Shown one piece after another: positions 1-50,150 of a DNA stretch of 50,150 nucleotides. The notes below the pieces were generated by a model. That model saw nothing but the letters and a program-made list of their open reading frames with translations. It was not told the origin of the DNA and searched no databases. The number at the start of each line of letters is the position of its first letter. The first letter of the stretch is position 1. Position numbers and translations under genes: made by a program. Source of the DNA: Alphaproteobacteria bacterium (GTDB lineage: Bacteria; Pseudomonadota; Alphaproteobacteria; SMXP01); the NCBI GenBank assembly GCA_028285305.1, contig JANQPV010000076.1:1-50150 (forward strand), read 5' to 3'.

Positions 1-174
1 ACCCATTTGGAACGCCCGGAACGATAGGAGACAAGGTTCGAGCTCCTTTGTGATCTCAGGCGCCACTTCGGGATCGAGATAGTGGTCCATCGCCCAGGCG
101 AACGGCGCTTCCCAGAATGCAGCTTGATACTTCCAAAATACGTCAATATTCTCAAAGAGGACTGAGGAACTCAT
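1..174 (-). CDS. Candidate immunity protein, partial (runs off window edge)
   Basis: The first 58 codons of a gene that continues past base 1. It starts at ATG 174, nine bases or so after an AGGAGG ribosome-binding site. The protein (MSSSVLFENI..., then ...APEITKELE..CLLS) is clearly paralogous to the complete 139-aa protein just upstream at 214-633, sharing the motifs YQAA.WE.PFAWA and VAPEITKELE. Both follow the 1225-aa toxin-like gene, so a tandemly duplicated immunity gene is the natural reading. No known family is recognised. The function is inferred from position only. Confidence 0.8.
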   Translation of the reverse strand, partial: MSSSVLFENIDVFWKYQAAFWEAPFAWAMDHYLDPEVAPEITKELEPCLLSFRAFQMG

Positions 175-213
175 TGTGTGCCTCCTGATCTAACGGGTCG
201 ATTCTCATCCGCC

Positions 214-633
214 TCATGATGATCTTGCGTCCTGCAGGCTCTTCGCGTACGAGCGCTTCATGTAGTCGACCATTTCCGCAGTGCCGTCGACGAATTCGTC
301 TTTAAGGTCATAGTTTGCCAATTGCCAGAACGGATGGTGCGGGCCTCCGTTCCGCATGTCGCTTAAGGTCTTTTTCATGGCCTCTAGTAAATGACGTTGT
401 TCTCTCAATGGTAGCTCATTGAAAATGAAGTACTGCAATGCATGCCCGGGATCAGCTCTACCCGATAGATGAGCCCGGTAGGACAGCAGACAGATTTCGA
501 GCTCCTTTGTGATCTCAGGCGCAACATTGGAATCGAGGTGTTTATCGAACGCCCAGGCGAACGGGATCTCCCAATATGCAGCCTGATAAGACCAGAGTTT
601 TCCTATATTTCTAAATGATACGGAGGATGCCAA
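214..633 (-). CDS. Candidate immunity protein for the 1225-aa toxin-like protein
   Basis: A 139-aa soluble, acidic, probably helical protein with no signal peptide or membrane segment. The start is TTG at 633, placed by a GGAG box seven bases upstream, and only ten bases after the stop of the 1225-aa gene, so the two are co-transcribed and probably translationally coupled. A second paralog follows at 1-174. A small cytoplasmic protein directly after a toxin with a variable C-terminus, in duplicate, is the classic immunity arrangement. I do not recognise the family, and direct inhibition of the toxin is inference. Confidence 0.82.
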   Translation of the reverse strand: MASSVSFRNIGKLWSYQAAYWEIPFAWAFDKHLDSNVAPEITKELEICLLSYRAHLSGRADPGHALQYFIFNELPLREQRHLLEAMKKTLSDMRNGGPHHPFWQLANYDLKDEFVDGTAEMVDYMKRSYAKSLQDARSS

Positions 634-643
634 GACTATACTC

Positions 644-3600
644 CTATTCTAGCACTATTGTCTTCTTGAATTTCTCTTCGTCGAGACCATTGACGAAACC
701 TCTCAACTGATCTGCATTATGTCGGCTCAAACCATGGAGGTCGATCACCAACACATCTAGATTCGTTTTTCCATCCAGATGATCTAGTGCGGCGTTGATC
801 ACCTTGTTGTAATTGAAAAAGCGATCCGGAATTCCTCCGCCCACGGCATCGTAAGTGAGTTGTGTATTTGGATCAACCCAGTCTGGCCCCTTGCCTTGAA
901 CGTATCGTTGCAGAGCAACCTTTTGGTGTTGACTATCGAAGACGCGATTTTGTTTGCTTAGATACCTTTCTAGACGGATAGCGGTTGAGATTTCATTCGG
1001 TCTCATAGCCTGAGGTCCATTGTCGAACCCAAGATCCATGATACGTGCGACTTCTTGTGGCGTGGCGCCGTCAGGATAGAGCTCTTCAAAAATCCTGACG
1101 ATTTCCTTCTCGTCTGTGTCGAACTGACTTTGTTCGAACGTCCATTTTCGAGATGCTAGACCATTCTTAAGTTCATGTCTTACCTTGTGTTGCAAGTTAA
1201 ACTTCCATACTTGGCCCGGCGTTCGCTTCGCGGCTGCGCCGCTCCTTGCTTTCACTTGCATATGAACCGCATCGACCGCGTCGTCGAAGTCGATTTCGTT
1301 CGTCATGCTGCGCAAGACCTCGCGCCAGGCATCATCCGCGATGTCCGTAGGCGGTATATTGTGCCAGCGCCCGGCAATCGTTTCATCGACCATCCGCTTG
1401 AAGGCGGCCTCGTCGTCCAGGCCATCGTTCAAATAGCGCAAATAACGATCGGTCGCGTCTTTCGTCAGGTTGTTGGCGTCGCCGCCCGCCCGATTTATGA
1501 ACCCCCAAGAGCGGTTGCTGAGCGCGTCCCCCGGTGTTGGAGAGAAATCGGCGAAAATATCGCCCCATGATTCATTCAGACGGCGACTCGTTTTGGCCTC
1601 TGCATAGAAGTCGTCGGTAAACTTATTCGCGGGCCGACCGGTTCGCGTTAGCCGGGCAGCAAACTCCAATGCATCCTCTTCCGACAGACCATATTGGGGA
1701 TTGTCTCCGAGGCCGCGCCTCAAGAATTCGATGAATCTTTCGTTCACCACTCCATCCAGCTCGGGGTGTGAGCGGATGATTTCGCCTATTGCCTTCTCCG
1801 ATGGCGCTTCGGAGATAAGATGCCTGAGATCCGGCGCCGCATACCCGGGCGATTCTGCGGCCTGCAGGCCGATCTTGGGTTCACTGCGGCTGCCAAAAAC
1901 CTTGGAAAACGCGACGTCGAGCGAAACGCCGTCCTCTACCGACGTGCGTACCACATGGTCAAAAATGTCCGGTCGCAGCTCGCTCGGATTTGTGCGCCGC
2001 GCGCCCAGTTCCTCCGCCATGCGTAGGGCGTCTTCCGCCGGGATCCCCGCCGCCAGCGCCCTGTCGTTGAAATCAATAATCTGGGCGGCGGTTTTGACGT
2101 CAAATCCCGGATCATCGCCAAGGTAGGCTCGCGCCCAATTCTTAAGCTCCCCCGTCGTGTGGTCAAAACCCCGCCGCAGCACAGGCATTAGGACTTTGGC
2201 TCCGGCAATCTGCACGCCCGTGAGCCCGAGCTGCGCCCCCGTTCCATAGGCAGCCGCGATCAGATCTCTAGTAAACGGCACCGTGGTCTCGGCCCCCAGG
2301 GCGTCACCCACCTGGGTTCTTGCGCGGCTGGCCGCAATATCGGCCAAAGCACCAACAGCCATGCCGGATAAGAATCCCGGTGCTGCTGCTCCGGCCGCCA
2401 ACCCGATAACTCCGTAGTAAGCGAAGTCGTAGACAAGGCTGACCTCGTCCTGGGGCGACCAGCCCGGCCGGTCATAGTAAAACGCCGGACCGTCCTTTCC
2501 CGCCGGCAAGAGTATAATGTTGCCCTCGGGATCAATATCGACATCCGCACGCGGATCGATTTTGCCCCACTGTTCGATAAAGATCTGCCCAGCGCGAATG
2601 GGGTCGCCGTTGGCGCCGAATACCATTTGCTGGCGTACACGTTTGGCAATGTTCTTGATGGAGCGTTTGCGCGCATTGTACTTGCGGCGCTCTTGATTGG
2701 TTCGCGGTTTGGGCCAGTTGGCCGTGGCTTCGCGCAAAATATCGTCGAATCTTCCAAGATCTTCGATTCCAAATTCAAGAAGGTTATATCCCCTTTCCTT
2801 CGTATACTGTAAGCCGCCCGTGTCACGGAGATGCGCATAACCCGGTTTGTTCGAAGTGTTCGCGAGCTTTTTCCAGGCCGTGCGTGCGTCAGTCCTCCAA
2901 TTTCCGCCCGTGCGATACCAGTCTTTGGCGCCTGATGCCTGCGATCCGTTGCCACTTGATTGGCCCACCAAGTGCAGGAGCGGGTTGGGCGCCACGCCCT
3001 CTTGACCACCGTCACTTAACGTCAATGGCCCGATGCCCGCGGGGTCTTGGCCAGATAGGAGACTGTCCGCACCGGACAGATCTTCAAAGAGGATGTTAGC
3101 CGGCTGACCCGTTACCCCGTTCCATTCTTGGAGCTGGAAGTAGACAGGTTGGCCCACGCCTTCTGTGTTCAGGCGGCCGCTTGCGTCGACCCAATGGCCG
3201 GTGGGCAGCGCATGCCCCGGCGACAACGTAACTTTGGGTTCATTTGCAGGTTTGCCGCCGCCTTGCGGACTCCAAGGCTTAGGAAGACTATGGATTACCG
3301 AACTGGGATCCACATGTGTGACCGCCGGCACCGAGGCGCCATAGGAGCTTATCCGCACCCCGGTCTGCGGGTCACTCGTGACTTGCTGAATGTTTCGGTC
3401 TTGGGGTTGCGAAGTTTCACTTTCGAGACCGTTCGCCCTTTCCGCAGCATGGGCCGTTCCAAAGAGCGCGCCGCTAACCGTTTTGCCAACCTGCCGGGCC
3501 GTCTCGCCCAAACCACGCATAACGTGCTTAAAAGCTTCCGAACGCTCTTGCTCGTCCGCGATGGGCGAGGGCCCCCAGGGTGACCGCATTTGACCCGTTG

Positions 3601-4321
3601 TAGAAGACGTCAAACCAGGCGGGCCGTCCCACGGCGTCAACGAAACGTCGTTTTGCTCTTTGGGCGTACTGAAACCTATAGGGCGCGCGTTCTGTACTCC
3701 CCAGTCAGTGGCCTGGTGCGGACCGTAGCCGTGCAGTGGCCGGTCGGTCAGAGGTGCGCCCAAGTCGTTCGTCTTGCTCCGATGGGGATAGGGCGGCAAG
3801 GGAGGCAAGTATCGATGCCGGTTCAATGCGCCGACCGATCCAGGCATAGAGAAATGATCTGAACGCAACGGAGAGTACTCGTCAGTGTACATATTTCGTG
3901 TGCTGGGCGCCCCCCTCCTCAGTTGACTATTGTCCGCTTCGAACGTCCGCCGGAGCGGAGCATATTGTTCCAGTCGACTCGTAGGTGCAGTGGCTTGCTG
4001 TCCGATCAATGATTCCGGTTCCACTCCTCGCCTTTGAGGTATACTCGGCGGGGTTTCACTGGATTCGTACACATCAGAACCGTCATTGGCTTCAGCTCCG
4101 ATATCTCGGACTGGCGATAATCCCAGTCCTGCCTTATCCAAGGCCTCTTCTAGTTGCTGCTCTACGCTCTTGGAAGGCTTTTCAGCGTTTCTTGAGCTGT
4201 CGAGCTTGGACTTCAAACCGACTGCCTCGTTGACAATCTCTTCCAGTTTCTTGCGCCAATCAATTTGGCTTGGATCGGAGGGCGTTGCGTCTTGCCTCCG
4301 CTTCGTAGACTTGGATTTCAT
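644..4321 (-). CDS. Large polymorphic-toxin-like cargo protein with CdiA-CT-like nuclease end
   Basis: A 1225-aa protein. The first ~450 residues are low-complexity and hydrophilic, with no signal peptide. Residues ~570-805 match the end of the 818-aa protein at 30709-33165 (shared pattern GN.D..R...IF...W, then GN.ILLP.G.DG, YYY/FYYDRPG), followed by alanine/glycine-rich hydrophobic helices at ~630-720. Residues ~745-1020 form helical repeats built on EDA...A and F......G.S. patterns. The last ~125 residues (YDAVGGG..., LDVLVIDLHGLS, TIVLE) resemble restriction-endonuclease-fold tRNase ends of contact-dependent toxins; YDA and the D of VIDL would be the acidic positions. Partner genes lie downstream. 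The large size, the shared central module and the position after the adhesin cassettes suggest a virion-delivered effector. The toxin call is by pattern only. Confidence 0.75.
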   Translation of the reverse strand: MKSKSTKRRQDATPSDPSQIDWRKKLEEIVNEAVGLKSKLDSSRNAEKPSKSVEQQLEEALDKAGLGLSPVRDIGAEANDGSDVYESSETPPSIPQRRGVEPESLIGQQATAPTSRLEQYAPLRRTFEADNSQLRRGAPSTRNMYTDEYSPLRSDHFSMPGSVGALNRHRYLPPLPPYPHRSKTNDLGAPLTDRPLHGYGPHQATDWGVQNARPIGFSTPKEQNDVSLTPWDGPPGLTSSTTGQMRSPWGPSPIADEQERSEAFKHVMRGLGETARQVGKTVSGALFGTAHAAERANGLESETSQPQDRNIQQVTSDPQTGVRISSYGASVPAVTHVDPSSVIHSLPKPWSPQGGGKPANEPKVTLSPGHALPTGHWVDASGRLNTEGVGQPVYFQLQEWNGVTGQPANILFEDLSGADSLLSGQDPAGIGPLTLSDGGQEGVAPNPLLHLVGQSSGNGSQASGAKDWYRTGGNWRTDARTAWKKLANTSNKPGYAHLRDTGGLQYTKERGYNLLEFGIEDLGRFDDILREATANWPKPRTNQERRKYNARKRSIKNIAKRVRQQMVFGANGDPIRAGQIFIEQWGKIDPRADVDIDPEGNIILLPAGKDGPAFYYDRPGWSPQDEVSLVYDFAYYGVIGLAAGAAAPGFLSGMAVGALADIAASRARTQVGDALGAETTVPFTRDLIAAAYGTGAQLGLTGVQIAGAKVLMPVLRRGFDHTTGELKNWARAYLGDDPGFDVKTAAQIIDFNDRALAAGIPAEDALRMAEELGARRTNPSELRPDIFDHVVRTSVEDGVSLDVAFSKVFGSRSEPKIGLQAAESPGYAAPDLRHLISEAPSEKAIGEIIRSHPELDGVVNERFIEFLRRGLGDNPQYGLSEEDALEFAARLTRTGRPANKFTDDFYAEAKTSRRLNESWGDIFADFSPTPGDALSNRSWGFINRAGGDANNLTKDATDRYLRYLNDGLDDEAAFKRMVDETIAGRWHNIPPTDIADDAWREVLRSMTNEIDFDDAVDAVHMQVKARSGAAAKRTPGQVWKFNLQHKVRHELKNGLASRKWTFEQSQFDTDEKEIVRIFEELYPDGATPQEVARIMDLGFDNGPQAMRPNEISTAIRLERYLSKQNRVFDSQHQKVALQRYVQGKGPDWVDPNTQLTYDAVGGGIPDRFFNYNKVINAALDHLDGKTNLDVLVIDLHGLSRHNADQLRGFVNGLDEEKFKKTIVLE

Positions 4322-4638
4322 AGTGATTTCTCAACTCGGTGAGAGATTTTCTTGGCGAGCGATCGCGAGATCTCCACGCCGAGCCTCTATCTATCGGATA
4401 GTCACGCGTTTTGACTTGTCGTGACTATTTGTGGGATGACTATCTACCGTGGAAGGTTGAGGAAGTTAGACTCGCTCTTTGTGGACTCTAAGAGCTCAGT
4501 CAGTTGTGCTACCTACGCGTGAGGATGCACAAAAAGACGAAAAGTCATCGCGAAGTATACGATTCCCAGCACCAGCTTCTGCCATCGAGTAGATCTCATG
4601 TAATGCGAATTAAGAAGCAACGCGACGGAAGGTAACCT
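4322..4638. other. Gap with no gene recognised
   Basis: About 315 bases between the small membrane protein and the 1225-aa gene. I see no convincing reading frame, tRNA or strong hairpin. It could hold the promoter for the 1225-aa gene, but no -10/-35 pair stands out. Confidence 0.4.
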
Positions 4639-4782
4639 TTAGATCAGATGTGTTATGACCGTATACACATAAAGTCTTGCAGCGAAGAGCCCACTTTCCA
4701 TAAACACCCCAAATGCCTGGAGTCCAAGTAACGAACTCAGAGCAATAACAGGCAATGCAGTTGGAATGCCGGCGGTTTTCAT
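4639..4782 (-). CDS. Small hydrophobic membrane protein (47 aa)
   Basis: A short frame encoding 47 residues, mostly one or two hydrophobic helices (PVIALSSLLGLQAFGVFM, then ARLYVYTVITHLI). It begins at ATG 4782, one base after the stop of the cupin-like gene, with a GGGGAGTGAG ribosome-binding site that spans that stop. The spacing and tight coupling argue that it is real. Function unknown; a holin-like or small phage membrane protein is possible. No equivalent is found after the other two cupin-like copies. Confidence 0.55.
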   Translation of the reverse strand: MKTAGIPTALPVIALSSLLGLQAFGVFMESGLFAARLYVYTVITHLI

Positions 4783-4783
4783 C

Positions 4784-5389
4784 TCACTCCCCGGGCATAA
4801 AGAGCTCTTGCGAGCTCTTGCCAGCTTTCATCATGTTTCGCTGTCTCCACTCACTTTGGAGTGCTGCCCATTCACCGGTATCTTCGTAGAAAGAATAAGC
4901 GACGGCGCCATTTGGTACACTGACAATGTCACCAGGTTCGGTCTCTATCACGTCCCCCGGCGCCATTTTCTCGCCGTGGAATTCGATCTCGCCTTTACCC
5001 AGAAACAGAAACTCGAAGTTCACAAAAGTGTGGTTGCCGGCTGTTAACGAACGTGGCCACAGTCTAATCCAATTCGACGTCACGCACCAAACCACCAATA
5101 GATCCTCGCCGACCGAGTAGACTTTATTCTTAAGTATGCCCGTTCGGCCCATATATTCTTGAGCATACGAGCAGTCCGGCGCTTCGACTTCCCACCCCAG
5201 ACCTTCGATTAGCTCGTTATCTTCTGTGTACCACACGCTCTTCATTTTGCCCTGGGTGACGACGCCGTGGGTCAGCCATATCCAAGGCTCCTCAAGGACA
5301 ATCTTGTGACCCTCGATAAAGTCGTCCTTGTTCTTTGCCGCCCACCTGACGACGTGGACAGGTCCAAACTCTCTCAATTCACTGTACAT
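4784..5389 (-). CDS. Cupin-like beta-barrel protein, adhesin cassette copy 3
   Basis: A 201-aa protein and third gene of the adhesin cassette. The C-terminal half has a cupin-like strand pattern (FVNFEFLFLGKGEIEFHG, then MAPGDVIETEPGDIVSVPN) but lacks the usual metal-binding histidine set, so an enzyme is doubtful. Its paralogs are at 6842-7429 and 9135-9710, each in the same place after the ~105-aa gene. The start at ATG 5389 matches the paralogs, which all open a few residues before a conserved RW, and overlaps the preceding gene by 11 bases as copy 1 does. A role in adhesin folding or as a tail-tip component is inference. Confidence 0.75.
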   Translation of the reverse strand: MYSELREFGPVHVVRWAAKNKDDFIEGHKIVLEEPWIWLTHGVVTQGKMKSVWYTEDNELIEGLGWEVEAPDCSYAQEYMGRTGILKNKVYSVGEDLLVVWCVTSNWIRLWPRSLTAGNHTFVNFEFLFLGKGEIEFHGEKMAPGDVIETEPGDIVSVPNGAVAYSFYEDTGEWAALQSEWRQRNMMKAGKSSQELFMPGE

Positions 5390-5690
5390 CGACCTTAAAA
5401 CTCCCGACGTGGTGAGGAGTAGAAACAAATTTTCCGCCTGACTGGCGAATTTTATGTTGAATCTTTTCGCCTGCGTACTTCTCCAAGATATCCCGGTTGG
5501 AAAAGCGGTCCTGCCGGTCCTCCAAGACTTGTAGCGGCGCGGCCTCTATGAGCAACTTTTTCAACTCCTCATAGGAGGTCAATGATGTGCCTTGGTGTTT
5601 TACTCGGACCAACTCCTCTACGCCGCCTACGGCGTATGATACCAACATGTTCTTTCGATTGTAGTCTCTGATCTCCATTTCTAAAATCAT
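5379..5690 (-). CDS. Conserved small adhesin-partner protein, copy 3
   Basis: A 103-aa protein. The start at ATG 5690 overlaps the stop of the adhesin gene as ATGA, the same coupling seen in the other two copies at 7426-7749 and 9700-10008. All three share a beta-rich opening (D.N....EVSY...G.EE) followed by a helical charged segment. The family is not recognised. A constant place between adhesin and cupin-like protein suggests an adhesin chaperone or tail assembly factor; this is inferred from position. Confidence 0.78.
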   Translation of the reverse strand: MILEMEIRDYNRKNMLVSYAVGGVEELVRVKHQGTSLTSYEELKKLLIEAAPLQVLEDRQDRFSNRDILEKYAGEKIQHKIRQSGGKFVSTPHHVGSFKVDVQ

Positions 5691-6502
5691 GCTACTGTTC
5701 CGTTCCTTGTTCCTGTTGCTGTCCATGTGATTTCGGAGTTTCCTTGTACGGCGTTTCCTCCAGAACCCCCTCCACCTGGACCAATAGTTGAGCCGCCGGT
5801 ACCGCTTGAGCCTGTGGCACCTTTGCCTCCGCCATTACCTCCTGGATGAAGAGTGGCGCCACTCCCGCCAACACCTCCGCCTGTCGCCGTGCCCACACCC
5901 GGTGAGCCAGCTCCAGTAGCAGCGGCCCCGCCTCGACCGAAACCGCCCCCTCCACCGGCACCTGTAGCGGAGATTTTTCCTCCGGTCGTTGCACCCCCGG
6001 CACCGCCGCCGCCGCCTCCACCACTAATTTCACCGCTTGTGTTGTCCACATCAATCACCGTGCCTGACAATTGAGTGTCGACTTTGAACGCCGTTCCTCC
6101 AACTGCACCACTGTCTCCGCTGCCTGCCCCTCCAGCTCCGCCCATGCCATGGATCTCTCCGTTGTTCGTGATGGATACATTGGAACCAGCAGGGAGCTGA
6201 TCAATTTGAAAGCCCGCGTTTGCAGTATTTGTAGAATAGACGTGTATGGAGGCATTTATCGTGATCGTTGCAGTGACGACGTCGGATTCATTCCAGCCGC
6301 CGGAAACGAGTTGGTCGTACAAGTCATAATCTGCCGTGTGCTCCGAGATGGTCTCTGAATAGGTGAACCCGGCCGAAAAGACCTGCCGCCATACACCACC
6401 TGATTTCACCCAGACTTCATCACAATCGCTCCACGCTCCGCTGTGTTTAACATGGATGGCATCAACCTCTCTATACGAACCACTATGATGAATATGGCTC
6501 AT
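5687..6502 (-). CDS. Glycine-rich phage tail adhesin, copy 3
   Basis: A 271-aa protein. Residues 1-~45 (MSHIHHSGSYREVDAIHVK, VWVKSGGVWRQVF) form a conserved phage tail-attachment type opening. Residues ~50-125 are a beta-rich domain (TITINASIHVYSTNTANAGF), and from ~115 on the chain is a series of glycine-rich stretches like the polyglycine-II sandwiches of T-even gp38-type receptor-binding adhesins. The N-terminal ~120 residues are nearly identical in the three paralogs, while the glycine-rich part varies, as expected for host-range determinants. A decayed fibre 3' end lies just upstream, and the ATG overlaps its TGA. Confidence 0.85.
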   Translation of the reverse strand: MSHIHHSGSYREVDAIHVKHSGAWSDCDEVWVKSGGVWRQVFSAGFTYSETISEHTADYDLYDQLVSGGWNESDVVTATITINASIHVYSTNTANAGFQIDQLPAGSNVSITNNGEIHGMGGAGGAGSGDSGAVGGTAFKVDTQLSGTVIDVDNTSGEISGGGGGGGAGGATTGGKISATGAGGGGGFGRGGAAATGAGSPGVGTATGGGVGGSGATLHPGGNGGGKGATGSSGTGGSTIGPGGGGSGGNAVQGNSEITWTATGTRNGTVA

Positions 6503-6720
6503 GCGTATATATGCCAGACGTCGCCGTCGGCACTCCCTTTAGTAATCGTGTCTGTTAAAGCCGCAACCGCGTTGACACGGAAGCGATCGAAACCCACTGA
6601 GAAACTCGTAGACCGATCGGCCCTAAGTCGACTGACTTCTACGCAATTATCTGTAGAATGATCGGTCATTAAACGGGCTGCCGTTTACGAAATGACGATG
6701 TCCTCACTGTATTCATATGT
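6499..6720 (-). pseudogene. Relic of tail fibre 3' end before adhesin copy 3
   Basis: Read on the minus strand, this stretch still encodes the end of the tail fibre of 10859-12295: the relic gives LMTDHST, FDRFRVNAVA and ADGDVWHIYA-stop where the fibre has LVTDHSI, FDRNQVNAVA and ADGDVWYVYS-stop. The ATGA overlap with the adhesin start is preserved. A stop codon and frame changes interrupt the upstream part, so it is not a functional gene. It marks the point where the adhesin cassette was duplicated. Confidence 0.82.
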
Positions 6721-6841
6721 TGCCAGGCAATCGTTCATCTACTTTTTCAGCTTTTTCGTTCCAGTGGTTCAGGCGGCCGCCTCTTGGCTCTTGGGCCAAC
6801 TGGCACCGGCGACAGGGTTTGCAATGCGAGAGTTCGTAGAG

Positions 6842-7429
6842 TCATTTCCGCGCCGCTTTTTCCTCCGCCCAACGGGCCGCATATTCCAGCATTAGCGCTT
6901 CATATCGGTCATCGTCTTCGTAAACCCCAAACCACTCTTCTCCATCGGGGATGCGCTCTATTTCTTCCGGATCGAAGAACTCGCCCCCATGAGCACCTTG
7001 AGCGCAGAACAGCCATGCATAATCCTGGATGTCGCGCTGTTGCGCCTTAAGGTTTTCCGGCCAAAAAGGGGTGTTTTTGTTGTAGAGGCACCAACAAATT
7101 AAAGGGTTCGTACCACGGGTCGTGCTGATCCCTTTCAAGTAGTCGTACTCGCCTCCGAAATAAAAAGACATCTGACTGTCTTTAAAGGGCCTTAGGACTT
7201 CATTGTGGGGACCCGGTATTAGGTTGCCTTCTCTGTCGTACCATTTCCCGTCGAGCTCGCCGCGCACGATGATAAGGGCCGAACCGATCCACATATAGGG
7301 CTGTTTCAAGTCGACCCACTCCGTTGCAAAAGTAGCACCCGGCTCATCAGCATCGTCTATCCAGCGCGATAGGACGTATCCGTCACTCTTGGCGGCATGA
7401 TCTTTGATCAATTGTTTCTTCACGGTCAT
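6842..7429 (-). CDS. Cupin-like beta-barrel protein, adhesin cassette copy 2
   Basis: A 195-aa paralog of the proteins at 4784-5389 and 9135-9710. The shared features are an N-terminal RW, a W/F..I/L beta strand region around residues 40-60, CW or YCW near the middle, and a C-terminal GG..F.PEE.E..PDGEEW segment with the cupin-like strand order. ATG 7429 overlaps the preceding gene as ATGA. This copy diverges most in the C-terminal barrel. Cytoplasmic or virion-associated; function unknown. Confidence 0.75.
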   Translation of the reverse strand: MTVKKQLIKDHAAKSDGYVLSRWIDDADEPGATFATEWVDLKQPYMWIGSALIIVRGELDGKWYDREGNLIPGPHNEVLRPFKDSQMSFYFGGEYDYLKGISTTRGTNPLICWCLYNKNTPFWPENLKAQQRDIQDYAWLFCAQGAHGGEFFDPEEIERIPDGEEWFGVYEDDDRYEALMLEYAARWAEEKAARK

Positions 7430-7749
7430 ATCAGGTTTCCTTCTTCTGGATTGAAGTCTTCCTGATCATCAGCGTACCGAAAGGTCTGCGCAACTCTGTC
7501 CCGCTTCACCTTTATCTCGATCTCTTTGTCTTCCAGCTCCTCTAAAAGACGGGCATCATTACCAATCGCAATCTTCTTCTCAATCTCCGCAATGGGCGCG
7601 TGCCGTTTGACGAGACGGATGTACTCCCGCCGAGTCCCGATTTCGGTTTTCGGTTTGTTAATTCTCTTGATCACCTCCACACCAGCGATGACGTAGGAAA
7701 CCTCAAGATACGTAGGGTGAATATCGAGTAGTCTAACTTTTAGCTTCAT
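7426..7749 (-). CDS. Conserved small adhesin-partner protein, copy 2
   Basis: A 107-aa protein, paralogous to 5379-5690 and 9700-10008. The opening KLKVRLLDIHPTYLEVSY and a charged helical second half are the conserved features. It is translationally coupled on both sides: ATGA overlap with the adhesin stop and ATGA overlap with the cupin-like start. No recognised domain. Confidence 0.78.
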   Translation of the reverse strand: MKLKVRLLDIHPTYLEVSYVIAGVEVIKRINKPKTEIGTRREYIRLVKRHAPIAEIEKKIAIGNDARLLEELEDKEIEIKVKRDRVAQTFRYADDQEDFNPEEGNLI

Positions 7750-8579
7750 GATACCGTTCCATTCCTAGTGCCTATGTCCGTCCAAGTAATTTCTGAGTTC
7801 CCTTCAACTGAATTGCCTCCAGATCCTCCGGACCCCGCGCCAGTATACTGACCTCCTGTCCCACTCGCGCCTTTACCACCACCGTTTCCACCATTGTTGA
7901 TGTCTGGAGAACCACCAGTTCCCCCGCTTCCTCCTCCTGAAGCGGTCCCGGCATTACCGGGCGACCCAACAACGGTTCCACTTCCGCCAGCACCTCCAGT
8001 TGCGCCACCGCGACCAAAACCGCCGCCGCCGCCACCGCCACCAGATGATGCTGATTTTCCCACCGCCAATCCACCGGCACCCCCACCCCCACCGCCACCA
8101 TTGATTTGCCCCGAAGCGTTATCGACGGATATGGTGGTTCCGGATAGTTGCGCATCTACTTTAAGGCCTGTCCCTCCGTTTGCTCCGTTTCCGCTGCTGC
8201 CGTTCCCTCCAACTCCACCCATCCCATGAATCTCCCCATTGTTTGTTAGCGTGACAGTAGAATCGGCCGGCAGCTGATCAATTTGAAAACCCGCGTTTGC
8301 AGTATTTGTCGAATAGACGTGTATGGAGGCATTGATCGTGATCGCCGCCGTGACCACGTCGGATCCATTCCAACCGCCGGAAACGAGTTGGTCGTAAAGG
8401 TTATAATTGGCCGTATGCACTGAGATCGTCTCAGAATAATCAAACCCGGCGGAAAAGATCTGGCGCCATATGCCACCTGATTTCACCCAGACTTCATCAC
8501 AGTCGCGCCATGCGCCACCATGCTTAATGTGGATTGCATTAATATCTCTATACGAACCACTATGACGAATCTGGCTCAT
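7746..8579 (-). CDS. Glycine-rich phage tail adhesin, copy 2
   Basis: A 277-aa paralog of the adhesins at 5687-6502 and 10005-10862. Its N-terminal ~125 residues match copy 3 almost residue for residue; the glycine-rich region differs in loop sequences and lengths (for example GGSGTVVGSPGNAGTASG). It ends like the others in ITWT.IGTRNGTV. A candidate receptor-binding protein at the tail tip. A frame-broken copy of the fibre end precedes it, and the ATG lies within the former fibre stop. Confidence 0.85.
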   Translation of the reverse strand: MSQIRHSGSYRDINAIHIKHGGAWRDCDEVWVKSGGIWRQIFSAGFDYSETISVHTANYNLYDQLVSGGWNGSDVVTAAITINASIHVYSTNTANAGFQIDQLPADSTVTLTNNGEIHGMGGVGGNGSSGNGANGGTGLKVDAQLSGTTISVDNASGQINGGGGGGGAGGLAVGKSASSGGGGGGGGFGRGGATGGAGGSGTVVGSPGNAGTASGGGSGGTGGSPDINNGGNGGGKGASGTGGQYTGAGSGGSGGNSVEGNSEITWTDIGTRNGTVS

Positions 8580-8847
8580 GTGTAGACTTACCTGACGTTT
8601 CCACCGGCACCCTCTGAAGGCGTTGTTTCCATCGCAATCACTAGGGCGTTAACTCGATTGCAATCGAAGACCTCTGAAACTTTCGCGGAGCCATAGGCCG
8701 TGAAGCGGCGTACGAGACCGACAATTTGTTTGTGCCTCTGCCGATTTGCCTGCAATCGGCCGCAGACCAATCCGCAATTAAACTGAAAGTGGTTGCCGAT
8801 GTGTCAGCGATTTCATTGCCTTCATTTATTGCCCAGTAGACTTTCAT
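8576..8847 (-). pseudogene. Relic of tail fibre 3' end before adhesin copy 2
   Basis: The minus strand encodes VYWAINEGNEIADTSATT, then ADCRQIGR, then after a frame change VFDCNRVNALVIAMETTPS and GNVR-stop. These align with YYVFAIEV.., DTSATAANLV, NYREIGRF, VFDRNQVNAVAVTTQTTPS and GDVWYVYS of the intact fibre. One frameshift and a Tyr-to-stop change inactivate it. A GGAGG box precedes its first ATG at 8847, so a short peptide could still be made, but I read it as a duplication scar. Confidence 0.82.
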
Positions 8848-8904
8848 CTTTTCCTCCAGGTCCTTTTGCTTCTTCTCAACGGTCAGGTTCTTCTTCAGTC
8901 CGGA

Positions 8905-9128
8905 ACATCACGTAATCCTCAAAAACACTTCAGGGGTCGAGCATTTCAGCCCAGGCGGTATCGGCGATCGGGGCGCCGGTATCTTAGAGGAGTTGACTAA
9001 TGTTCAATGCGTGCTCAGGGCAGGCGCCGCAGAATGCAAGAATGGTGATCCGATGCGCCGTTTGAAGGTTTCCCGATTAGCGTATGGGAATTGCTTCTTG
9101 TAAAACTCATTCAACTAATCTGTAGGCG
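8905..9128 (-). pseudogene. Decayed coding fragment of unknown origin
   Basis: Two frames in this gap read like protein rather than noise. From 9128 the peptide LNEFYKKQFPYANRETF continues to about IGSPF, and in another frame FCGACPEHALNISQLL is followed after a stop by DTGAPIADTAWAEMLDP. The switch of frame and internal stop suggest a broken small gene that followed the cupin-like protein. I found no intact relative in the window. Confidence 0.35.
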
Positions 9129-9134
9129 TTATTG

Positions 9135-9710
9135 CTAATCGCCTCTGTATCGTTCCCATGCAGAATCAATTAGCGACTGCAGTCTTCCATCATCTTGGTA
9201 TGCGGCCCATGCTGTCACTTCATGCGGCACTTCGATCGTATCCCCCTGTTCCATAAAGGTGTAATCGCCAGGGTCCAAGATCTCACCATCCACCTCCAAG
9301 CGCCCATGAGAGACCATAACGTATCCGTCGTCTGTAAAGGTGTACGTGCCGGTCGGCATGGCATCCGGCCAAAAGACAGCATCATCCGATGACCAACAAT
9401 AGAACACGGCGCGTTCATCATCAGTGTTCCAAAGCTTTGATGTGAACTTCCCGACTTCACCGAGATAGGTGAACTTTTCATTTGCCTTGGATTGGTCGGC
9501 ATCACCTCGAAGAACTTGGGTTCCGTCTTCGCGAACCCACTCATACCAACCCAGTTTTCCGCTATGGCGATTGCCTCCTGTAATGCTGGAGAAAATGTAA
9601 AAGGGTTCGGCGAGCTCATGCTCCGCACCGCCCCAATCGCCTGCTTCTATTATCCAGCGACCGACTGTAAAGGGGCCCGAGTGATCAATTAGTGAGTATT
9701 TAGTCGTCAT
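9135..9710 (-). CDS. Cupin-like beta-barrel protein, adhesin cassette copy 1
   Basis: A 191-aa protein in the cassette that directly follows the intact tail fibre, so probably the ancestral copy. The cupin-like pattern is clearest here: YVMVSHGRLEVDGEILDPG, DYTFMEQGDTIEVPH, then AWAAYQDDGRLQSLID. A single histidine at each strand makes metal binding uncertain. It starts at ATG 9710 (MTTKYSLID), overlapping the preceding gene by 11 bases. A structural or assembly role at the tail tip is inferred. Confidence 0.78.
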   Translation of the reverse strand: MTTKYSLIDHSGPFTVGRWIIEAGDWGGAEHELAEPFYIFSSITGGNRHSGKLGWYEWVREDGTQVLRGDADQSKANEKFTYLGEVGKFTSKLWNTDDERAVFYCWSSDDAVFWPDAMPTGTYTFTDDGYVMVSHGRLEVDGEILDPGDYTFMEQGDTIEVPHEVTAWAAYQDDGRLQSLIDSAWERYRGD

Positions 9711-10008
9711 CTTTTTGTACCAACTTTGCTTTAGATGGTTTTATTGCACTGCGTTCTTCACGAAGGAGACGCACCGTCAGATCTACGTCTTCGTGCTGCT
9801 CCAACAAATCGTGGTTGGGATAGATCTTGGACCGTTTCTTCAGCTTCTCGACCGGGATATGCTGACCAAGGTACTCCCTTAGCCCCTTCCGATTCTGCAA
9901 TTCACCTGTTGGTGTAGGGACAATTACGATCTCTTCCTTACCCCGAAACACATACGACACTTCGATCGTCGATTCGTTGTGGTCTAGTATTTTCATGGTG
10001 ATCTTCAT
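9700..10008 (-). CDS. Conserved small adhesin-partner protein, copy 1
   Basis: A 102-aa charged protein (MKITMKILDHNESTIEVSY...). ATG 10008 overlaps the adhesin stop as ATGA. Homologous to the genes at 7426-7749 and 5379-5690 by its opening strand and the following RK..L/I..Y segment with K/R-rich helices. No known family. It moves as a unit with its adhesin, which argues for a partner function such as folding or attachment. Confidence 0.78.
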   Translation of the reverse strand: MKITMKILDHNESTIEVSYVFRGKEEIVIVPTPTGELQNRKGLREYLGQHIPVEKLKKRSKIYPNHDLLEQHEDVDLTVRLLREERSAIKPSKAKLVQKDDD

Positions 10009-10862
10009 GATACTGTTCCGTTTCGCGTTCCTGTAGCCGTCCAGGTAACGTTGGAATTACCGACGACCGCGTTGCCAGCGGCCCCACCAGCTTGCCCGCC
10101 AGTTAGAGTGTGATCGGTACCAGCGCTGCCAGCTGCACCTTTACCGCCTCCATCTCCGCCTAGTACATTCGCTGCTCCGCCGGCTCCCCCTCCAGTGGCA
10201 GTTCCGGATGAGCCATTAGCAGCCCCCTCGCCCCCGGTGCCTGCTGCTCCACCAGCCGCCGCACCGCGGCCAAAACCTCCACCGCCGCCGCTGCCAGGGT
10301 GGTTTGTAGTAGCCTTAAAAGTGATCTGGCCCGAGCCACCACCACCGCCACCACCGCCGCCACCGTTGATCTCTCCAGCGGCGTTGTTAACAGTGACCGT
10401 CGTACCGGACAGTTGAGTTTCCACCTTTAATGCAGCGCCTCCAGCGGCACCTGCTGTTCCGGTGTTTGAGTTGTAGTTATCGCCGTTTCCGCCAGCGCCC
10501 CCCATACCGTGGATCTCGCCATTGTTTGTGATCGTAATGCTTGACCCCGCCGGGAACTGATCTACTTGGAATCCCGCATTGGCGGTACTCGTAGAGTACA
10601 CATGGATGGATGCGTTGATTGTAATCGTTGCGATGACGGCGTCGCTTTCGTTCCAGCCATCCGTCACCAACTTATTGTAAAGATCGTAATCCGCCGCGTG
10701 GGACGAGATTGTCTCCGAGTACGAATAATCCGTCGTAAATACCTTGCGCCAGACCCCGTTGTCTTTGACCCAAGCCTCAGAACAGTCGCGCCACACACTC
10801 CCTTGTTTAATGTGGAGGGCGTCAATCTCTCTATACGTTCCACCTTGACGAATATGGCTCAT
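10005..10862 (-). CDS. Glycine-rich phage tail adhesin, copy 1
   Basis: A 285-aa adhesin using ATG 10862 (MSHIRQGG), which overlaps the tail-fibre TGA as ATGA; a longer frame to 10877 is possible but less consistent with the paralogs. It has the same N-terminal attachment segment (YREIDALHIKQGSVWRDC) and beta domain as copies 2 and 3, then a glycine-rich C-terminal half with seven or so polyglycine blocks. It is the only copy behind an intact fibre, so it is likely the original. Expected at the distal tail as a receptor-binding protein, by resemblance to gp38-type adhesins. Confidence 0.85.
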   Translation of the reverse strand: MSHIRQGGTYREIDALHIKQGSVWRDCSEAWVKDNGVWRKVFTTDYSYSETISSHAADYDLYNKLVTDGWNESDAVIATITINASIHVYSTSTANAGFQVDQFPAGSSITITNNGEIHGMGGAGGNGDNYNSNTGTAGAAGGAALKVETQLSGTTVTVNNAAGEINGGGGGGGGGGSGQITFKATTNHPGSGGGGGFGRGAAAGGAAGTGGEGAANGSSGTATGGGAGGAANVLGGDGGGKGAAGSAGTDHTLTGGQAGGAAGNAVVGNSNVTWTATGTRNGTVS

Positions 10863-12295
10863 GAATAGACATACCAAACATCGCCGTCAGCGCCACCTGA
10901 AGGCGTTGTTTGAGTTGTAACCGCCACGGCGTTAACTTGGTTGCGATCAAAGACGACTGAAATATTTGCGGACCCATCGGTAATAAACCGGCCGATTTCT
11001 CTGTAGTTTGTGATGGAGTGGTCCGTCACTAAATTTGCTGCGGTCGCGGAAGTATCGAAGCCTACGTCTGCCGCTCCGGACACCTCGATTGCGAATACAT
11101 AGTACTCAGTGTTGTTTGCCGGCGTCAGCGTGGACGAAAGACCTCCAGCATTAGTTCCCGAAGCCCACGAAGCGTCCAACTGTTTGGTTAGCGCTGAGGC
11201 AATGTCGAGGTTGCCATCGTCGTCCGCATTGCGGCATGAACCTGCAGCAATATCGATGTCATGTTCCGCATCGGTACTGTTCACGGTGACGTCGAGGCCA
11301 GAAAGAAAGCCGGGCGGGTAGTTGGGGTTGATAAAACTCAATGCGCCCGCGCCGTCCGTTCGTAAAATCTGATTGGCCGAACCATCGGCGGCGGGAAAGG
11401 TTACCGGTCCTTCCTCCACGGCATTTCCCGCAGAATTCGACTTCAATAGGCGATGAGCATTCAACGTGCCGGGTGTGTCTGTCAGAGCCACAAATGTCGA
11501 AGTCGCCGTTAAGCCGGTGATCAGTACATTTTCAAGATCGGTATCGCGGACCTCGAATGGAGAGGCAACCGTATTGGCTTCGATCTGTACGTGGGAGAGT
11601 TCAAATGTGACCGCTCCCTCCGACACCGGAACATGTAAACGAAACTTCGTATTATCGTCTGCATTACTTCCCAATATTTTTCCTGATACGGATGGGATGG
11701 CCATTTGGATGGTGTACTTAGTCCAAGTAGTATCGAGAGTCACTTGAGATGCGTCTGACGTGACATCAGATGACGGACTTCCTCCGGTCCCAAAGTGCTG
11801 CACATTGGTGATCTCGAGAGAAGGCGTTCCGGCCGACGCGCGAGCCCAAAATGTCATAGTCACCGTCTGCCCGCTAAACCGAGCGACGGTGGGGACTTGG
11901 TGATACAGTCCGGACACAGTGGACCCGACAACCGACCGAGCCCAGCGCAAATAGTAGGTTGGATTATCCGGAACGGCCGTCTGTCCGACAGCGAATGTTT
12001 GACGGTCGATTTGAACCGTGGCACCTGTTCCTTCAGTTAGGTACCAGCGATCCGCCGTTTCTTCGCCATCGCTCGAAAACGTCGTGCCGTTCGACCAGAC
12101 CTGAAAGTCGCCGTTCAGGGCCTTGTTTCTGAAGGCGGTGCCGAACTTATAAGACTGCTCCATGCCCAATGCGATATCATCAAACATGGCATCGAATTTG
12201 GTGGACGAGATGAAATGATTGGGCGCCCCTGCCCCTGCATCTGTCGTGAAGTCATAGAGCAAGTCGAAAGTGTAGCTGGACGTGTTCCACGCCAT
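10859..12295 (-). CDS. Phage tail fibre with carbohydrate-binding-like domain
   Basis: A 478-aa protein. Residues 1-~50 (YTFDLLYDF, STKFDAMFDDIALGMEQSY) are typical of N-terminal virion-attachment regions of short-tail phage fibres. Residues ~60-240 (NGDFQVWSNGTTF, ADRWYL, then a beta-sandwich ending FELSHVQIE) look like a carbohydrate-binding module. Residues ~260-478 are beta-rich and end in GDVWYVYS. ATG 12295 has an AAAGGAGC ribosome-binding site. The stop overlaps the adhesin start. Fragments of this 3' end recur before both other adhesin copies. Confidence 0.88.
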   Translation of the reverse strand: MAWNTSSYTFDLLYDFTTDAGAGAPNHFISSTKFDAMFDDIALGMEQSYKFGTAFRNKALNGDFQVWSNGTTFSSDGEETADRWYLTEGTGATVQIDRQTFAVGQTAVPDNPTYYLRWARSVVGSTVSGLYHQVPTVARFSGQTVTMTFWARASAGTPSLEITNVQHFGTGGSPSSDVTSDASQVTLDTTWTKYTIQMAIPSVSGKILGSNADDNTKFRLHVPVSEGAVTFELSHVQIEANTVASPFEVRDTDLENVLITGLTATSTFVALTDTPGTLNAHRLLKSNSAGNAVEEGPVTFPAADGSANQILRTDGAGALSFINPNYPPGFLSGLDVTVNSTDAEHDIDIAAGSCRNADDDGNLDIASALTKQLDASWASGTNAGGLSSTLTPANNTEYYVFAIEVSGAADVGFDTSATAANLVTDHSITNYREIGRFITDGSANISVVFDRNQVNAVAVTTQTTPSGGADGDVWYVYS

Positions 12296-12335
12296 GATGT
12301 GCTCCTTTTTTTAGCAGTGAGTATTCCAATGGACC

Positions 12336-12498
12336 GTCGCGCACGCGACGCGCCCGATTTGCCCAACGCAATTCTTTTCAATTTGCGTGATGTAATTAGA
12401 TGAATTTGGACACATAAGGATTGCCGGGATTTCATTTATCTCCTGGTGCGGATTCAACGGCGCCCGCACCAGTGAAAACAGAAGCGCTTCTTCGCGCT
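12336..12498. promoter_or_regulatory. Three small hairpins in the gap before the tail fibre
   Basis: Between the 116-aa gene and the fibre start are three perfect inverted repeats: a 6-bp stem at 12336-12349, a 7-bp stem (GGTGCGG/CCGCACC) at 12445-12470 and a 5-bp stem at 12483-12498. On the minus strand none is followed by a clear U-run, so simple terminators are not assured. They may attenuate or process the transcript between head/tail genes and the fibre-adhesin operon. Confidence 0.35.
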
Positions 12499-12500
12499 GG

Positions 12501-12851
12501 TCAATTTTTTTTCCAGCCAGATTTTGCAACCATCCGGTCCCATAACACCTTGTCAATGAAGTCGACTCTGTTTTTTTCAAACAGTTTTTGGGCGGCTAGA
12601 AGGTTTCCCGCTTTTGCTAGTTCGCGGGCATCATTCAGCAACTTTTTTCTGCGCCGATAATTTTCATGACCCTTTTCTATAGCATCGCCCAGGTCCTTCC
12701 CGACTTCCTTTAATTTGGGGCCAATCTTATCGGACGCATATATAGGTTTTATACTGATATTAGGTTTGCGTACTGCATTCTCGAATGCCTTTGATGGAGT
12801 CCCTATTGACGTTTTCCAATGTCTGACTCTTGGTATTCCTTTTGGTCGCAT
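12501..12851 (-). CDS. Hypothetical charged protein in tail gene cluster
   Basis: A 116-aa basic, helical protein with a middle segment rich in K, R and E (KGHENYRRRKKLL) and no membrane segment. It lies 71 bases after the S74-like gene and before the fibre. The start (ATG 12851) has only a weak ribosome-binding site. Not recognised; a small virion or tail-assembly protein is plausible by location. Confidence 0.55.
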   Translation of the reverse strand: MRPKGIPRVRHWKTSIGTPSKAFENAVRKPNISIKPIYASDKIGPKLKEVGKDLGDAIEKGHENYRRRKKLLNDARELAKAGNLLAAQKLFEKNRVDFIDKVLWDRMVAKSGWKKN

Positions 12852-12922
12852 TTCTAGTTATCTCTGTTTTTGGATGGGGCCCATCTTTTGTGAGGGTATG
12901 CGGGCTATTTTGAATTGCGAAT

Positions 12923-14035
12923 CTATTCCGCGACGCCGCGGCGCAGATTACTCAACTCGCGATCCAGTTCCTTCACGCACATGAGCAGAACCCCTATCGC
13001 ATCAATCACCGATATGTCCCTCCCATTTCCTCCGAACAGGCGGGCCCATTCTTGGGCGGTGGGCCCAATGTGGAGCTCCGTACCGAGACCCAGATCTTCG
13101 TTGTAGCGCCAAGTTCCGACATGCATCTTGCCTACTTTGCCCAAGAACCGTTTCGCATCGCCGAAGTCATGCTTCTGGGTTTCATCGGAAAGGGCGATAA
13201 GGCCTGATGCCAGCGATCCACCCAATTCCAAGAGGCCCGACTGTCGGCTTTGTCTGGCCGCTTGTTGAGCCTGCCAGTTGTTGTTGGCCATTTGGGCGCT
13301 GTTGTAGATGGCTCCCATAACGTCCGGCGCTGCGACGTTATGATAAGTCGGGGGAAGCCCTTGAGGTGCTGTCAATGCCGGGGCGCCCTGGATGAAACCC
13401 GAGGCTTCGTTGAAATCCTGCGTGCGTTTAAGCAATTCTTCTTGAAGCGCGCGGTTTCGAACATCTGTATCAATACCATATTGCCTCGACTGCTCTTGAT
13501 TTGCGTAGAGTTGCGCTTCACCCGCCAAGCGACCCAGTTGTTCGTTTTGTGCGCGGTCTAGCCGATCGAGTTCGATCCGAGCACGTTGGTTGGTGGGGTC
13601 GATGCCACGGTTGTACAGAGACCGTTCGAGGTCCTGTCTTTGTTGCTGGAATTCGGGGCGCAGTGTGTCGGAGACCCGGTTATAGTAAGTCTGCGCCACA
13701 TTGCTCGTGTCTTGTGGACGGGCTTGCGGAAGACCGCCTAAGGTGAATGCGCCCTGGGGCATATTCATCGCCGCCTCGTATGCACGATCGTGTATAACGT
13801 TTGAGATCTGATTTTGTTTATCATAGATCTGTTGCTGATGCGGCGAAAACGAAGTGGTTCGCGTTGGATAGTACAAGTCCTTCGTCCAGGTGACGTTACC
13901 AAATGGCGTTACTTCATTGATGCGATTGACTTGTGCAGATTCTCTAACCGCCTCCCGGTTTGCTTGCGCTTGGGCCCTCGCTGCCGCATACGGATCAGGT
14001 GGCGGCGGCGGTGCCGGACTGCTTTTCTTTCCCAT
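12923..14035 (-). CDS. Phage virion protein with C-terminal S74-like chaperone domain
   Basis: A 370-aa protein. The N-terminus (KKSSPAPPPPPDPYAAARA, then VTPFGNVTW) is the proline-rich opening seen in many podophage tail or internal proteins. The middle (~130-250) is Q/N/R-rich and coiled. The C-terminus (~285-365) reads LSDETQKHDF, WRYNED, HIGPTAQEWA and IDAIGVLLMCVKEL, matching the intramolecular chaperone (peptidase S74) found on phage fibres, with the SD motif at the expected self-cleavage point; whether it still cleaves is unknown. Its ATG overlaps the GNAT stop as TAATG. Confidence 0.82.
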   Translation of the reverse strand: MGKKSSPAPPPPPDPYAAARAQAQANREAVRESAQVNRINEVTPFGNVTWTKDLYYPTRTTSFSPHQQQIYDKQNQISNVIHDRAYEAAMNMPQGAFTLGGLPQARPQDTSNVAQTYYNRVSDTLRPEFQQQRQDLERSLYNRGIDPTNQRARIELDRLDRAQNEQLGRLAGEAQLYANQEQSRQYGIDTDVRNRALQEELLKRTQDFNEASGFIQGAPALTAPQGLPPTYHNVAAPDVMGAIYNSAQMANNNWQAQQAARQSRQSGLLELGGSLASGLIALSDETQKHDFGDAKRFLGKVGKMHVGTWRYNEDLGLGTELHIGPTAQEWARLFGGNGRDISVIDAIGVLLMCVKELDRELSNLRRGVAE

Positions 14036-14541
14036 TAGTTCAATACTCCCTGGTTTGGAGAGCCGATTGTGCTCTCAGCTAGTAAATGTCTTTCGATTGG
14101 AAAATATTTCGTCTTGTGGTGTGCGTGAAATCGCGAATCACGCTCCCACTCTTCGCGCAATAGTCCGTAGACCATACAATCATCATTTATGAAGGCACGG
14201 CGAATCTTTCCTTCCTCGTGGTAGCCGAGACCCGACATCAACTGGCGCGATGGCTTGTTTCGCTTGGCAACGAGGGCAGTAACGCGCTGGACGCCCAAGC
14301 CGATGAAAGGATACGCGTACCAACCGGACAGATTGCCCGGCGTTAGCCAATTGGTCCCTTGTCGGCCCCAACAGGTCATTTCAATGTCGGTTCGGCGATA
14401 GTTTGAATAGGCGACACCTGCAATGAACTCGCCTTCTGAATTCAAAGCGCCTATACCAATATCAAACGTGTACGGTGTGTACTCAGAAACATGCTGACTG
14501 ACCAGCGCGGTCACTACGTCATCCATTCCACACAACAGCAT
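14035..14541 (-). CDS. Phage-type GNAT acetyltransferase-like protein
   Basis: A 168-aa protein starting at ATG 14541 behind AAAGGAT; the longer frame to 14637 would overlap the gp10-like gene and is less likely. The pattern resembles RimI/RimJ-like GNAT folds: IGIGALNSEGEFIAGVAY, then the cofactor-binding type segment FIGLGVQRVTALVAKRN followed by LGYHEEGKIR. Similar acetyltransferases sit between tail genes of many short-tailed phages. The substrate is unknown. Confidence 0.75.
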   Translation of the reverse strand: MLLCGMDDVVTALVSQHVSEYTPYTFDIGIGALNSEGEFIAGVAYSNYRRTDIEMTCWGRQGTNWLTPGNLSGWYAYPFIGLGVQRVTALVAKRNKPSRQLMSGLGYHEEGKIRRAFINDDCMVYGLLREEWERDSRFHAHHKTKYFPIERHLLAESTIGSPNQGVLN

Positions 14542-14578
14542 GGCAACTATCCTTTTGTTTGTGAAGTCATGGAGTCGG

Positions 14579-16117
14579 TTAAATAAGGTGCGCGGGTTCG
14601 ACCACGTATCCGGTCGCCTGCCATTCAAGTGCACCACTCGACGTCACGGACATTTTCATTCCGAAGGCACGCCCCTGTTGGGCTGCACACCAATCTGCGT
14701 AATACGAAATCTTGTTGCCGTTCCACGACACTTGATCCCATTGGCTCTCGTCCCAAACGGGTGCGCCGCTATATACTCTGGTTGCAGCATTTGTCAGGTC
14801 CGGAAACTCCGCATAATCGGCGCCAGAAGAAAGTTGCAGCGCGGGTTGTACGTTCCCGGACAGTATGGGTCGAATGAACTTCATCGCACCTTCACGGCCG
14901 CCAAACGGGCGGATCCAGGCCGGGACTGCAACGGCGGTTATGGGCACGCCGGCGTCATCAAAACCGCGGTCCGATTCGTAGACTTTACCGTTCACGCCAC
15001 CGCAGAAAAGGCGGTTGTCAAACACATGCCAGGCTTTGCCGTTTTGACCGGTAAAGCGTGTCCAGGATTGAGTTCTGGTGTTCATGACATACTGGTGCCA
15101 GGTATCATCCGAAACCGGAACGTTGACCAGAACCATATTCGCCCTGGGGTACGGTTCGATTTGCCATCCCTCTAAAACCGTTGTCCGCCGGATCAAGTCC
15201 CTAAAGGCGTCACCCAACTTATCATTTAACGTAGGCGGACCAAGTGAACGCCCAAACGCAAATGTTTGCGTCAGAGGCGAAACGCCGCGCCGGGTGGTAA
15301 TCAACAGATCGGCGCCTGAGTTCGCAAATGCTCTTCGGTGAAGAGGTTCGCCCACTTCAAAGACACCGACGAGGGCCCAATTGCTCGCCCCCGGATCGTC
15401 CCCTTGATAGACTATGGCTTCGCCTCTTGACGTGAACAGGACCATCAAATCATCCGTACCGTCACCGCCATCCTGGGTGATTGTCGCGCCCGCGACCAAT
15501 GTGCCGCCACGCACGCCGCCCCCCATTCCGGCGCCAAGTAAATTGAACTTCGTTAGGTCACCCGTCACGCCTGCCAGATCACCGTACCAAAGATTGAGCG
15601 TGTTCTTCTCTATGAAGTAGAGCCGGCTTTTGAAGGCAAAGACATGATTGAGCGCCGATGGGTTTAAATTTGCACCCACGAATCCGGCCGGCGACACCGT
15701 GATCCCATTGAATACCTGGGGTTCGTCTGCACCGGAATTATTGACAATAAAGACACGCTCAGCAAATTCTTGGGCAATCCAATCATTGTCAGACAGGCCC
15801 GACTTTAGCAAAAACGGACTTGAACTGGTCACATCGAACAGTTTGCCGTTCGCCGCCGCCACGAGGCTCTTGCGGCCGGCAGCGTCGTAACTGAACATGG
15901 AATCAATATAAGCACCTGTTTGGCCCGTATCCGCGTGCGCCATCATTCCCCGCCGAATTTGCAGCGTGTTGCCGACTTGGTACCAATTGTCCAGAACGAC
16001 AGCGTCCGTGGGCTCCATGGCGCTCAAAGGATCGAGCCCGTTGATGCCGCCTACAGGGGCCGGGATCTCTATCTCTTGGGCATGATCAAGGGTTGCCTCT
16101 TCTAAGGCTTGTCTCAT
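14579..16117 (-). CDS. P22 gp10-like tail nozzle / DNA stabilisation protein
   Basis: A 512-aa beta-rich protein. It opens with a phage-typical PAPVGGINGLDPL, then MEPTDAVVLDNW and QIRRGM, followed by repeated beta-propeller blades (LVAAANGKLFDV, HVFAFKSRLYFIEKN, RGEAIVYQGDDPG, VFDNRLFCGGVNGKVYE). This matches the packaged-DNA stabilisation or nozzle family of P22-like podophages (gp10). In P22, gp10 follows gp4 directly; here roughly 17 kb of toxin/immunity material separates the gp4-like gene at 33194-33892 from this gene. Virion tail component. Confidence 0.82.
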   Translation of the reverse strand: MRQALEEATLDHAQEIEIPAPVGGINGLDPLSAMEPTDAVVLDNWYQVGNTLQIRRGMMAHADTGQTGAYIDSMFSYDAAGRKSLVAAANGKLFDVTSSSPFLLKSGLSDNDWIAQEFAERVFIVNNSGADEPQVFNGITVSPAGFVGANLNPSALNHVFAFKSRLYFIEKNTLNLWYGDLAGVTGDLTKFNLLGAGMGGGVRGGTLVAGATITQDGGDGTDDLMVLFTSRGEAIVYQGDDPGASNWALVGVFEVGEPLHRRAFANSGADLLITTRRGVSPLTQTFAFGRSLGPPTLNDKLGDAFRDLIRRTTVLEGWQIEPYPRANMVLVNVPVSDDTWHQYVMNTRTQSWTRFTGQNGKAWHVFDNRLFCGGVNGKVYESDRGFDDAGVPITAVAVPAWIRPFGGREGAMKFIRPILSGNVQPALQLSSGADYAEFPDLTNAATRVYSGAPVWDESQWDQVSWNGNKISYYADWCAAQQGRAFGMKMSVTSSGALEWQATGYVVEPAHLI

Positions 16118-16333
16118 GATGTTTCTCGTTTTTGACTTGTTGCGTCAAGCTGGATTTAGCGCCTTGGCAGGCGCAGTCTTCCGCTGATCATCTTCAGTAT
16201 AATGAGGGGCTTGTTTCGCACCTATCTCTGGTCCGGCTCGACATGGATGTTCTCAACAGTCTTTTGGTCGATCGGGATCCTCGTTCGTGTGCGTACTTCC
16301 AGACCAAGTATAGAGGGCCGACAACCCGGAGGC

Positions 16334-17230
16334 CTATCGGCCCATAGGTTTGCTATAGAGATCGTCGAAATGTGTTTCTATCTCGTTGCACGATATCGCC
16401 TCGGGATCTATTTTGTGCGCTGCGGCGCAGTCCGCCCGCGCCTTAACCTCTTGATCGAGTTTCAAGTATGAGTACGCACGGTTCAAATACGCTCTAGAAT
16501 ATTGCGACGTTTCAAGCACCCTCGTCAAACTTGCAATTGCTTCTTCGTATCGTCCCAGTTTGTTCAGGCTGAGTCCTATACTCAAATGCGCTTGCGTCGA
16601 CGCGCCCTTTTCAATCGCCGTTAGGTTTTCGGCGACAGCTTCTTCGTGCAGCCCCATTTCCGCATAAAAGCGACCCTTGCGCTGATGCGCAATGTGGTCT
16701 TCGGGATCGAGCGCGATGGCGGCGTCTAAATCTTCAAACGCAAGTTGATATAGGTCGAGACCGGCATACGCCATTGCTCGATAAATGAAATGGCGGGCGC
16801 GATCAGGCTGTAGTCTTATGGCCTTGTTCAAGTCGATTACCGCCGCCTCATACTGATCAATGCGTTGGAACGCCAACGCACGACTGACAAGAGCGCCCGG
16901 ATTGTCAGGATTGAGGCACAACGCTACATTAAAGAACGAGACAGACCACCTGCGATGGTGCGCCCCATCTTTTTGGCTTGCCAAAAAACTATGTCCGTCG
17001 CCTTGAGACTGGTAGGTGGAAACGAAATCATCCACATCTTCGGTGATGACTGAGCGGATCGCGTCGCAGTCGCAGGTTTCGGTCGTCGGGGCATCATCAA
17101 TATTGCAAAATTCGATCAGACCGTAGTCCGCGGCTCGAATATGGTCTGGACCGCCTTCATGCGCTTGAGCTGAAACGGCATTGATCAGGAGTAGGACTAA
17201 AACGCATATGTAACTGTCAAGTTTAGCCAT
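16334..17230 (-). CDS. Secreted TPR protein, candidate periplasmic immunity
   Basis: A 298-aa protein with a Sec signal peptide (YICVLVLLLINAVSAQA, cleavage likely after AQA). After a cysteine-bearing N-terminal domain (FCNIDD, ETCDCDA), five or so tetratricopeptide repeats run from ~100 to ~285 (for example ALAFQRIDQYEAAVIDLNKAI). GAGAGGG just before the start supports ATG 17230. It directly follows the 469-aa cargo gene, so it may be its immunity protein acting in the periplasm; a second TPR protein occupies the parallel place at 25347-27206. A general TPR scaffold is the alternative. Confidence 0.78.
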   Translation of the reverse strand: MAKLDSYICVLVLLLINAVSAQAHEGGPDHIRAADYGLIEFCNIDDAPTTETCDCDAIRSVITEDVDDFVSTYQSQGDGHSFLASQKDGAHHRRWSVSFFNVALCLNPDNPGALVSRALAFQRIDQYEAAVIDLNKAIRLQPDRARHFIYRAMAYAGLDLYQLAFEDLDAAIALDPEDHIAHQRKGRFYAEMGLHEEAVAENLTAIEKGASTQAHLSIGLSLNKLGRYEEAIASLTRVLETSQYSRAYLNRAYSYLKLDQEVKARADCAAAHKIDPEAISCNEIETHFDDLYSKPMGR

Positions 17231-17385
17231 CCGACCCTCTCAAACACTGTGCGCGACAGTTCGAGCTGAGTGCAAGTCTTCACAGATTCATGGCCATTTC
17301 TGTTACCAGCGAGATGCGCAAGGGCCTAAACTCAACTCAACGTTTAAGCAATCATAATCGAACCCGATCTTAAGTCAAATTCAGT

Positions 17386-17404
17386 GCGGAAGCAGCGCTT
17401 CCGC
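17386..17404 (-). terminator. Hairpin after the 469-aa cargo gene
   Basis: A perfect 8-bp stem (GCGGAAGC/GCTTCCGC) with a 3-base loop, 22 bases past the stop of the 469-aa gene. A good U-run does not follow on the minus strand, so it may be a weak terminator or an RNA-stabilising structure. Confidence 0.4.
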
Positions 17405-17425
17405 TGTTCCGCTTGCCCCTTACCG

Positions 17426-18835
17426 TTAAAATCTAGTTCGAGGCGCAAAACGTGTCCTGAGCCAAGCTTCTGATAGATCCGGTAACTCTACTTCGAATGC
17501 CGGTTCGCCCGCTCCAGCCGGCGTAATTTGCAATCGCGTACCTTTTCGCTTCGAGCCAACGACCTCCTGCCGCGTAATGGGTATAGTAGGATGTTGATCA
17601 TCAAGAAGTTCGCCCCCGGCGGAATACATGCTCCACCAGACATCAAGCTGCTTTTCTTCTACTTGTTCGAATTCCGAAATCACTATCTTGACGTCTAGTC
17701 CGGCCTTGCCCGCGAGCAAATCTCTAATGTGTTCCCACTCGTCTTTGTCCTTAGTCCTCTTGTTTTTCAAGAGCTCTTCGGCAACTCTGATAACTTCCGA
17801 TACCGGAACCGGATATATTTTCCGATCCACTTCGCGTTCTTCGACACCATTGGAAAACCAGTTGTAGTGCGTCCTATATTCAAAACCGGTAAGAGGATCG
17901 CGAAGCTTCATCGTACGCTCTTCCGGATTGCTCTCAACCACGACGAAGGGTTCATGAAATGCGCCGTCCTCATCCGGCACCCTAAGATAGGGTGACGATA
18001 GACTGAGAGTTTGCAGGACGCTTCTAACAACACGATCCTCACTCGGAATAAAGTTCTCTTCTCCCGCCCCATTGTTCAGATTGTCGAAGAATTCGTCCCA
18101 CGCCTGTTCATAGGCGGAATTTTCTTCTTGGTGCGTATTCCTTCTTTTTATAGCTTCCTTGTTAGCCTTCTGTTCTCTATTGATGTTCGTCTCATCTTGC
18201 CCGAAAGCGGCAGCGCGTTCCTCTTCCGCCGGAGGCGGAGGCAGCCGGTACCCGCCCTCATCGTATGCGCCGGGATCGCCCGCGACTGTCTTCATCCGGT
18301 TTCTCTCTTCAGGATGGCGGTACTCTGCACCCGCACCAATGCCGGGTACGCGGTTCTGTTTTCCGGCTAACACGTTCTCCTCCCGGCCGTGTTCCGGAGT
18401 GAGTGCCAAAGCCAAGATTGTGCCTTTGCTCTCGAGTCCTGGTAAGGAGCGGCCTGTCTTCCACGACGCCGGAGAACCGATGGATGCGCCGCGGGGCATG
18501 AGAACGTTCCTTAATGCCTGGGACATGTTTTTGAGATCAAGTCCCGGTATGGGCGATGCATCTTGGCTGGTGGCGGCAGGAGCTTTTCCCACAGAGGACT
18601 CTGCCGGGATGTCCGTGAGCGTTGTGCTTGCCGGCCGGGTATTGGGTAGCGTTGCCAGAGCTTGATCGGCGGCCTTTTGGGCCGCTTGTGCATTATCGAA
18701 CTTGGGCCCGCCGTTCCGGCTTGTACGGCGCACGGGCAGTCCAGTACGTGTGTCGATGCAGACCCGCCCCCCAAGCGGATAGAATAATGTCTTGAGGCAC
18801 TTTGTATCGTCTTGGTCGCCTTTTGGTTGAGACAT
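17426..18835 (-). CDS. 469-aa cargo / toxin-like protein of unknown activity
   Basis: A soluble 469-aa protein without a signal peptide. It starts at ATG 18835 behind a very strong AAGGAGGAGCTC. Residues ~60-200 are Pro/Ala/Gly-rich linker like the other cargo proteins; residues ~290-469 look folded (YRTHYNWFSNGVEE, LDVWWSMYSAGGELLDD). The C-terminal domain is not recognised. A relic of the gp4-like 3' end lies just upstream, exactly as before the 651-aa cargo gene, so this gene occupies a duplicated cargo slot. A toxin role is inferred from position and from the downstream secreted TPR protein. Confidence 0.65.
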   Translation of the reverse strand: MSQPKGDQDDTKCLKTLFYPLGGRVCIDTRTGLPVRRTSRNGGPKFDNAQAAQKAADQALATLPNTRPASTTLTDIPAESSVGKAPAATSQDASPIPGLDLKNMSQALRNVLMPRGASIGSPASWKTGRSLPGLESKGTILALALTPEHGREENVLAGKQNRVPGIGAGAEYRHPEERNRMKTVAGDPGAYDEGGYRLPPPPAEEERAAAFGQDETNINREQKANKEAIKRRNTHQEENSAYEQAWDEFFDNLNNGAGEENFIPSEDRVVRSVLQTLSLSSPYLRVPDEDGAFHEPFVVVESNPEERTMKLRDPLTGFEYRTHYNWFSNGVEEREVDRKIYPVPVSEVIRVAEELLKNKRTKDKDEWEHIRDLLAGKAGLDVKIVISEFEQVEEKQLDVWWSMYSAGGELLDDQHPTIPITRQEVVGSKRKGTRLQITPAGAGEPAFEVELPDLSEAWLRTRFAPRTRF

Positions 18836-18863
18836 GAGCTCCTCCTTATACTTATTATGTTTT

Positions 18864-18935
18864 GACTTGCTCGCCAGTTCCGTTCCGATATGTGGTTTTC
18901 GCGTGGGCGGCGGTCGGTACGGGCAAGGCTAACTT
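18864..18935 (-). pseudogene. Relic of gp4-like 3' end
   Basis: On the minus strand this encodes EVSLARTDRR and then ISERNWRAS. It aligns with the last residues of the intact adaptor at 33194-33892 (AVSLARTDRP, VPQRNWQVS). The stop codon has been lost. It lies between the orphan-toxin relic and the 469-aa cargo gene and marks an old duplication of the junction between adaptor and cargo. Confidence 0.75.
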
Positions 18936-18963
18936 CACGGGTGAAGCTGCTCGCCCAAGTCTC

Positions 18964-19371
18964 TTAAGCCTGCCGCTCACCCCGACGAACAAGGGCGATG
19001 GCCTTATCCTCTCCGTATTCGAAAACGTCCTTGACACCGCCCGAACCTAAGTGCGCGCCCAGGTCCCCCTGGGAGACGCTCGTCATGATGATCAGCTTAT
19101 CGATCTCGTGCCTCTGATCCGGCGTGATCAGTATTTGAGGCGCGGTGTCCGGCTGGGCTTGAGATGGCGGCGTCTGGATGATGGGGCGTTCCTTGGGGAT
19201 CGGAGAACTGAGGATGCCGTCCCCCTTGTCGCGGTCGTTTATGGAATAGCCCGGGTTTATTGCAAACTCCTCCGTGTCAGGAGGTACTAATCCGGGCGTA
19301 GCAAAGCCGCGCCCTTCTTGCAGGCGGGCCGCTTCTTGCCGGAGGACCTTTTGATATGCTTCGTGGTAGTC
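18964..19371 (-). pseudogene. Truncated orphan toxin module (linker plus start of kinase-like tip)
   Basis: An open stretch of 135 codons that opens just after a stop with DYHEAYQKVL, continues through RLQEGRGFATPGLVPPDTEE, IQTPPSQAQPDTAPQILITP and LGSGGVKDVFEYGEDKAI, and ends at TAA. The first part equals the linker of the 651-aa cargo; the second equals the first ~60 residues of the kinase-like toxin at 28549-29187. It has no start codon or body, so it is a dead fragment that retains the recombination joint. Confidence 0.82.
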
Positions 19372-19421
19372 TCAGATATCTCGGTTCCTAAAACACGAAA
19401 CGGTCCAGGCGTCTAGGCGCT

Positions 19422-19739
19422 CTACTCCTTTTGACGTAAGAATTCGCCAATGGCGAGCTGATTTACGATGCGATCCTTCCAAACGTCGGGATCGCTCGTT
19501 CCGGTAACGTATATTAGGAGAGGAACATCCGGAAATGCCTCCTCCGCCAGCTCGTCTTCTAGCTCTCGATTGTTCTGTATCAGAACATATTCGCCTGTTT
19601 CCATGTCCAAACTGTAGTAGTCGCCTCCCTTATAAAGGCCTTCTCCAGCCTTAAAGCGCAACTTCAAGCACGCTGAAAGTTCCGTATGTATGCTGTCCAT
19701 ATCATGGGTCTTGGATCCAAACAGAAGATTCCATTTCAT
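19422..19739 (-). CDS. Candidate immunity protein, LLFG-domain family, copy A
   Basis: A 105-aa acidic protein, ~75% identical by eye to 27563-27880. The domain (LLFG...; ELEDELAEEAFPD; VNQLAIGEFLR) recurs as the C-terminal half of the 233-aa protein at 21513-22214 and as the N-terminal part of the 262-aa protein at 22208-22996. It lies seven bases after the 86-aa gene. No known family. Repeated association with toxin tips suggests immunity. Confidence 0.75.
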   Translation of the reverse strand: MKWNLLFGSKTHDMDSIHTELSACLKLRFKAGEGLYKGGDYYSLDMETGEYVLIQNNRELEDELAEEAFPDVPLLIYVTGTSDPDVWKDRIVNQLAIGEFLRQKE

Positions 19740-19746
19740 ACTGACT

Positions 19747-20007
19747 TCACTCCTTTGGAACGACTATGCTGGGACTTCTGGCGATTGCCGCTTCTTCGCT
19801 TTCAAATATCATGAAATCCACGTCCCTTCCAACAAGTTGGCTAAGTGCCTGCTGCATCTCGCGAAGGCCCAACTTCTCAGCTTTCTCAGGGCTTTTGTTG
19901 GGAAGTGGCCCGGTCCGTGTTTTCTTGGATCTCATCTCCACACCGGCTTCCCTGGCCTTGGCGACGAGTTCAGGACCAGCAATCACGCGCTTTGTCCTAC
20001 CCTTCAA
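19747..20007 (-). CDS. 86-aa conserved protein, copy A
   Basis: A small basic N-terminus followed by an acidic, helical C-terminus (PELVAKAREAGVEMRSKK, LREMQQALSQLVGRDVDF). Nearly identical to 27888-28148. ATG 20007 overlaps the preceding DUF4288-like gene by four bases. Not recognised. It always sits between a DUF4288-like gene and the LLFG-domain gene, so the three form one inherited cassette. Confidence 0.72.
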   Translation of the reverse strand: MKGRTKRVIAGPELVAKAREAGVEMRSKKTRTGPLPNKSPEKAEKLGLREMQQALSQLVGRDVDFMIFESEEAAIARSPSIVVPKE

Positions 20008-20411
20008 TACCGGGACTTCTTGTCCTTCGTGGGCGGATTGAATATGGAGAGCTTTTCTTTGGGCGTGATCATGGTTTCGTTACAGTTCGCTTCGCTGAGC
20101 CAAACCAAAGCAGCATCGAAACCGTCTCTCTCCTTAATTTCACTCGTTAGTTCTTTCCAGCTATATGCCGCAATTTCGATATCCTTGATGCCCAAGCACC
20201 CATCGCGCACAACTTCGCCGTAGTCATTCTTGTATCGATAGCCGTCCCTCGTTTCTATACCGTACAAGGCCTTTTCATAAGCCTCTTCCTCATCTTCAGC
20301 TTCGAACAACACAACGTTGATACCGAAGATTTTCGTTTCCGGTTTCCCTTCGATTTCCAAGGTATGAATGTACTCGCAGGCGTATATCTTCGTTTCTTTT
20401 GACGTGCTCAC
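20004..20411 (-). CDS. DUF4288-like candidate immunity protein, copy A
   Basis: A 135-aa protein resembling DUF4288 (KIYACEYI, VVLFEAEDEEEAYEKAL, YKNDYGEVV, LGIKDIEIA). The start is GTG 20411, overlapping as GTGA the stop of a tiny leftover of the kinase-like toxin (…SAEKNL-stop). Its best match is 28145-28552, which follows the intact toxin tip. DUF4288 is a small family of unknown function; immunity against the kinase-like toxin is inferred from the GTGA coupling. Confidence 0.78.
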   Translation of the reverse strand: MSTSKETKIYACEYIHTLEIEGKPETKIFGINVVLFEAEDEEEAYEKALYGIETRDGYRYKNDYGEVVRDGCLGIKDIEIAAYSWKELTSEIKERDGFDAALVWLSEANCNETMITPKEKLSIFNPPTKDKKSRY

Positions 20412-20458
20412 AGATTCTTCTCTGCTGACTTGATCTCGACTTGTGCCGTCTCAAGATG

Positions 20459-20875
20459 TTATTCTTTGGCATTCGAAAAATGCGGCTTGTTCGTGCCTTC
20501 GTTGAAAATTGAGAGCTGATCCTTGGACTTAATCACATCGTCCAGACCTCGATAATCCTTGATCCAGATATCTCCAACGTCTTGACCATAGATTCCCTTG
20601 GACCATTCGATGAATTCATCCCAACTACCAGCAACTTCCTCAATATCCTTGATGCCCTTGCACTCGTCTCGAACAACTTCGCCAAAAGTGTTCTTGAACC
20701 GATAGCCGTGGCGAGTCCCGATGGCATATTTTGCCTTTCGATAGGCCTCTTCCGGATTGCTCGCCTCAAATAATACAATGCTGACCTGATACTCCTCCGT
20801 ACCTGGACGCTCCTCGATCTGCATGCTTTCGATGTATTCGCAAGCGTAGATTTTCGTCTCTTTTGACGTGGTCAC
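20459..20875 (-). CDS. DUF4288-like candidate immunity protein, paralog B
   Basis: A 138-aa paralog of the flanking genes, starting at GTG 20875. Conserved: KIYACEYI, VLFEASNPEEAYRKAK, GYRFKNTFGEVVRDECKGI. The C-terminus differs (DVGDIWIKDYRGLDD). Upstream, in frame with the overlapped TGA, INSLLAAEKNR-stop still matches the last residues of the kinase-like toxin, so toxin tail and immunity gene were duplicated together. Confidence 0.76.
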   Translation of the reverse strand: MTTSKETKIYACEYIESMQIEERPGTEEYQVSIVLFEASNPEEAYRKAKYAIGTRHGYRFKNTFGEVVRDECKGIKDIEEVAGSWDEFIEWSKGIYGQDVGDIWIKDYRGLDDVIKSKDQLSIFNEGTNKPHFSNAKE

Positions 20876-20934
20876 CGATTTTTCTCCGCCGCTAACAACG
20901 AATTAATTGATGCAGGGACTGCCCTATAACTCGG

Positions 20935-21342
20935 TTAGAAGATCGACTTCTTGTCTTTGGTTGGAGGATTGAAGATGGTCAGATCGTCCTTGGCGCGAAC
21001 AAATCGCTCAGTAGACTGCGACCTTCCCATTCGCACTGACGAAACGTCGTGACCATAAACTCCCGATGCCCACTCTTTCATTTCTTCCCAGTCGTCAGCT
21101 GCGACTTCGATGTCGTTGATGCCCTTGCATTCGACCCTGACGACGTCACCATAGTCGTTCTTGTACCGATCACCATCTCGAACCGCTATCGATTCGACCG
21201 CGGTTTCATAAGCCGCTTCGGCTGAGGGACATTCAAAGAGAGATATGTTGAAATAGAGTTCTTCCGTCTCGGGCTTACCTTCGATCTGTATGCTCATCAC
21301 GTACTCGCAGGCGTAGATTTTAGTCTCTTTCGATGTGCTCAC
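20935..21342 (-). CDS. DUF4288-like candidate immunity protein, paralog C
   Basis: A 135-aa paralog (KIYACEYVMSIQIEGKPE, ISLFECPSAEAAYETAV, DRYKNDYGDVVRVECKGI). GTG 21342 overlaps the TGA of the 57-codon toxin fragment at 21339-21512. This is the copy with the longest attached toxin remnant. Divergence among the three paralogs could give protection against different toxin variants; that is inference. Confidence 0.76.
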   Translation of the reverse strand: MSTSKETKIYACEYVMSIQIEGKPETEELYFNISLFECPSAEAAYETAVESIAVRDGDRYKNDYGDVVRVECKGINDIEVAADDWEEMKEWASGVYGHDVSSVRMGRSQSTERFVRAKDDLTIFNPPTKDKKSIF

Positions 21343-21512
21343 ATTTTCCTCTTTGCTAGTTTGATGAGTTGGTCGATCGTTCCTAGATTCTTCTTAGAAG
21401 GCTTTCTTCCAACCTCAACTGCAATCGGATCCGCTATGACTATACTCCCATCGCGGGCAATAAGAAACTGGAGATCGTTTACCGAAACGAACTCACGGCG
21501 AGCGGTTCTCAT
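21339..21512 (-). pseudogene. 3' fragment of the kinase-like toxin
   Basis: A 57-codon frame beginning ATG directly after the TAG of the 233-aa gene and ending in TGA within the DUF4288-like start. VNDLQFLIARDGSIVIAD and then GRKPSKKNL match the C-terminus of the toxin at 28549-29187 almost exactly; the rest of the toxin is missing. Probably non-functional, though it is still open and could be translated. Confidence 0.82.
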
Positions 21513-22214
21513 CTAAACTTGACGCTTCCGCAAGAGCTGTCCCAACCCGAGCCGATTGACTATGAACTTCTTCCGATTGTTCGGCCACTTTGTGTTCTCT
21601 ACACGAAGTAGTGTCAGATAGTCAGGAAAATTTTCTTCAGCGATCTCACCGTCAAAACCGACATTGCGTTGAAGGCAATATCTTTCCCCATCCTCTTTGT
21701 CCTCGGCACAATAACAGGAGCCCCCTTTGGTTTCATCCTCCCGACGCTGCAAGTGCCAATTTGCATCCCGATGAATGAGATTTGCAATCGCCTCCAAATC
21801 CGATCCGTTCAGGCCAAACAAGAGGTCGAAGCGCGGCGCATCCTCGCTCATCAACAAGCCGCCTGGCCCCATTGCAGCTTCGTCGAATGTGTCTTCATCG
21901 TCTTCAAACAGATTTCCTGGCACATCTTCGTCTCGATATCCTGGAGGGATCAGTTTCAATTGTTCTTCTAAGGACCAGTTATTCGGCTTCCTGTCTGGGC
22001 GGATCCATTCAGCTTTTTCTTTTTGAATCCAGAACTTTCGAAAGAACTTGCAACCGGGCGGATCCGTATCGCTGTAACCGGACTCAGCTCCACAACAATC
22101 ACAGGACTGAAAGTTGGGCAAGTCCCCTGACTCTCCCCAAGGTGGCTCATCTTGCTTCGCTCCGCAAACTCGGCAATGATATCGGGGGTCGTACAATATC
22201 TCTTCGATTACCAT
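21513..22214 (-). CDS. Cys-rich CPCC-like plus LLFG-domain candidate immunity protein
   Basis: A 233-aa two-domain protein. Residues ~10-70 carry four paired cysteines (CRVCG..., CDCCGAESGYSD) like the small CPCC zinc-ribbon family, which often sits with toxin-immunity genes. Residues ~128-233 (FDLLFGLNGSDLEAIANL, EIAEENFPDYLTLL, IVNRLGLGQLLRK) are the same domain as the 105-aa proteins at 19422-19739 and 27563-27880. It overlaps the 262-aa gene by seven bases. A cytoplasmic immunity role is inferred. Confidence 0.75.
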   Translation of the reverse strand: MVIEEILYDPRYHCRVCGAKQDEPPWGESGDLPNFQSCDCCGAESGYSDTDPPGCKFFRKFWIQKEKAEWIRPDRKPNNWSLEEQLKLIPPGYRDEDVPGNLFEDDEDTFDEAAMGPGGLLMSEDAPRFDLLFGLNGSDLEAIANLIHRDANWHLQRREDETKGGSCYCAEDKEDGERYCLQRNVGFDGEIAEENFPDYLTLLRVENTKWPNNRKKFIVNRLGLGQLLRKRQV

Positions 22215-22996
22215 GTATAGTCGTATAACTCGAAGATTGAAAAAGGCATTCGGAGTGAATCTTCCATTCGACGCGTAAACGCCGTTTCAACAGGGAAACT
22301 TTCGAAGGCTCCTTCGAACGCTTTGTACAGTACTTTGGGCTCACAGATTAGCCGACCGCAAGGGAGATGTCCGCTCCCAATGGTATAAATGTTCTCATGA
22401 TGAAGTCGCGTTGCTACTTGAGATGCGGACCCTGCATCGAGGAAACATGGTGCGTCCAGACATACCAGCGGCAAGTGTTCGTAAATGTACGCAATTAGTC
22501 TTTTATTCGACGCGGTGATAACGTGCCAACCTTCGTCGTTGATCTGCGCACCGGTTACTGCTGAGCATATTATGGAGCTTGCCAGCTCTTGGCGTTCGAT
22601 AGTCCATTTGTCGCGTTGCCTAAACGCCGCCTCAAGTACATCCGTTATGTCAAAGACGTCCGTCGCCTCCTCCTTTAAGACATCTACTACTTGATCCTGG
22701 CGGCCGAGAGTCCTTTTCCAGAATTCCGGTTTAAGTGTACGAAATACAAATAGAAGTACGAAATAGCTGGCGAAATCTGGTTCAACGAACTGCCCCTGAA
22801 AGTCTGCATTGTCTCTAATGAGCAAGACTTCTTCATCTTCTTTAGCAAGAACAAAGTGCCTGCCTATGTCGTCGTTATCCTCCATTTGAAAGGAATAGCC
22901 AGTCGCGCTCTCTATCGCGCTCCGTACGGCACTTTCTTGATCCCTCTCGAAACCGAATAAAAGATCCCAGCCCGAAATCAACTTTGGCTTGATCAT
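22208..22996 (-). CDS. Candidate immunity protein with N-terminal LLFG domain
   Basis: A 262-aa protein. Residues ~9-100 (WDLLFGFERDQESAVRSAI, LLIRDNADFQGQFVEPDF) are a divergent copy of the LLFG domain; the C-terminal 150 residues (WHVITASNKRLIAYIYEHL, SGHLPCGRLICEPK) are unique and unrecognised. It is the first gene after the 651-aa cargo gene and therefore the best candidate for its cognate immunity protein. Confidence 0.72.
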   Translation of the reverse strand: MIKPKLISGWDLLFGFERDQESAVRSAIESATGYSFQMEDNDDIGRHFVLAKEDEEVLLIRDNADFQGQFVEPDFASYFVLLFVFRTLKPEFWKRTLGRQDQVVDVLKEEATDVFDITDVLEAAFRQRDKWTIERQELASSIICSAVTGAQINDEGWHVITASNKRLIAYIYEHLPLVCLDAPCFLDAGSASQVATRLHHENIYTIGSGHLPCGRLICEPKVLYKAFEGAFESFPVETAFTRRMEDSLRMPFSIFELYDYTW

Positions 22997-23207
22997 TACA
23001 ATGGCTTCTCTCTTGCCCTAAAGCCAACGATCACTTCTGACGAGATTACATCTCTTTGATCGCACTTTTTAACTGCTACCACCCACATTCGCTCGGCCAG
23101 CCATTGATTTGTTGAGTGTATCCCAATCGTTTCGTCAAATCACGTTCTGACAAATTCGACAGGCAACTACTATTATTTAGTGTAGGAACCAGTCAAGTTC
23201 AACGCCG
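22997..23207. other. Gap with no feature recognised
   Basis: About 210 bases between the 651-aa cargo gene and its putative partner. No frame, hairpin or relic stands out. Confidence 0.4.
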
Positions 23208-25163
23208 CTACCAAGGGCCATCTGGATCGAAGTCGCTGGATGGGCTGGTTGGACTGACATGAACCCTGTTTCTAGATGTCTTATGGACACGAACGCCGTT
23301 AGTAAGTTGCCCGCTTTCGTGATGCACGCCAATCGGTCTGTCTGCGTATAGAACGGCATGGTGCTCGACGTCTCCCCCACCATCTTCGGGAGCGGCAAAC
23401 CATAGGTCGTTCTTGTCCGCCGCTCGTGCTGAGTCGAGCGCGAGGACTTCAATGTCTATTCCACTCAAGAAAACACTCTTTTGACCCAACGCACTTTTCC
23501 CCGCGTTTTTTGATCGGTATCGCTCTGTCCCTCCTTTGTGATCTTCTGTTTTTTCTTTCAGTACCCGATATTTTCCATCGGTAAGAACGTCGTCGCCGTT
23601 TTGATCTTGCTCGTAGAAGTAGGCAGGGTTGAGTACCTCATAGATCTTTATTCTATTGCGTTTTCCGCTCTGGTCCGGCGTGATCAGTATTTGAGGCGCG
23701 GTGTCCGGCTGGGCTTCAGATGGCGGCGTCTGGATGACGGGGCGTTCCTCCGGGATTGGAGAACTGAGGATACCCTCACCCTTATCAGGTTGGTGTATTG
23801 GAAAGCCGGGGTTCCTGTTCAACTCCTCCGTGTCAGGAGGCACTAATCCGGGCGTAGCAAAGCCGCGCCCTTCTTGCAGGCGGGCCGCTTCTTGGCTAAG
23901 GACCTCTTGATAAGCTTCCACCGGGCGCAGGTGCGATGACTGGGTCAATTGATAGGCTTGGCGCAAAATGCGCTTGTGATCCTCCGAGCGGGGATCGCCC
24001 GCGTAGCCGTAAATTCCGTAAGGGTAAATGGAGATTTTGTCGACGATATCTCCGTATTGGAAGGTGCCGGACTGATAGGCCCGGTACATCGCATCTGACG
24101 TCAGATCGGCTTGCTCATTGCTCAGAGTGTCGAACCACCCGAGAAGCGCGACGTCATCCAACCCGTCACGCGTGCCACTCCTTGACACGTCCGCCCCAGA
24201 TCCGGGCGATGATTTGGTGACTGCGCCTGAGGCATTTGATGTCTCCCCGCCGCCCAGTGAATGCAGAACTCCAACACCTTGAATTGCACGGTTTAAGAGA
24301 GCTCCGGAATTTCGGTCACCAACTTTGGCAAGGCTGATGTTGCCGCTTTGATCCCGTGAGACTTCGTATACCATACCGCCTATAGGCAGAAGGCTTGAGG
24401 CCACCCTGGCTGCGCCAATCAAAGGGAGAGGAACACCCGCGTTCACAGTCTCAGCCGTGGCGCCTTCCGTCTGTGTCCAACGCATACCCCCAACAGCTGT
24501 TCCCGCTTGGGTCGGATCAACGCCAATTTTGATCAGTTGTTCATACACTCCTTGGCGGTCGGCGTCAGAGAGTTCGAAAGTGGCCGGCTGGCTCTCGGGC
24601 GCTGAGTCTGTGGCAAACGCTCCTGAATCGGCGTATTGCAGGTTCGAACCTTCTCCGGCGCCATCTGCACCAAACCCCGGTCCCCCATTGCCCGTTTGCA
24701 ATCGCGCAAAGATCTTGTTGCCTGGTTCCAAAAACTCCTCTGTTGGAGTGCGGGAACCGCTGGATGTCTTGGCAGCACTCAGTCCGTTCTGACTCTGTCG
24801 GGCAATTTCCATCTCTTGCTTTGCCCGAGGGTAAGCAGCTTCATATGCCTCATCCACGCTCATTGGCCGGTCATCTGGGCCAGGGCTGTAGGTGGCGAAG
24901 GGATTCTCCACTTGCTCTTCGTGGGTGTACAGACCGTTGTTCCCGAATCCGACTGGGTGAGACTTTCGGTCTGTATGCAAATACCCATCTCGCGAGTTCG
25001 TCAAAGACTGGACGCCTGTTTTTCGCTGCACGCCAGCCATCTCGGACTTGAGCCTCTTGTAGGCCTCGTCGTAGGCTTTGTCGAGATCCGTTGTCCCATA
25101 ATGCGCACGTTTGGGCTTCTTTCGGACCGGCGTCCGACGCCCTGGCCGTTCTTGTCTTAACAT
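23208..25163 (-). CDS. 651-aa polymorphic-toxin-like cargo protein
   Basis: Shares its N-terminus (MLRQERPG.R.P..KK.KRA, GTTDLDKAYDEA) and a second block (PTEEFLEPGNKIFARLQTG, GPGFGADGAGEGS) with the 818-aa protein at 30709-33165, which suggests a common virion-loading or delivery region. Residues ~200-400 include a hydrophobic stretch (LPLIGAARVASSLLPIGGM). The linker EGRGFATPGLVPPDTEE...APQILITPDQ (~430-500) precedes a distinct ~150-residue C-terminal tip (IEVLALDSARAADKNDLWF, GVHHESGQLTNGVRVHK) of unknown activity. The linker motif also heads the orphan tips at 18964 and 28549, so tips are exchanged here. No signal peptide. Confidence 0.78.
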   Translation of the reverse strand: MLRQERPGRRTPVRKKPKRAHYGTTDLDKAYDEAYKRLKSEMAGVQRKTGVQSLTNSRDGYLHTDRKSHPVGFGNNGLYTHEEQVENPFATYSPGPDDRPMSVDEAYEAAYPRAKQEMEIARQSQNGLSAAKTSSGSRTPTEEFLEPGNKIFARLQTGNGGPGFGADGAGEGSNLQYADSGAFATDSAPESQPATFELSDADRQGVYEQLIKIGVDPTQAGTAVGGMRWTQTEGATAETVNAGVPLPLIGAARVASSLLPIGGMVYEVSRDQSGNISLAKVGDRNSGALLNRAIQGVGVLHSLGGGETSNASGAVTKSSPGSGADVSRSGTRDGLDDVALLGWFDTLSNEQADLTSDAMYRAYQSGTFQYGDIVDKISIYPYGIYGYAGDPRSEDHKRILRQAYQLTQSSHLRPVEAYQEVLSQEAARLQEGRGFATPGLVPPDTEELNRNPGFPIHQPDKGEGILSSPIPEERPVIQTPPSEAQPDTAPQILITPDQSGKRNRIKIYEVLNPAYFYEQDQNGDDVLTDGKYRVLKEKTEDHKGGTERYRSKNAGKSALGQKSVFLSGIDIEVLALDSARAADKNDLWFAAPEDGGGDVEHHAVLYADRPIGVHHESGQLTNGVRVHKTSRNRVHVSPTSPSSDFDPDGPW

Positions 25164-25190
25164 TTCTTTGTTCCTTGTAGCGGGCGGCGC

Positions 25191-25268
25191 CTAACTCACC
25201 TGCCAGTTTCGCTCGGGCACACGGTCTTCGTGTTTGGGCCGGTCGGCGCCCGCGAGACTGACCGCGCG
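25191..25268 (-). pseudogene. Relic of gp4-like 3' end
   Basis: On the minus strand: RAVSLAGADRPKHEDRVPER then NWQVS-stop. This is the end of the adaptor at 33194-33892 with about two changes and the same stop codon, followed by the same AAGGAACAAAG spacer and MLRQERPG start as the 818-aa gene. It shows that the 651-aa cargo gene was copied from the adaptor-cargo junction. Confidence 0.88.
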
Positions 25269-25346
25269 GGGTTTCCGCGCAGAGCCTATGATATTGCGAA
25301 GTACAGATGTTCGAGACGCGTTAGATCAAGGACGCGCCTCGCTTGT

Positions 25347-27206
25347 TTACTCTCTATACGGCTTTCGTTGCCTGTAAAGCGACAAGCGATGCTCTGCACC
25401 GGCTAGATCGTCTTTGCTCGTTTGATCTTTAGCGAGGCGTATGGCTTCGCTTTGGATTTCGACGGCACGGTCAAACTGCCCCAGCTCAGCAAAGACCGCG
25501 GCCAATGTGTCCGTGGTGTTCCAATCGCCGGGTGCAAGATCCACGGCTGTCTGGGCGTGTTTCAGCGCCAGCTCTCCGTCTCGCAGATCGTCGTCCAGTG
25601 CGGTTGATAAAACCCATGCCTTCATATTGTGGGCAATGATAGACGCAGGATCCAACGCGAGCACCGTGTCATAGTCGTCAATGGCTTTTCCATATTCGCC
25701 GTGTTGCAAGTAGCTGCGTGCGCGGTCGATCCTGTGTCCGGTTTCTTCCGGGGCAAGACGAATGGCCTGTGTATAATCGGTGATGGCTTCCCCATAGCGT
25801 TTGCGCTCATGGAAGAAGTCGCCTCGCCGAACATATGCATCGGCACTGTCCGGGTCCAACTCGATACGGCGGCTGTGATCCTGGAGCGCGAGGTCGTGCT
25901 GACCCATCTTTTCGTAGAGTTGGGCGCGTTTTGTAAGGCTCCCAACCATTTCCGGCAATGAAGGAATCGCCGGATTGTAGTCCGCTATGGCCTCTTCGTA
26001 TCGCTTTAGCTCTGTATGCAGATATGCGCGTAGCAGATTTGACAACGCTCCAACACGCGAGCCGAGATGCGGCTGACTGGTCACTTCAATCAGTGCGGTA
26101 TAGTCTTCTAGAGCCCGGTCATGGTCGCCGAGCTTTATGTAAAGCGTGCCGCGATACTTGTATCCGTCGAATTGATCCGGCGCCAGTTGGATTGCTTTCG
26201 AATAATCAGCTAACGCGGCAGCCTGATTTCCTCTCTGCTCATGAACTCTGCCTCGGAGGACATACCCTTCCTCTCTATAGGGATTGAGCGTTGTGGACGC
26301 TTCCACCGCACTATAGGCTGCGTCCAAGTCTCCATGATCCAAATAGAACTGAGCAAGGTGTTCCCTCAAACCGGGCTGCGTGGGTTCCAACTCGATTGTT
26401 CGAAGAAGATCCAATTCGGCCAGATCATACTTCTGCTGTGTCCTGTAAACCTCCGCGCGCCCAAAGTAACCCCAGTGGGACTCCGGCGCTTGGACGATGG
26501 CCTGCGTCACATCCGACAAAGCCAATTCGAATCGCTGTTGTCCGATATGAACCATAGAGCGGGTCACCATCGCCCTTATCTGATTTGGGTCAAGACGCAA
26601 TGCTTCGTTCAAATCATCAAGGGCCGCCGCGTGGTCCTCCCGTTTAAAATGTACGAAACCTCGATTGAAGTATGGCATCGCGGACTCGGGTTTCCGCCGG
26701 ATGGCTTCCGTCAAGTCGGCAATCGCCGCATCCCGATTATCCAAATGGGCGTATGTCAGCCCACGAAGGAGATAAGCATTGGGATAGTTCGGATTGCGAG
26801 CAATCAGCTCATCGTAATCAGAAAGTGCCGCGTACCGATCGCCCTTCATGTCGCGAGAAAACGCTCGCGCGAACAGCACGTCGTCTATGTCTTTGCTGTC
26901 CGTGTCGACGCTCTCTCCTAACTCAACCAAGCGTTTCGTGAGATCCTCTATCCAAATCTCTGTCAGCTCCTGCTCGGCTCGCGCGTGTGCTCGGGTTTGA
27001 TGTGAGAGCCACTCTAGCGGTGGGACATTTTGGGCCGGCCCCTCAATCGCAGGCGTGTTGTCCGCCCCCTTCGCACGCTCATCCCTTTGCAATTCCCCAT
27101 GCTCTGGTTCGCGGTCTCTCAACAGGATCGGATAGGTTACGGCGACTGCGAACACAAGCGCTGCCGTGACAACGATGCCCCATCGGGAGAGCTCCTTATG
27201 CTGCAT
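25347..27206 (-). CDS. Membrane-anchored TPR protein
   Basis: A 619-aa protein. One N-terminal membrane segment (WGIVVTAALVFAVAVTYPIL) is followed by a short charged linker and about twelve tetratricopeptide repeats from ~110 to ~600 (for example AYLLRGLTYAHLDNRDAAIA, RGRVHEQRGNQAAALADYSK). Probably anchored in the inner membrane with the repeats in the periplasm. It follows the linker relic at 27312-27512, as the other TPR protein follows the 469-aa cargo gene; it may be the surviving immunity gene of a lost cargo. A host-type TPR scaffold is the alternative. Confidence 0.82.
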   Translation of the reverse strand: MQHKELSRWGIVVTAALVFAVAVTYPILLRDREPEHGELQRDERAKGADNTPAIEGPAQNVPPLEWLSHQTRAHARAEQELTEIWIEDLTKRLVELGESVDTDSKDIDDVLFARAFSRDMKGDRYAALSDYDELIARNPNYPNAYLLRGLTYAHLDNRDAAIADLTEAIRRKPESAMPYFNRGFVHFKREDHAAALDDLNEALRLDPNQIRAMVTRSMVHIGQQRFELALSDVTQAIVQAPESHWGYFGRAEVYRTQQKYDLAELDLLRTIELEPTQPGLREHLAQFYLDHGDLDAAYSAVEASTTLNPYREEGYVLRGRVHEQRGNQAAALADYSKAIQLAPDQFDGYKYRGTLYIKLGDHDRALEDYTALIEVTSQPHLGSRVGALSNLLRAYLHTELKRYEEAIADYNPAIPSLPEMVGSLTKRAQLYEKMGQHDLALQDHSRRIELDPDSADAYVRRGDFFHERKRYGEAITDYTQAIRLAPEETGHRIDRARSYLQHGEYGKAIDDYDTVLALDPASIIAHNMKAWVLSTALDDDLRDGELALKHAQTAVDLAPGDWNTTDTLAAVFAELGQFDRAVEIQSEAIRLAKDQTSKDDLAGAEHRLSLYRQRKPYRE

Positions 27207-27311
27207 GACTATTCAGCTCCGCCTCGCGTGCGACCGGAAAAAATGCAGTCCGGTTCGGCTGGTTCAATACAAGTTCATACCGCTTGGCGAATACGAACGC
27301 AAAAGTTGAAA

Positions 27312-27512
27312 CTATTCGAGGAGCTCGTACATACTTGGGAGCGGCGATGTCAGGATACCCTTATTCTTATCGGGTTCACGTGCCGACAAGCCTGGATGGG
27401 TCTCAAACTCCTCAGTGTTCGGATATATGGACCTGAGCGCGGCGAAGCCGCGTCCCATTTGCAGACAAGTGGCTTCTCGTCTGAGTAATTCTTGATAGGC
27501 CTCATCGTAGTC
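27312..27512 (-). pseudogene. Decayed cargo linker fragment
   Basis: A 66-codon frame opening immediately after a stop: DYDEAYQELLRREATCLQ, then MGRGFAALRSIYPNTEEFE and KGILTSPLP, ending in a TAG. It aligns with the linker of the 651-aa cargo (VEAYQEVLSQEAARLQEG, GRGFATPG...PPDTEEL, GILSSPIP) but is more degenerate than the relic at 18964-19371 and lacks the toxin tip. The fragment starts at the identical codon as that relic. Confidence 0.75.
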
Positions 27513-27562
27513 TCAGATATCTCGGTTCCTAAAACACGAAACGGTCCAGGCGTCTAGGTGCT

Positions 27563-27880
27563 CTACTCCTTTTGACGCAAGAATTCGCCAATGGCGAGCT
27601 GATTCACAATGCGATCTTTCCAAACTTCGGGATCGTTCGTTCCTGAGACGTAAATCAAGAAAGGAAAATCCGGAAATGCCTCCTCCGCCAGTTCGTCTTC
27701 AAGCTCCCGATTGTTCTGTATCGACACATTCTCTCCCGTTTCCATCCTCAATCTGTAGTAATCGCCGCCCCGGTACAAACCTTCTCTTGCCTCAAACGTT
27801 ACACCTAGACAGGTCGCCAGCTCTTTGTGCAAACTTTCTACATCGTGGGTCTTTGACCCAAACACAAGTCTACATTTCAT
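27563..27880 (-). CDS. Candidate immunity protein, LLFG-domain family, copy B
   Basis: A 105-aa paralog of 19422-19739; the last half is nearly identical (IQNNRELEDELAEEAFPD) while the first half differs in charged positions. The DNA after its stop is also duplicated at 19.37-19.43 kb, so the copies share a recent block duplication. Third gene of the orphan-toxin cassette, seven bases after the 86-aa gene. Confidence 0.76.
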   Translation of the reverse strand: MKCRLVFGSKTHDVESLHKELATCLGVTFEAREGLYRGGDYYRLRMETGENVSIQNNRELEDELAEEAFPDFPFLIYVSGTNDPEVWKDRIVNQLAIGEFLRQKE

Positions 27881-27887
27881 GCTGACT

Positions 27888-28148
27888 TCACTCCTTTGGA
27901 ACGACTATGCCGGGAGCTCTTGCGAGTGCCGCCTCTTCGCTCTCATATATCATAAAATCGACATCCCTTCCAACAAGTTCGCTAAGCGCCTGCTGCATCT
28001 CGCGAAGGCCGAGTTTCTCGGCTTCCTCAGGACTTTTGTTGGGAAGCGGCCCAGTCCGCGTTTTCTTTGATCTCATCTCTACACCGGCTTCCCTGGCTTT
28101 GGCTACGAGTTCAGGACCAGCAATCACGCGCTTTGTCCCATCCTTCAA
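27888..28148 (-). CDS. 86-aa conserved protein, copy B
   Basis: Nearly identical to 19747-20007 (TKRVIAGPELVAKAREAG). It overlaps the DUF4288-like gene by four bases. Unknown function; possible second immunity component or regulator of the cassette. Confidence 0.73.
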   Translation of the reverse strand: MKDGTKRVIAGPELVAKAREAGVEMRSKKTRTGPLPNKSPEEAEKLGLREMQQALSELVGRDVDFMIYESEEAALARAPGIVVPKE

Positions 28149-28552
28149 TACCGATATTTCTTTTCATTCGTTGGCGGATTAAATATGGAAAGCTTTTCTT
28201 TGGGCGTGATCATGGTTTCATTGCAGTTCGATTCGCTGAGCCACACTTTTGCGGCATCATGACCATATCCCTCTTTGATTTCTTCGATAAAGCCTTTCCA
28301 ACTATAGGCCGCAATGTCGATATCCTTGATGCCTAGGCACCCATCGCGTACAACTTCACCAAAATCATTTTTGTACCGATAGCCGTCTCTGGTCTCTATT
28401 CCGTATAAGGCTTTTTCATAAGCATCTTCCTCATTTTCGGCTTCATACAAGACGATGTTGATGCTGAAGAGTTTCGTTTTCGGTTTCCCTTCGATTTCCA
28501 AAGTCTCGATATACTGACAGGCGTAGATCTTCATTTCTTTTGACGTGCTCAC
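28145..28552 (-). CDS. DUF4288-like candidate immunity protein, copy B (intact module)
   Basis: A 135-aa protein closely related to 20004-20411. GTG 28552 overlaps the stop of the kinase-like toxin as GTGA, so it is translated with it. This intact order (toxin tip, DUF4288-like, 86-aa, 105-aa) explains the decayed arrangement at 19-21.5 kb. Immunity is inferred from coupling and from its repeated duplication with toxin tails. Confidence 0.8.
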   Translation of the reverse strand: MSTSKEMKIYACQYIETLEIEGKPKTKLFSINIVLYEAENEEDAYEKALYGIETRDGYRYKNDFGEVVRDGCLGIKDIDIAAYSWKGFIEEIKEGYGHDAAKVWLSESNCNETMITPKEKLSIFNPPTNEKKYRY

Positions 28553-29187
28553 AGATTCTTCTCCGCTAATTCGATCATTCGGTCGATCGTTCTTAGATTC
28601 TTCTTCGAAGGCTTTCTTCCAACCTCCGCTGCGATCGCATCCGCAATCACAATACTCCCATCACGGGCAATAAGAAACTGTAGATCGTTCACCCAGATCT
28701 GTTGCGAGATCATCGTTTCCTTGATGTCCCTCAGATCGTCAATGCTCTTCTGGTTTAGAAGGGAAGCGTCTCCACTCTCTTTTATCTGGGGGCGGTCATC
28801 AATCGTCTTAACCAAGTCTTTCGAGCCTTGGGCGTAGCGGTCCATCAAGAGCGCGGGTCTGCCGTCCACCTCAATAATTTGGCCGTTGACGGTAGGCAAT
28901 CCCTGATCGCGAAGGATCGTCTGCGCCTTAACTTCTTTTTGAAGCTCCCAGAGTTCTCGTTCGTAGGTGGCTCGGCTGCCCGCCCAGCCCTCCTGGCCCT
29001 GCCGCTTGTCCCGACGAACAAGGGCGATGGCCTTATGCTCTCCGTATTCGAAAACGTCCTTGACACCGCCCGAACCTAAGTGCGCGCCCAGGTCCCCCTG
29101 GGAGACGCTCGTCATGATGATCAGCTTATTGATCTCGTGCCTCTGATCCGGCGTGATCAGTATTTGAGGCGCCGTTAACGGCGGCAC
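28549..29187 (-). CDS. Orphan kinase-like polymorphic toxin tip
   Basis: A 212-aa protein starting at GTG 29187 with APQILITPDQR, the same joint found inside the 651-aa cargo, so it is a toxin C-terminus without its delivery region. The fold looks kinase-like: a glycine-rich loop and lysine region (LGSGGVKDVFEYGEHKAI), GRPALLMDRY as hinge, and VNDLQFLIARDGSIVIAD as a catalytic or metal-binding loop. Similar tips occur in other polymorphic toxins. It has no ribosome-binding site worth noting. It may be a reservoir tip activated by recombination, or a small free toxin. Confidence 0.75.
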   Translation of the reverse strand: MPPLTAPQILITPDQRHEINKLIIMTSVSQGDLGAHLGSGGVKDVFEYGEHKAIALVRRDKRQGQEGWAGSRATYERELWELQKEVKAQTILRDQGLPTVNGQIIEVDGRPALLMDRYAQGSKDLVKTIDDRPQIKESGDASLLNQKSIDDLRDIKETMISQQIWVNDLQFLIARDGSIVIADAIAAEVGRKPSKKNLRTIDRMIELAEKNL

Positions 29188-29282
29188 CCAGATGCTACCG
29201 GCAGAATACGGCCTTTATGACTTTTGCTCTTTATACGCACTTATCTGTGTTGCGGCGGGTGCTGCCACTGTTTCGATCAGGC

Positions 29283-30518
29283 CTAGTACGAGCGCCAGGG
29301 TTTTTCCATATAGACAGCTAAATCGAGGGGCATTCGCACGAATCGAATAAGGTTCTGTGCTTGCGAGTCAAAGTAATAGAGGTCTCTTTCCGGGAATTCC
29401 GTTTGCCGATCAAATATGTCCACCGGCTCTCCCACGAAACTATTGGGATGCGTTGCACGATCTCCCCGCGGATTGTTGGCATACTGGTTGTAGTAGTCGG
29501 ATGTCCGGTATAGCAGGATAAGGCCTTTGCGTTGGCAACTTTCCTTCGATAGCGACAGAACCCCATCCGATCCTTGTTCCATAGCGCATTGAAATGGATA
29601 CCAATCGGCCACGGAAGGATGTTGGCTGGAATGCGGGAAAAACCCCAGTTCGAGCAATTGTCGCCGTGTCTTGAGCCTCTTCAATTGATCGGGAAGATAG
29701 AAATCGATCGTGTGTTTGTCGAGCCAGCCGGTTTCGCGCTCTTGGAGCTTGGCCGCGAAACGATGATGGGCTGCCCATACGTCTTTGGGCATAACGATCG
29801 CCACGTGACCCAGAAAATGCGCGTTTGCAGATTGGATGGCCAAAGCGGGAATCTGTCTCGTTGGATCACTCGCAACAGTCTTATCCAAAGGAATGCCGCG
29901 CATCTCATGAAATTGGACCCGAGTATTGGCGCCACGAAAGTATTCTGGCGTCATATAGGCTTCGATTTGGCGCGGCGCCTCGGCACTGTCCAACCATAGG
30001 ATCAAGGGCGCATCCTCTTGGCTCGATGTTTGTTGGGCCAGCGAATAGGCCTCAAAAAAAATCAACAAGGACCACGCTCTCCAACCGCACGGACTAGGCG
30101 GTACGACGAGCACCCCCGCGCCGGAGGATAGCCTCTGTCCCATCACATGAGTAAGTGCATCCCATTCCCACGCATGTCCCCGGCACGCAAAGTTCCCTGA
30201 GACGGTCACTGCCTCGCCCTCAACTGTCAAATCGACCTCGACCCGATAGTAACGATCCTCCGGGGGAAGGTTCGGGCGGTTACGTCGTAGCACATCTTGC
30301 GCCATGCGTTTGACCGCAGCGCGCGCCCTCTCTTCAGGCGTCAACTCGGAAGACTCCAATTCCCCTGCTTCTGGCCCCTGAGATAGAGACTCTTTGGATC
30401 CTGTTCCTTGAGAACCCGGCTCCTCGGATGCGGGGTTTTGGGACTCACCACACGCCCACAGCCCCATACAGATCGCCAGTGCGGCAAACCGCCAACGGGC
30501 CATAGCGAAGCGCGTCAT
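29283..30518 (-). CDS. Outer-membrane lipoprotein, lipase-immunity-like family
   Basis: A 411-aa lipoprotein. ATG 30518 follows GGAGGAAGT; the signal peptide ends in a lipobox-like LWAC (ICMGLWACGES). After a disordered Ser/Glu-rich segment, the domain (YYRVEVDLTVEGEAVTVSG, LILWLDSAEAP, IEAYMTPEYFRGAN) is homologous to the two lipoproteins at 37582-38679 and 38914-39993, which neighbour the lipase. It follows the 818-aa cargo gene. Candidate periplasmic immunity protein; the family is otherwise unrecognised. Confidence 0.78.
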   Translation of the reverse strand: MTRFAMARWRFAALAICMGLWACGESQNPASEEPGSQGTGSKESLSQGPEAGELESSELTPEERARAAVKRMAQDVLRRNRPNLPPEDRYYRVEVDLTVEGEAVTVSGNFACRGHAWEWDALTHVMGQRLSSGAGVLVVPPSPCGWRAWSLLIFFEAYSLAQQTSSQEDAPLILWLDSAEAPRQIEAYMTPEYFRGANTRVQFHEMRGIPLDKTVASDPTRQIPALAIQSANAHFLGHVAIVMPKDVWAAHHRFAAKLQERETGWLDKHTIDFYLPDQLKRLKTRRQLLELGFFPHSSQHPSVADWYPFQCAMEQGSDGVLSLSKESCQRKGLILLYRTSDYYNQYANNPRGDRATHPNSFVGEPVDIFDRQTEFPERDLYYFDSQAQNLIRFVRMPLDLAVYMEKPWRSY

Positions 30519-30708
30519 ACTTCCTCCACGGCGCATCCTACCCCTTCTCTATACGGACATATTCGAAATCTGTGAGTCTGAGCGGTGCCACACCATACTC
30601 AACCCTGACTAGATGATAGGTGAAACCACAATGCAGGTAAAGGGACGAAGAAATCAATGACACCATCGCTGACTTCTGCTCATGAGTGCAACTTGATACG
30701 TGTTACAC

Positions 30709-33165
30709 CTAGGGTCTGGTGTGCGCCTTGCGCAGATGGTGTTGTGAAACAAGATCTTTCACTCGGAGGCCATCGCTCAATCCACCGGACAGATGTTCGA
30801 AATAACTTGGCTTTAGTGTTCGTCCGTCGACGCCGTGAACGACAAGCTGAGTGGCAATTTCGGCCGCGTTTTCCGGCGTTAAGCCCGTGCGGAGCGCCTG
30901 ATTGTATGATGCGAGATATCCTCTATCAAAAATGCCGGGATCAATGTCGTTCGCCTCAAAGAAGTCCAGTGTTGCAGGGGTAAAATCGCCGATCTCAACG
31001 TCAAATGCTCGGCGGATAAGCTTTCCAATCACTATCTCACCTACGCCCAAGACACTTTCACCTGCTGCACTCGCGCCAGCCTTCATTAACGCTTTTGTCA
31101 ACTGATAACCTTCGGCGCCGTGCCAATTGCCAAGTTGATCGCGCCCTAAACTCGTTCCACCTGCAACAACTGCCGACTTCGCTACCTTCTTCAACAACTC
31201 TTTTACGGTCAAGCCACCTATCCCGCCCAGGACGCTTGGGATCGTTAGCGCAGCGTCCAACACGGCGGGCTCAAGGAACTCATAGAAGTCAGTTCGTGAA
31301 AAGCCCGGTCGATTATAATAGTAGTATCGGCCATCTTGACCCTCCGGCAAAAGAATAAGATTTCCATCTACATCGAAATCAATGTCAGCGTCAGAATTAA
31401 TCTCCCTCCATTTGTTGAGGAAGATCTCTGCTTGTCGCACCACATCTTCATTACCTCCCATGATCATCATGTGACGTACACCCGCTTGTAGCTGCGCTTC
31501 CTTTTGTTCGTCTGACATGTGCTTAATGTAATGGTGGAGGGCCGCGGGGTCGTTGGCGAGTATTCGCAAGTCCACGGCTTGACTTCCAAATTCATCAAAG
31601 CCGTAGTTTGCCGCTGGGGGTTTCTGATTTGCAGCCGCCGCTTGCCTGACTGTTTCCCAGTATTCTCTTTCCTTTTGAAGGGCGAGATGCCGATACTTTT
31701 TGGGTTCAAGGGTGTCTGGACCATTTGGTGCGTTTTGAGATCGATTGGCGTTATGGGAGAGTCGTTGCGCGGCCGCTACTTGCTCTTGAAGCGCCTGGCT
31801 GTCGATATTCAGTATGATGCCCATCTCCCCAAATGGGTCCTCGTTGCCAGACAGCCATCGTATCTCGTTTTTTGCTTTCTCTCTTTGAGCTTCCTCTTGA
31901 TCGATGAAGTCCGGATAGTCCGGCTGATCCTTTAGGCCGATCTGCTTTTCCGCTAATCGTATTGCATCGTCGATGGACACACTCCCCGAGCTCTGAGATG
32001 CTGCGCCCGCGGAACCGATAGTGTCATTGTTCGGGGGGTGCCCAGGTTGCGCGCCTTGATGGACCTCACCACTAACGACGCCTCGCACACTGTCGTTGGG
32101 TTGAATGCGACCTCGGAGCCGCGCAACCTCTTCGATGACATTTTGTTCGTCAATATTGTTTGCGTTCGTTGCTTTGGAGCCGCTTTCGATCCACACTTGC
32201 GCTGCACGTGCCTGTTCTTTTTGCCTCGCCCAAGCGAATAGACGCTCGAGCTGCTTTTCCATGGGCAACGTTCGGATCTCATTTAGGAATTGTTCTTCCG
32301 TCTGAGGCCGACCCGTCACGGGATCAATAATCTCTCCGAAATTGCCGAGGCCGGCTTCACCGGGCGCGTCTGTATGCTCGTCGACGGCGAACTGGCTCTC
32401 GGGAACCGCATCGGACGCAGTCGTTCGTGAACTGGCGAGCATCACGTCCGAACCCTCTCCGGCGCCATCTGCACCAAACCCCGGCCCCCCGCGGCCTGTT
32501 TGCAATCGCGCAAAGATCTTGTTGCCTGGTTCCAAAAACTCCTCTGTTGGATTGCGGGAACCGCTGGATGTCATCGGGGTGATGGGGTTGTCGACCTGCG
32601 TGGTCCCCGGCTGTTTGCCTTCCCTCAGCGGTGCGGGGGAACCACCCAATCGAGTAGGTTTCCTCAAAACCCACTCTAAGCGTTCAGATCTTGGGAGGCT
32701 TTTCGACGTGGGCGCGAGATCAGCTTCGGGTATCGAATCAGACTTGCCCCCGAAGATGCCTATGTTTGGGCGTTCCTCTCTCGCTCCGCTTACGGAATGA
32801 TTGTATGCCGTCGGTTTGTCCTCCGGAGTTTCGTACATACTACTCGCCGCGTCTTTTTCGGCGCGCGCATTGTCGACCACCGGAAAGTCATCGGACTGTT
32901 CCGAAGAGACCCAGACAGGCATAGTTGGCTCGTTACGTCTCAACTCCTTAATTTGCTCTAAGGCTTTATCGTAAGCCGCGCCGACATCTAAGACCTCGTC
33001 TCCGGGAGAGATCGCATTCCAAGCCGAGGCTAGAGTCTCTCCTTTTTTTATCAGATATTCGCGTGCCTTGTCGTAGGCTCTGTCGAGATCCGTTGTCCCG
33101 ACTGCCGCACGTTTGCGCTTCTTGCCACCCGGCGGCCGATGACCCGGCCGTTCTTGTCTTAACAT
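30709..33165 (-). CDS. 818-aa cargo protein lacking an obvious toxin tip
   Basis: The N-terminus (MLRQERPGHRPP, GTTDLDRAYDKA) and the block PTEEFLEPGNKIFARLQTG are shared with the 651-aa cargo. Residues ~570-818 match residues ~570-805 of the 1225-aa protein (GNEDVVRQAEIFLNKW, GNLILLPEGQDGRYYYYNRP, then hydrophobic Ala/Gly helices and one helical repeat). It stops where the 1225-aa protein continues for ~420 residues. It sits directly behind the intact gp4-like gene, in the place where an ejection or internal virion protein might be expected. Either a delivery protein, or a toxin that lost its tip. Confidence 0.78.
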   Translation of the reverse strand: MLRQERPGHRPPGGKKRKRAAVGTTDLDRAYDKAREYLIKKGETLASAWNAISPGDEVLDVGAAYDKALEQIKELRRNEPTMPVWVSSEQSDDFPVVDNARAEKDAASSMYETPEDKPTAYNHSVSGAREERPNIGIFGGKSDSIPEADLAPTSKSLPRSERLEWVLRKPTRLGGSPAPLREGKQPGTTQVDNPITPMTSSGSRNPTEEFLEPGNKIFARLQTGRGGPGFGADGAGEGSDVMLASSRTTASDAVPESQFAVDEHTDAPGEAGLGNFGEIIDPVTGRPQTEEQFLNEIRTLPMEKQLERLFAWARQKEQARAAQVWIESGSKATNANNIDEQNVIEEVARLRGRIQPNDSVRGVVSGEVHQGAQPGHPPNNDTIGSAGAASQSSGSVSIDDAIRLAEKQIGLKDQPDYPDFIDQEEAQREKAKNEIRWLSGNEDPFGEMGIILNIDSQALQEQVAAAQRLSHNANRSQNAPNGPDTLEPKKYRHLALQKEREYWETVRQAAAANQKPPAANYGFDEFGSQAVDLRILANDPAALHHYIKHMSDEQKEAQLQAGVRHMMIMGGNEDVVRQAEIFLNKWREINSDADIDFDVDGNLILLPEGQDGRYYYYNRPGFSRTDFYEFLEPAVLDAALTIPSVLGGIGGLTVKELLKKVAKSAVVAGGTSLGRDQLGNWHGAEGYQLTKALMKAGASAAGESVLGVGEIVIGKLIRRAFDVEIGDFTPATLDFFEANDIDPGIFDRGYLASYNQALRTGLTPENAAEIATQLVVHGVDGRTLKPSYFEHLSGGLSDGLRVKDLVSQHHLRKAHTRP

Positions 33166-33193
33166 TTCTTTGTTCCTTGTAGCGGACAGCGCC

Positions 33194-33892
33194 TTAACTC
33201 ACCTGCCAGTTCCGCTGGGGCACACGGTCCTCATGTTTGGGACGGTCGGTACGGGCAAGGCTGACCGCGCGGGGCTGGCCTTTGTCGCGTGCTTTGTCCC
33301 GGGACAGAACACGTTGGTAGTCGTCGAAGTCTTGCTTCCAGCTGAGGCCCTTGGACTGTTTGTACTTCCACGACGCGCCCAGCTTCATCAGCTGCTCCGA
33401 GAATACGTGCGTGTCCGTGTCCGCCAGAAATTTGCCTTGGGTGCGGTTCGCCGCCCAATACCGGGTGATGTATTCAAGGCCGATGGTTTCCCCCGCCGCA
33501 AGCGCGGGATAGAACCATAAATTTCCCTGGACGATGCGGTACCAGGTCTTCTCCGTGTTCGTGCCATAGGCTTTGCCGTGCTGATACTCCACCGCGTCGA
33601 GCGGCCCGTAGATGGGCTCGCTTTGGGAGCGATTGTAGAGGGAGCCTTCGACCAAGCGGTCAAACCCCGGAAAGAGCGTTGCGAGCGCGCCTTGGTCCTC
33701 CGTCGACAGAGAGGTATGGGTTGTGGCGACATAGAGGTCTTGCCAATCATATTCTTGGGCCAGTTCCTGGCCCACCTCGTTGGCGATGTTGTAGAGCTCC
33801 TCAATGACGCGGTCAGTGTTGCCGATGACGGTGTCCGGTTTCGGGTAGCCAATCTTGCGGCAGGTCTCCTGAAGTACGGTCAAAAGGCTCAT
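33194..33892 (-). CDS. P22 gp4-like tail adaptor (head completion) protein
   Basis: A 232-aa protein. TVLQETCRKIGYPKPDTVIG, LYNIANEVGQELAQEYDWQD and the later LEYITRYWAANRTQGKFLADTDTH are hallmarks of the phage adaptor/gp4 family that joins the portal to the tail in short-tailed phages. ATG 33892 overlaps the preceding stop as ATGA. Its last ~25 codons recur as relics at 25191-25268 and 18864-18935, ahead of other cargo genes. The fact that a gp10-like gene exists supports a P22-type tail. Confidence 0.85.
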   Translation of the reverse strand: MSLLTVLQETCRKIGYPKPDTVIGNTDRVIEELYNIANEVGQELAQEYDWQDLYVATTHTSLSTEDQGALATLFPGFDRLVEGSLYNRSQSEPIYGPLDAVEYQHGKAYGTNTEKTWYRIVQGNLWFYPALAAGETIGLEYITRYWAANRTQGKFLADTDTHVFSEQLMKLGASWKYKQSKGLSWKQDFDDYQRVLSRDKARDKGQPRAVSLARTDRPKHEDRVPQRNWQVS

Positions 33893-34557
33893 GTGGAGGA
33901 CCTCGTCTCGTCTCCGTTGTCACTACGCGCGCCGTTGGTACGCCGGCTGTGTGTGCGCTTGGACTTCGCGGGCACCGTATTGTCCGGCTCCTTGTCCGTG
34001 CTTTCGGTCAGTTCAAGGATTTTAGTGCTTTGCGCGGAAATCGTTTCGGACTGGGACTTGATTTGCTCCTGCAGGAGAAGGATCTGTTCCTCCAACTTGG
34101 TCATCTTCTCGGAGACCGCGCCAGGACCACTGGCGGCTTCGACGTACTTCTTTGCTTTGGCCTGGAGTTCAGAAATGCCGCGGCCGAGGCCGGAGGCTTG
34201 GTGACCCGGCAGGTCCACAAACTGCTCCAAGGTCTTCACGCCGTTCATTTTCAGATAGCTGACCTGGGCCGGGGAGATTTGCGGCCAATGGGCAAGGGGC
34301 ATGCCCTCCAATGGTTCCTGCTCCCCGCTTTCGAAGGCCTCAAAGGTCCGTGCAAAGCGGGACTTGTCGCCTTGCGTTGCCTTTCGGTTGATGACCAGAT
34401 TTCGGTCACCGGGCTTGCGTATCTCGACATACAGCACATCGTCGCAAACTTGGTATCCGGCTTCGCGGGTCTTTTCCGCGTTGGGTACGGGGTGGTAATA
34501 GAATTTGGCGACAGCCGTGTCGACTTCCGCCGGCCGTCCGTGTTCGTCTAAAATCAT
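33889..34557 (-). CDS. Phage head/tail-region protein with coiled coil
   Basis: A 222-aa protein. Residues 1-~100 (DEHGRPAEVDTAVAKFYYHP, AGYQVCDDVLYVEIRKPGD) form a beta-rich domain; ~105-150 read like a helix-hairpin-helix (VSYLKMNGVKTLEQFVDLPG, LGRGISELQAKAKKYVE); ~155-195 is a coiled coil (KLEEQILLLQEQIKSQSETI); the tail is basic and disordered. Such proteins are common next to capsid and adaptor genes in phages. Exact role unknown. Confidence 0.75.
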   Translation of the reverse strand: MILDEHGRPAEVDTAVAKFYYHPVPNAEKTREAGYQVCDDVLYVEIRKPGDRNLVINRKATQGDKSRFARTFEAFESGEQEPLEGMPLAHWPQISPAQVSYLKMNGVKTLEQFVDLPGHQASGLGRGISELQAKAKKYVEAASGPGAVSEKMTKLEEQILLLQEQIKSQSETISAQSTKILELTESTDKEPDNTVPAKSKRTHSRRTNGARSDNGDETRSST

Positions 34558-34578
34558 GATTCTGTCCTTTTCGGTTTT

Positions 34579-34668
34579 CTAAGCGGGAAGCTCGTCCTTT
34601 TTTTGATCGATGAACGTTACGAGGTCGCCCGTCGGCACGCGGAGGCCAATGGGGCCGCCGTCTTCGAT
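34579..34668 (-). other. In-frame coding-like extension after the oxygenase-like stop
   Basis: After the TAG ending the oxygenase-like gene, the same frame stays open for 29 codons (IEDGGPIGLRVPTGDLVTF... ending DELPA, then TAG). It reads like protein. UAG readthrough, a nonsense change in a longer gene, or a relic of another gene are all possible. Confidence 0.35.
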
Positions 34669-35343
34669 CTAAAAGTAAACGGCGATTTGCTGGGCCTCGA
34701 GCAGAAGCGCGCCGTGCCCCTGGAGCGTGATTCGCGGTTCCTCGGCCGTGGGTACAATCGGCTTGGCGATCCGATGCGGAAAGCGGCCATCGTGGAGATA
34801 GAGATGCCCGATCGCATACGGATAGTAATGGTTCGGAACAACGGTCAGGCCGGTGACCGTGTCAGTCTTGACGGCTTCTGCCGCGACCTCCCCGTCCCAA
34901 TAGTCCATCCCGCCCTGCCCCCGGGTGAGGGACAAGGCAAGCGTGAACGAAAAGGGGTCGGCAAAGGGGCCCGGCCAGTACACCCGCTGAAAGGGTTCGT
35001 CCGTGTGGATCGGCCCTTCGATTTCGGCGGCGCGTTCATCAAAAATGTGAAAGCCCGGGCGGCCCGCGTGCCAGAGGTCGATCACCGGAGCGCCCTTTTC
35101 GCCCGCAATGGCTTGCTTGACTTTGGTCAAGAGGCCAGTGAAATAATGATCAATGAGCGGATTGTTCTGTGCCGCCACACCATAATAGGTCTCTAACTGC
35201 TCCGTGTAGGTGGAGGCGCCGAGGGTCCAGTACGTGCCTTCCCCGCGCGGGATCCAGTGCCCGCGCAAGGCCCTGACGATCTCCGTCAGGCGTGCACATT
35301 CGTCCGCCGAAAGGAGCGGTATGTCCGTGATGGATACCTGCAT
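34669..35343 (-). CDS. 2OG-Fe(II) oxygenase-like phage protein
   Basis: A 224-aa protein. HTD at ~120, a later histidine in FPHRI and an arginine in EPRITLQGHG give the H-x-D...H...R layout of Fe(II)/2-oxoglutarate dioxygenases, on a double-stranded beta-helix pattern. Related proteins are found in tailed-phage structural regions. The substrate is unknown; a virion or nucleic-acid modification role is possible. ATG 35343 has GAGG upstream. Confidence 0.72.
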   Translation of the reverse strand: MQVSITDIPLLSADECARLTEIVRALRGHWIPRGEGTYWTLGASTYTEQLETYYGVAAQNNPLIDHYFTGLLTKVKQAIAGEKGAPVIDLWHAGRPGFHIFDERAAEIEGPIHTDEPFQRVYWPGPFADPFSFTLALSLTRGQGGMDYWDGEVAAEAVKTDTVTGLTVVPNHYYPYAIGHLYLHDGRFPHRIAKPIVPTAEEPRITLQGHGALLLEAQQIAVYF

Positions 35344-35415
35344 GGGGCCTCGCGTTGAGAGCGCAGTTCAGATTTTTTGAAAAGAGGCCACGCGCCCAAA
35401 GAGCGAAATGGACGC

Positions 35416-37572
35416 CTATGCAAAGGCGTCTTCTACTGGAAATGCATCTTCTAAAATTGCGGCTAACAACAATCCAGGATCCTTGATGTGGTTGTAATCC
35501 TCGGGGCGTTTCTTCCACATCGGGCTTCGTATTCTGTTCGGGCGGCGCCCACGCACTGCAAATGAGTCTTCCACAATTGCGGCTAATCGCAATCCAGGAT
35601 CCTCGATGTGGTTGTAGTCTTCTGGGCGTTTCTTCCACATCGGACTTTGCATTTTGTTCGGATGCTGTACACGCCCTGCATCTGTCCCGCGCTTACCTAT
35701 TGGCGCGCCGGATGGAGACGCGATCTGCGTGTCGGCTGAGCCCGCACCTATCTGACTGAATCGGTCAAGACCATTCGTTTCCGGAGCGTATCTTCGCCCA
35801 TATGCGTCCGAGTGCGGCCCTCCTACGGAGCCTGATTCAATCGATGCCGCCTGCGCAGGAGTAAGTGGATGGATCGCAGACAAAAATGCCTGACTCGGAC
35901 CGCTTTGATTCTTCGTGTTCGCCGCGCTCTGCAGACCGTTTAGACCTTGTTGCAGGGATGTCGGCCAACCGCTTCCGGTCAAACTCGCGAGTGAAGACTG
36001 AGGCGTGTTTGACGAGTTTAAAGCAGTCCGTCCGGGCAATTCGGGCGACAGATTAGAGTGGTCTTCCAGCTCAGGATCGGGAGCCGAAAAGTCCGGACTT
36101 TCGATCTTGAGTCGGAGTGTTTTCCGACGAAAGTCTTCCCAGATCTTTCGCTCTTCAGCAGGATCAAACGCCCCGATGGGACCGAGCTCGTCCGTTGGGA
36201 TGCCATCGTCTTCATCGAAAGGTCGGATATCCAAGATAAGATCGTCCGTGGACGGCTTGTTTCGCATGGCTTGGCGTACGCTATCGCGAGCGAATGGCAG
36301 ATCGTATTGAGTTTCGTTGACGGCGTAGGCAACGGCGTCTTGCAGGCGCGAGACCGCAAAAACATCGGCCGAGTGGGACCTTTTTCGACCGCCCTGATCC
36401 TTTGCCAGCATCGCTGCCCGCTGTTCCTCCAAAATGTTGATGTCGGCGGCGAGGCCGTCAAGCAGGCTTTTGTATTGCTTGCCCCGCGCGGACGCCACCA
36501 CCCGCGTCATGTCGTCGAGCATTTCGGCATTGGTCTCATAGCCGAGATTCTGGGCCACATTGGCGTTTAACAGAACCGGCAACGCGATGTCCGACGTGTT
36601 CGTCGCCTGCCTTAGATCTTCGCTGAACATGAGGGCCATGTGAAGAGACATGGAATGAAGCGCCAAGTGACGACTCTTAACTGGGTCGTCGCTGCGATAG
36701 GGCAACGGTTCATTGCCGTCGCCCTCCCCATACAATGCCCTATAGACGGAGTAGGGTAAGGTGAGACTGTTAAACACTTTTTCAACGAACATGTCGTTGA
36801 CGGAACGATAGCGCTCCCAGTAGTTGCTCACCTCAAAGTCTGGCGCTAAAGCATGTTGATTTCCCAGGCGTTTGCCCTCGAAGTTCTCGTTTAGTATTTC
36901 ATCGTTAATGTAGAAATGATCGATCTGCGCTTTCGACCTGCTTTTGTCTGCTGGCGGAATATAGTGTCCGTTTTTCACGGCGTCTTCCAGGTCGTATCCT
37001 TTCTCAGTGTAGAACCTTTCGATCGGATAGTCTTTTGGATTCAACAAGGGAAAATTGGCAAAGATCTGTGTGTACTCTCTTCGTATCTTGCCACTCCACA
37101 CTCCCTTACTGGCTTTTTCGGACGCGACCGCGTTGGGAGGTGAAGCAAATACAACCGCCTTCATACCCTGATGCTCGGCCATCATGGTGGCCAAGGCCCC
37201 GCCCAGGGAGTGGCCGGTGAAGCTGACTTTATCCTTCGATACCCCCTCTTCTTCCAGAACCCGTTGGTAAAAGTGGTAGGCATCGACGAATTGATCAGGA
37301 ACGTTACCATACAGTATTTGGCCGCCCGCTGCGTATTCTCCGGGAATATCGTCCGTACCCCGATAGGCAATGACGACTTCACCGTCATCATTCTTGTATG
37401 CGCGTGCGCTGAAATACTTATCCTTCGGCTCACCAAATTCGATTTCGAGCTCCTTCCACCCTCCGGCAGAGGCAACCTTCTTAAATTTGTCTTTGTCTTC
37501 AGCGCCAAAGTACGCATCTCTTGACAATAGGGCGTAATCTTCGTTGCTGACTCGATGTTCATTGTCGGCCAT
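35416..37572 (-). CDS. Class 3 lipase effector
   Basis: A 718-aa protein, ATG 37572 behind AAGGAGTATTT. The N-terminal ~260 residues are a class-3 lipase domain: VVIAYRGTDD near 70-80 and the nucleophile elbow VSFTGHSLGGALATMM at ~125-140; the serine is intact, and Asp/His partners are likely further on. The middle is helical, ~480-640 is a Pro/Ser linker, and the C-terminus carries a 40-residue tandem duplication. No signal peptide. Two related lipoproteins lie just upstream, recalling T6SS phospholipase effectors (Tle) with lipoprotein immunity (Tli). Membrane lipids of a target cell are the likely substrate. Confidence 0.85.
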   Translation of the reverse strand: MADNEHRVSNEDYALLSRDAYFGAEDKDKFKKVASAGGWKELEIEFGEPKDKYFSARAYKNDDGEVVIAYRGTDDIPGEYAAGGQILYGNVPDQFVDAYHFYQRVLEEEGVSKDKVSFTGHSLGGALATMMAEHQGMKAVVFASPPNAVASEKASKGVWSGKIRREYTQIFANFPLLNPKDYPIERFYTEKGYDLEDAVKNGHYIPPADKSRSKAQIDHFYINDEILNENFEGKRLGNQHALAPDFEVSNYWERYRSVNDMFVEKVFNSLTLPYSVYRALYGEGDGNEPLPYRSDDPVKSRHLALHSMSLHMALMFSEDLRQATNTSDIALPVLLNANVAQNLGYETNAEMLDDMTRVVASARGKQYKSLLDGLAADINILEEQRAAMLAKDQGGRKRSHSADVFAVSRLQDAVAYAVNETQYDLPFARDSVRQAMRNKPSTDDLILDIRPFDEDDGIPTDELGPIGAFDPAEERKIWEDFRRKTLRLKIESPDFSAPDPELEDHSNLSPELPGRTALNSSNTPQSSLASLTGSGWPTSLQQGLNGLQSAANTKNQSGPSQAFLSAIHPLTPAQAASIESGSVGGPHSDAYGRRYAPETNGLDRFSQIGAGSADTQIASPSGAPIGKRGTDAGRVQHPNKMQSPMWKKRPEDYNHIEDPGLRLAAIVEDSFAVRGRRPNRIRSPMWKKRPEDYNHIKDPGLLLAAILEDAFPVEDAFA
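35435..35674 (-). repeat. 120-bp tandem duplication in the lipase 3' end
   Basis: Two copies of a 120-bp unit give two 40-residue protein repeats (SPMWKKRPEDYNH, DPGL.LAAI.ED). The exact multiple of three keeps the frame. It may be a docking or packaging tail duplicated in place. Confidence 0.85.
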
Positions 37573-37581
37573 AAATACTCC

Positions 37582-38679
37582 TTACAATTTTTCTTTGTAA
37601 TACCGCCATGCGTACAGTTTGATGTGACGAAATCGAACAAAGTATTCCGTTTCGGGATGATATAAGCTTTTGCTGAAAACTGTCCCTGGAAGGTCCATGT
37701 CCATCTCATCGCCGAATATCAGCGCTCGTTCGTTCGCACCGCGGGTGCTGAATTCACCGCCGCGCAAGTCGGGCTTCCAGTACTTTTCGAAATACTTTGA
37801 GGCGCGATAGAACTGTACGAAGCCCCTGTGCGTGCAATCCTCCTGTGAAACCCTCAATATCCCTTCGGAAGTGAGCGAAACACGGCATTGATAGGGAAAG
37901 GTGTGTGTTCGTTCGGGCTCGTATGTCTCGTTGGGGATGCCACCAGTGCGGATGAAGGTGCCGCCAACCCAGATATCCCGCCAGTGATCGGGGTGTTTGT
38001 CCCGAATTGTATCCAAATCGAGCCACGTCGGTTCCTCCAGGCTGTTCAACCATTCGGCAAGTTCGGGATAGTCTTGCCAATAGCTTTTGGGATAGGCGAA
38101 CGCGGTGTAGCCAAAAAAGACACTGTCTTTGCTTTTGCTCGCGATGGCCGGTACTTCTTTACGCGGATCGGTTTGCTTCGCTTTCTTCAGGGCTTCAACT
38201 CGGATCTCACGGAAGTCAACGCGTGGGCTTGGCCCTTTGTAGTATTCCGGCGAGACATAGGCCTCGATCAAGTCGGGAGTTTCGGCATCGTCGAGCCACA
38301 AGATCAGCGGGGGTTCGTCTTTGTGGGCAAAGGACTGAAGATCCGGCAGGCTCCTACCGTCATTGTGGTAACGCCAATAAGTACTGCCACAGAAACCAAA
38401 AGGAAGCGCGATCAGAGCGGCGCCAGACGGTAAGCGCTTGGCCACCGCGTTGGTACGCTTGTGCAAATCGCCGCCGCCGCCCGCCTCGTTCCATTTGTGT
38501 ACGCAGACGAAGTCCGACGCCATCGTGACCAATTCACCTTCGGCGACGACATCCACCTCGACCCGGTAGTGCCTGTTTTTGCTGGGGTCATCGCAGCCTG
38601 CCAAAGCCGTGAGCAGCAACAGGCCCGCAAGCCATCCTATACGTTGAAATCCTTGCCCCATGCGATGCGATGCGGTCAT
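37582..38679 (-). CDS. Lipoprotein, candidate lipase immunity, copy 1
   Basis: A ~365-aa lipoprotein. I use ATG 38679 (MTASHRMGQGF) after GGGAGAGG rather than the longer frame to 38730. The lipobox is LTALAGC. The mature domain (HYRVEVDVVAEGELVTM, LILWLDDAETPDLIEAYVSP, FFGYTAFAYPKSYWQ) is ~80% like 38914-39993. It ends ten bases before the lipase start. A periplasmic shield against the lipase is inferred by analogy with Tli proteins. Confidence 0.82.
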   Translation of the reverse strand: MTASHRMGQGFQRIGWLAGLLLLTALAGCDDPSKNRHYRVEVDVVAEGELVTMASDFVCVHKWNEAGGGGDLHKRTNAVAKRLPSGAALIALPFGFCGSTYWRYHNDGRSLPDLQSFAHKDEPPLILWLDDAETPDLIEAYVSPEYYKGPSPRVDFREIRVEALKKAKQTDPRKEVPAIASKSKDSVFFGYTAFAYPKSYWQDYPELAEWLNSLEEPTWLDLDTIRDKHPDHWRDIWVGGTFIRTGGIPNETYEPERTHTFPYQCRVSLTSEGILRVSQEDCTHRGFVQFYRASKYFEKYWKPDLRGGEFSTRGANERALIFGDEMDMDLPGTVFSKSLYHPETEYFVRFRHIKLYAWRYYKEKL

Positions 38680-38814
38680 GAGCCTCTCCCGATGGTTGCG
38701 CCGGGACGCCATCGCCACCGACCCTGTCACATATAAGGGCCGACGGGCGAGAACGCAAAATGGGGGAGTAAGGGAGAGGCGACGCCGTAGACCAAAAGCG
38801 GCGGTTAAGCATGT

Positions 38815-38904
38815 CTACGTCACCTGGCGGTTTTCACCAAAGTACGAATCCCTCGACAAAAGCGCATAATCTTCATTGCTGACCCCCTCTTTTTTGTTGG
38901 CCAT
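38815..38904 (-). pseudogene. Relic of lipase 5' end
   Basis: ATG 38904 (AAGGACAGG upstream) opens MANKKEGVSNEDYALLSRD and SYFGENRQVT before TAG. The lipase begins MADNEHRVSNEDYALLSRD and AYFG. It directly follows the second lipoprotein, so lipoprotein plus lipase start were duplicated as one unit, or a second lipase was deleted. Confidence 0.88.
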
Positions 38905-38913
38905 AACCTGTCC

Positions 38914-39993
38914 TTACAGTCTGTCCTTATAATATCGCCACAAACTTAGTTTGATGTTGCGAAATCTAACATAGTACTCCGTATCAGGAGTATAAAGGTT
39001 TTCACTAAAAACTATCCCGGGACGGGGCATAGAAACTTCATCGCCGAATATCAGTGCCGATTCGACCTCTCCGCCAGTGCTAAAGTCACCGCCGCGCAAG
39101 TCGGGCTCCCAGTACTTTTCGAAATATTTCGACGCCCGATAGAACTGGACGAAGCCCCTGTGCCCGCAATCCTCTTGCGACATCCTCACTGTGTCTTGCG
39201 GAGTAAGTACAACACGGCATTGATAGGGAAAGGTGTGTGTCCCTTCAGGCTTATATACACTATTGGGGATACCGCCAGTGCGCATAAAGGTGCCACCAAT
39301 CCAAAGATCCCACCATTGTTCAGGATGCTTCTCAAAAACTGTATCGAGATCCAACCACGTCGGTTCCTCTAAGCTGCTCAACCATTCGGCAAATTCGGGA
39401 TATTTCTCCCAATAGCTCTTGGGATAGGCGAAAGCCGTGTAGCCAAAAAAAACACCGTCTCTGGACTGGTTGGCGATGGCCGGTACCTCTTTACGCGGAT
39501 CGGTTTGCTTGGCCTTCTTCAAGGCCTCAACCCGCATCTCGCGAATCTCGATGCGCGGGTTTGGCCCTTTATAGTATTCCGGCGAAACATAGGCCTCGAT
39601 CAAGTCGGGGGTTTCGGCGTTGTCCAACCACAAGATCAGCATTGAACGGTGTTTTGACGTTTGCGATTGCAGGTCCGGCAAGCTCTTCCCGTCGAAGTGT
39701 CCCCGCCAGTATGAACTGCCGCAAAACCCTGGGGGCAGCGCGATTAGGCCTGCGCCTGACGGCAGGCGCTTGGTCACCGCGCCCGTGTGCCGGTACAAAC
39801 CACCGCCGCCGCCGCCCTCGTGCCATTTGTGGATGCAGGCAAAGTCCGCCGCCATAGTGACCAGTTCGCCTTCGGCGACGACATCCACCTCGACGCGGTA
39901 GTGCCTGTTTTTGCTGGGGTCATCGCAGCCTGCAAGAGCGAGGATGAGTAAAGAGACCAGCAAGGAGATCTTCTTGTTCCATTGGTCTCGCAT
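38914..39993 (-). CDS. Lipoprotein, candidate lipase immunity, copy 2
   Basis: A 359-aa lipoprotein with the signal peptide KKISLLVSLLILALAGC and an intact lipobox. Paralog of 37582-38679 and, more distantly, 29283-30518. Conserved cysteines (FACIHKW, GFCGSSYWRG, YQCRV, EDCGHRGFV) suggest disulphides in the periplasm. GGAGAAAAG precedes ATG 39993. It is followed by the truncated lipase start. Confidence 0.82.
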   Translation of the reverse strand: MRDQWNKKISLLVSLLILALAGCDDPSKNRHYRVEVDVVAEGELVTMAADFACIHKWHEGGGGGGLYRHTGAVTKRLPSGAGLIALPPGFCGSSYWRGHFDGKSLPDLQSQTSKHRSMLILWLDNAETPDLIEAYVSPEYYKGPNPRIEIREMRVEALKKAKQTDPRKEVPAIANQSRDGVFFGYTAFAYPKSYWEKYPEFAEWLSSLEEPTWLDLDTVFEKHPEQWWDLWIGGTFMRTGGIPNSVYKPEGTHTFPYQCRVVLTPQDTVRMSQEDCGHRGFVQFYRASKYFEKYWEPDLRGGDFSTGGEVESALIFGDEVSMPRPGIVFSENLYTPDTEYYVRFRNIKLSLWRYYKDRL

Positions 39994-40265
39994 GGACTTT
40001 TCTCCGCCAATTGCTCCGGACGCTTTACGACATATGGTTGTGATGCCGTTCTTTATGAGCTTACCTTATGATGAACTTGGCGGAAAGAAATTCCGGTGGC
40101 TAAGTTACCCTCCTCCCATGGCGACGTTTTAGATGGCGATCAAGACTTTTATGTCTGTTTACCGATTTAATGTTGAAATCCAACTGAGGCTTATCGGCGA
40201 CAAACCAGACTATGCGACATGTTTCTATTCGCGCGGGCAGTCAAAAGCGAGGCCCTCAGCAAAGG

Positions 40266-40649
40266 TCAGGAATTGACTTCATTTACTTCATACAGAACCA
40301 GATCGGTACATTCCGTTTCGAGCAGATCTCGCCACTCTGTCGGCTTAAGGACGAATCTTTCTGCTATATAGTCGACAACTTCTTCAAACCCGTCTTCAAG
40401 TTCGCCCACTGAGATGAGCTGACCTGTAGTGTCTTCGAAGATCAAGTAGATCTCTTCAAAGGTCATTTTGTCCATGCGTTGCGCCCGCATGCGGACGATA
40501 TTCTCCCACAGAATGTCTTGGCGCCGGGACCCTTGCCGGGCGTATATGCCATTTTCATCGAATTCAACGACGGGTTTCTGGCCCTGTCCGATCCATCCGA
40601 GGCGTATCAGTTTGCGCACCATGGATGAAATCCAGCGAACAATGCTCAT
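40266..40649 (-). CDS. 127-aa candidate immunity protein
   Basis: A soluble acidic protein (VRKLIRLGWIG, VEFDENGIYARQG, ILWENIVRMRAQRMDKM, LEDGFEEVVDYIAERFVL). The W..I.....RMDKMTF.EIYL.FED pattern resembles small proteins often found next to toxins, but I cannot name a family. It follows the third membrane-protein copy. Immunity is a guess by context. Confidence 0.65.
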   Translation of the reverse strand: MSIVRWISSMVRKLIRLGWIGQGQKPVVEFDENGIYARQGSRRQDILWENIVRMRAQRMDKMTFEEIYLIFEDTTGQLISVGELEDGFEEVVDYIAERFVLKPTEWRDLLETECTDLVLYEVNEVNS

Positions 40650-40796
40650 TACTGATGCCTTTCAATCTGCAAGCCGTACCTTCGACGGACTATACCCTAG
40701 GTTGCCCGCGACTGCCGATCCAGCAATGGCGCCTGCTGGGGCCACGACACGCGCCGAATGATCGTGTTCAACGATCCCATGCCCAATGAGCCGCGC

Positions 40797-41081
40797 TCAA
40801 TAGTAGGGCTGGAGCATGAAGAATACTCCGAGCATCGCGAAGTACAAGAATCCGTAGGTAAGGTCTTGCCATCGAACAAATTGGGTATACTGTGAGACGA
40901 GAAAGAGAATTATTGATGGTATACTGAGTAATATGTACATAAATGGTGTAAACGCGAAAATTTGTCCGGCGACTATCCATTCCCAGTCTATCCAGATGAT
41001 CCACGCCTGAAGAGCCAACAGCCAAATCAATGCGATCCAATAGCTCACGGAAGCAATTGAACTCGATATCGATCGTCTCAT
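40797..41081 (-). CDS. Small membrane protein, candidate hydrolase immunity, copy 3
   Basis: 94 aa with three hydrophobic helices (SYWIALIWLLALQAWIIW, FMYILLSIPSIILFLVS, YGFLYFAMLGVFFML). ATG 41081 gives exactly 285 bp, as in the two other copies; GAGGAG lies upstream, inside the remnant of the hydrolase 3' end. Expected in the inner membrane. Immunity against the neighbouring hydrolase is inferred. Confidence 0.8.
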   Translation of the reverse strand: MRRSISSSIASVSYWIALIWLLALQAWIIWIDWEWIVAGQIFAFTPFMYILLSIPSIILFLVSQYTQFVRWQDLTYGFLYFAMLGVFFMLQPYY

Positions 41082-41082
41082 T

Positions 41083-41190
41083 CTACCGGACTCCTCGCGC
41101 ATAAAGATTTCTTGCGAGTGCTTTGCGCTTCTCATCATATCCCGGACCTATGCCGCTATAGTCGAAACGGCCTGTTCCCCTCCAGCAATG
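41083..41190 (-). pseudogene. Hydrolase 3' relic before membrane protein copy 3
   Basis: The minus strand reads GTGRFDYSGIGPGYDEKRKA then LARNLYARGVR-stop, one base before the membrane-protein ATG. It matches the frame-restored end of the hydrolase at 42078-43169 (GTGHFYYSGIGPEHDERRKA). Confidence 0.8.
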
Positions 41191-41258
41191 GCGCCTGCTG
41201 GGGCCGCGACACGCGCCGAATGATCGCGTTCAACGATCCCATGCCCAATGAGCCGCGC

Positions 41259-41543
41259 TCAATAGTAGGGCTGGAGCATGAAGAATACTCCGAGCATCGA
41301 GAAGTACAAGAGCCCGTAGGTGAGGTCTTGCCATCGAATGAAATGCATGTACTGAGACACTAGAAAGAAGACAATTGATGGTATGCTGAATAATATGTAC
41401 ACAAATGGTGCGAGCGGCACACCTTCTCCAGAGAGTATTCGTTCCCAACCCACCCAGATGATCCACGCTTGAACAGCCAACAGCCAAATCAATGCGATCC
41501 AATAGCTCACAGTAGCAATCGAACTCGATATCGTTCGTTTCAA
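41259..41543 (-). CDS. Small membrane protein, candidate hydrolase immunity, copy 2
   Basis: 94 aa; TTG 41543 is the start, aligned with the starts of copies 1 and 3. The longer open frame (to 41801) is read-through of the hydrolase relic in another frame and is not used. Three membrane helices, same order as the paralogs; the loop after helix 1 differs (ERILSGEGVPL), which could tune specificity. Confidence 0.78.
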   Translation of the reverse strand: MKRTISSSIATVSYWIALIWLLAVQAWIIWVGWERILSGEGVPLAPFVYILFSIPSIVFFLVSQYMHFIRWQDLTYGLLYFSMLGVFFMLQPYY

Positions 41544-41544
41544 T

Positions 41545-41655
41545 CTACCGCACTTCTTGGGCGTAGAGCTCTCGTGCGAGCGCTTTGCGTCTCTCATCAT
41601 GTCCTGGACCGATGCCGATATAGTCGAAATGGCCTGTTCCCCTTCTGATATGGCG
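41545..41655 (-). pseudogene. Hydrolase 3' relic before membrane protein copy 2
   Basis: Encodes GTGHFDYIGIGPGHDERRKA then LARELYAQEVR-stop, ending one base before the TTG start. It keeps the GTGHF motif with the presumed catalytic histidine of the hydrolase, although the rest of the hydrolase is missing. Confidence 0.8.
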
Positions 41656-41718
41656 CCTGCTGGGGCCGCGACGCGCCGCACGATTGCGTTCAATAGTTCC
41701 TTACCCCTTGAGCTGTGC

Positions 41719-42003
41719 TCAATAGTGGGGCTGGAGCATGAAGAATACTCCGAGCATCGAGAAGTACAAAAAACCATAGGTGAGATCTTGCCATCGAACA
41801 AATCGAATATACTGCGAAATCAGAAACAGGATGATAGAAGGAACGCTAGTAATCACATATACAAATGGTCCGAGTGCAGAAAACTTTCCAGTGAATAGTC
41901 GTTCATGATCGACCCAAATAATCCACGCCTGAAGAGCCAGCAGCCAAATCAATGCGATCCAATAGCTCACGGAAGCAATTGAACTCGATATCGATCGTTT
42001 CAA
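41719..42003 (-). CDS. Small membrane protein, candidate hydrolase immunity, copy 1
   Basis: 94 aa, TTG 42003 with AAGGAG nine bases upstream, located within the hydrolase tail. Three hydrophobic helices (SYWIALIWLLALQAWIIW, FVYVITSVPSIILFLIS, YGFLYFSMLGVFFML). Directly follows the hydrolase, so probably the original copy from which the other two arose. Confidence 0.8.
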   Translation of the reverse strand: MKRSISSSIASVSYWIALIWLLALQAWIIWVDHERLFTGKFSALGPFVYVITSVPSIILFLISQYIRFVRWQDLTYGFLYFSMLGVFFMLQPHY

Positions 42004-42077
42004 TCTACCGCACTCCTTGGGCGTAGAGATCTCTTGCGAGTGCTTTGCGTCTTTCGTCGTGTTCTGGACCTATGCCG

Positions 42078-43169
42078 CTATAGTAGAAGTGACCTGTTCC
42101 CCCCTTCCAGCATTTGCTGAATCAGTTCGGGCACTTTGCTCGCGAGGTCCCAATCGTTCAATCCAGTTTGGACAGGGTCACCGTACGCATCAAGATCAAC
42201 ATTGATGACATTTTCGATTCCGGGCGTATTGTGAATTGCTTCCCATAAGTCAGCGTTAATGGGCGCTCCTATCAGTATCAAATTGTCGATCTTTCCGCCG
42301 CTCTCGGCGATTGCCAATGCCGCCGACGCCGCAGCGGCGGAACCATAAGAATATCCGGCAAGATTGTATTGATTGTCGCCCTTATTTAGCGATCGCTGCA
42401 CCTCCTTCTCAATCTCCTCGCTCCCTATGAGGGACCGCGCAAAGTCTACATCGTTAATGCGCGGCACCGAGAGAGCATCCAGGCCAAGCGCCAAAAAAGT
42501 GGGGTCCTGTGAACTCGGTGCATGCACGTTACGGATACCCGCCTCCTCAAATGCTGTCTTGAAGCTCTTTATATAGTCTCCCTGCTGTGCAACTTGAACT
42601 CCTGCGCCACCAATAAATGTCGTTCCTCCTTGGTATTCGCTCTTATTGTCTTGCGGCAAATTGGCGCCCGGTAGGTCGGTCTTAGGTCTTCGGCCCAACG
42701 CGTTCGTTCTCTCAGAACCACTTTGCGCTGGCGGCGGACTCGTGTCGTTGGCCAGCTCTTGCCCCCGACCAAACGCACGTTCTGCTTGAACGTTCGCAGG
42801 GTAACCGACCGACACGCCGGACGAGTTTGGAAAACTATTGTTCATCCTTTTGGAAAGCTTCTTCTTGTTGATCAGTTCTTCGGCATTTGCGTAAGACCAG
42901 TCCAACAGCGCCTTTTGGTCAGCACGGTGATCGCCGGTTTTCGCAGGCGGATGGCGGGCCGTGTTGAGACCGCCGACATTCGGCGCTGCCCCCTGCGGGA
43001 GGTTGACTTGGTTGCCGGATTTTGCCCCTTGGCCCGTCTGGGCTTGAAGCATTCGCAACTCGAACTTCACCTCATCGATGTCTGGCCCGATCCGTCTGCG
43101 CGAATTGTTCCCGCCTATTTCGGTGACATATCCCATGGGATCTCTCACGAAAAATTTCTGGCTGCTCAT
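42078..43169 (-). CDS. Alpha/beta hydrolase-like effector, possibly frameshifted at its 3' end
   Basis: A 363-aa protein. Residues ~1-190 are a hydrophilic region with FFVRDPMGYVTEIGGNNSRR at the start; ~195-363 is an alpha/beta-hydrolase-like domain: FIGGAGVQVAQQGDY, the nucleophile elbow YNLAGYSYGSAAAASAAL, LILIGAPIN. The frame ends early (GGNRSLLL). Removing one G from a run of six at ~42098-42103 extends it to 42005 with GGTGHFYYSGIGPEHDERRK and LARDLYAQGVR, restoring a GH that fits the catalytic histidine. The same tail survives in two downstream relics. No signal peptide. Lipase or esterase activity is inferred. Confidence 0.78.
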   Translation of the reverse strand: MSSQKFFVRDPMGYVTEIGGNNSRRRIGPDIDEVKFELRMLQAQTGQGAKSGNQVNLPQGAAPNVGGLNTARHPPAKTGDHRADQKALLDWSYANAEELINKKKLSKRMNNSFPNSSGVSVGYPANVQAERAFGRGQELANDTSPPPAQSGSERTNALGRRPKTDLPGANLPQDNKSEYQGGTTFIGGAGVQVAQQGDYIKSFKTAFEEAGIRNVHAPSSQDPTFLALGLDALSVPRINDVDFARSLIGSEEIEKEVQRSLNKGDNQYNLAGYSYGSAAAASAALAIAESGGKIDNLILIGAPINADLWEAIHNTPGIENVINVDLDAYGDPVQTGLNDWDLASKVPELIQQMLEGGNRSLLL

Positions 43170-43206
43170 GCCATATTTCCCTTATGTTCGTTCTGCATAG
43201 AGATAT

Positions 43207-43233
43207 GCCGGGCGGAGAAAAACTCCGCCCGGC
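43207..43233 (-). terminator. Strong hairpin after the decoration gene
   Basis: A perfect 11-bp GC-rich stem (GCCGGGCGGAG/CTCCGCCCGGC) around a five-base A/T loop, 16 bases after the decoration protein stop. On the minus strand no U-run follows, but the stability is high. It probably separates or dampens transcription between the abundant head proteins and the hydrolase module. Confidence 0.65.
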
Positions 43234-43248
43234 AGTCCGTGTGCGCCG

Positions 43249-43737
43249 TTAGAGGGTTGCGCCCACGAGGGGGTGGTCAATGTAGCCGGCGGCGACGGCT
43301 TCCGCTCCGCCGTTGGCGGAGGTCAGCACCGCGTGCTTAATGACTTCGGCGCCTGCGGTGGCGTCGTCATCCAAAACACCGGCCGTTGCCGTCACGTTGA
43401 GCACCGCATCGGCGGCCGCGTTGGCGGAAACCCGAATGTTGCAGGGACCACAGATCTGTACCCAGAAGTACTGATCCGCGGCAACCGCTATCGGGCTTAC
43501 GCCCACCGGGCGATCCTCTTTCGAGGCCGCATTGGTCGTGTCGATGAGATCGGCATCGAGCCAATCGGCCGGGTCCAGCAAGACCACATAGCCCGGGCCG
43601 GTGACGCCCATGCCGTCCGCTTGAACATAGCGGTAGATGTTGCCGGCCTCGTCTTGGCCGCACGTGCCCACTTTGAAGCGGGGTGAGGCATCCGCCTCCC
43701 CCAAATTGCCCCCGAGGGGGCTTACCAAGTTTGCCAT
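43249..43737 (-). CDS. Probable capsid decoration / head protein
   Basis: A 162-aa small beta-rich protein (LVSPLGGNLGEADASPRFKV, GYVVLLDPADWLDADLID, YFWVQICGPCNIRVSANA) starting at ATG 43737 behind AAGGAGACG, 24 bases after the capsid gene. Position and composition (Ala/Val-rich, short, acidic) fit capsid decoration or stabilising proteins. An exact family is not assigned. Confidence 0.75.
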   Translation of the reverse strand: MANLVSPLGGNLGEADASPRFKVGTCGQDEAGNIYRYVQADGMGVTGPGYVVLLDPADWLDADLIDTTNAASKEDRPVGVSPIAVAADQYFWVQICGPCNIRVSANAAADAVLNVTATAGVLDDDATAGAEVIKHAVLTSANGGAEAVAAGYIDHPLVGATL

Positions 43738-43761
43738 ATGACGTCTCCTTTCCTGTCTTTG

Positions 43762-44718
43762 TTACGACTTCAGCCGGCCTTGGAGGGACCGGTTGGAACA
43801 CGTCAGGTTGCCCATCCAAAGGATATGCATGACCGTGCCGTCTTGGTTGGTGGCCCGGATTTTCTGTGTGGGTTGGAAGTTGGCCCCTTCGTACGACTTG
43901 AAGCAGAGGTACTTGGTGTTGATGAAGTACATACCGACCGGATGACCGGTTGTGGTGGCATCCCCGTCGTATAGGACCCGGGCACGCTTGTACCGGTAGT
44001 TCATGAACCCGGCGTCGGCTTCCTGTTCGGACGAGAATCTCATCAGAGGTTGTAAGTTCTCCTCATAAAGAGTAAAGTACGTGTCATCCGAGGTTATGAG
44101 ATCGGGCGCGTCCGTGCCGCGTGTGCATTCCAGCCACAGTTTGTTCATGCCGGAGAGCACGTTGGCGGCATTGACCGTGCCGATCTCGTCCGAGACATCC
44201 ACCATCTTGTTCTGCCAAAAGGCAAATGTGGAGGCGTTGATTCCACCGACGGTTCCCGTGGTCGGGTCGTCCGCGATCAGGGCTTGCAGACCGTTGATCT
44301 GGTTCGTGCCAGTCCCGTCGGAATAGATATCCTGGGTAATCCGGTTCGCCATCGTGTCGGAGGCGTTTTGCGCCTTGACCTTCACGATGTCACGGATTTG
44401 CTCCCGGCCGCGGTTGATGCGCTCGTCCCGTCCGGAAATCGCGACGGGTACAGCCGATTGGACCGGGGTAAACTCCGCCGCGTCCAGAACGGTTGCTTGT
44501 TGTACGGAGAGCGTGTCCCAACCCGAATAGCGCTGGTAGTCCGCCTCCGCATAGGTGAGGTGTTCGACAAGGGTTCGCCCGCCGCGCACCGTTTTGATGT
44601 TGCCTTTCTTTTTCAGCTCCCGGAGCAACGCGTTTTGATTTGTGACGTTGTCGGACACACCGGGGGCAAAATTTTGTAAAGTAAAGGCAAGCTGTTCGCC
44701 AATTCCTGGCTCTGCCAT
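43762..44718 (-). CDS. Phage major capsid protein
   Basis: A 318-aa protein with the pattern of a widespread tailed-phage coat family: DNVTNQNALLRELKKKGNI, GGRTLVEHLTYAEADYQRYS, then TMANRITQDIYSDGTG, DDPTTGTVGGIN, FAFWQNK, and near the end MYFINTKYLCFKSYEGANF. ATG 44718 has AGGAG nine bases upstream. HK97-like fold expected. No scaffold, protease or portal gene is next to it, and a lipoprotein remnant lies upstream where a portal or scaffold is usual. Confidence 0.9.
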   Translation of the reverse strand: MAEPGIGEQLAFTLQNFAPGVSDNVTNQNALLRELKKKGNIKTVRGGRTLVEHLTYAEADYQRYSGWDTLSVQQATVLDAAEFTPVQSAVPVAISGRDERINRGREQIRDIVKVKAQNASDTMANRITQDIYSDGTGTNQINGLQALIADDPTTGTVGGINASTFAFWQNKMVDVSDEIGTVNAANVLSGMNKLWLECTRGTDAPDLITSDDTYFTLYEENLQPLMRFSSEQEADAGFMNYRYKRARVLYDGDATTTGHPVGMYFINTKYLCFKSYEGANFQPTQKIRATNQDGTVMHILWMGNLTCSNRSLQGRLKS

Positions 44719-45056
44719 TTAAGAGTACTCCTAAGTGTTGAAGATTGAGACTCGAGACTTATCGTCCGTCCCTGGGTACGGTGTTATCGAGTGCTCATGG
44801 TTTTTGAAGGACCATTGCAGGTCCCGCGAGGCTGCTTGATCACCGTCGTGACTGCTATCGCCATCGCTTTTGCGTTTAGCGCACCCGCTTGATCAGTTCT
44901 CTGACTGCTGTCGTGCGCAGCGCCCGCCCCGACACGTTCTAGGCATCGGAACGAGCGTGAATTGTTTATGTTGCAGTGTGCTTTGTGTTTGTATTCAGTG
45001 GCTCTACAGAATCGGATCGGCAGGGGCCATACGATGGTCAATCGTGCGCTTTGCGA
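44719..45056. promoter_or_regulatory. Gap upstream of the capsid gene with an imperfect direct repeat
   Basis: No gene is convincing. Two ~30-base imperfect repeats (GCTTGATCA...TGACTGCT.TCG) occur near 44833 and 44887, 54 bases apart. The gap is a sensible place for the promoter of the capsid operon, but I cannot define -10/-35 boxes. Confidence 0.35.
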
Positions 45057-45448
45057 TTACCCAATGCGGTTAGCGTAGACGACTTCCTCTGTGCATGCTT
45101 CTATGACAACCCAAGTCCCCTCTCCGCCATGAAAGCCCCAATGAGCCCCTAGATAGCTGTATCCAATGAGAAGCCCCCGCGAAGAGTTCTTATACTGAAC
45201 TCGATAAGGACTGAGCAAATCGATTCTCTCGGCAGCCGGGTGGAAGTAGCTGTCGTCCCGCAAAAACCTCTTCATCTTAGGCTGCATGCGTTCTCTCAGC
45301 GCTGCTTCGATCTTTGTTACTTCAGCGCATTCGAGCGGGATTGGCGTATCCGAAAACCGTTTTTCGTACAGAGACGTTGTGCTGCGCACGAAGCCAAATG
45401 GGCGAACATCATAACGGCACAGACGACTTTTGTGCGTTGTCTTCCCAT
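45057..45448 (-). pseudogene. Frameshifted small lipoprotein of the FSxxPI family
   Basis: From ATG 45448 a lipoprotein signal peptide is encoded (VVCAVMMFAHLASC), but the mature domain (LYEKRFSDTPIPLECAEV ... WVVIEACTEEVVYANRIG) lies in another frame, open from GTG 45389. The mature part belongs to the family at 45569, 48635, 49156 and 49674. A one- or two-base indel near 45380-45395 explains this. The protein is unlikely to be exported unless the frame is corrected. Confidence 0.72.
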
Positions 45449-45568
45449 ATGTGAAATGCCCTCCGAGACTTGATCACTGTCGACCAAACTGTCGACCTTT
45501 GCTTTTTGGATTTCGATTTCAGTCCGTTTGCTGCACGATCATGAAGTCAATCGCTAAAGCATCCGGCC

Positions 45569-45967
45569 TCATCCAGATACGTGCATTGTAAACCTATAGG
45601 CATGAACGACCACTTCGTTGCAAAGGTCTGCTACGATCATTATGCCATCCCCGCCGTCCAGCCCCCAAAAAATGTCAAAAAAAAGATACTTTGCTAAGTA
45701 AGTGTCGCCCAACTTTTTATAGAACACCGCTTTGGGGTTGCTCATGTCGAGCTCTCCCGCCGCGGCGCTCAAGATTTCGTCCCGCATCAAAAACTCATCA
45801 ACCTTGCCGGCCACGCGTTCTCGAACGTCAGGTTCGCTCACGACACCGGTCTGGCATTCCAGCGTTATCGGTTCCGTCGAAAACCCCTTTATATATTTGT
45901 CTTTGTGGGATGCACATGCCGTTAGGCTGAACAGCAGGGCACAGGCTAGAATAGATTTGTGAAGCAT
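45569..45967 (-). CDS. Small lipoprotein, FSxxPI family
   Basis: 132 aa; ATG 45967 begins MLHKSILACALLFSLTACASH with lipobox LTAC. The mature domain has GFSTEPITLECQTG, a helical middle and an ending with GGDGIMIVADLCNEVVVHAY. Two cysteines flank the domain as in the paralogs, suggesting a disulphide. Candidate periplasmic immunity protein. Confidence 0.75.
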   Translation of the reverse strand: MLHKSILACALLFSLTACASHKDKYIKGFSTEPITLECQTGVVSEPDVRERVAGKVDEFLMRDEILSAAAGELDMSNPKAVFYKKLGDTYLAKYLFFDIFWGLDGGDGIMIVADLCNEVVVHAYRFTMHVSG

Positions 45968-46036
45968 CGCGGCTCTCGCGCTATTGATTTGAGGAGTGTG
46001 CTCCGCCGCTTGCGTTCTTGCCAATGTGTCAAATCT

Positions 46037-46360
46037 TTAGTCATCCGAAGGCGACACATCATTCTCCAGCTTCTCCTGCCCATCTTCAGGGAGAGGGGGG
46101 ATTTTTCCTTCGGCTCGCAGCTCTTTTTCGATTTCATCGAGAATGCGATCACGGTCCTCTTTCGTGTAGACCTTGACAGGCTCATAACACATTGCAGCAT
46201 GCGCTCCGGGTTTTCCGAGCTCGTTGCAATCGTAAATCGGCAACTCGTTGCCAAAAGCATGACCACCATAGACCGTCAGAATCAGGAGAAGTGCACTTGC
46301 CAGCAAACAGGCGCGTTGAAATTGTCTTGGTGCAGTTGAATCGTTCGCCATTGTATTCAT
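46037..46360 (-). CDS. Small secreted protein
   Basis: 107 aa with an N-terminal signal peptide (FQRACLLASALLLILTVYGG) and a short, charged mature chain containing two cysteines (YDCNELGK, AAMCYEP) and an acidic tail. ATG 46360 has GGAG eight bases upstream. It lies just before the lipoprotein gene. Not recognised; possibly a periplasmic immunity partner. Confidence 0.65.
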   Translation of the reverse strand: MNTMANDSTAPRQFQRACLLASALLLILTVYGGHAFGNELPIYDCNELGKPGAHAAMCYEPVKVYTKEDRDRILDEIEKELRAEGKIPPLPEDGQEKLENDVSPSDD

Positions 46361-46557
46361 CAGCTTTACTCCAAATTAGCGGCCTTTGCTCAGAATGCAA
46401 CTCGTACCGAGTATCTTACTTCGCTGATGTTACCATGTTTTAGAAGCGTTTGGGATGCAACTCTTAGCTGAGATACGGTTAATCTTAAGCAAAGGGGAGC
46501 CCTAACCCCGGAAACGCGAAGTTTATCCCTATTCCACTCTCATGGACCTTTTGTTGG

Positions 46558-47220
46558 TTAGATGTTGCCGCCATCTTTCGCTTTAGGATCGCGCTGAATC
46601 GCGCGCTCATAATAATCGTCGTAAAGGTCCCCGAATTCGTCGGTTATTTGTTCTTGGCGCGATTTTGGTTGTCTGTTCATGTAGTCTTGCCACTGAGGCT
46701 CGATGGGCAAATCTGGATCGTATAAGTTTTCGTTGCCTTCTTGGAGCGCCCATTGCTGAAGTTGAGTCTTCATCGCTCCTTCGAGCGCCAAGTCTCCGGC
46801 ATCATAATCAATCTGTTCACCCCACGCGGTTTGCCCGAAATGGTTGGTCGGTCCCGCGGCAGCTGGAATTGGTTGTCCCTCGTTGGCGCTTCCCAACGCT
46901 GTCGTCGTGATATTTGCGCGCCTGTTGCTCGCACTTTCCGCTATACCATGCGGATGGAAGTTGTTTGCGATATCTTGTTCGCGCCGGCTGCTCGAAATCG
47001 CGCGAGGATCAGACTCCCAGTGTGTGTTTGAATTTCCCAAATTGGCGTCCAGGCTTGAACCAAAAGCGTTGGGGAACCCGCTGCTCTTTGGGTCATATTG
47101 GCTGGATAAGGGGCCGGCATTATTCCTCAGCATAGAACCTGCCTCCTCTCGTCGCTTATGCTTAGCACCGATATACGACCTTAAGAGTCGGTCTTTTGCG
47201 TATGATCTGTCATATGGCAT
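46558..47220 (-). CDS. 220-aa cargo-like protein
   Basis: Begins basic (YDRSYAKDRLLRSYIGAKHK), then a long Ser/Asn/Gly-rich region with no predicted fold, then an acidic helical end (IEPQWQDYMNRQPKSRQEQI, DLYDDYYERAIQRDP). No signal peptide. Placement ahead of secreted and lipoprotein genes parallels the toxin-immunity order elsewhere in the window. It could be a delivery region that lost its toxin tip. Function unknown. Confidence 0.6.
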   Translation of the reverse strand: MPYDRSYAKDRLLRSYIGAKHKRREEAGSMLRNNAGPLSSQYDPKSSGFPNAFGSSLDANLGNSNTHWESDPRAISSSRREQDIANNFHPHGIAESASNRRANITTTALGSANEGQPIPAAAGPTNHFGQTAWGEQIDYDAGDLALEGAMKTQLQQWALQEGNENLYDPDLPIEPQWQDYMNRQPKSRQEQITDEFGDLYDDYYERAIQRDPKAKDGGNI

Positions 47221-47535
47221 TTGTCTTTGTCTCTGATTTTGTGATGGAAGTGTTGCGCTAGGTTTGTTGGTCTACGGCCGAAATATTGCTCTTCCAGCCT
47301 ATCGGCTGGCGACGGACTTAGTTTCTTCCCTCAGGCCAATGAGAATATTTCCGTTTGCTCGGTCCATCGTGTTTCCTTGATGGTGGTTTGATCAAATTTA
47401 GCCCCTTTATGCGTGTCAATCTTAGTTTTCCCAAACTGCAATAACATTTACTTCCGTATATTGATCAATTCTCGCGCGCAATAGCGATCGGCTACTGGAC
47501 TCGCTCACCCCTGTTCGGCTAAGCGCTCTCTCTGT
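47221..47535. other. Gap with no gene recognised
   Basis: About 315 bases, AT-richer than its neighbours, with no convincing frame or hairpin. Possibly promoter-bearing DNA for the 220-aa gene. Confidence 0.4.
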
Positions 47536-47928
47536 CTACGACTGTTCATTCCCCTCGCGAAACGATTCGCCGAAGCTATCTTCGACTCGCGTATACTCCG
47601 TGTCGGGTGCGCCGTACGGTCCGGATATGGGTTTAGATTGTCCAATCGATGCATAATCAGGCGCTCCGACACCGGACTTTTCATGGCAATTCGAGGATGC
47701 CGAGCCGGAGAGATTTGCGTGTTTTCCCATGCGCTGTAGCTTTCGGTACATATTGTTCAGACCCTCATAGTCTATTGGGAGTTTGCTGTGAGAAATGATC
47801 TCGTTGAATGGTTGCCTTCTCAGTAAAGCTGCAAATGACTTGTTCTTTGCGAAATTGTTCATGCCTTTAGACCTTCTTTGAATGACGCTCTCGGCCGGAT
47901 TCGAGATTTGCCGATCTTTATCGTCCAA
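47536..47928 (-). CDS. 130-aa cargo-like hypothetical protein
   Basis: A hydrophilic protein; TTG 47928 is the longest start, but ATG 47862 (MNNFAKNKSF) with AGAAGG upstream is an equally good start. Contents: a basic helical first half (SFAALLRRQPFNEIISH) and a disordered Ser/Gly/Pro second half ending EDSFGESFREG. It looks like the N-terminal region of a cargo protein without a catalytic tip. Unrecognised. Confidence 0.5.
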   Translation of the reverse strand: MDDKDRQISNPAESVIQRRSKGMNNFAKNKSFAALLRRQPFNEIISHSKLPIDYEGLNNMYRKLQRMGKHANLSGSASSNCHEKSGVGAPDYASIGQSKPISGPYGAPDTEYTRVEDSFGESFREGNEQS

Positions 47929-48634
47929 ATCTCTTTTGGCCGACGGCCTAATGGCGGGCGAAACGGCTTCGTCAGCCTGAGCGTCTTATTGCACTTATGT
48001 CAAAATTTCAGGATTGCTCTAACGCCCATTCGTCTTCCTCTTTATACGCACTACGACTTTCGAATGCCGTGTTAAGCTGTTGCGTTTTAGGGCCTCGACT
48101 TGGGGCCGATCTGATGAAACGAGCGGCCGCTGGTTTTCGGAGGACGGCCCTAAATCTTCAACAAGATGCAAACGGGACCGCATGTCGTCGGCGCATTTCC
48201 TCGTCAAACCCGGGCGTGCGCTTTTCTTCGCGCCTTGTTTGGCGCCCAATAGCGTTTCAACCACTTTTTGAAAGTGTGGGCTGTTTTGGATTGACATGAA
48301 TGGACAACGCTCTTTTCTCTAGGCTAATGGTGTTCATATGTGTGGATCGCACCGAGATCACTTCAAAACACGTGATTCACGATTGCTTCTAGCCGATTGA
48401 ATGGAACTTTGATGCGACCGTACCCTTTGCGCGTCTCACGGACAGGAGCATCTGTGTTCGGAGCTTCAGCTCTTTGGGCTCTTTCGGCGCGGCCGGGTCC
48501 TATGCGATTGCTTCTTTGTGTGTGGCGATCAGATTCCTTCTGCTCGAAAGCAGCGACCAGATGAACCCCTTTTCACTTCGTGAGTAGATCGCGTTGCGTT
48601 GACCAGTGTTGCTTCTCAATGCTTAGGTTCATGG
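47929..48634. other. Long gap, probably decayed cargo DNA
   Basis: About 700 bases. One minus-strand frame (48019-48297, 92 aa, beginning MSIQNSPHFQKVVETLLGAK) reads like protein but has no good ribosome-binding site and no recognised family. The rest has no supported gene. I suspect a deleted toxin gene whose lipoprotein partners remain upstream. Confidence 0.4.
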
Positions 48635-49033
48635 CTACGGACCACTCCAATAGCCACTCCCCAATATTTCCTCTGCACAAGGCTCAACGACCAAGACTAC
48701 TCCGCCAACATCATAAGTTGCCATTCCTATCAAGGTATAACTGTAGAAGAGTTTGAGAAGTTGGCCATCGTCCGTCACTTTGTATTCAACACCTGGATTG
48801 GTATAGTCGATTACATCGACTAGCCGCTTCATCGTCGGTGTTTGGTCAAGATATCCTCTTGCCGGTGCCTCTAACTGCTCCAAGAGAACTGACTCATTGA
48901 TCGTTTTCCCCGAGCAGACTATCGGGAGCGGTTCGTCCGAAAACCCTCTCATCAGGTCAGGATTTGTACTCGAAGAGCAGCCGCCCACGGCAATAAAGAT
49001 GAACGTGCTGATGAGTAGCGTTGCTTTCGTCAT
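48635..49033 (-). CDS. Small lipoprotein, FSxxPI family
   Basis: 132 aa with the signal peptide TLLISTFIFIAVGGC and lipobox VGGC. The mature domain starts RGFSDEPLPIVCSGK and ends VVLVVEPCAEEILGS, the same layout as the paralogs at 45569, 49156 and 49674: F-S-x-x-P-(I/L)-x-(I/V/L)-x-C near the start and a cysteine near the end. Outer-membrane or periplasmic; candidate immunity protein. Confidence 0.76.
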   Translation of the reverse strand: MTKATLLISTFIFIAVGGCSSSTNPDLMRGFSDEPLPIVCSGKTINESVLLEQLEAPARGYLDQTPTMKRLVDVIDYTNPGVEYKVTDDGQLLKLFYSYTLIGMATYDVGGVVLVVEPCAEEILGSGYWSGP

Positions 49034-49155
49034 TCACTTGCATCCCTCAAAGGTCTTGCGCTCACCGGTGGTCTGGCGACAAGTCCCAGTCTTGGCTCAT
49101 GGAACAGGAGATTCAACGAATGAGGCATCCTCGAATGGATACGGCTACTGCGTCC

Positions 49156-49587
49156 TTATTCGACGGGGTCAGCCACCACCATCCAATGATTCAGATCGTG
49201 TACTTCTGATGTGCAGGGATCAAAGAGTATCATGATCCCTCCATCTCCCCAAATACCCATACCCCTCTGAGTGTAGCCATATGCAAGAGCTACGAGTGTG
49301 GTATCGAGAACCGTATGGTACTTGTCAATGGGTCGGTCATAGTCGAGGTAATCCCAGTGGTGTTGCCAATAGTCGTAATCGTCCTGCTTCATATATGCGA
49401 TGGTCGCGTGTTCCGCCCGTTTCAGTACTTCGTCCGGACCCAGCCGCTCACCCCCGCAGACGATCGGAATTGGGGCGGAGCTAAACTCATCCCAACCATC
49501 CAGCGAATAGTTTTTTACGCACGCGGACAAGCCGAAGGCGAGGCAAATCAACGCGAGGGTTTGAACTCTCCTCCATATCGACCGCAT
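49156..49587 (-). CDS. Small lipoprotein, FSxxPI family
   Basis: 143 aa using ATG 49587 (MRSIWRRVQTLALICLAFGL, lipobox LSAC) with GGAGAG upstream; the open frame to 49704 is a longer, less likely start. Mature domain: WDEFSSAPIPIVCGGERLG, TIAYMKQDDYDYWQHHW, IMILFDPCTSEVHDLNHW. About 75% identical by eye to 49674-50108, so a recent tandem duplication. Confidence 0.8.
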   Translation of the reverse strand: MRSIWRRVQTLALICLAFGLSACVKNYSLDGWDEFSSAPIPIVCGGERLGPDEVLKRAEHATIAYMKQDDYDYWQHHWDYLDYDRPIDKYHTVLDTTLVALAYGYTQRGMGIWGDGGIMILFDPCTSEVHDLNHWMVVADPVE

Positions 49588-49673
49588 ACAGACTCTCCTT
49601 TTCCCTTTCGCCGAAAGGCCTCGATAGCAGCGTTCACATCGTGCTTCGTTCGCTTGATGGTCTTGCCATGCCC
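49548..49673 (-). pseudogene. Possible toxin 3' fragment between two lipoprotein genes
   Basis: The DNA between the two lipoprotein genes is open in one frame: GHGKTIKRTKHDVNAAIEAF then RRKGKGESVCG ... FKPSR-stop, running ~40 bases into the next lipoprotein. The same reading (NAAIEAFRRNGESVCG) begins at the window edge above 50108. The pattern mirrors the other toxin-tail relics, so this is probably the end of a toxin gene located beyond 50150. Confidence 0.5.
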
Positions 49674-50108
49674 CTATTCGTACGCTTCGGGTGACGGCAT
49701 CCAAAAGCTTAGATCGTGTACTTCTAATGTGCAGGGATCAAAGAGAATCATGAGTCCTCCGTAGTCCCCAAACATAACAATGCTCTCATAGGTATAGTAG
49801 TACATTATTCCTACCAGCGTCCTGTCGCGGATCGTATGATACTTAACAGTCGGACTGTCATACTCAAACTCATCCCAGACCTTTTCCCAATAGTCGTAAT
49901 CGTCTTGCTTCATATACGCGATGGTCGCTTGTTTCGCCCGTTCCACAAGTTGGTCCGACTCCACCTCGTTACCATTGCAGACAATCGGAATTGGAGTGGA
50001 GCTAAACTCATCCCAACCATCCAGCGAATAGTTTTTTACGCACGCGGACACGCCGAAGGCGAGGCAAATCAACGCGAGGGTTTGAACTCCCCTGTATATC
50101 GACCGCAT
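49674..50108 (-). CDS. Small lipoprotein, FSxxPI family
   Basis: 144 aa; signal peptide and lipobox MRSIYRGVQTLALICLAFGV then SAC. Mature domain WDEFSSTPIPIVCNGNEVE, YMKQDDYDYWEKVWDEFEY, LMILFDPCTLEVHDLSFW. Paired with 49156-49587. It is the first complete gene at the upstream end, and coding-like sequence matching the fragment at 49548-49673 continues past it to the window edge. Confidence 0.8.
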   Translation of the reverse strand: MRSIYRGVQTLALICLAFGVSACVKNYSLDGWDEFSSTPIPIVCNGNEVESDQLVERAKQATIAYMKQDDYDYWEKVWDEFEYDSPTVKYHTIRDRTLVGIMYYYTYESIVMFGDYGGLMILFDPCTLEVHDLSFWMPSPEAYE

Positions 50109-50150
50109 ACAGACTCTCCGTTTCGCCGAAAGGCCTCGATGGCAGCGTTC

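Follow-up and report, generated by a model that had tools for sequence, protein, structure and literature searches.

Organization of the tail fiber locus

The window analyzed here is a whole contig of 50,150 bp from a 5.4 Mb genome assembled in 77 contigs. Its minus strand carries essentially all of its long genes. The contig carries phage virion genes encoding head, tail, stabilization, S74-type and tail fiber proteins, with much cargo, partly duplicated, between and behind them. Virion genes outside the fiber locus include:

43762-44718, major head protein (phrog_9953)
33194-33892, tail protein gene (phrog_6013)
14579-16117, gp10-like stabilization protein (phrog_5107)
12923-14035, S74-type virion protein

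A whole-genome search with the 478-aa fiber as query showed that the tail fiber gene is present as a single full-length copy. Behind it lie three contiguous cassettes of the same layout, each consisting of an adhesin gene, a gene of ~100 aa and a gene of ~190-210 aa, and all three cassettes and the fiber gene are in direct orientation:

10859..12295, minus strand, intact tail fiber, 478 aa, ending in PSGGADGDVWYVYS (phrog_4492, E 7e-41; phrog_25042, E 3e-31)
10005..10862, minus strand, adhesin A, 285 aa, starting within the fiber stop (ATGA) (PF05268 GP38; phrog_10745, phrog_2056)
9700..10008, minus strand, cassette A gene 2, 102 aa, with a counterpart in every cassette
9135..9710, minus strand, cassette A gene 3, 191 aa, possibly cupin-like (weak Pfam cupin match below the cut-off)
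7746..8579, minus strand, adhesin B, 277 aa, intact ORF (PF05268 GP38)
7426..7749, minus strand, cassette B gene 2, 107 aa
6842..7429, minus strand, cassette B gene 3, 195 aa
5687..6502, minus strand, adhesin C, 271 aa, intact ORF (phrog_10745, E 6e-24, genome search)
5379..5690 (longest ORF 5379-5726), minus strand, cassette C gene 2
4784..5428, minus strand, cassette C gene 3, up to 214 aa

Judged by sequence, adhesins A, B and C are of the Gp38 type (PF05268). The Pfam scan covered adhesins A and B, which scored 50.9 and 38.4 bits, respectively, against a cut-off of 25, and adhesin C was assigned by its 75% amino acid identity to B. All three have a glycine-rich C-terminal part, and they occupy the position of a Gp38-like gene, adhesin A adjoining the intact fiber and adhesins B and C adjoining fiber stubs. 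Structure prediction for the adhesin was unusable (pLDDT 37.5). Gene 2 of cassette A gave no confident family match in Pfam or PHROG. For gene 3, a low-confidence model whose C-terminal half reached pLDDT 70-84 matched a cupin in Foldseek (3rns, E 7e-4), a hint that the product may be cupin-like.

Decayed fiber ends precede adhesins B and C

When the fiber was searched against the genome, exactly two matches were obtained beyond the gene itself. The match at 6502-6705 corresponds to fiber residues 409-478 (51% amino acid identity, E 3e-14) and that at 8582-8713 to residues 434-477 (52% identity, E 2.5e-6); each contains one internal TAA. The parts of these scars are as follows:

8580..8713, minus strand, scar B, decayed fiber 3′ end ahead of adhesin B (genome search, shuffles)
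8710..8741, minus strand, 32-nt insertion that shifts the frame within scar B (alignment)
8752..8887, minus strand, continuation of scar B toward 5′, the 5′ portion of which is common to scar C and is not in the present fiber
6503..6705, minus strand, scar C, decayed fiber 3′ end ahead of adhesin C, in frame with one TAA
6643..6773, minus strand, part of scar C that matches scar B; past ~6705 it is common to B and not to the present fiber

At the nucleotide level, the fiber coding sequence, with the adhesin excluded, aligned to the scars with scores of 52 and 52, as compared with 15 ± 2 (maximum 20-22) for 200 dinucleotide shuffles. A preliminary description of this DNA had proposed that both extra adhesins are preceded by a decayed fiber 3′ end; the genome search and the shuffles confirm that proposal, in somewhat stronger form, and the coordinates it gave are correct. 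Both stubs represent the last 45-70 codons of the fiber gene in decayed form. The similarity therefore reaches well into the fiber coding region and is not confined to the adhesin start, the outcome named in that description as evidence against its proposal.

The two stubs have decayed in different ways. Over ~70 codons scar C keeps to the fiber frame, has no net indel and is broken by a single stop; in scar B, which also has one stop, ~60 codons align once the 32-nt insertion is omitted. In the last 45 codons, 71% of nucleotides are identical between A and B, 64% between A and C and 59% between B and C. Scars B and C have in addition ~75 nt of common 5′ sequence that is not found in the fiber of cassette A (score 24 vs. 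12.4 ± 1.8; 0 of 500 shuffles as high). This common sequence argues against direct copying of the stubs from the present fiber and for their derivation from another fiber allele.

Codon models gave about 0.2-0.4 neutral-equivalent changes per stub site for both B and C; the relative ages that the preliminary description hoped to draw from divergence can be stated only roughly. In these models, stubs that had been non-coding since the split fitted like stubs with a coding phase (~1 lnL for two extra parameters). Between B and C, dN/dS was about 0.5 in the stub vs. 0.14 in adhesin codons 1-102, a difference with a Fisher p of 0.004 when 60 stub codons were counted and 0.015 when 45 were counted. 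The higher ratio in the stub suggests that the orphan adhesins B and C were probably still under selection while their stubs lost function.

A conserved joint links fiber end and adhesin start

The sequence CATGAGCC, in which the fiber stop TGA overlaps the adhesin ATG, is intact at all three joints. The overlap that had been called recognizable is thus fully retained ahead of adhesins B and C. A motif search with the joint core returned three matches in the window vs. 0.00 expected:

10828..10862, minus strand, joint core A, ATGAGCCATATTCGTCAAGGTGGAACGTATAGAGA
8545..8579, minus strand, joint core B
6468..6502, minus strand, joint core C

Phage contigs were then searched with a probe composed of the fiber end and the adhesin start. 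The joint was found in 15 other phage or prophage loci, one of them in phage CHOED and another in a prophage from the same phylum, and takes the form of a fiber end P(S/T)GGxDGDxW.. followed by an adhesin start MS..VKVSGxWK. It occurs once per locus, with the ATGA overlap in 9 of the 15, and the fibers and tips that it connects are otherwise unrelated, which suggests that the joint is a natural exchange point. Per-locus tblastn, for which the window served as positive control, detected a second adhesin start in 0 of 14 joint loci; this procedure was used in place of a regular-expression search for second joints, which misses joints B and C of the window itself. The joint is thus widespread, but within this limited sample the stacked array with stubs was found only here.

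Cassette divergence is uneven past the joint

Amino acid identities between the cassettes differ by gene. For the adhesins they are 62% (A-B), 65% (A-C) and 75% (B-C), and these proteins are therefore not near-copies. The corresponding values are 28%, 29% and 24% for gene 2 and 21%, 27% and 23% for gene 3, such that in genes 2 and 3 B and C are no closer to one another than either is to A.

Silent-site divergence between B and C rises from 0.45, the value between the scar and adhesin codon ~102, to 0.80 past that codon, where B and C are as distant from one another as from A; none of 1000 permutations gave a break as strong. Breaks between A and B at codon 18 (17 of 1000 permutations) and between A and C at codon 25 (30 of 1000) are weaker and only nominally significant, as three comparisons were made without correction. 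In every pair, silent divergence is low over the first 18 adhesin codons (0.20-0.29). The glycine-rich parts align uncertainly, and silent divergence there is possibly inflated, though genes 2 and 3 agree with the pattern. The longest exact matches of A to B and C are 15 and 14 nt, which is too short for efficient present-day RecA exchange.

Because silent divergence is uneven along the cassette, the reading of B and C as simple whole-cassette duplicates, taken from the preliminary description, is not supported. On the basis of these alignments, what the cassettes have in common is a joint, of nested lengths; their payloads differ, the alleles being old and divergent past the joint. A shared joint with differing payloads fits exchange at shared homology, as opposed to copying.

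Other duplications in the element

Self-similar stretches account for 12,081 of the 50,150 bases of the window. At one other locus, the last ~80 nt of the tail gene at 33194-33892 recur ahead of two more cargo ORFs, and both repeats begin at one and the same point of the tail gene:

25192-25271, tail-gene 3′ repeat ahead of a cargo ORF, 86% identity
18863-18942, tail-gene 3′ repeat ahead of a cargo ORF, 63% identity

In phage MW202489.1 the tail-gene homologue abuts the gp10 homologue, while here ~17 kb of cargo lies between them. In its sequence arrangement, this locus seems to show stacking of the same kind downstream of a virion gene. A different type of scar is found at a third site:

37582-38730 and 38914-39993, tandem lipoprotein genes
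38837-38913, scar between the lipoprotein genes, corresponding to the 5′ end of the lipase-like gene located downstream

A scar made from the 5′ end of a downstream gene points to ordinary tandem duplication with random endpoints, and at least two modes therefore seem, from these scars, to be at work in the element. It had been suggested that one duplication mechanism is general here. The abundance of duplications in the window and the second, similar locus speak for that suggestion; as the lipoprotein scar is of another type than the fiber scars, a single mechanism throughout the element is too strong a claim.

Origin of the array

We favor, with modest confidence, the interpretation that three interchangeable tail fiber tips have accumulated at the locus as an array, through displacement at the conserved joint, and we consider displacement at the joint somewhat more probable than simple tandem duplication as an account of it. 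The conserved joint would provide the homology at which an incoming or neighboring tip took the place of the tip in use. Where the exchange had its second end outside homology, through homology-facilitated illegitimate recombination or through tandem duplication with unequal ends, the old tip, together with its fiber stub, would be pushed downstream rather than lost. The presumed N-terminal docking part is common to all the adhesins, so that B and C might remain usable: their tips could be produced at a low level and dock on the one fiber, or could be re-attached to it by recombination that deletes the intervening tips.

Searches for relatives of the element covered viral contigs (queried with the adhesin alignment, adhesin B, the fiber, the fiber end and the gp10-like protein), genome contigs (queried with the adhesin alignment), 60 relatives and 398 genomes of the phylum. 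These collections yielded distant matches only and no close relative, and no locus with a B- or C-type tip on an intact fiber was found in them. Consequently, the order of the cassettes and the direction of displacement are deduced from the array itself and are not polarized. Related prophages that were found with the gp10-like protein are without this adhesin locus.

Serial tandem duplication in place is the chief competitor, and we regard it as possible, if rather less probable. In this scenario, a unit running from the fiber 3′ end through gene 3 would have been copied two times, leaving stubs that have been non-coding ever since; the adhesins and genes 2 and 3 would have diverged rapidly, with the joint kept alike by gene conversion. 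Tandem duplication is clearly active elsewhere in the element, which counts against displacement: the contig holds many tandem duplications with flanking gene fragments, and every copy at the fiber locus is contiguous and in direct orientation. The common 5′ extension of stubs B and C and the equal fit of always-non-coding stubs are also in keeping with serial copying. Such copying accounts poorly for the non-uniform divergence along the unit and for the distance between B and C in genes 2 and 3, and stubs as old as the split of adhesin A from B and C should be far more decayed than they are. Under a joint clock for stub and adhesin, non-coding stems fitted 10-25 lnL worse than a coding stem. 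This clock assumes one history for the whole unit, an assumption that the cassette break points make doubtful, and the dating that it offered, with 10 lnL in favor of a functional B/C fiber end, was set aside for that reason.

Retention of the stubs could alternatively reflect a present function, in which the remnant fiber-end ORF is translated as a short leader and the ATGA couples translation into the orphan adhesin. The overlap is indeed retained at both stubs, silent divergence in adhesin codons 1-18 is low in all pairs, and in stub C an internal ATG opens ~60 in-frame codons that lead up to the overlap; stub C also has 0 net indels where neutral decay of 0.2-0.4 per site predicts about 2-8. 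Stub B, however, is shifted out of frame by the 32-nt insertion and has a stop 9 nt ahead of the overlap, the internal ATG of stub C is without a clear ribosome-binding site, and the B-C dN/dS of the stub is the high value given above; functional leaders are accordingly an improbable explanation. Still further down the scale we place an invertible or site-specifically switched tail fiber array of the phage Mu/P1 type. The locus resembles such an array in that alternative ends with small downstream genes are stacked behind one constant fiber part, but the cassettes all point in the same direction, strong flanking inverted repeats were not found, and the contig gave no match to a Resolvase or Phage_integrase domain, i.e. 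no serine or tyrosine recombinase gene. An invertible segment like Mu G or P1 C was rejected on these grounds.

If displacement at the joint is correct, the joint (PSGGxDGDxW / MS..VKVSGxWK) would be a defined exchange point with a testable role in host-range change. More tentatively, the phage may keep, behind a universal joint, an archive of ready-made alternative tips under functional constraint, with host range being changed or widened by recombining or co-docking them. It is similarly conceivable, at most, that such an archive acts as a passive, recombinase-free counterpart of invertible tail fiber switches. Extra adhesin genes beside a fiber may be stored or accessory tips and not recent duplicates. 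Tip swaps between phages are known, usually as an end result, and here the intermediates have seemingly been kept, in the form of old tips with remains of the fiber to which they would once have belonged.

Comparison with known systems

Gp38 adhesins bind the distal tip of the fiber and set receptor specificity, and T-even phages carry one of them. The adhesins described here are like T-even Gp38 in that the gene lies directly behind the fiber gene, the C-terminal part is polyglycine-rich, and A and B match PF05268. They differ in standing three in a row with fiber stubs and in being followed by two genes each; these two genes are not known from T-even phages. A parallel for the joint is Vibrio phage CHOED (KJ192399), in which a fiber end, PSGGADGDIYLQYK, is followed by a glycine-rich adhesin with 32% amino acid identity to A-C. 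A second CHOED gene, CHOED_011, ends with a similar fiber-end motif; unlike the stubs here, this second fiber end belongs to an intact gene and has no adhesin after it.

In a limited search of the open-access literature, no description of stacked fiber tips with fiber stubs was found. Within the literature surveyed the array thus appears to be new, while the displacement anatomy itself, by analogy, is known from Rhs/CDI and T6SS loci. In Rhs/CDI systems, orphan modules consist of displaced ends with core fragments that follow the full-length gene (PMC3150448, PMC5727410), and C-terminal displacement has been attributed to these systems in Jackson et al. 2009, as that work is cited in PMC3150448 and PMC5727410. 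The present array has the same plan: an intact parent comes first, followed by orphan variable ends in the same orientation, each of which opens with a fragment of conserved parental sequence. It likewise has a conserved motif at the putative exchange point, a sharp break between conserved and variable parts (B-C at codon 102; A-B at 18 and A-C at 25, both weaker), and orphans that could be re-recruited via recombination. The differences lie in the variable part, which here is a separate gene joined by the ATGA overlap, and in the payloads, which are an adhesin with two small genes instead of a toxin with immunity, and divergent homologues instead of unrelated domains.

For T6SS arrays of V. 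cholerae, homology-facilitated illegitimate recombination has been proposed, in which a new module enters at a conserved gene and the old module and the displaced 3′ end shift downstream (PMC5361080). The anatomy is the same here, with an old module and a displaced 3′ end downstream, but in the T6SS arrays old effectors are lost and immunity genes are kept, whereas the adhesins of the present array stay intact. The array would work like Rhs/CDI and T6SS arrays, but it is not a member of either class, since it carries adhesins in place of toxins with immunity. If this reading holds, displacement arrays of the kind known from bacterial toxins also build repertoires of receptor-binding proteins.

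Adhesin starts and a fibre end in another phage

Silent divergence was unusually low (0.20-0.29) in every pairwise comparison of the three Gp38-type adhesin genes across codons 1-18, which occupy the following segments:

10808-10862, minus strand, codons 1-18 of adhesin A
8525-8579, minus strand, codons 1-18 of adhesin B
6448-6502, minus strand, codons 1-18 of adhesin C

This pattern could reflect either recent exchange or constraint at the translation start. In Vibrio phage CHOED (KJ192399), a second short gene (7090-7842 of that locus) terminates in a fibre-end motif, GTGVDGDVYLQYT, and no adhesin lies behind it at that place.

Repeated genes and cargo ORFs

Two lipoprotein genes (37582-38730 and 38914-39993; 78% nucleotide identity) are arranged in tandem; between them, at 38837-38913, sits a stub of the 5′ end of the lipase-like ORF that lies downstream (35416-37572). 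At 40719-42112, a short membrane-protein gene is present in three tandem copies with a period of ~462 nt and 80-84% identity. The large ORFs 644-4321 and 30709-33165 have in common a segment, ILLPxGxDGxxYYYxRPGxS..., which by eye resembles phage DNA-ejection proteins; Pfam and PHROG searches with both ORFs returned no match.

The motif APQILITPDQ opens ORF 28549-29187 and also occurs within 23208-25163, there ahead of a different C-terminal part, and 28975-29175 is copied at 18946-19146 (93%). These three regions look like polymorphic-effector cargo with orphan ends. Adjoining the cargo are four paralogous ORFs of ~135 aa (20004-21342 and 28145-28552) that begin with VSTSKE or, in one case, VTTSKE; their placement resembles that of immunity-like arrays, which are frequently so positioned.

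Tail-gene ends

The final ~80 nt of the tail gene 33194-33892 are repeated at 25192-25271 (86%), preceding cargo ORF 23208-25163, and at 18863-18942 (63%), preceding cargo ORF 17426-18835, both repeats starting at the identical point within the gene. In phage MW202489.1 the tail-gene homologue directly adjoins the gp10-like stabilisation protein gene, whereas here ~17 kb of cargo separates the two.
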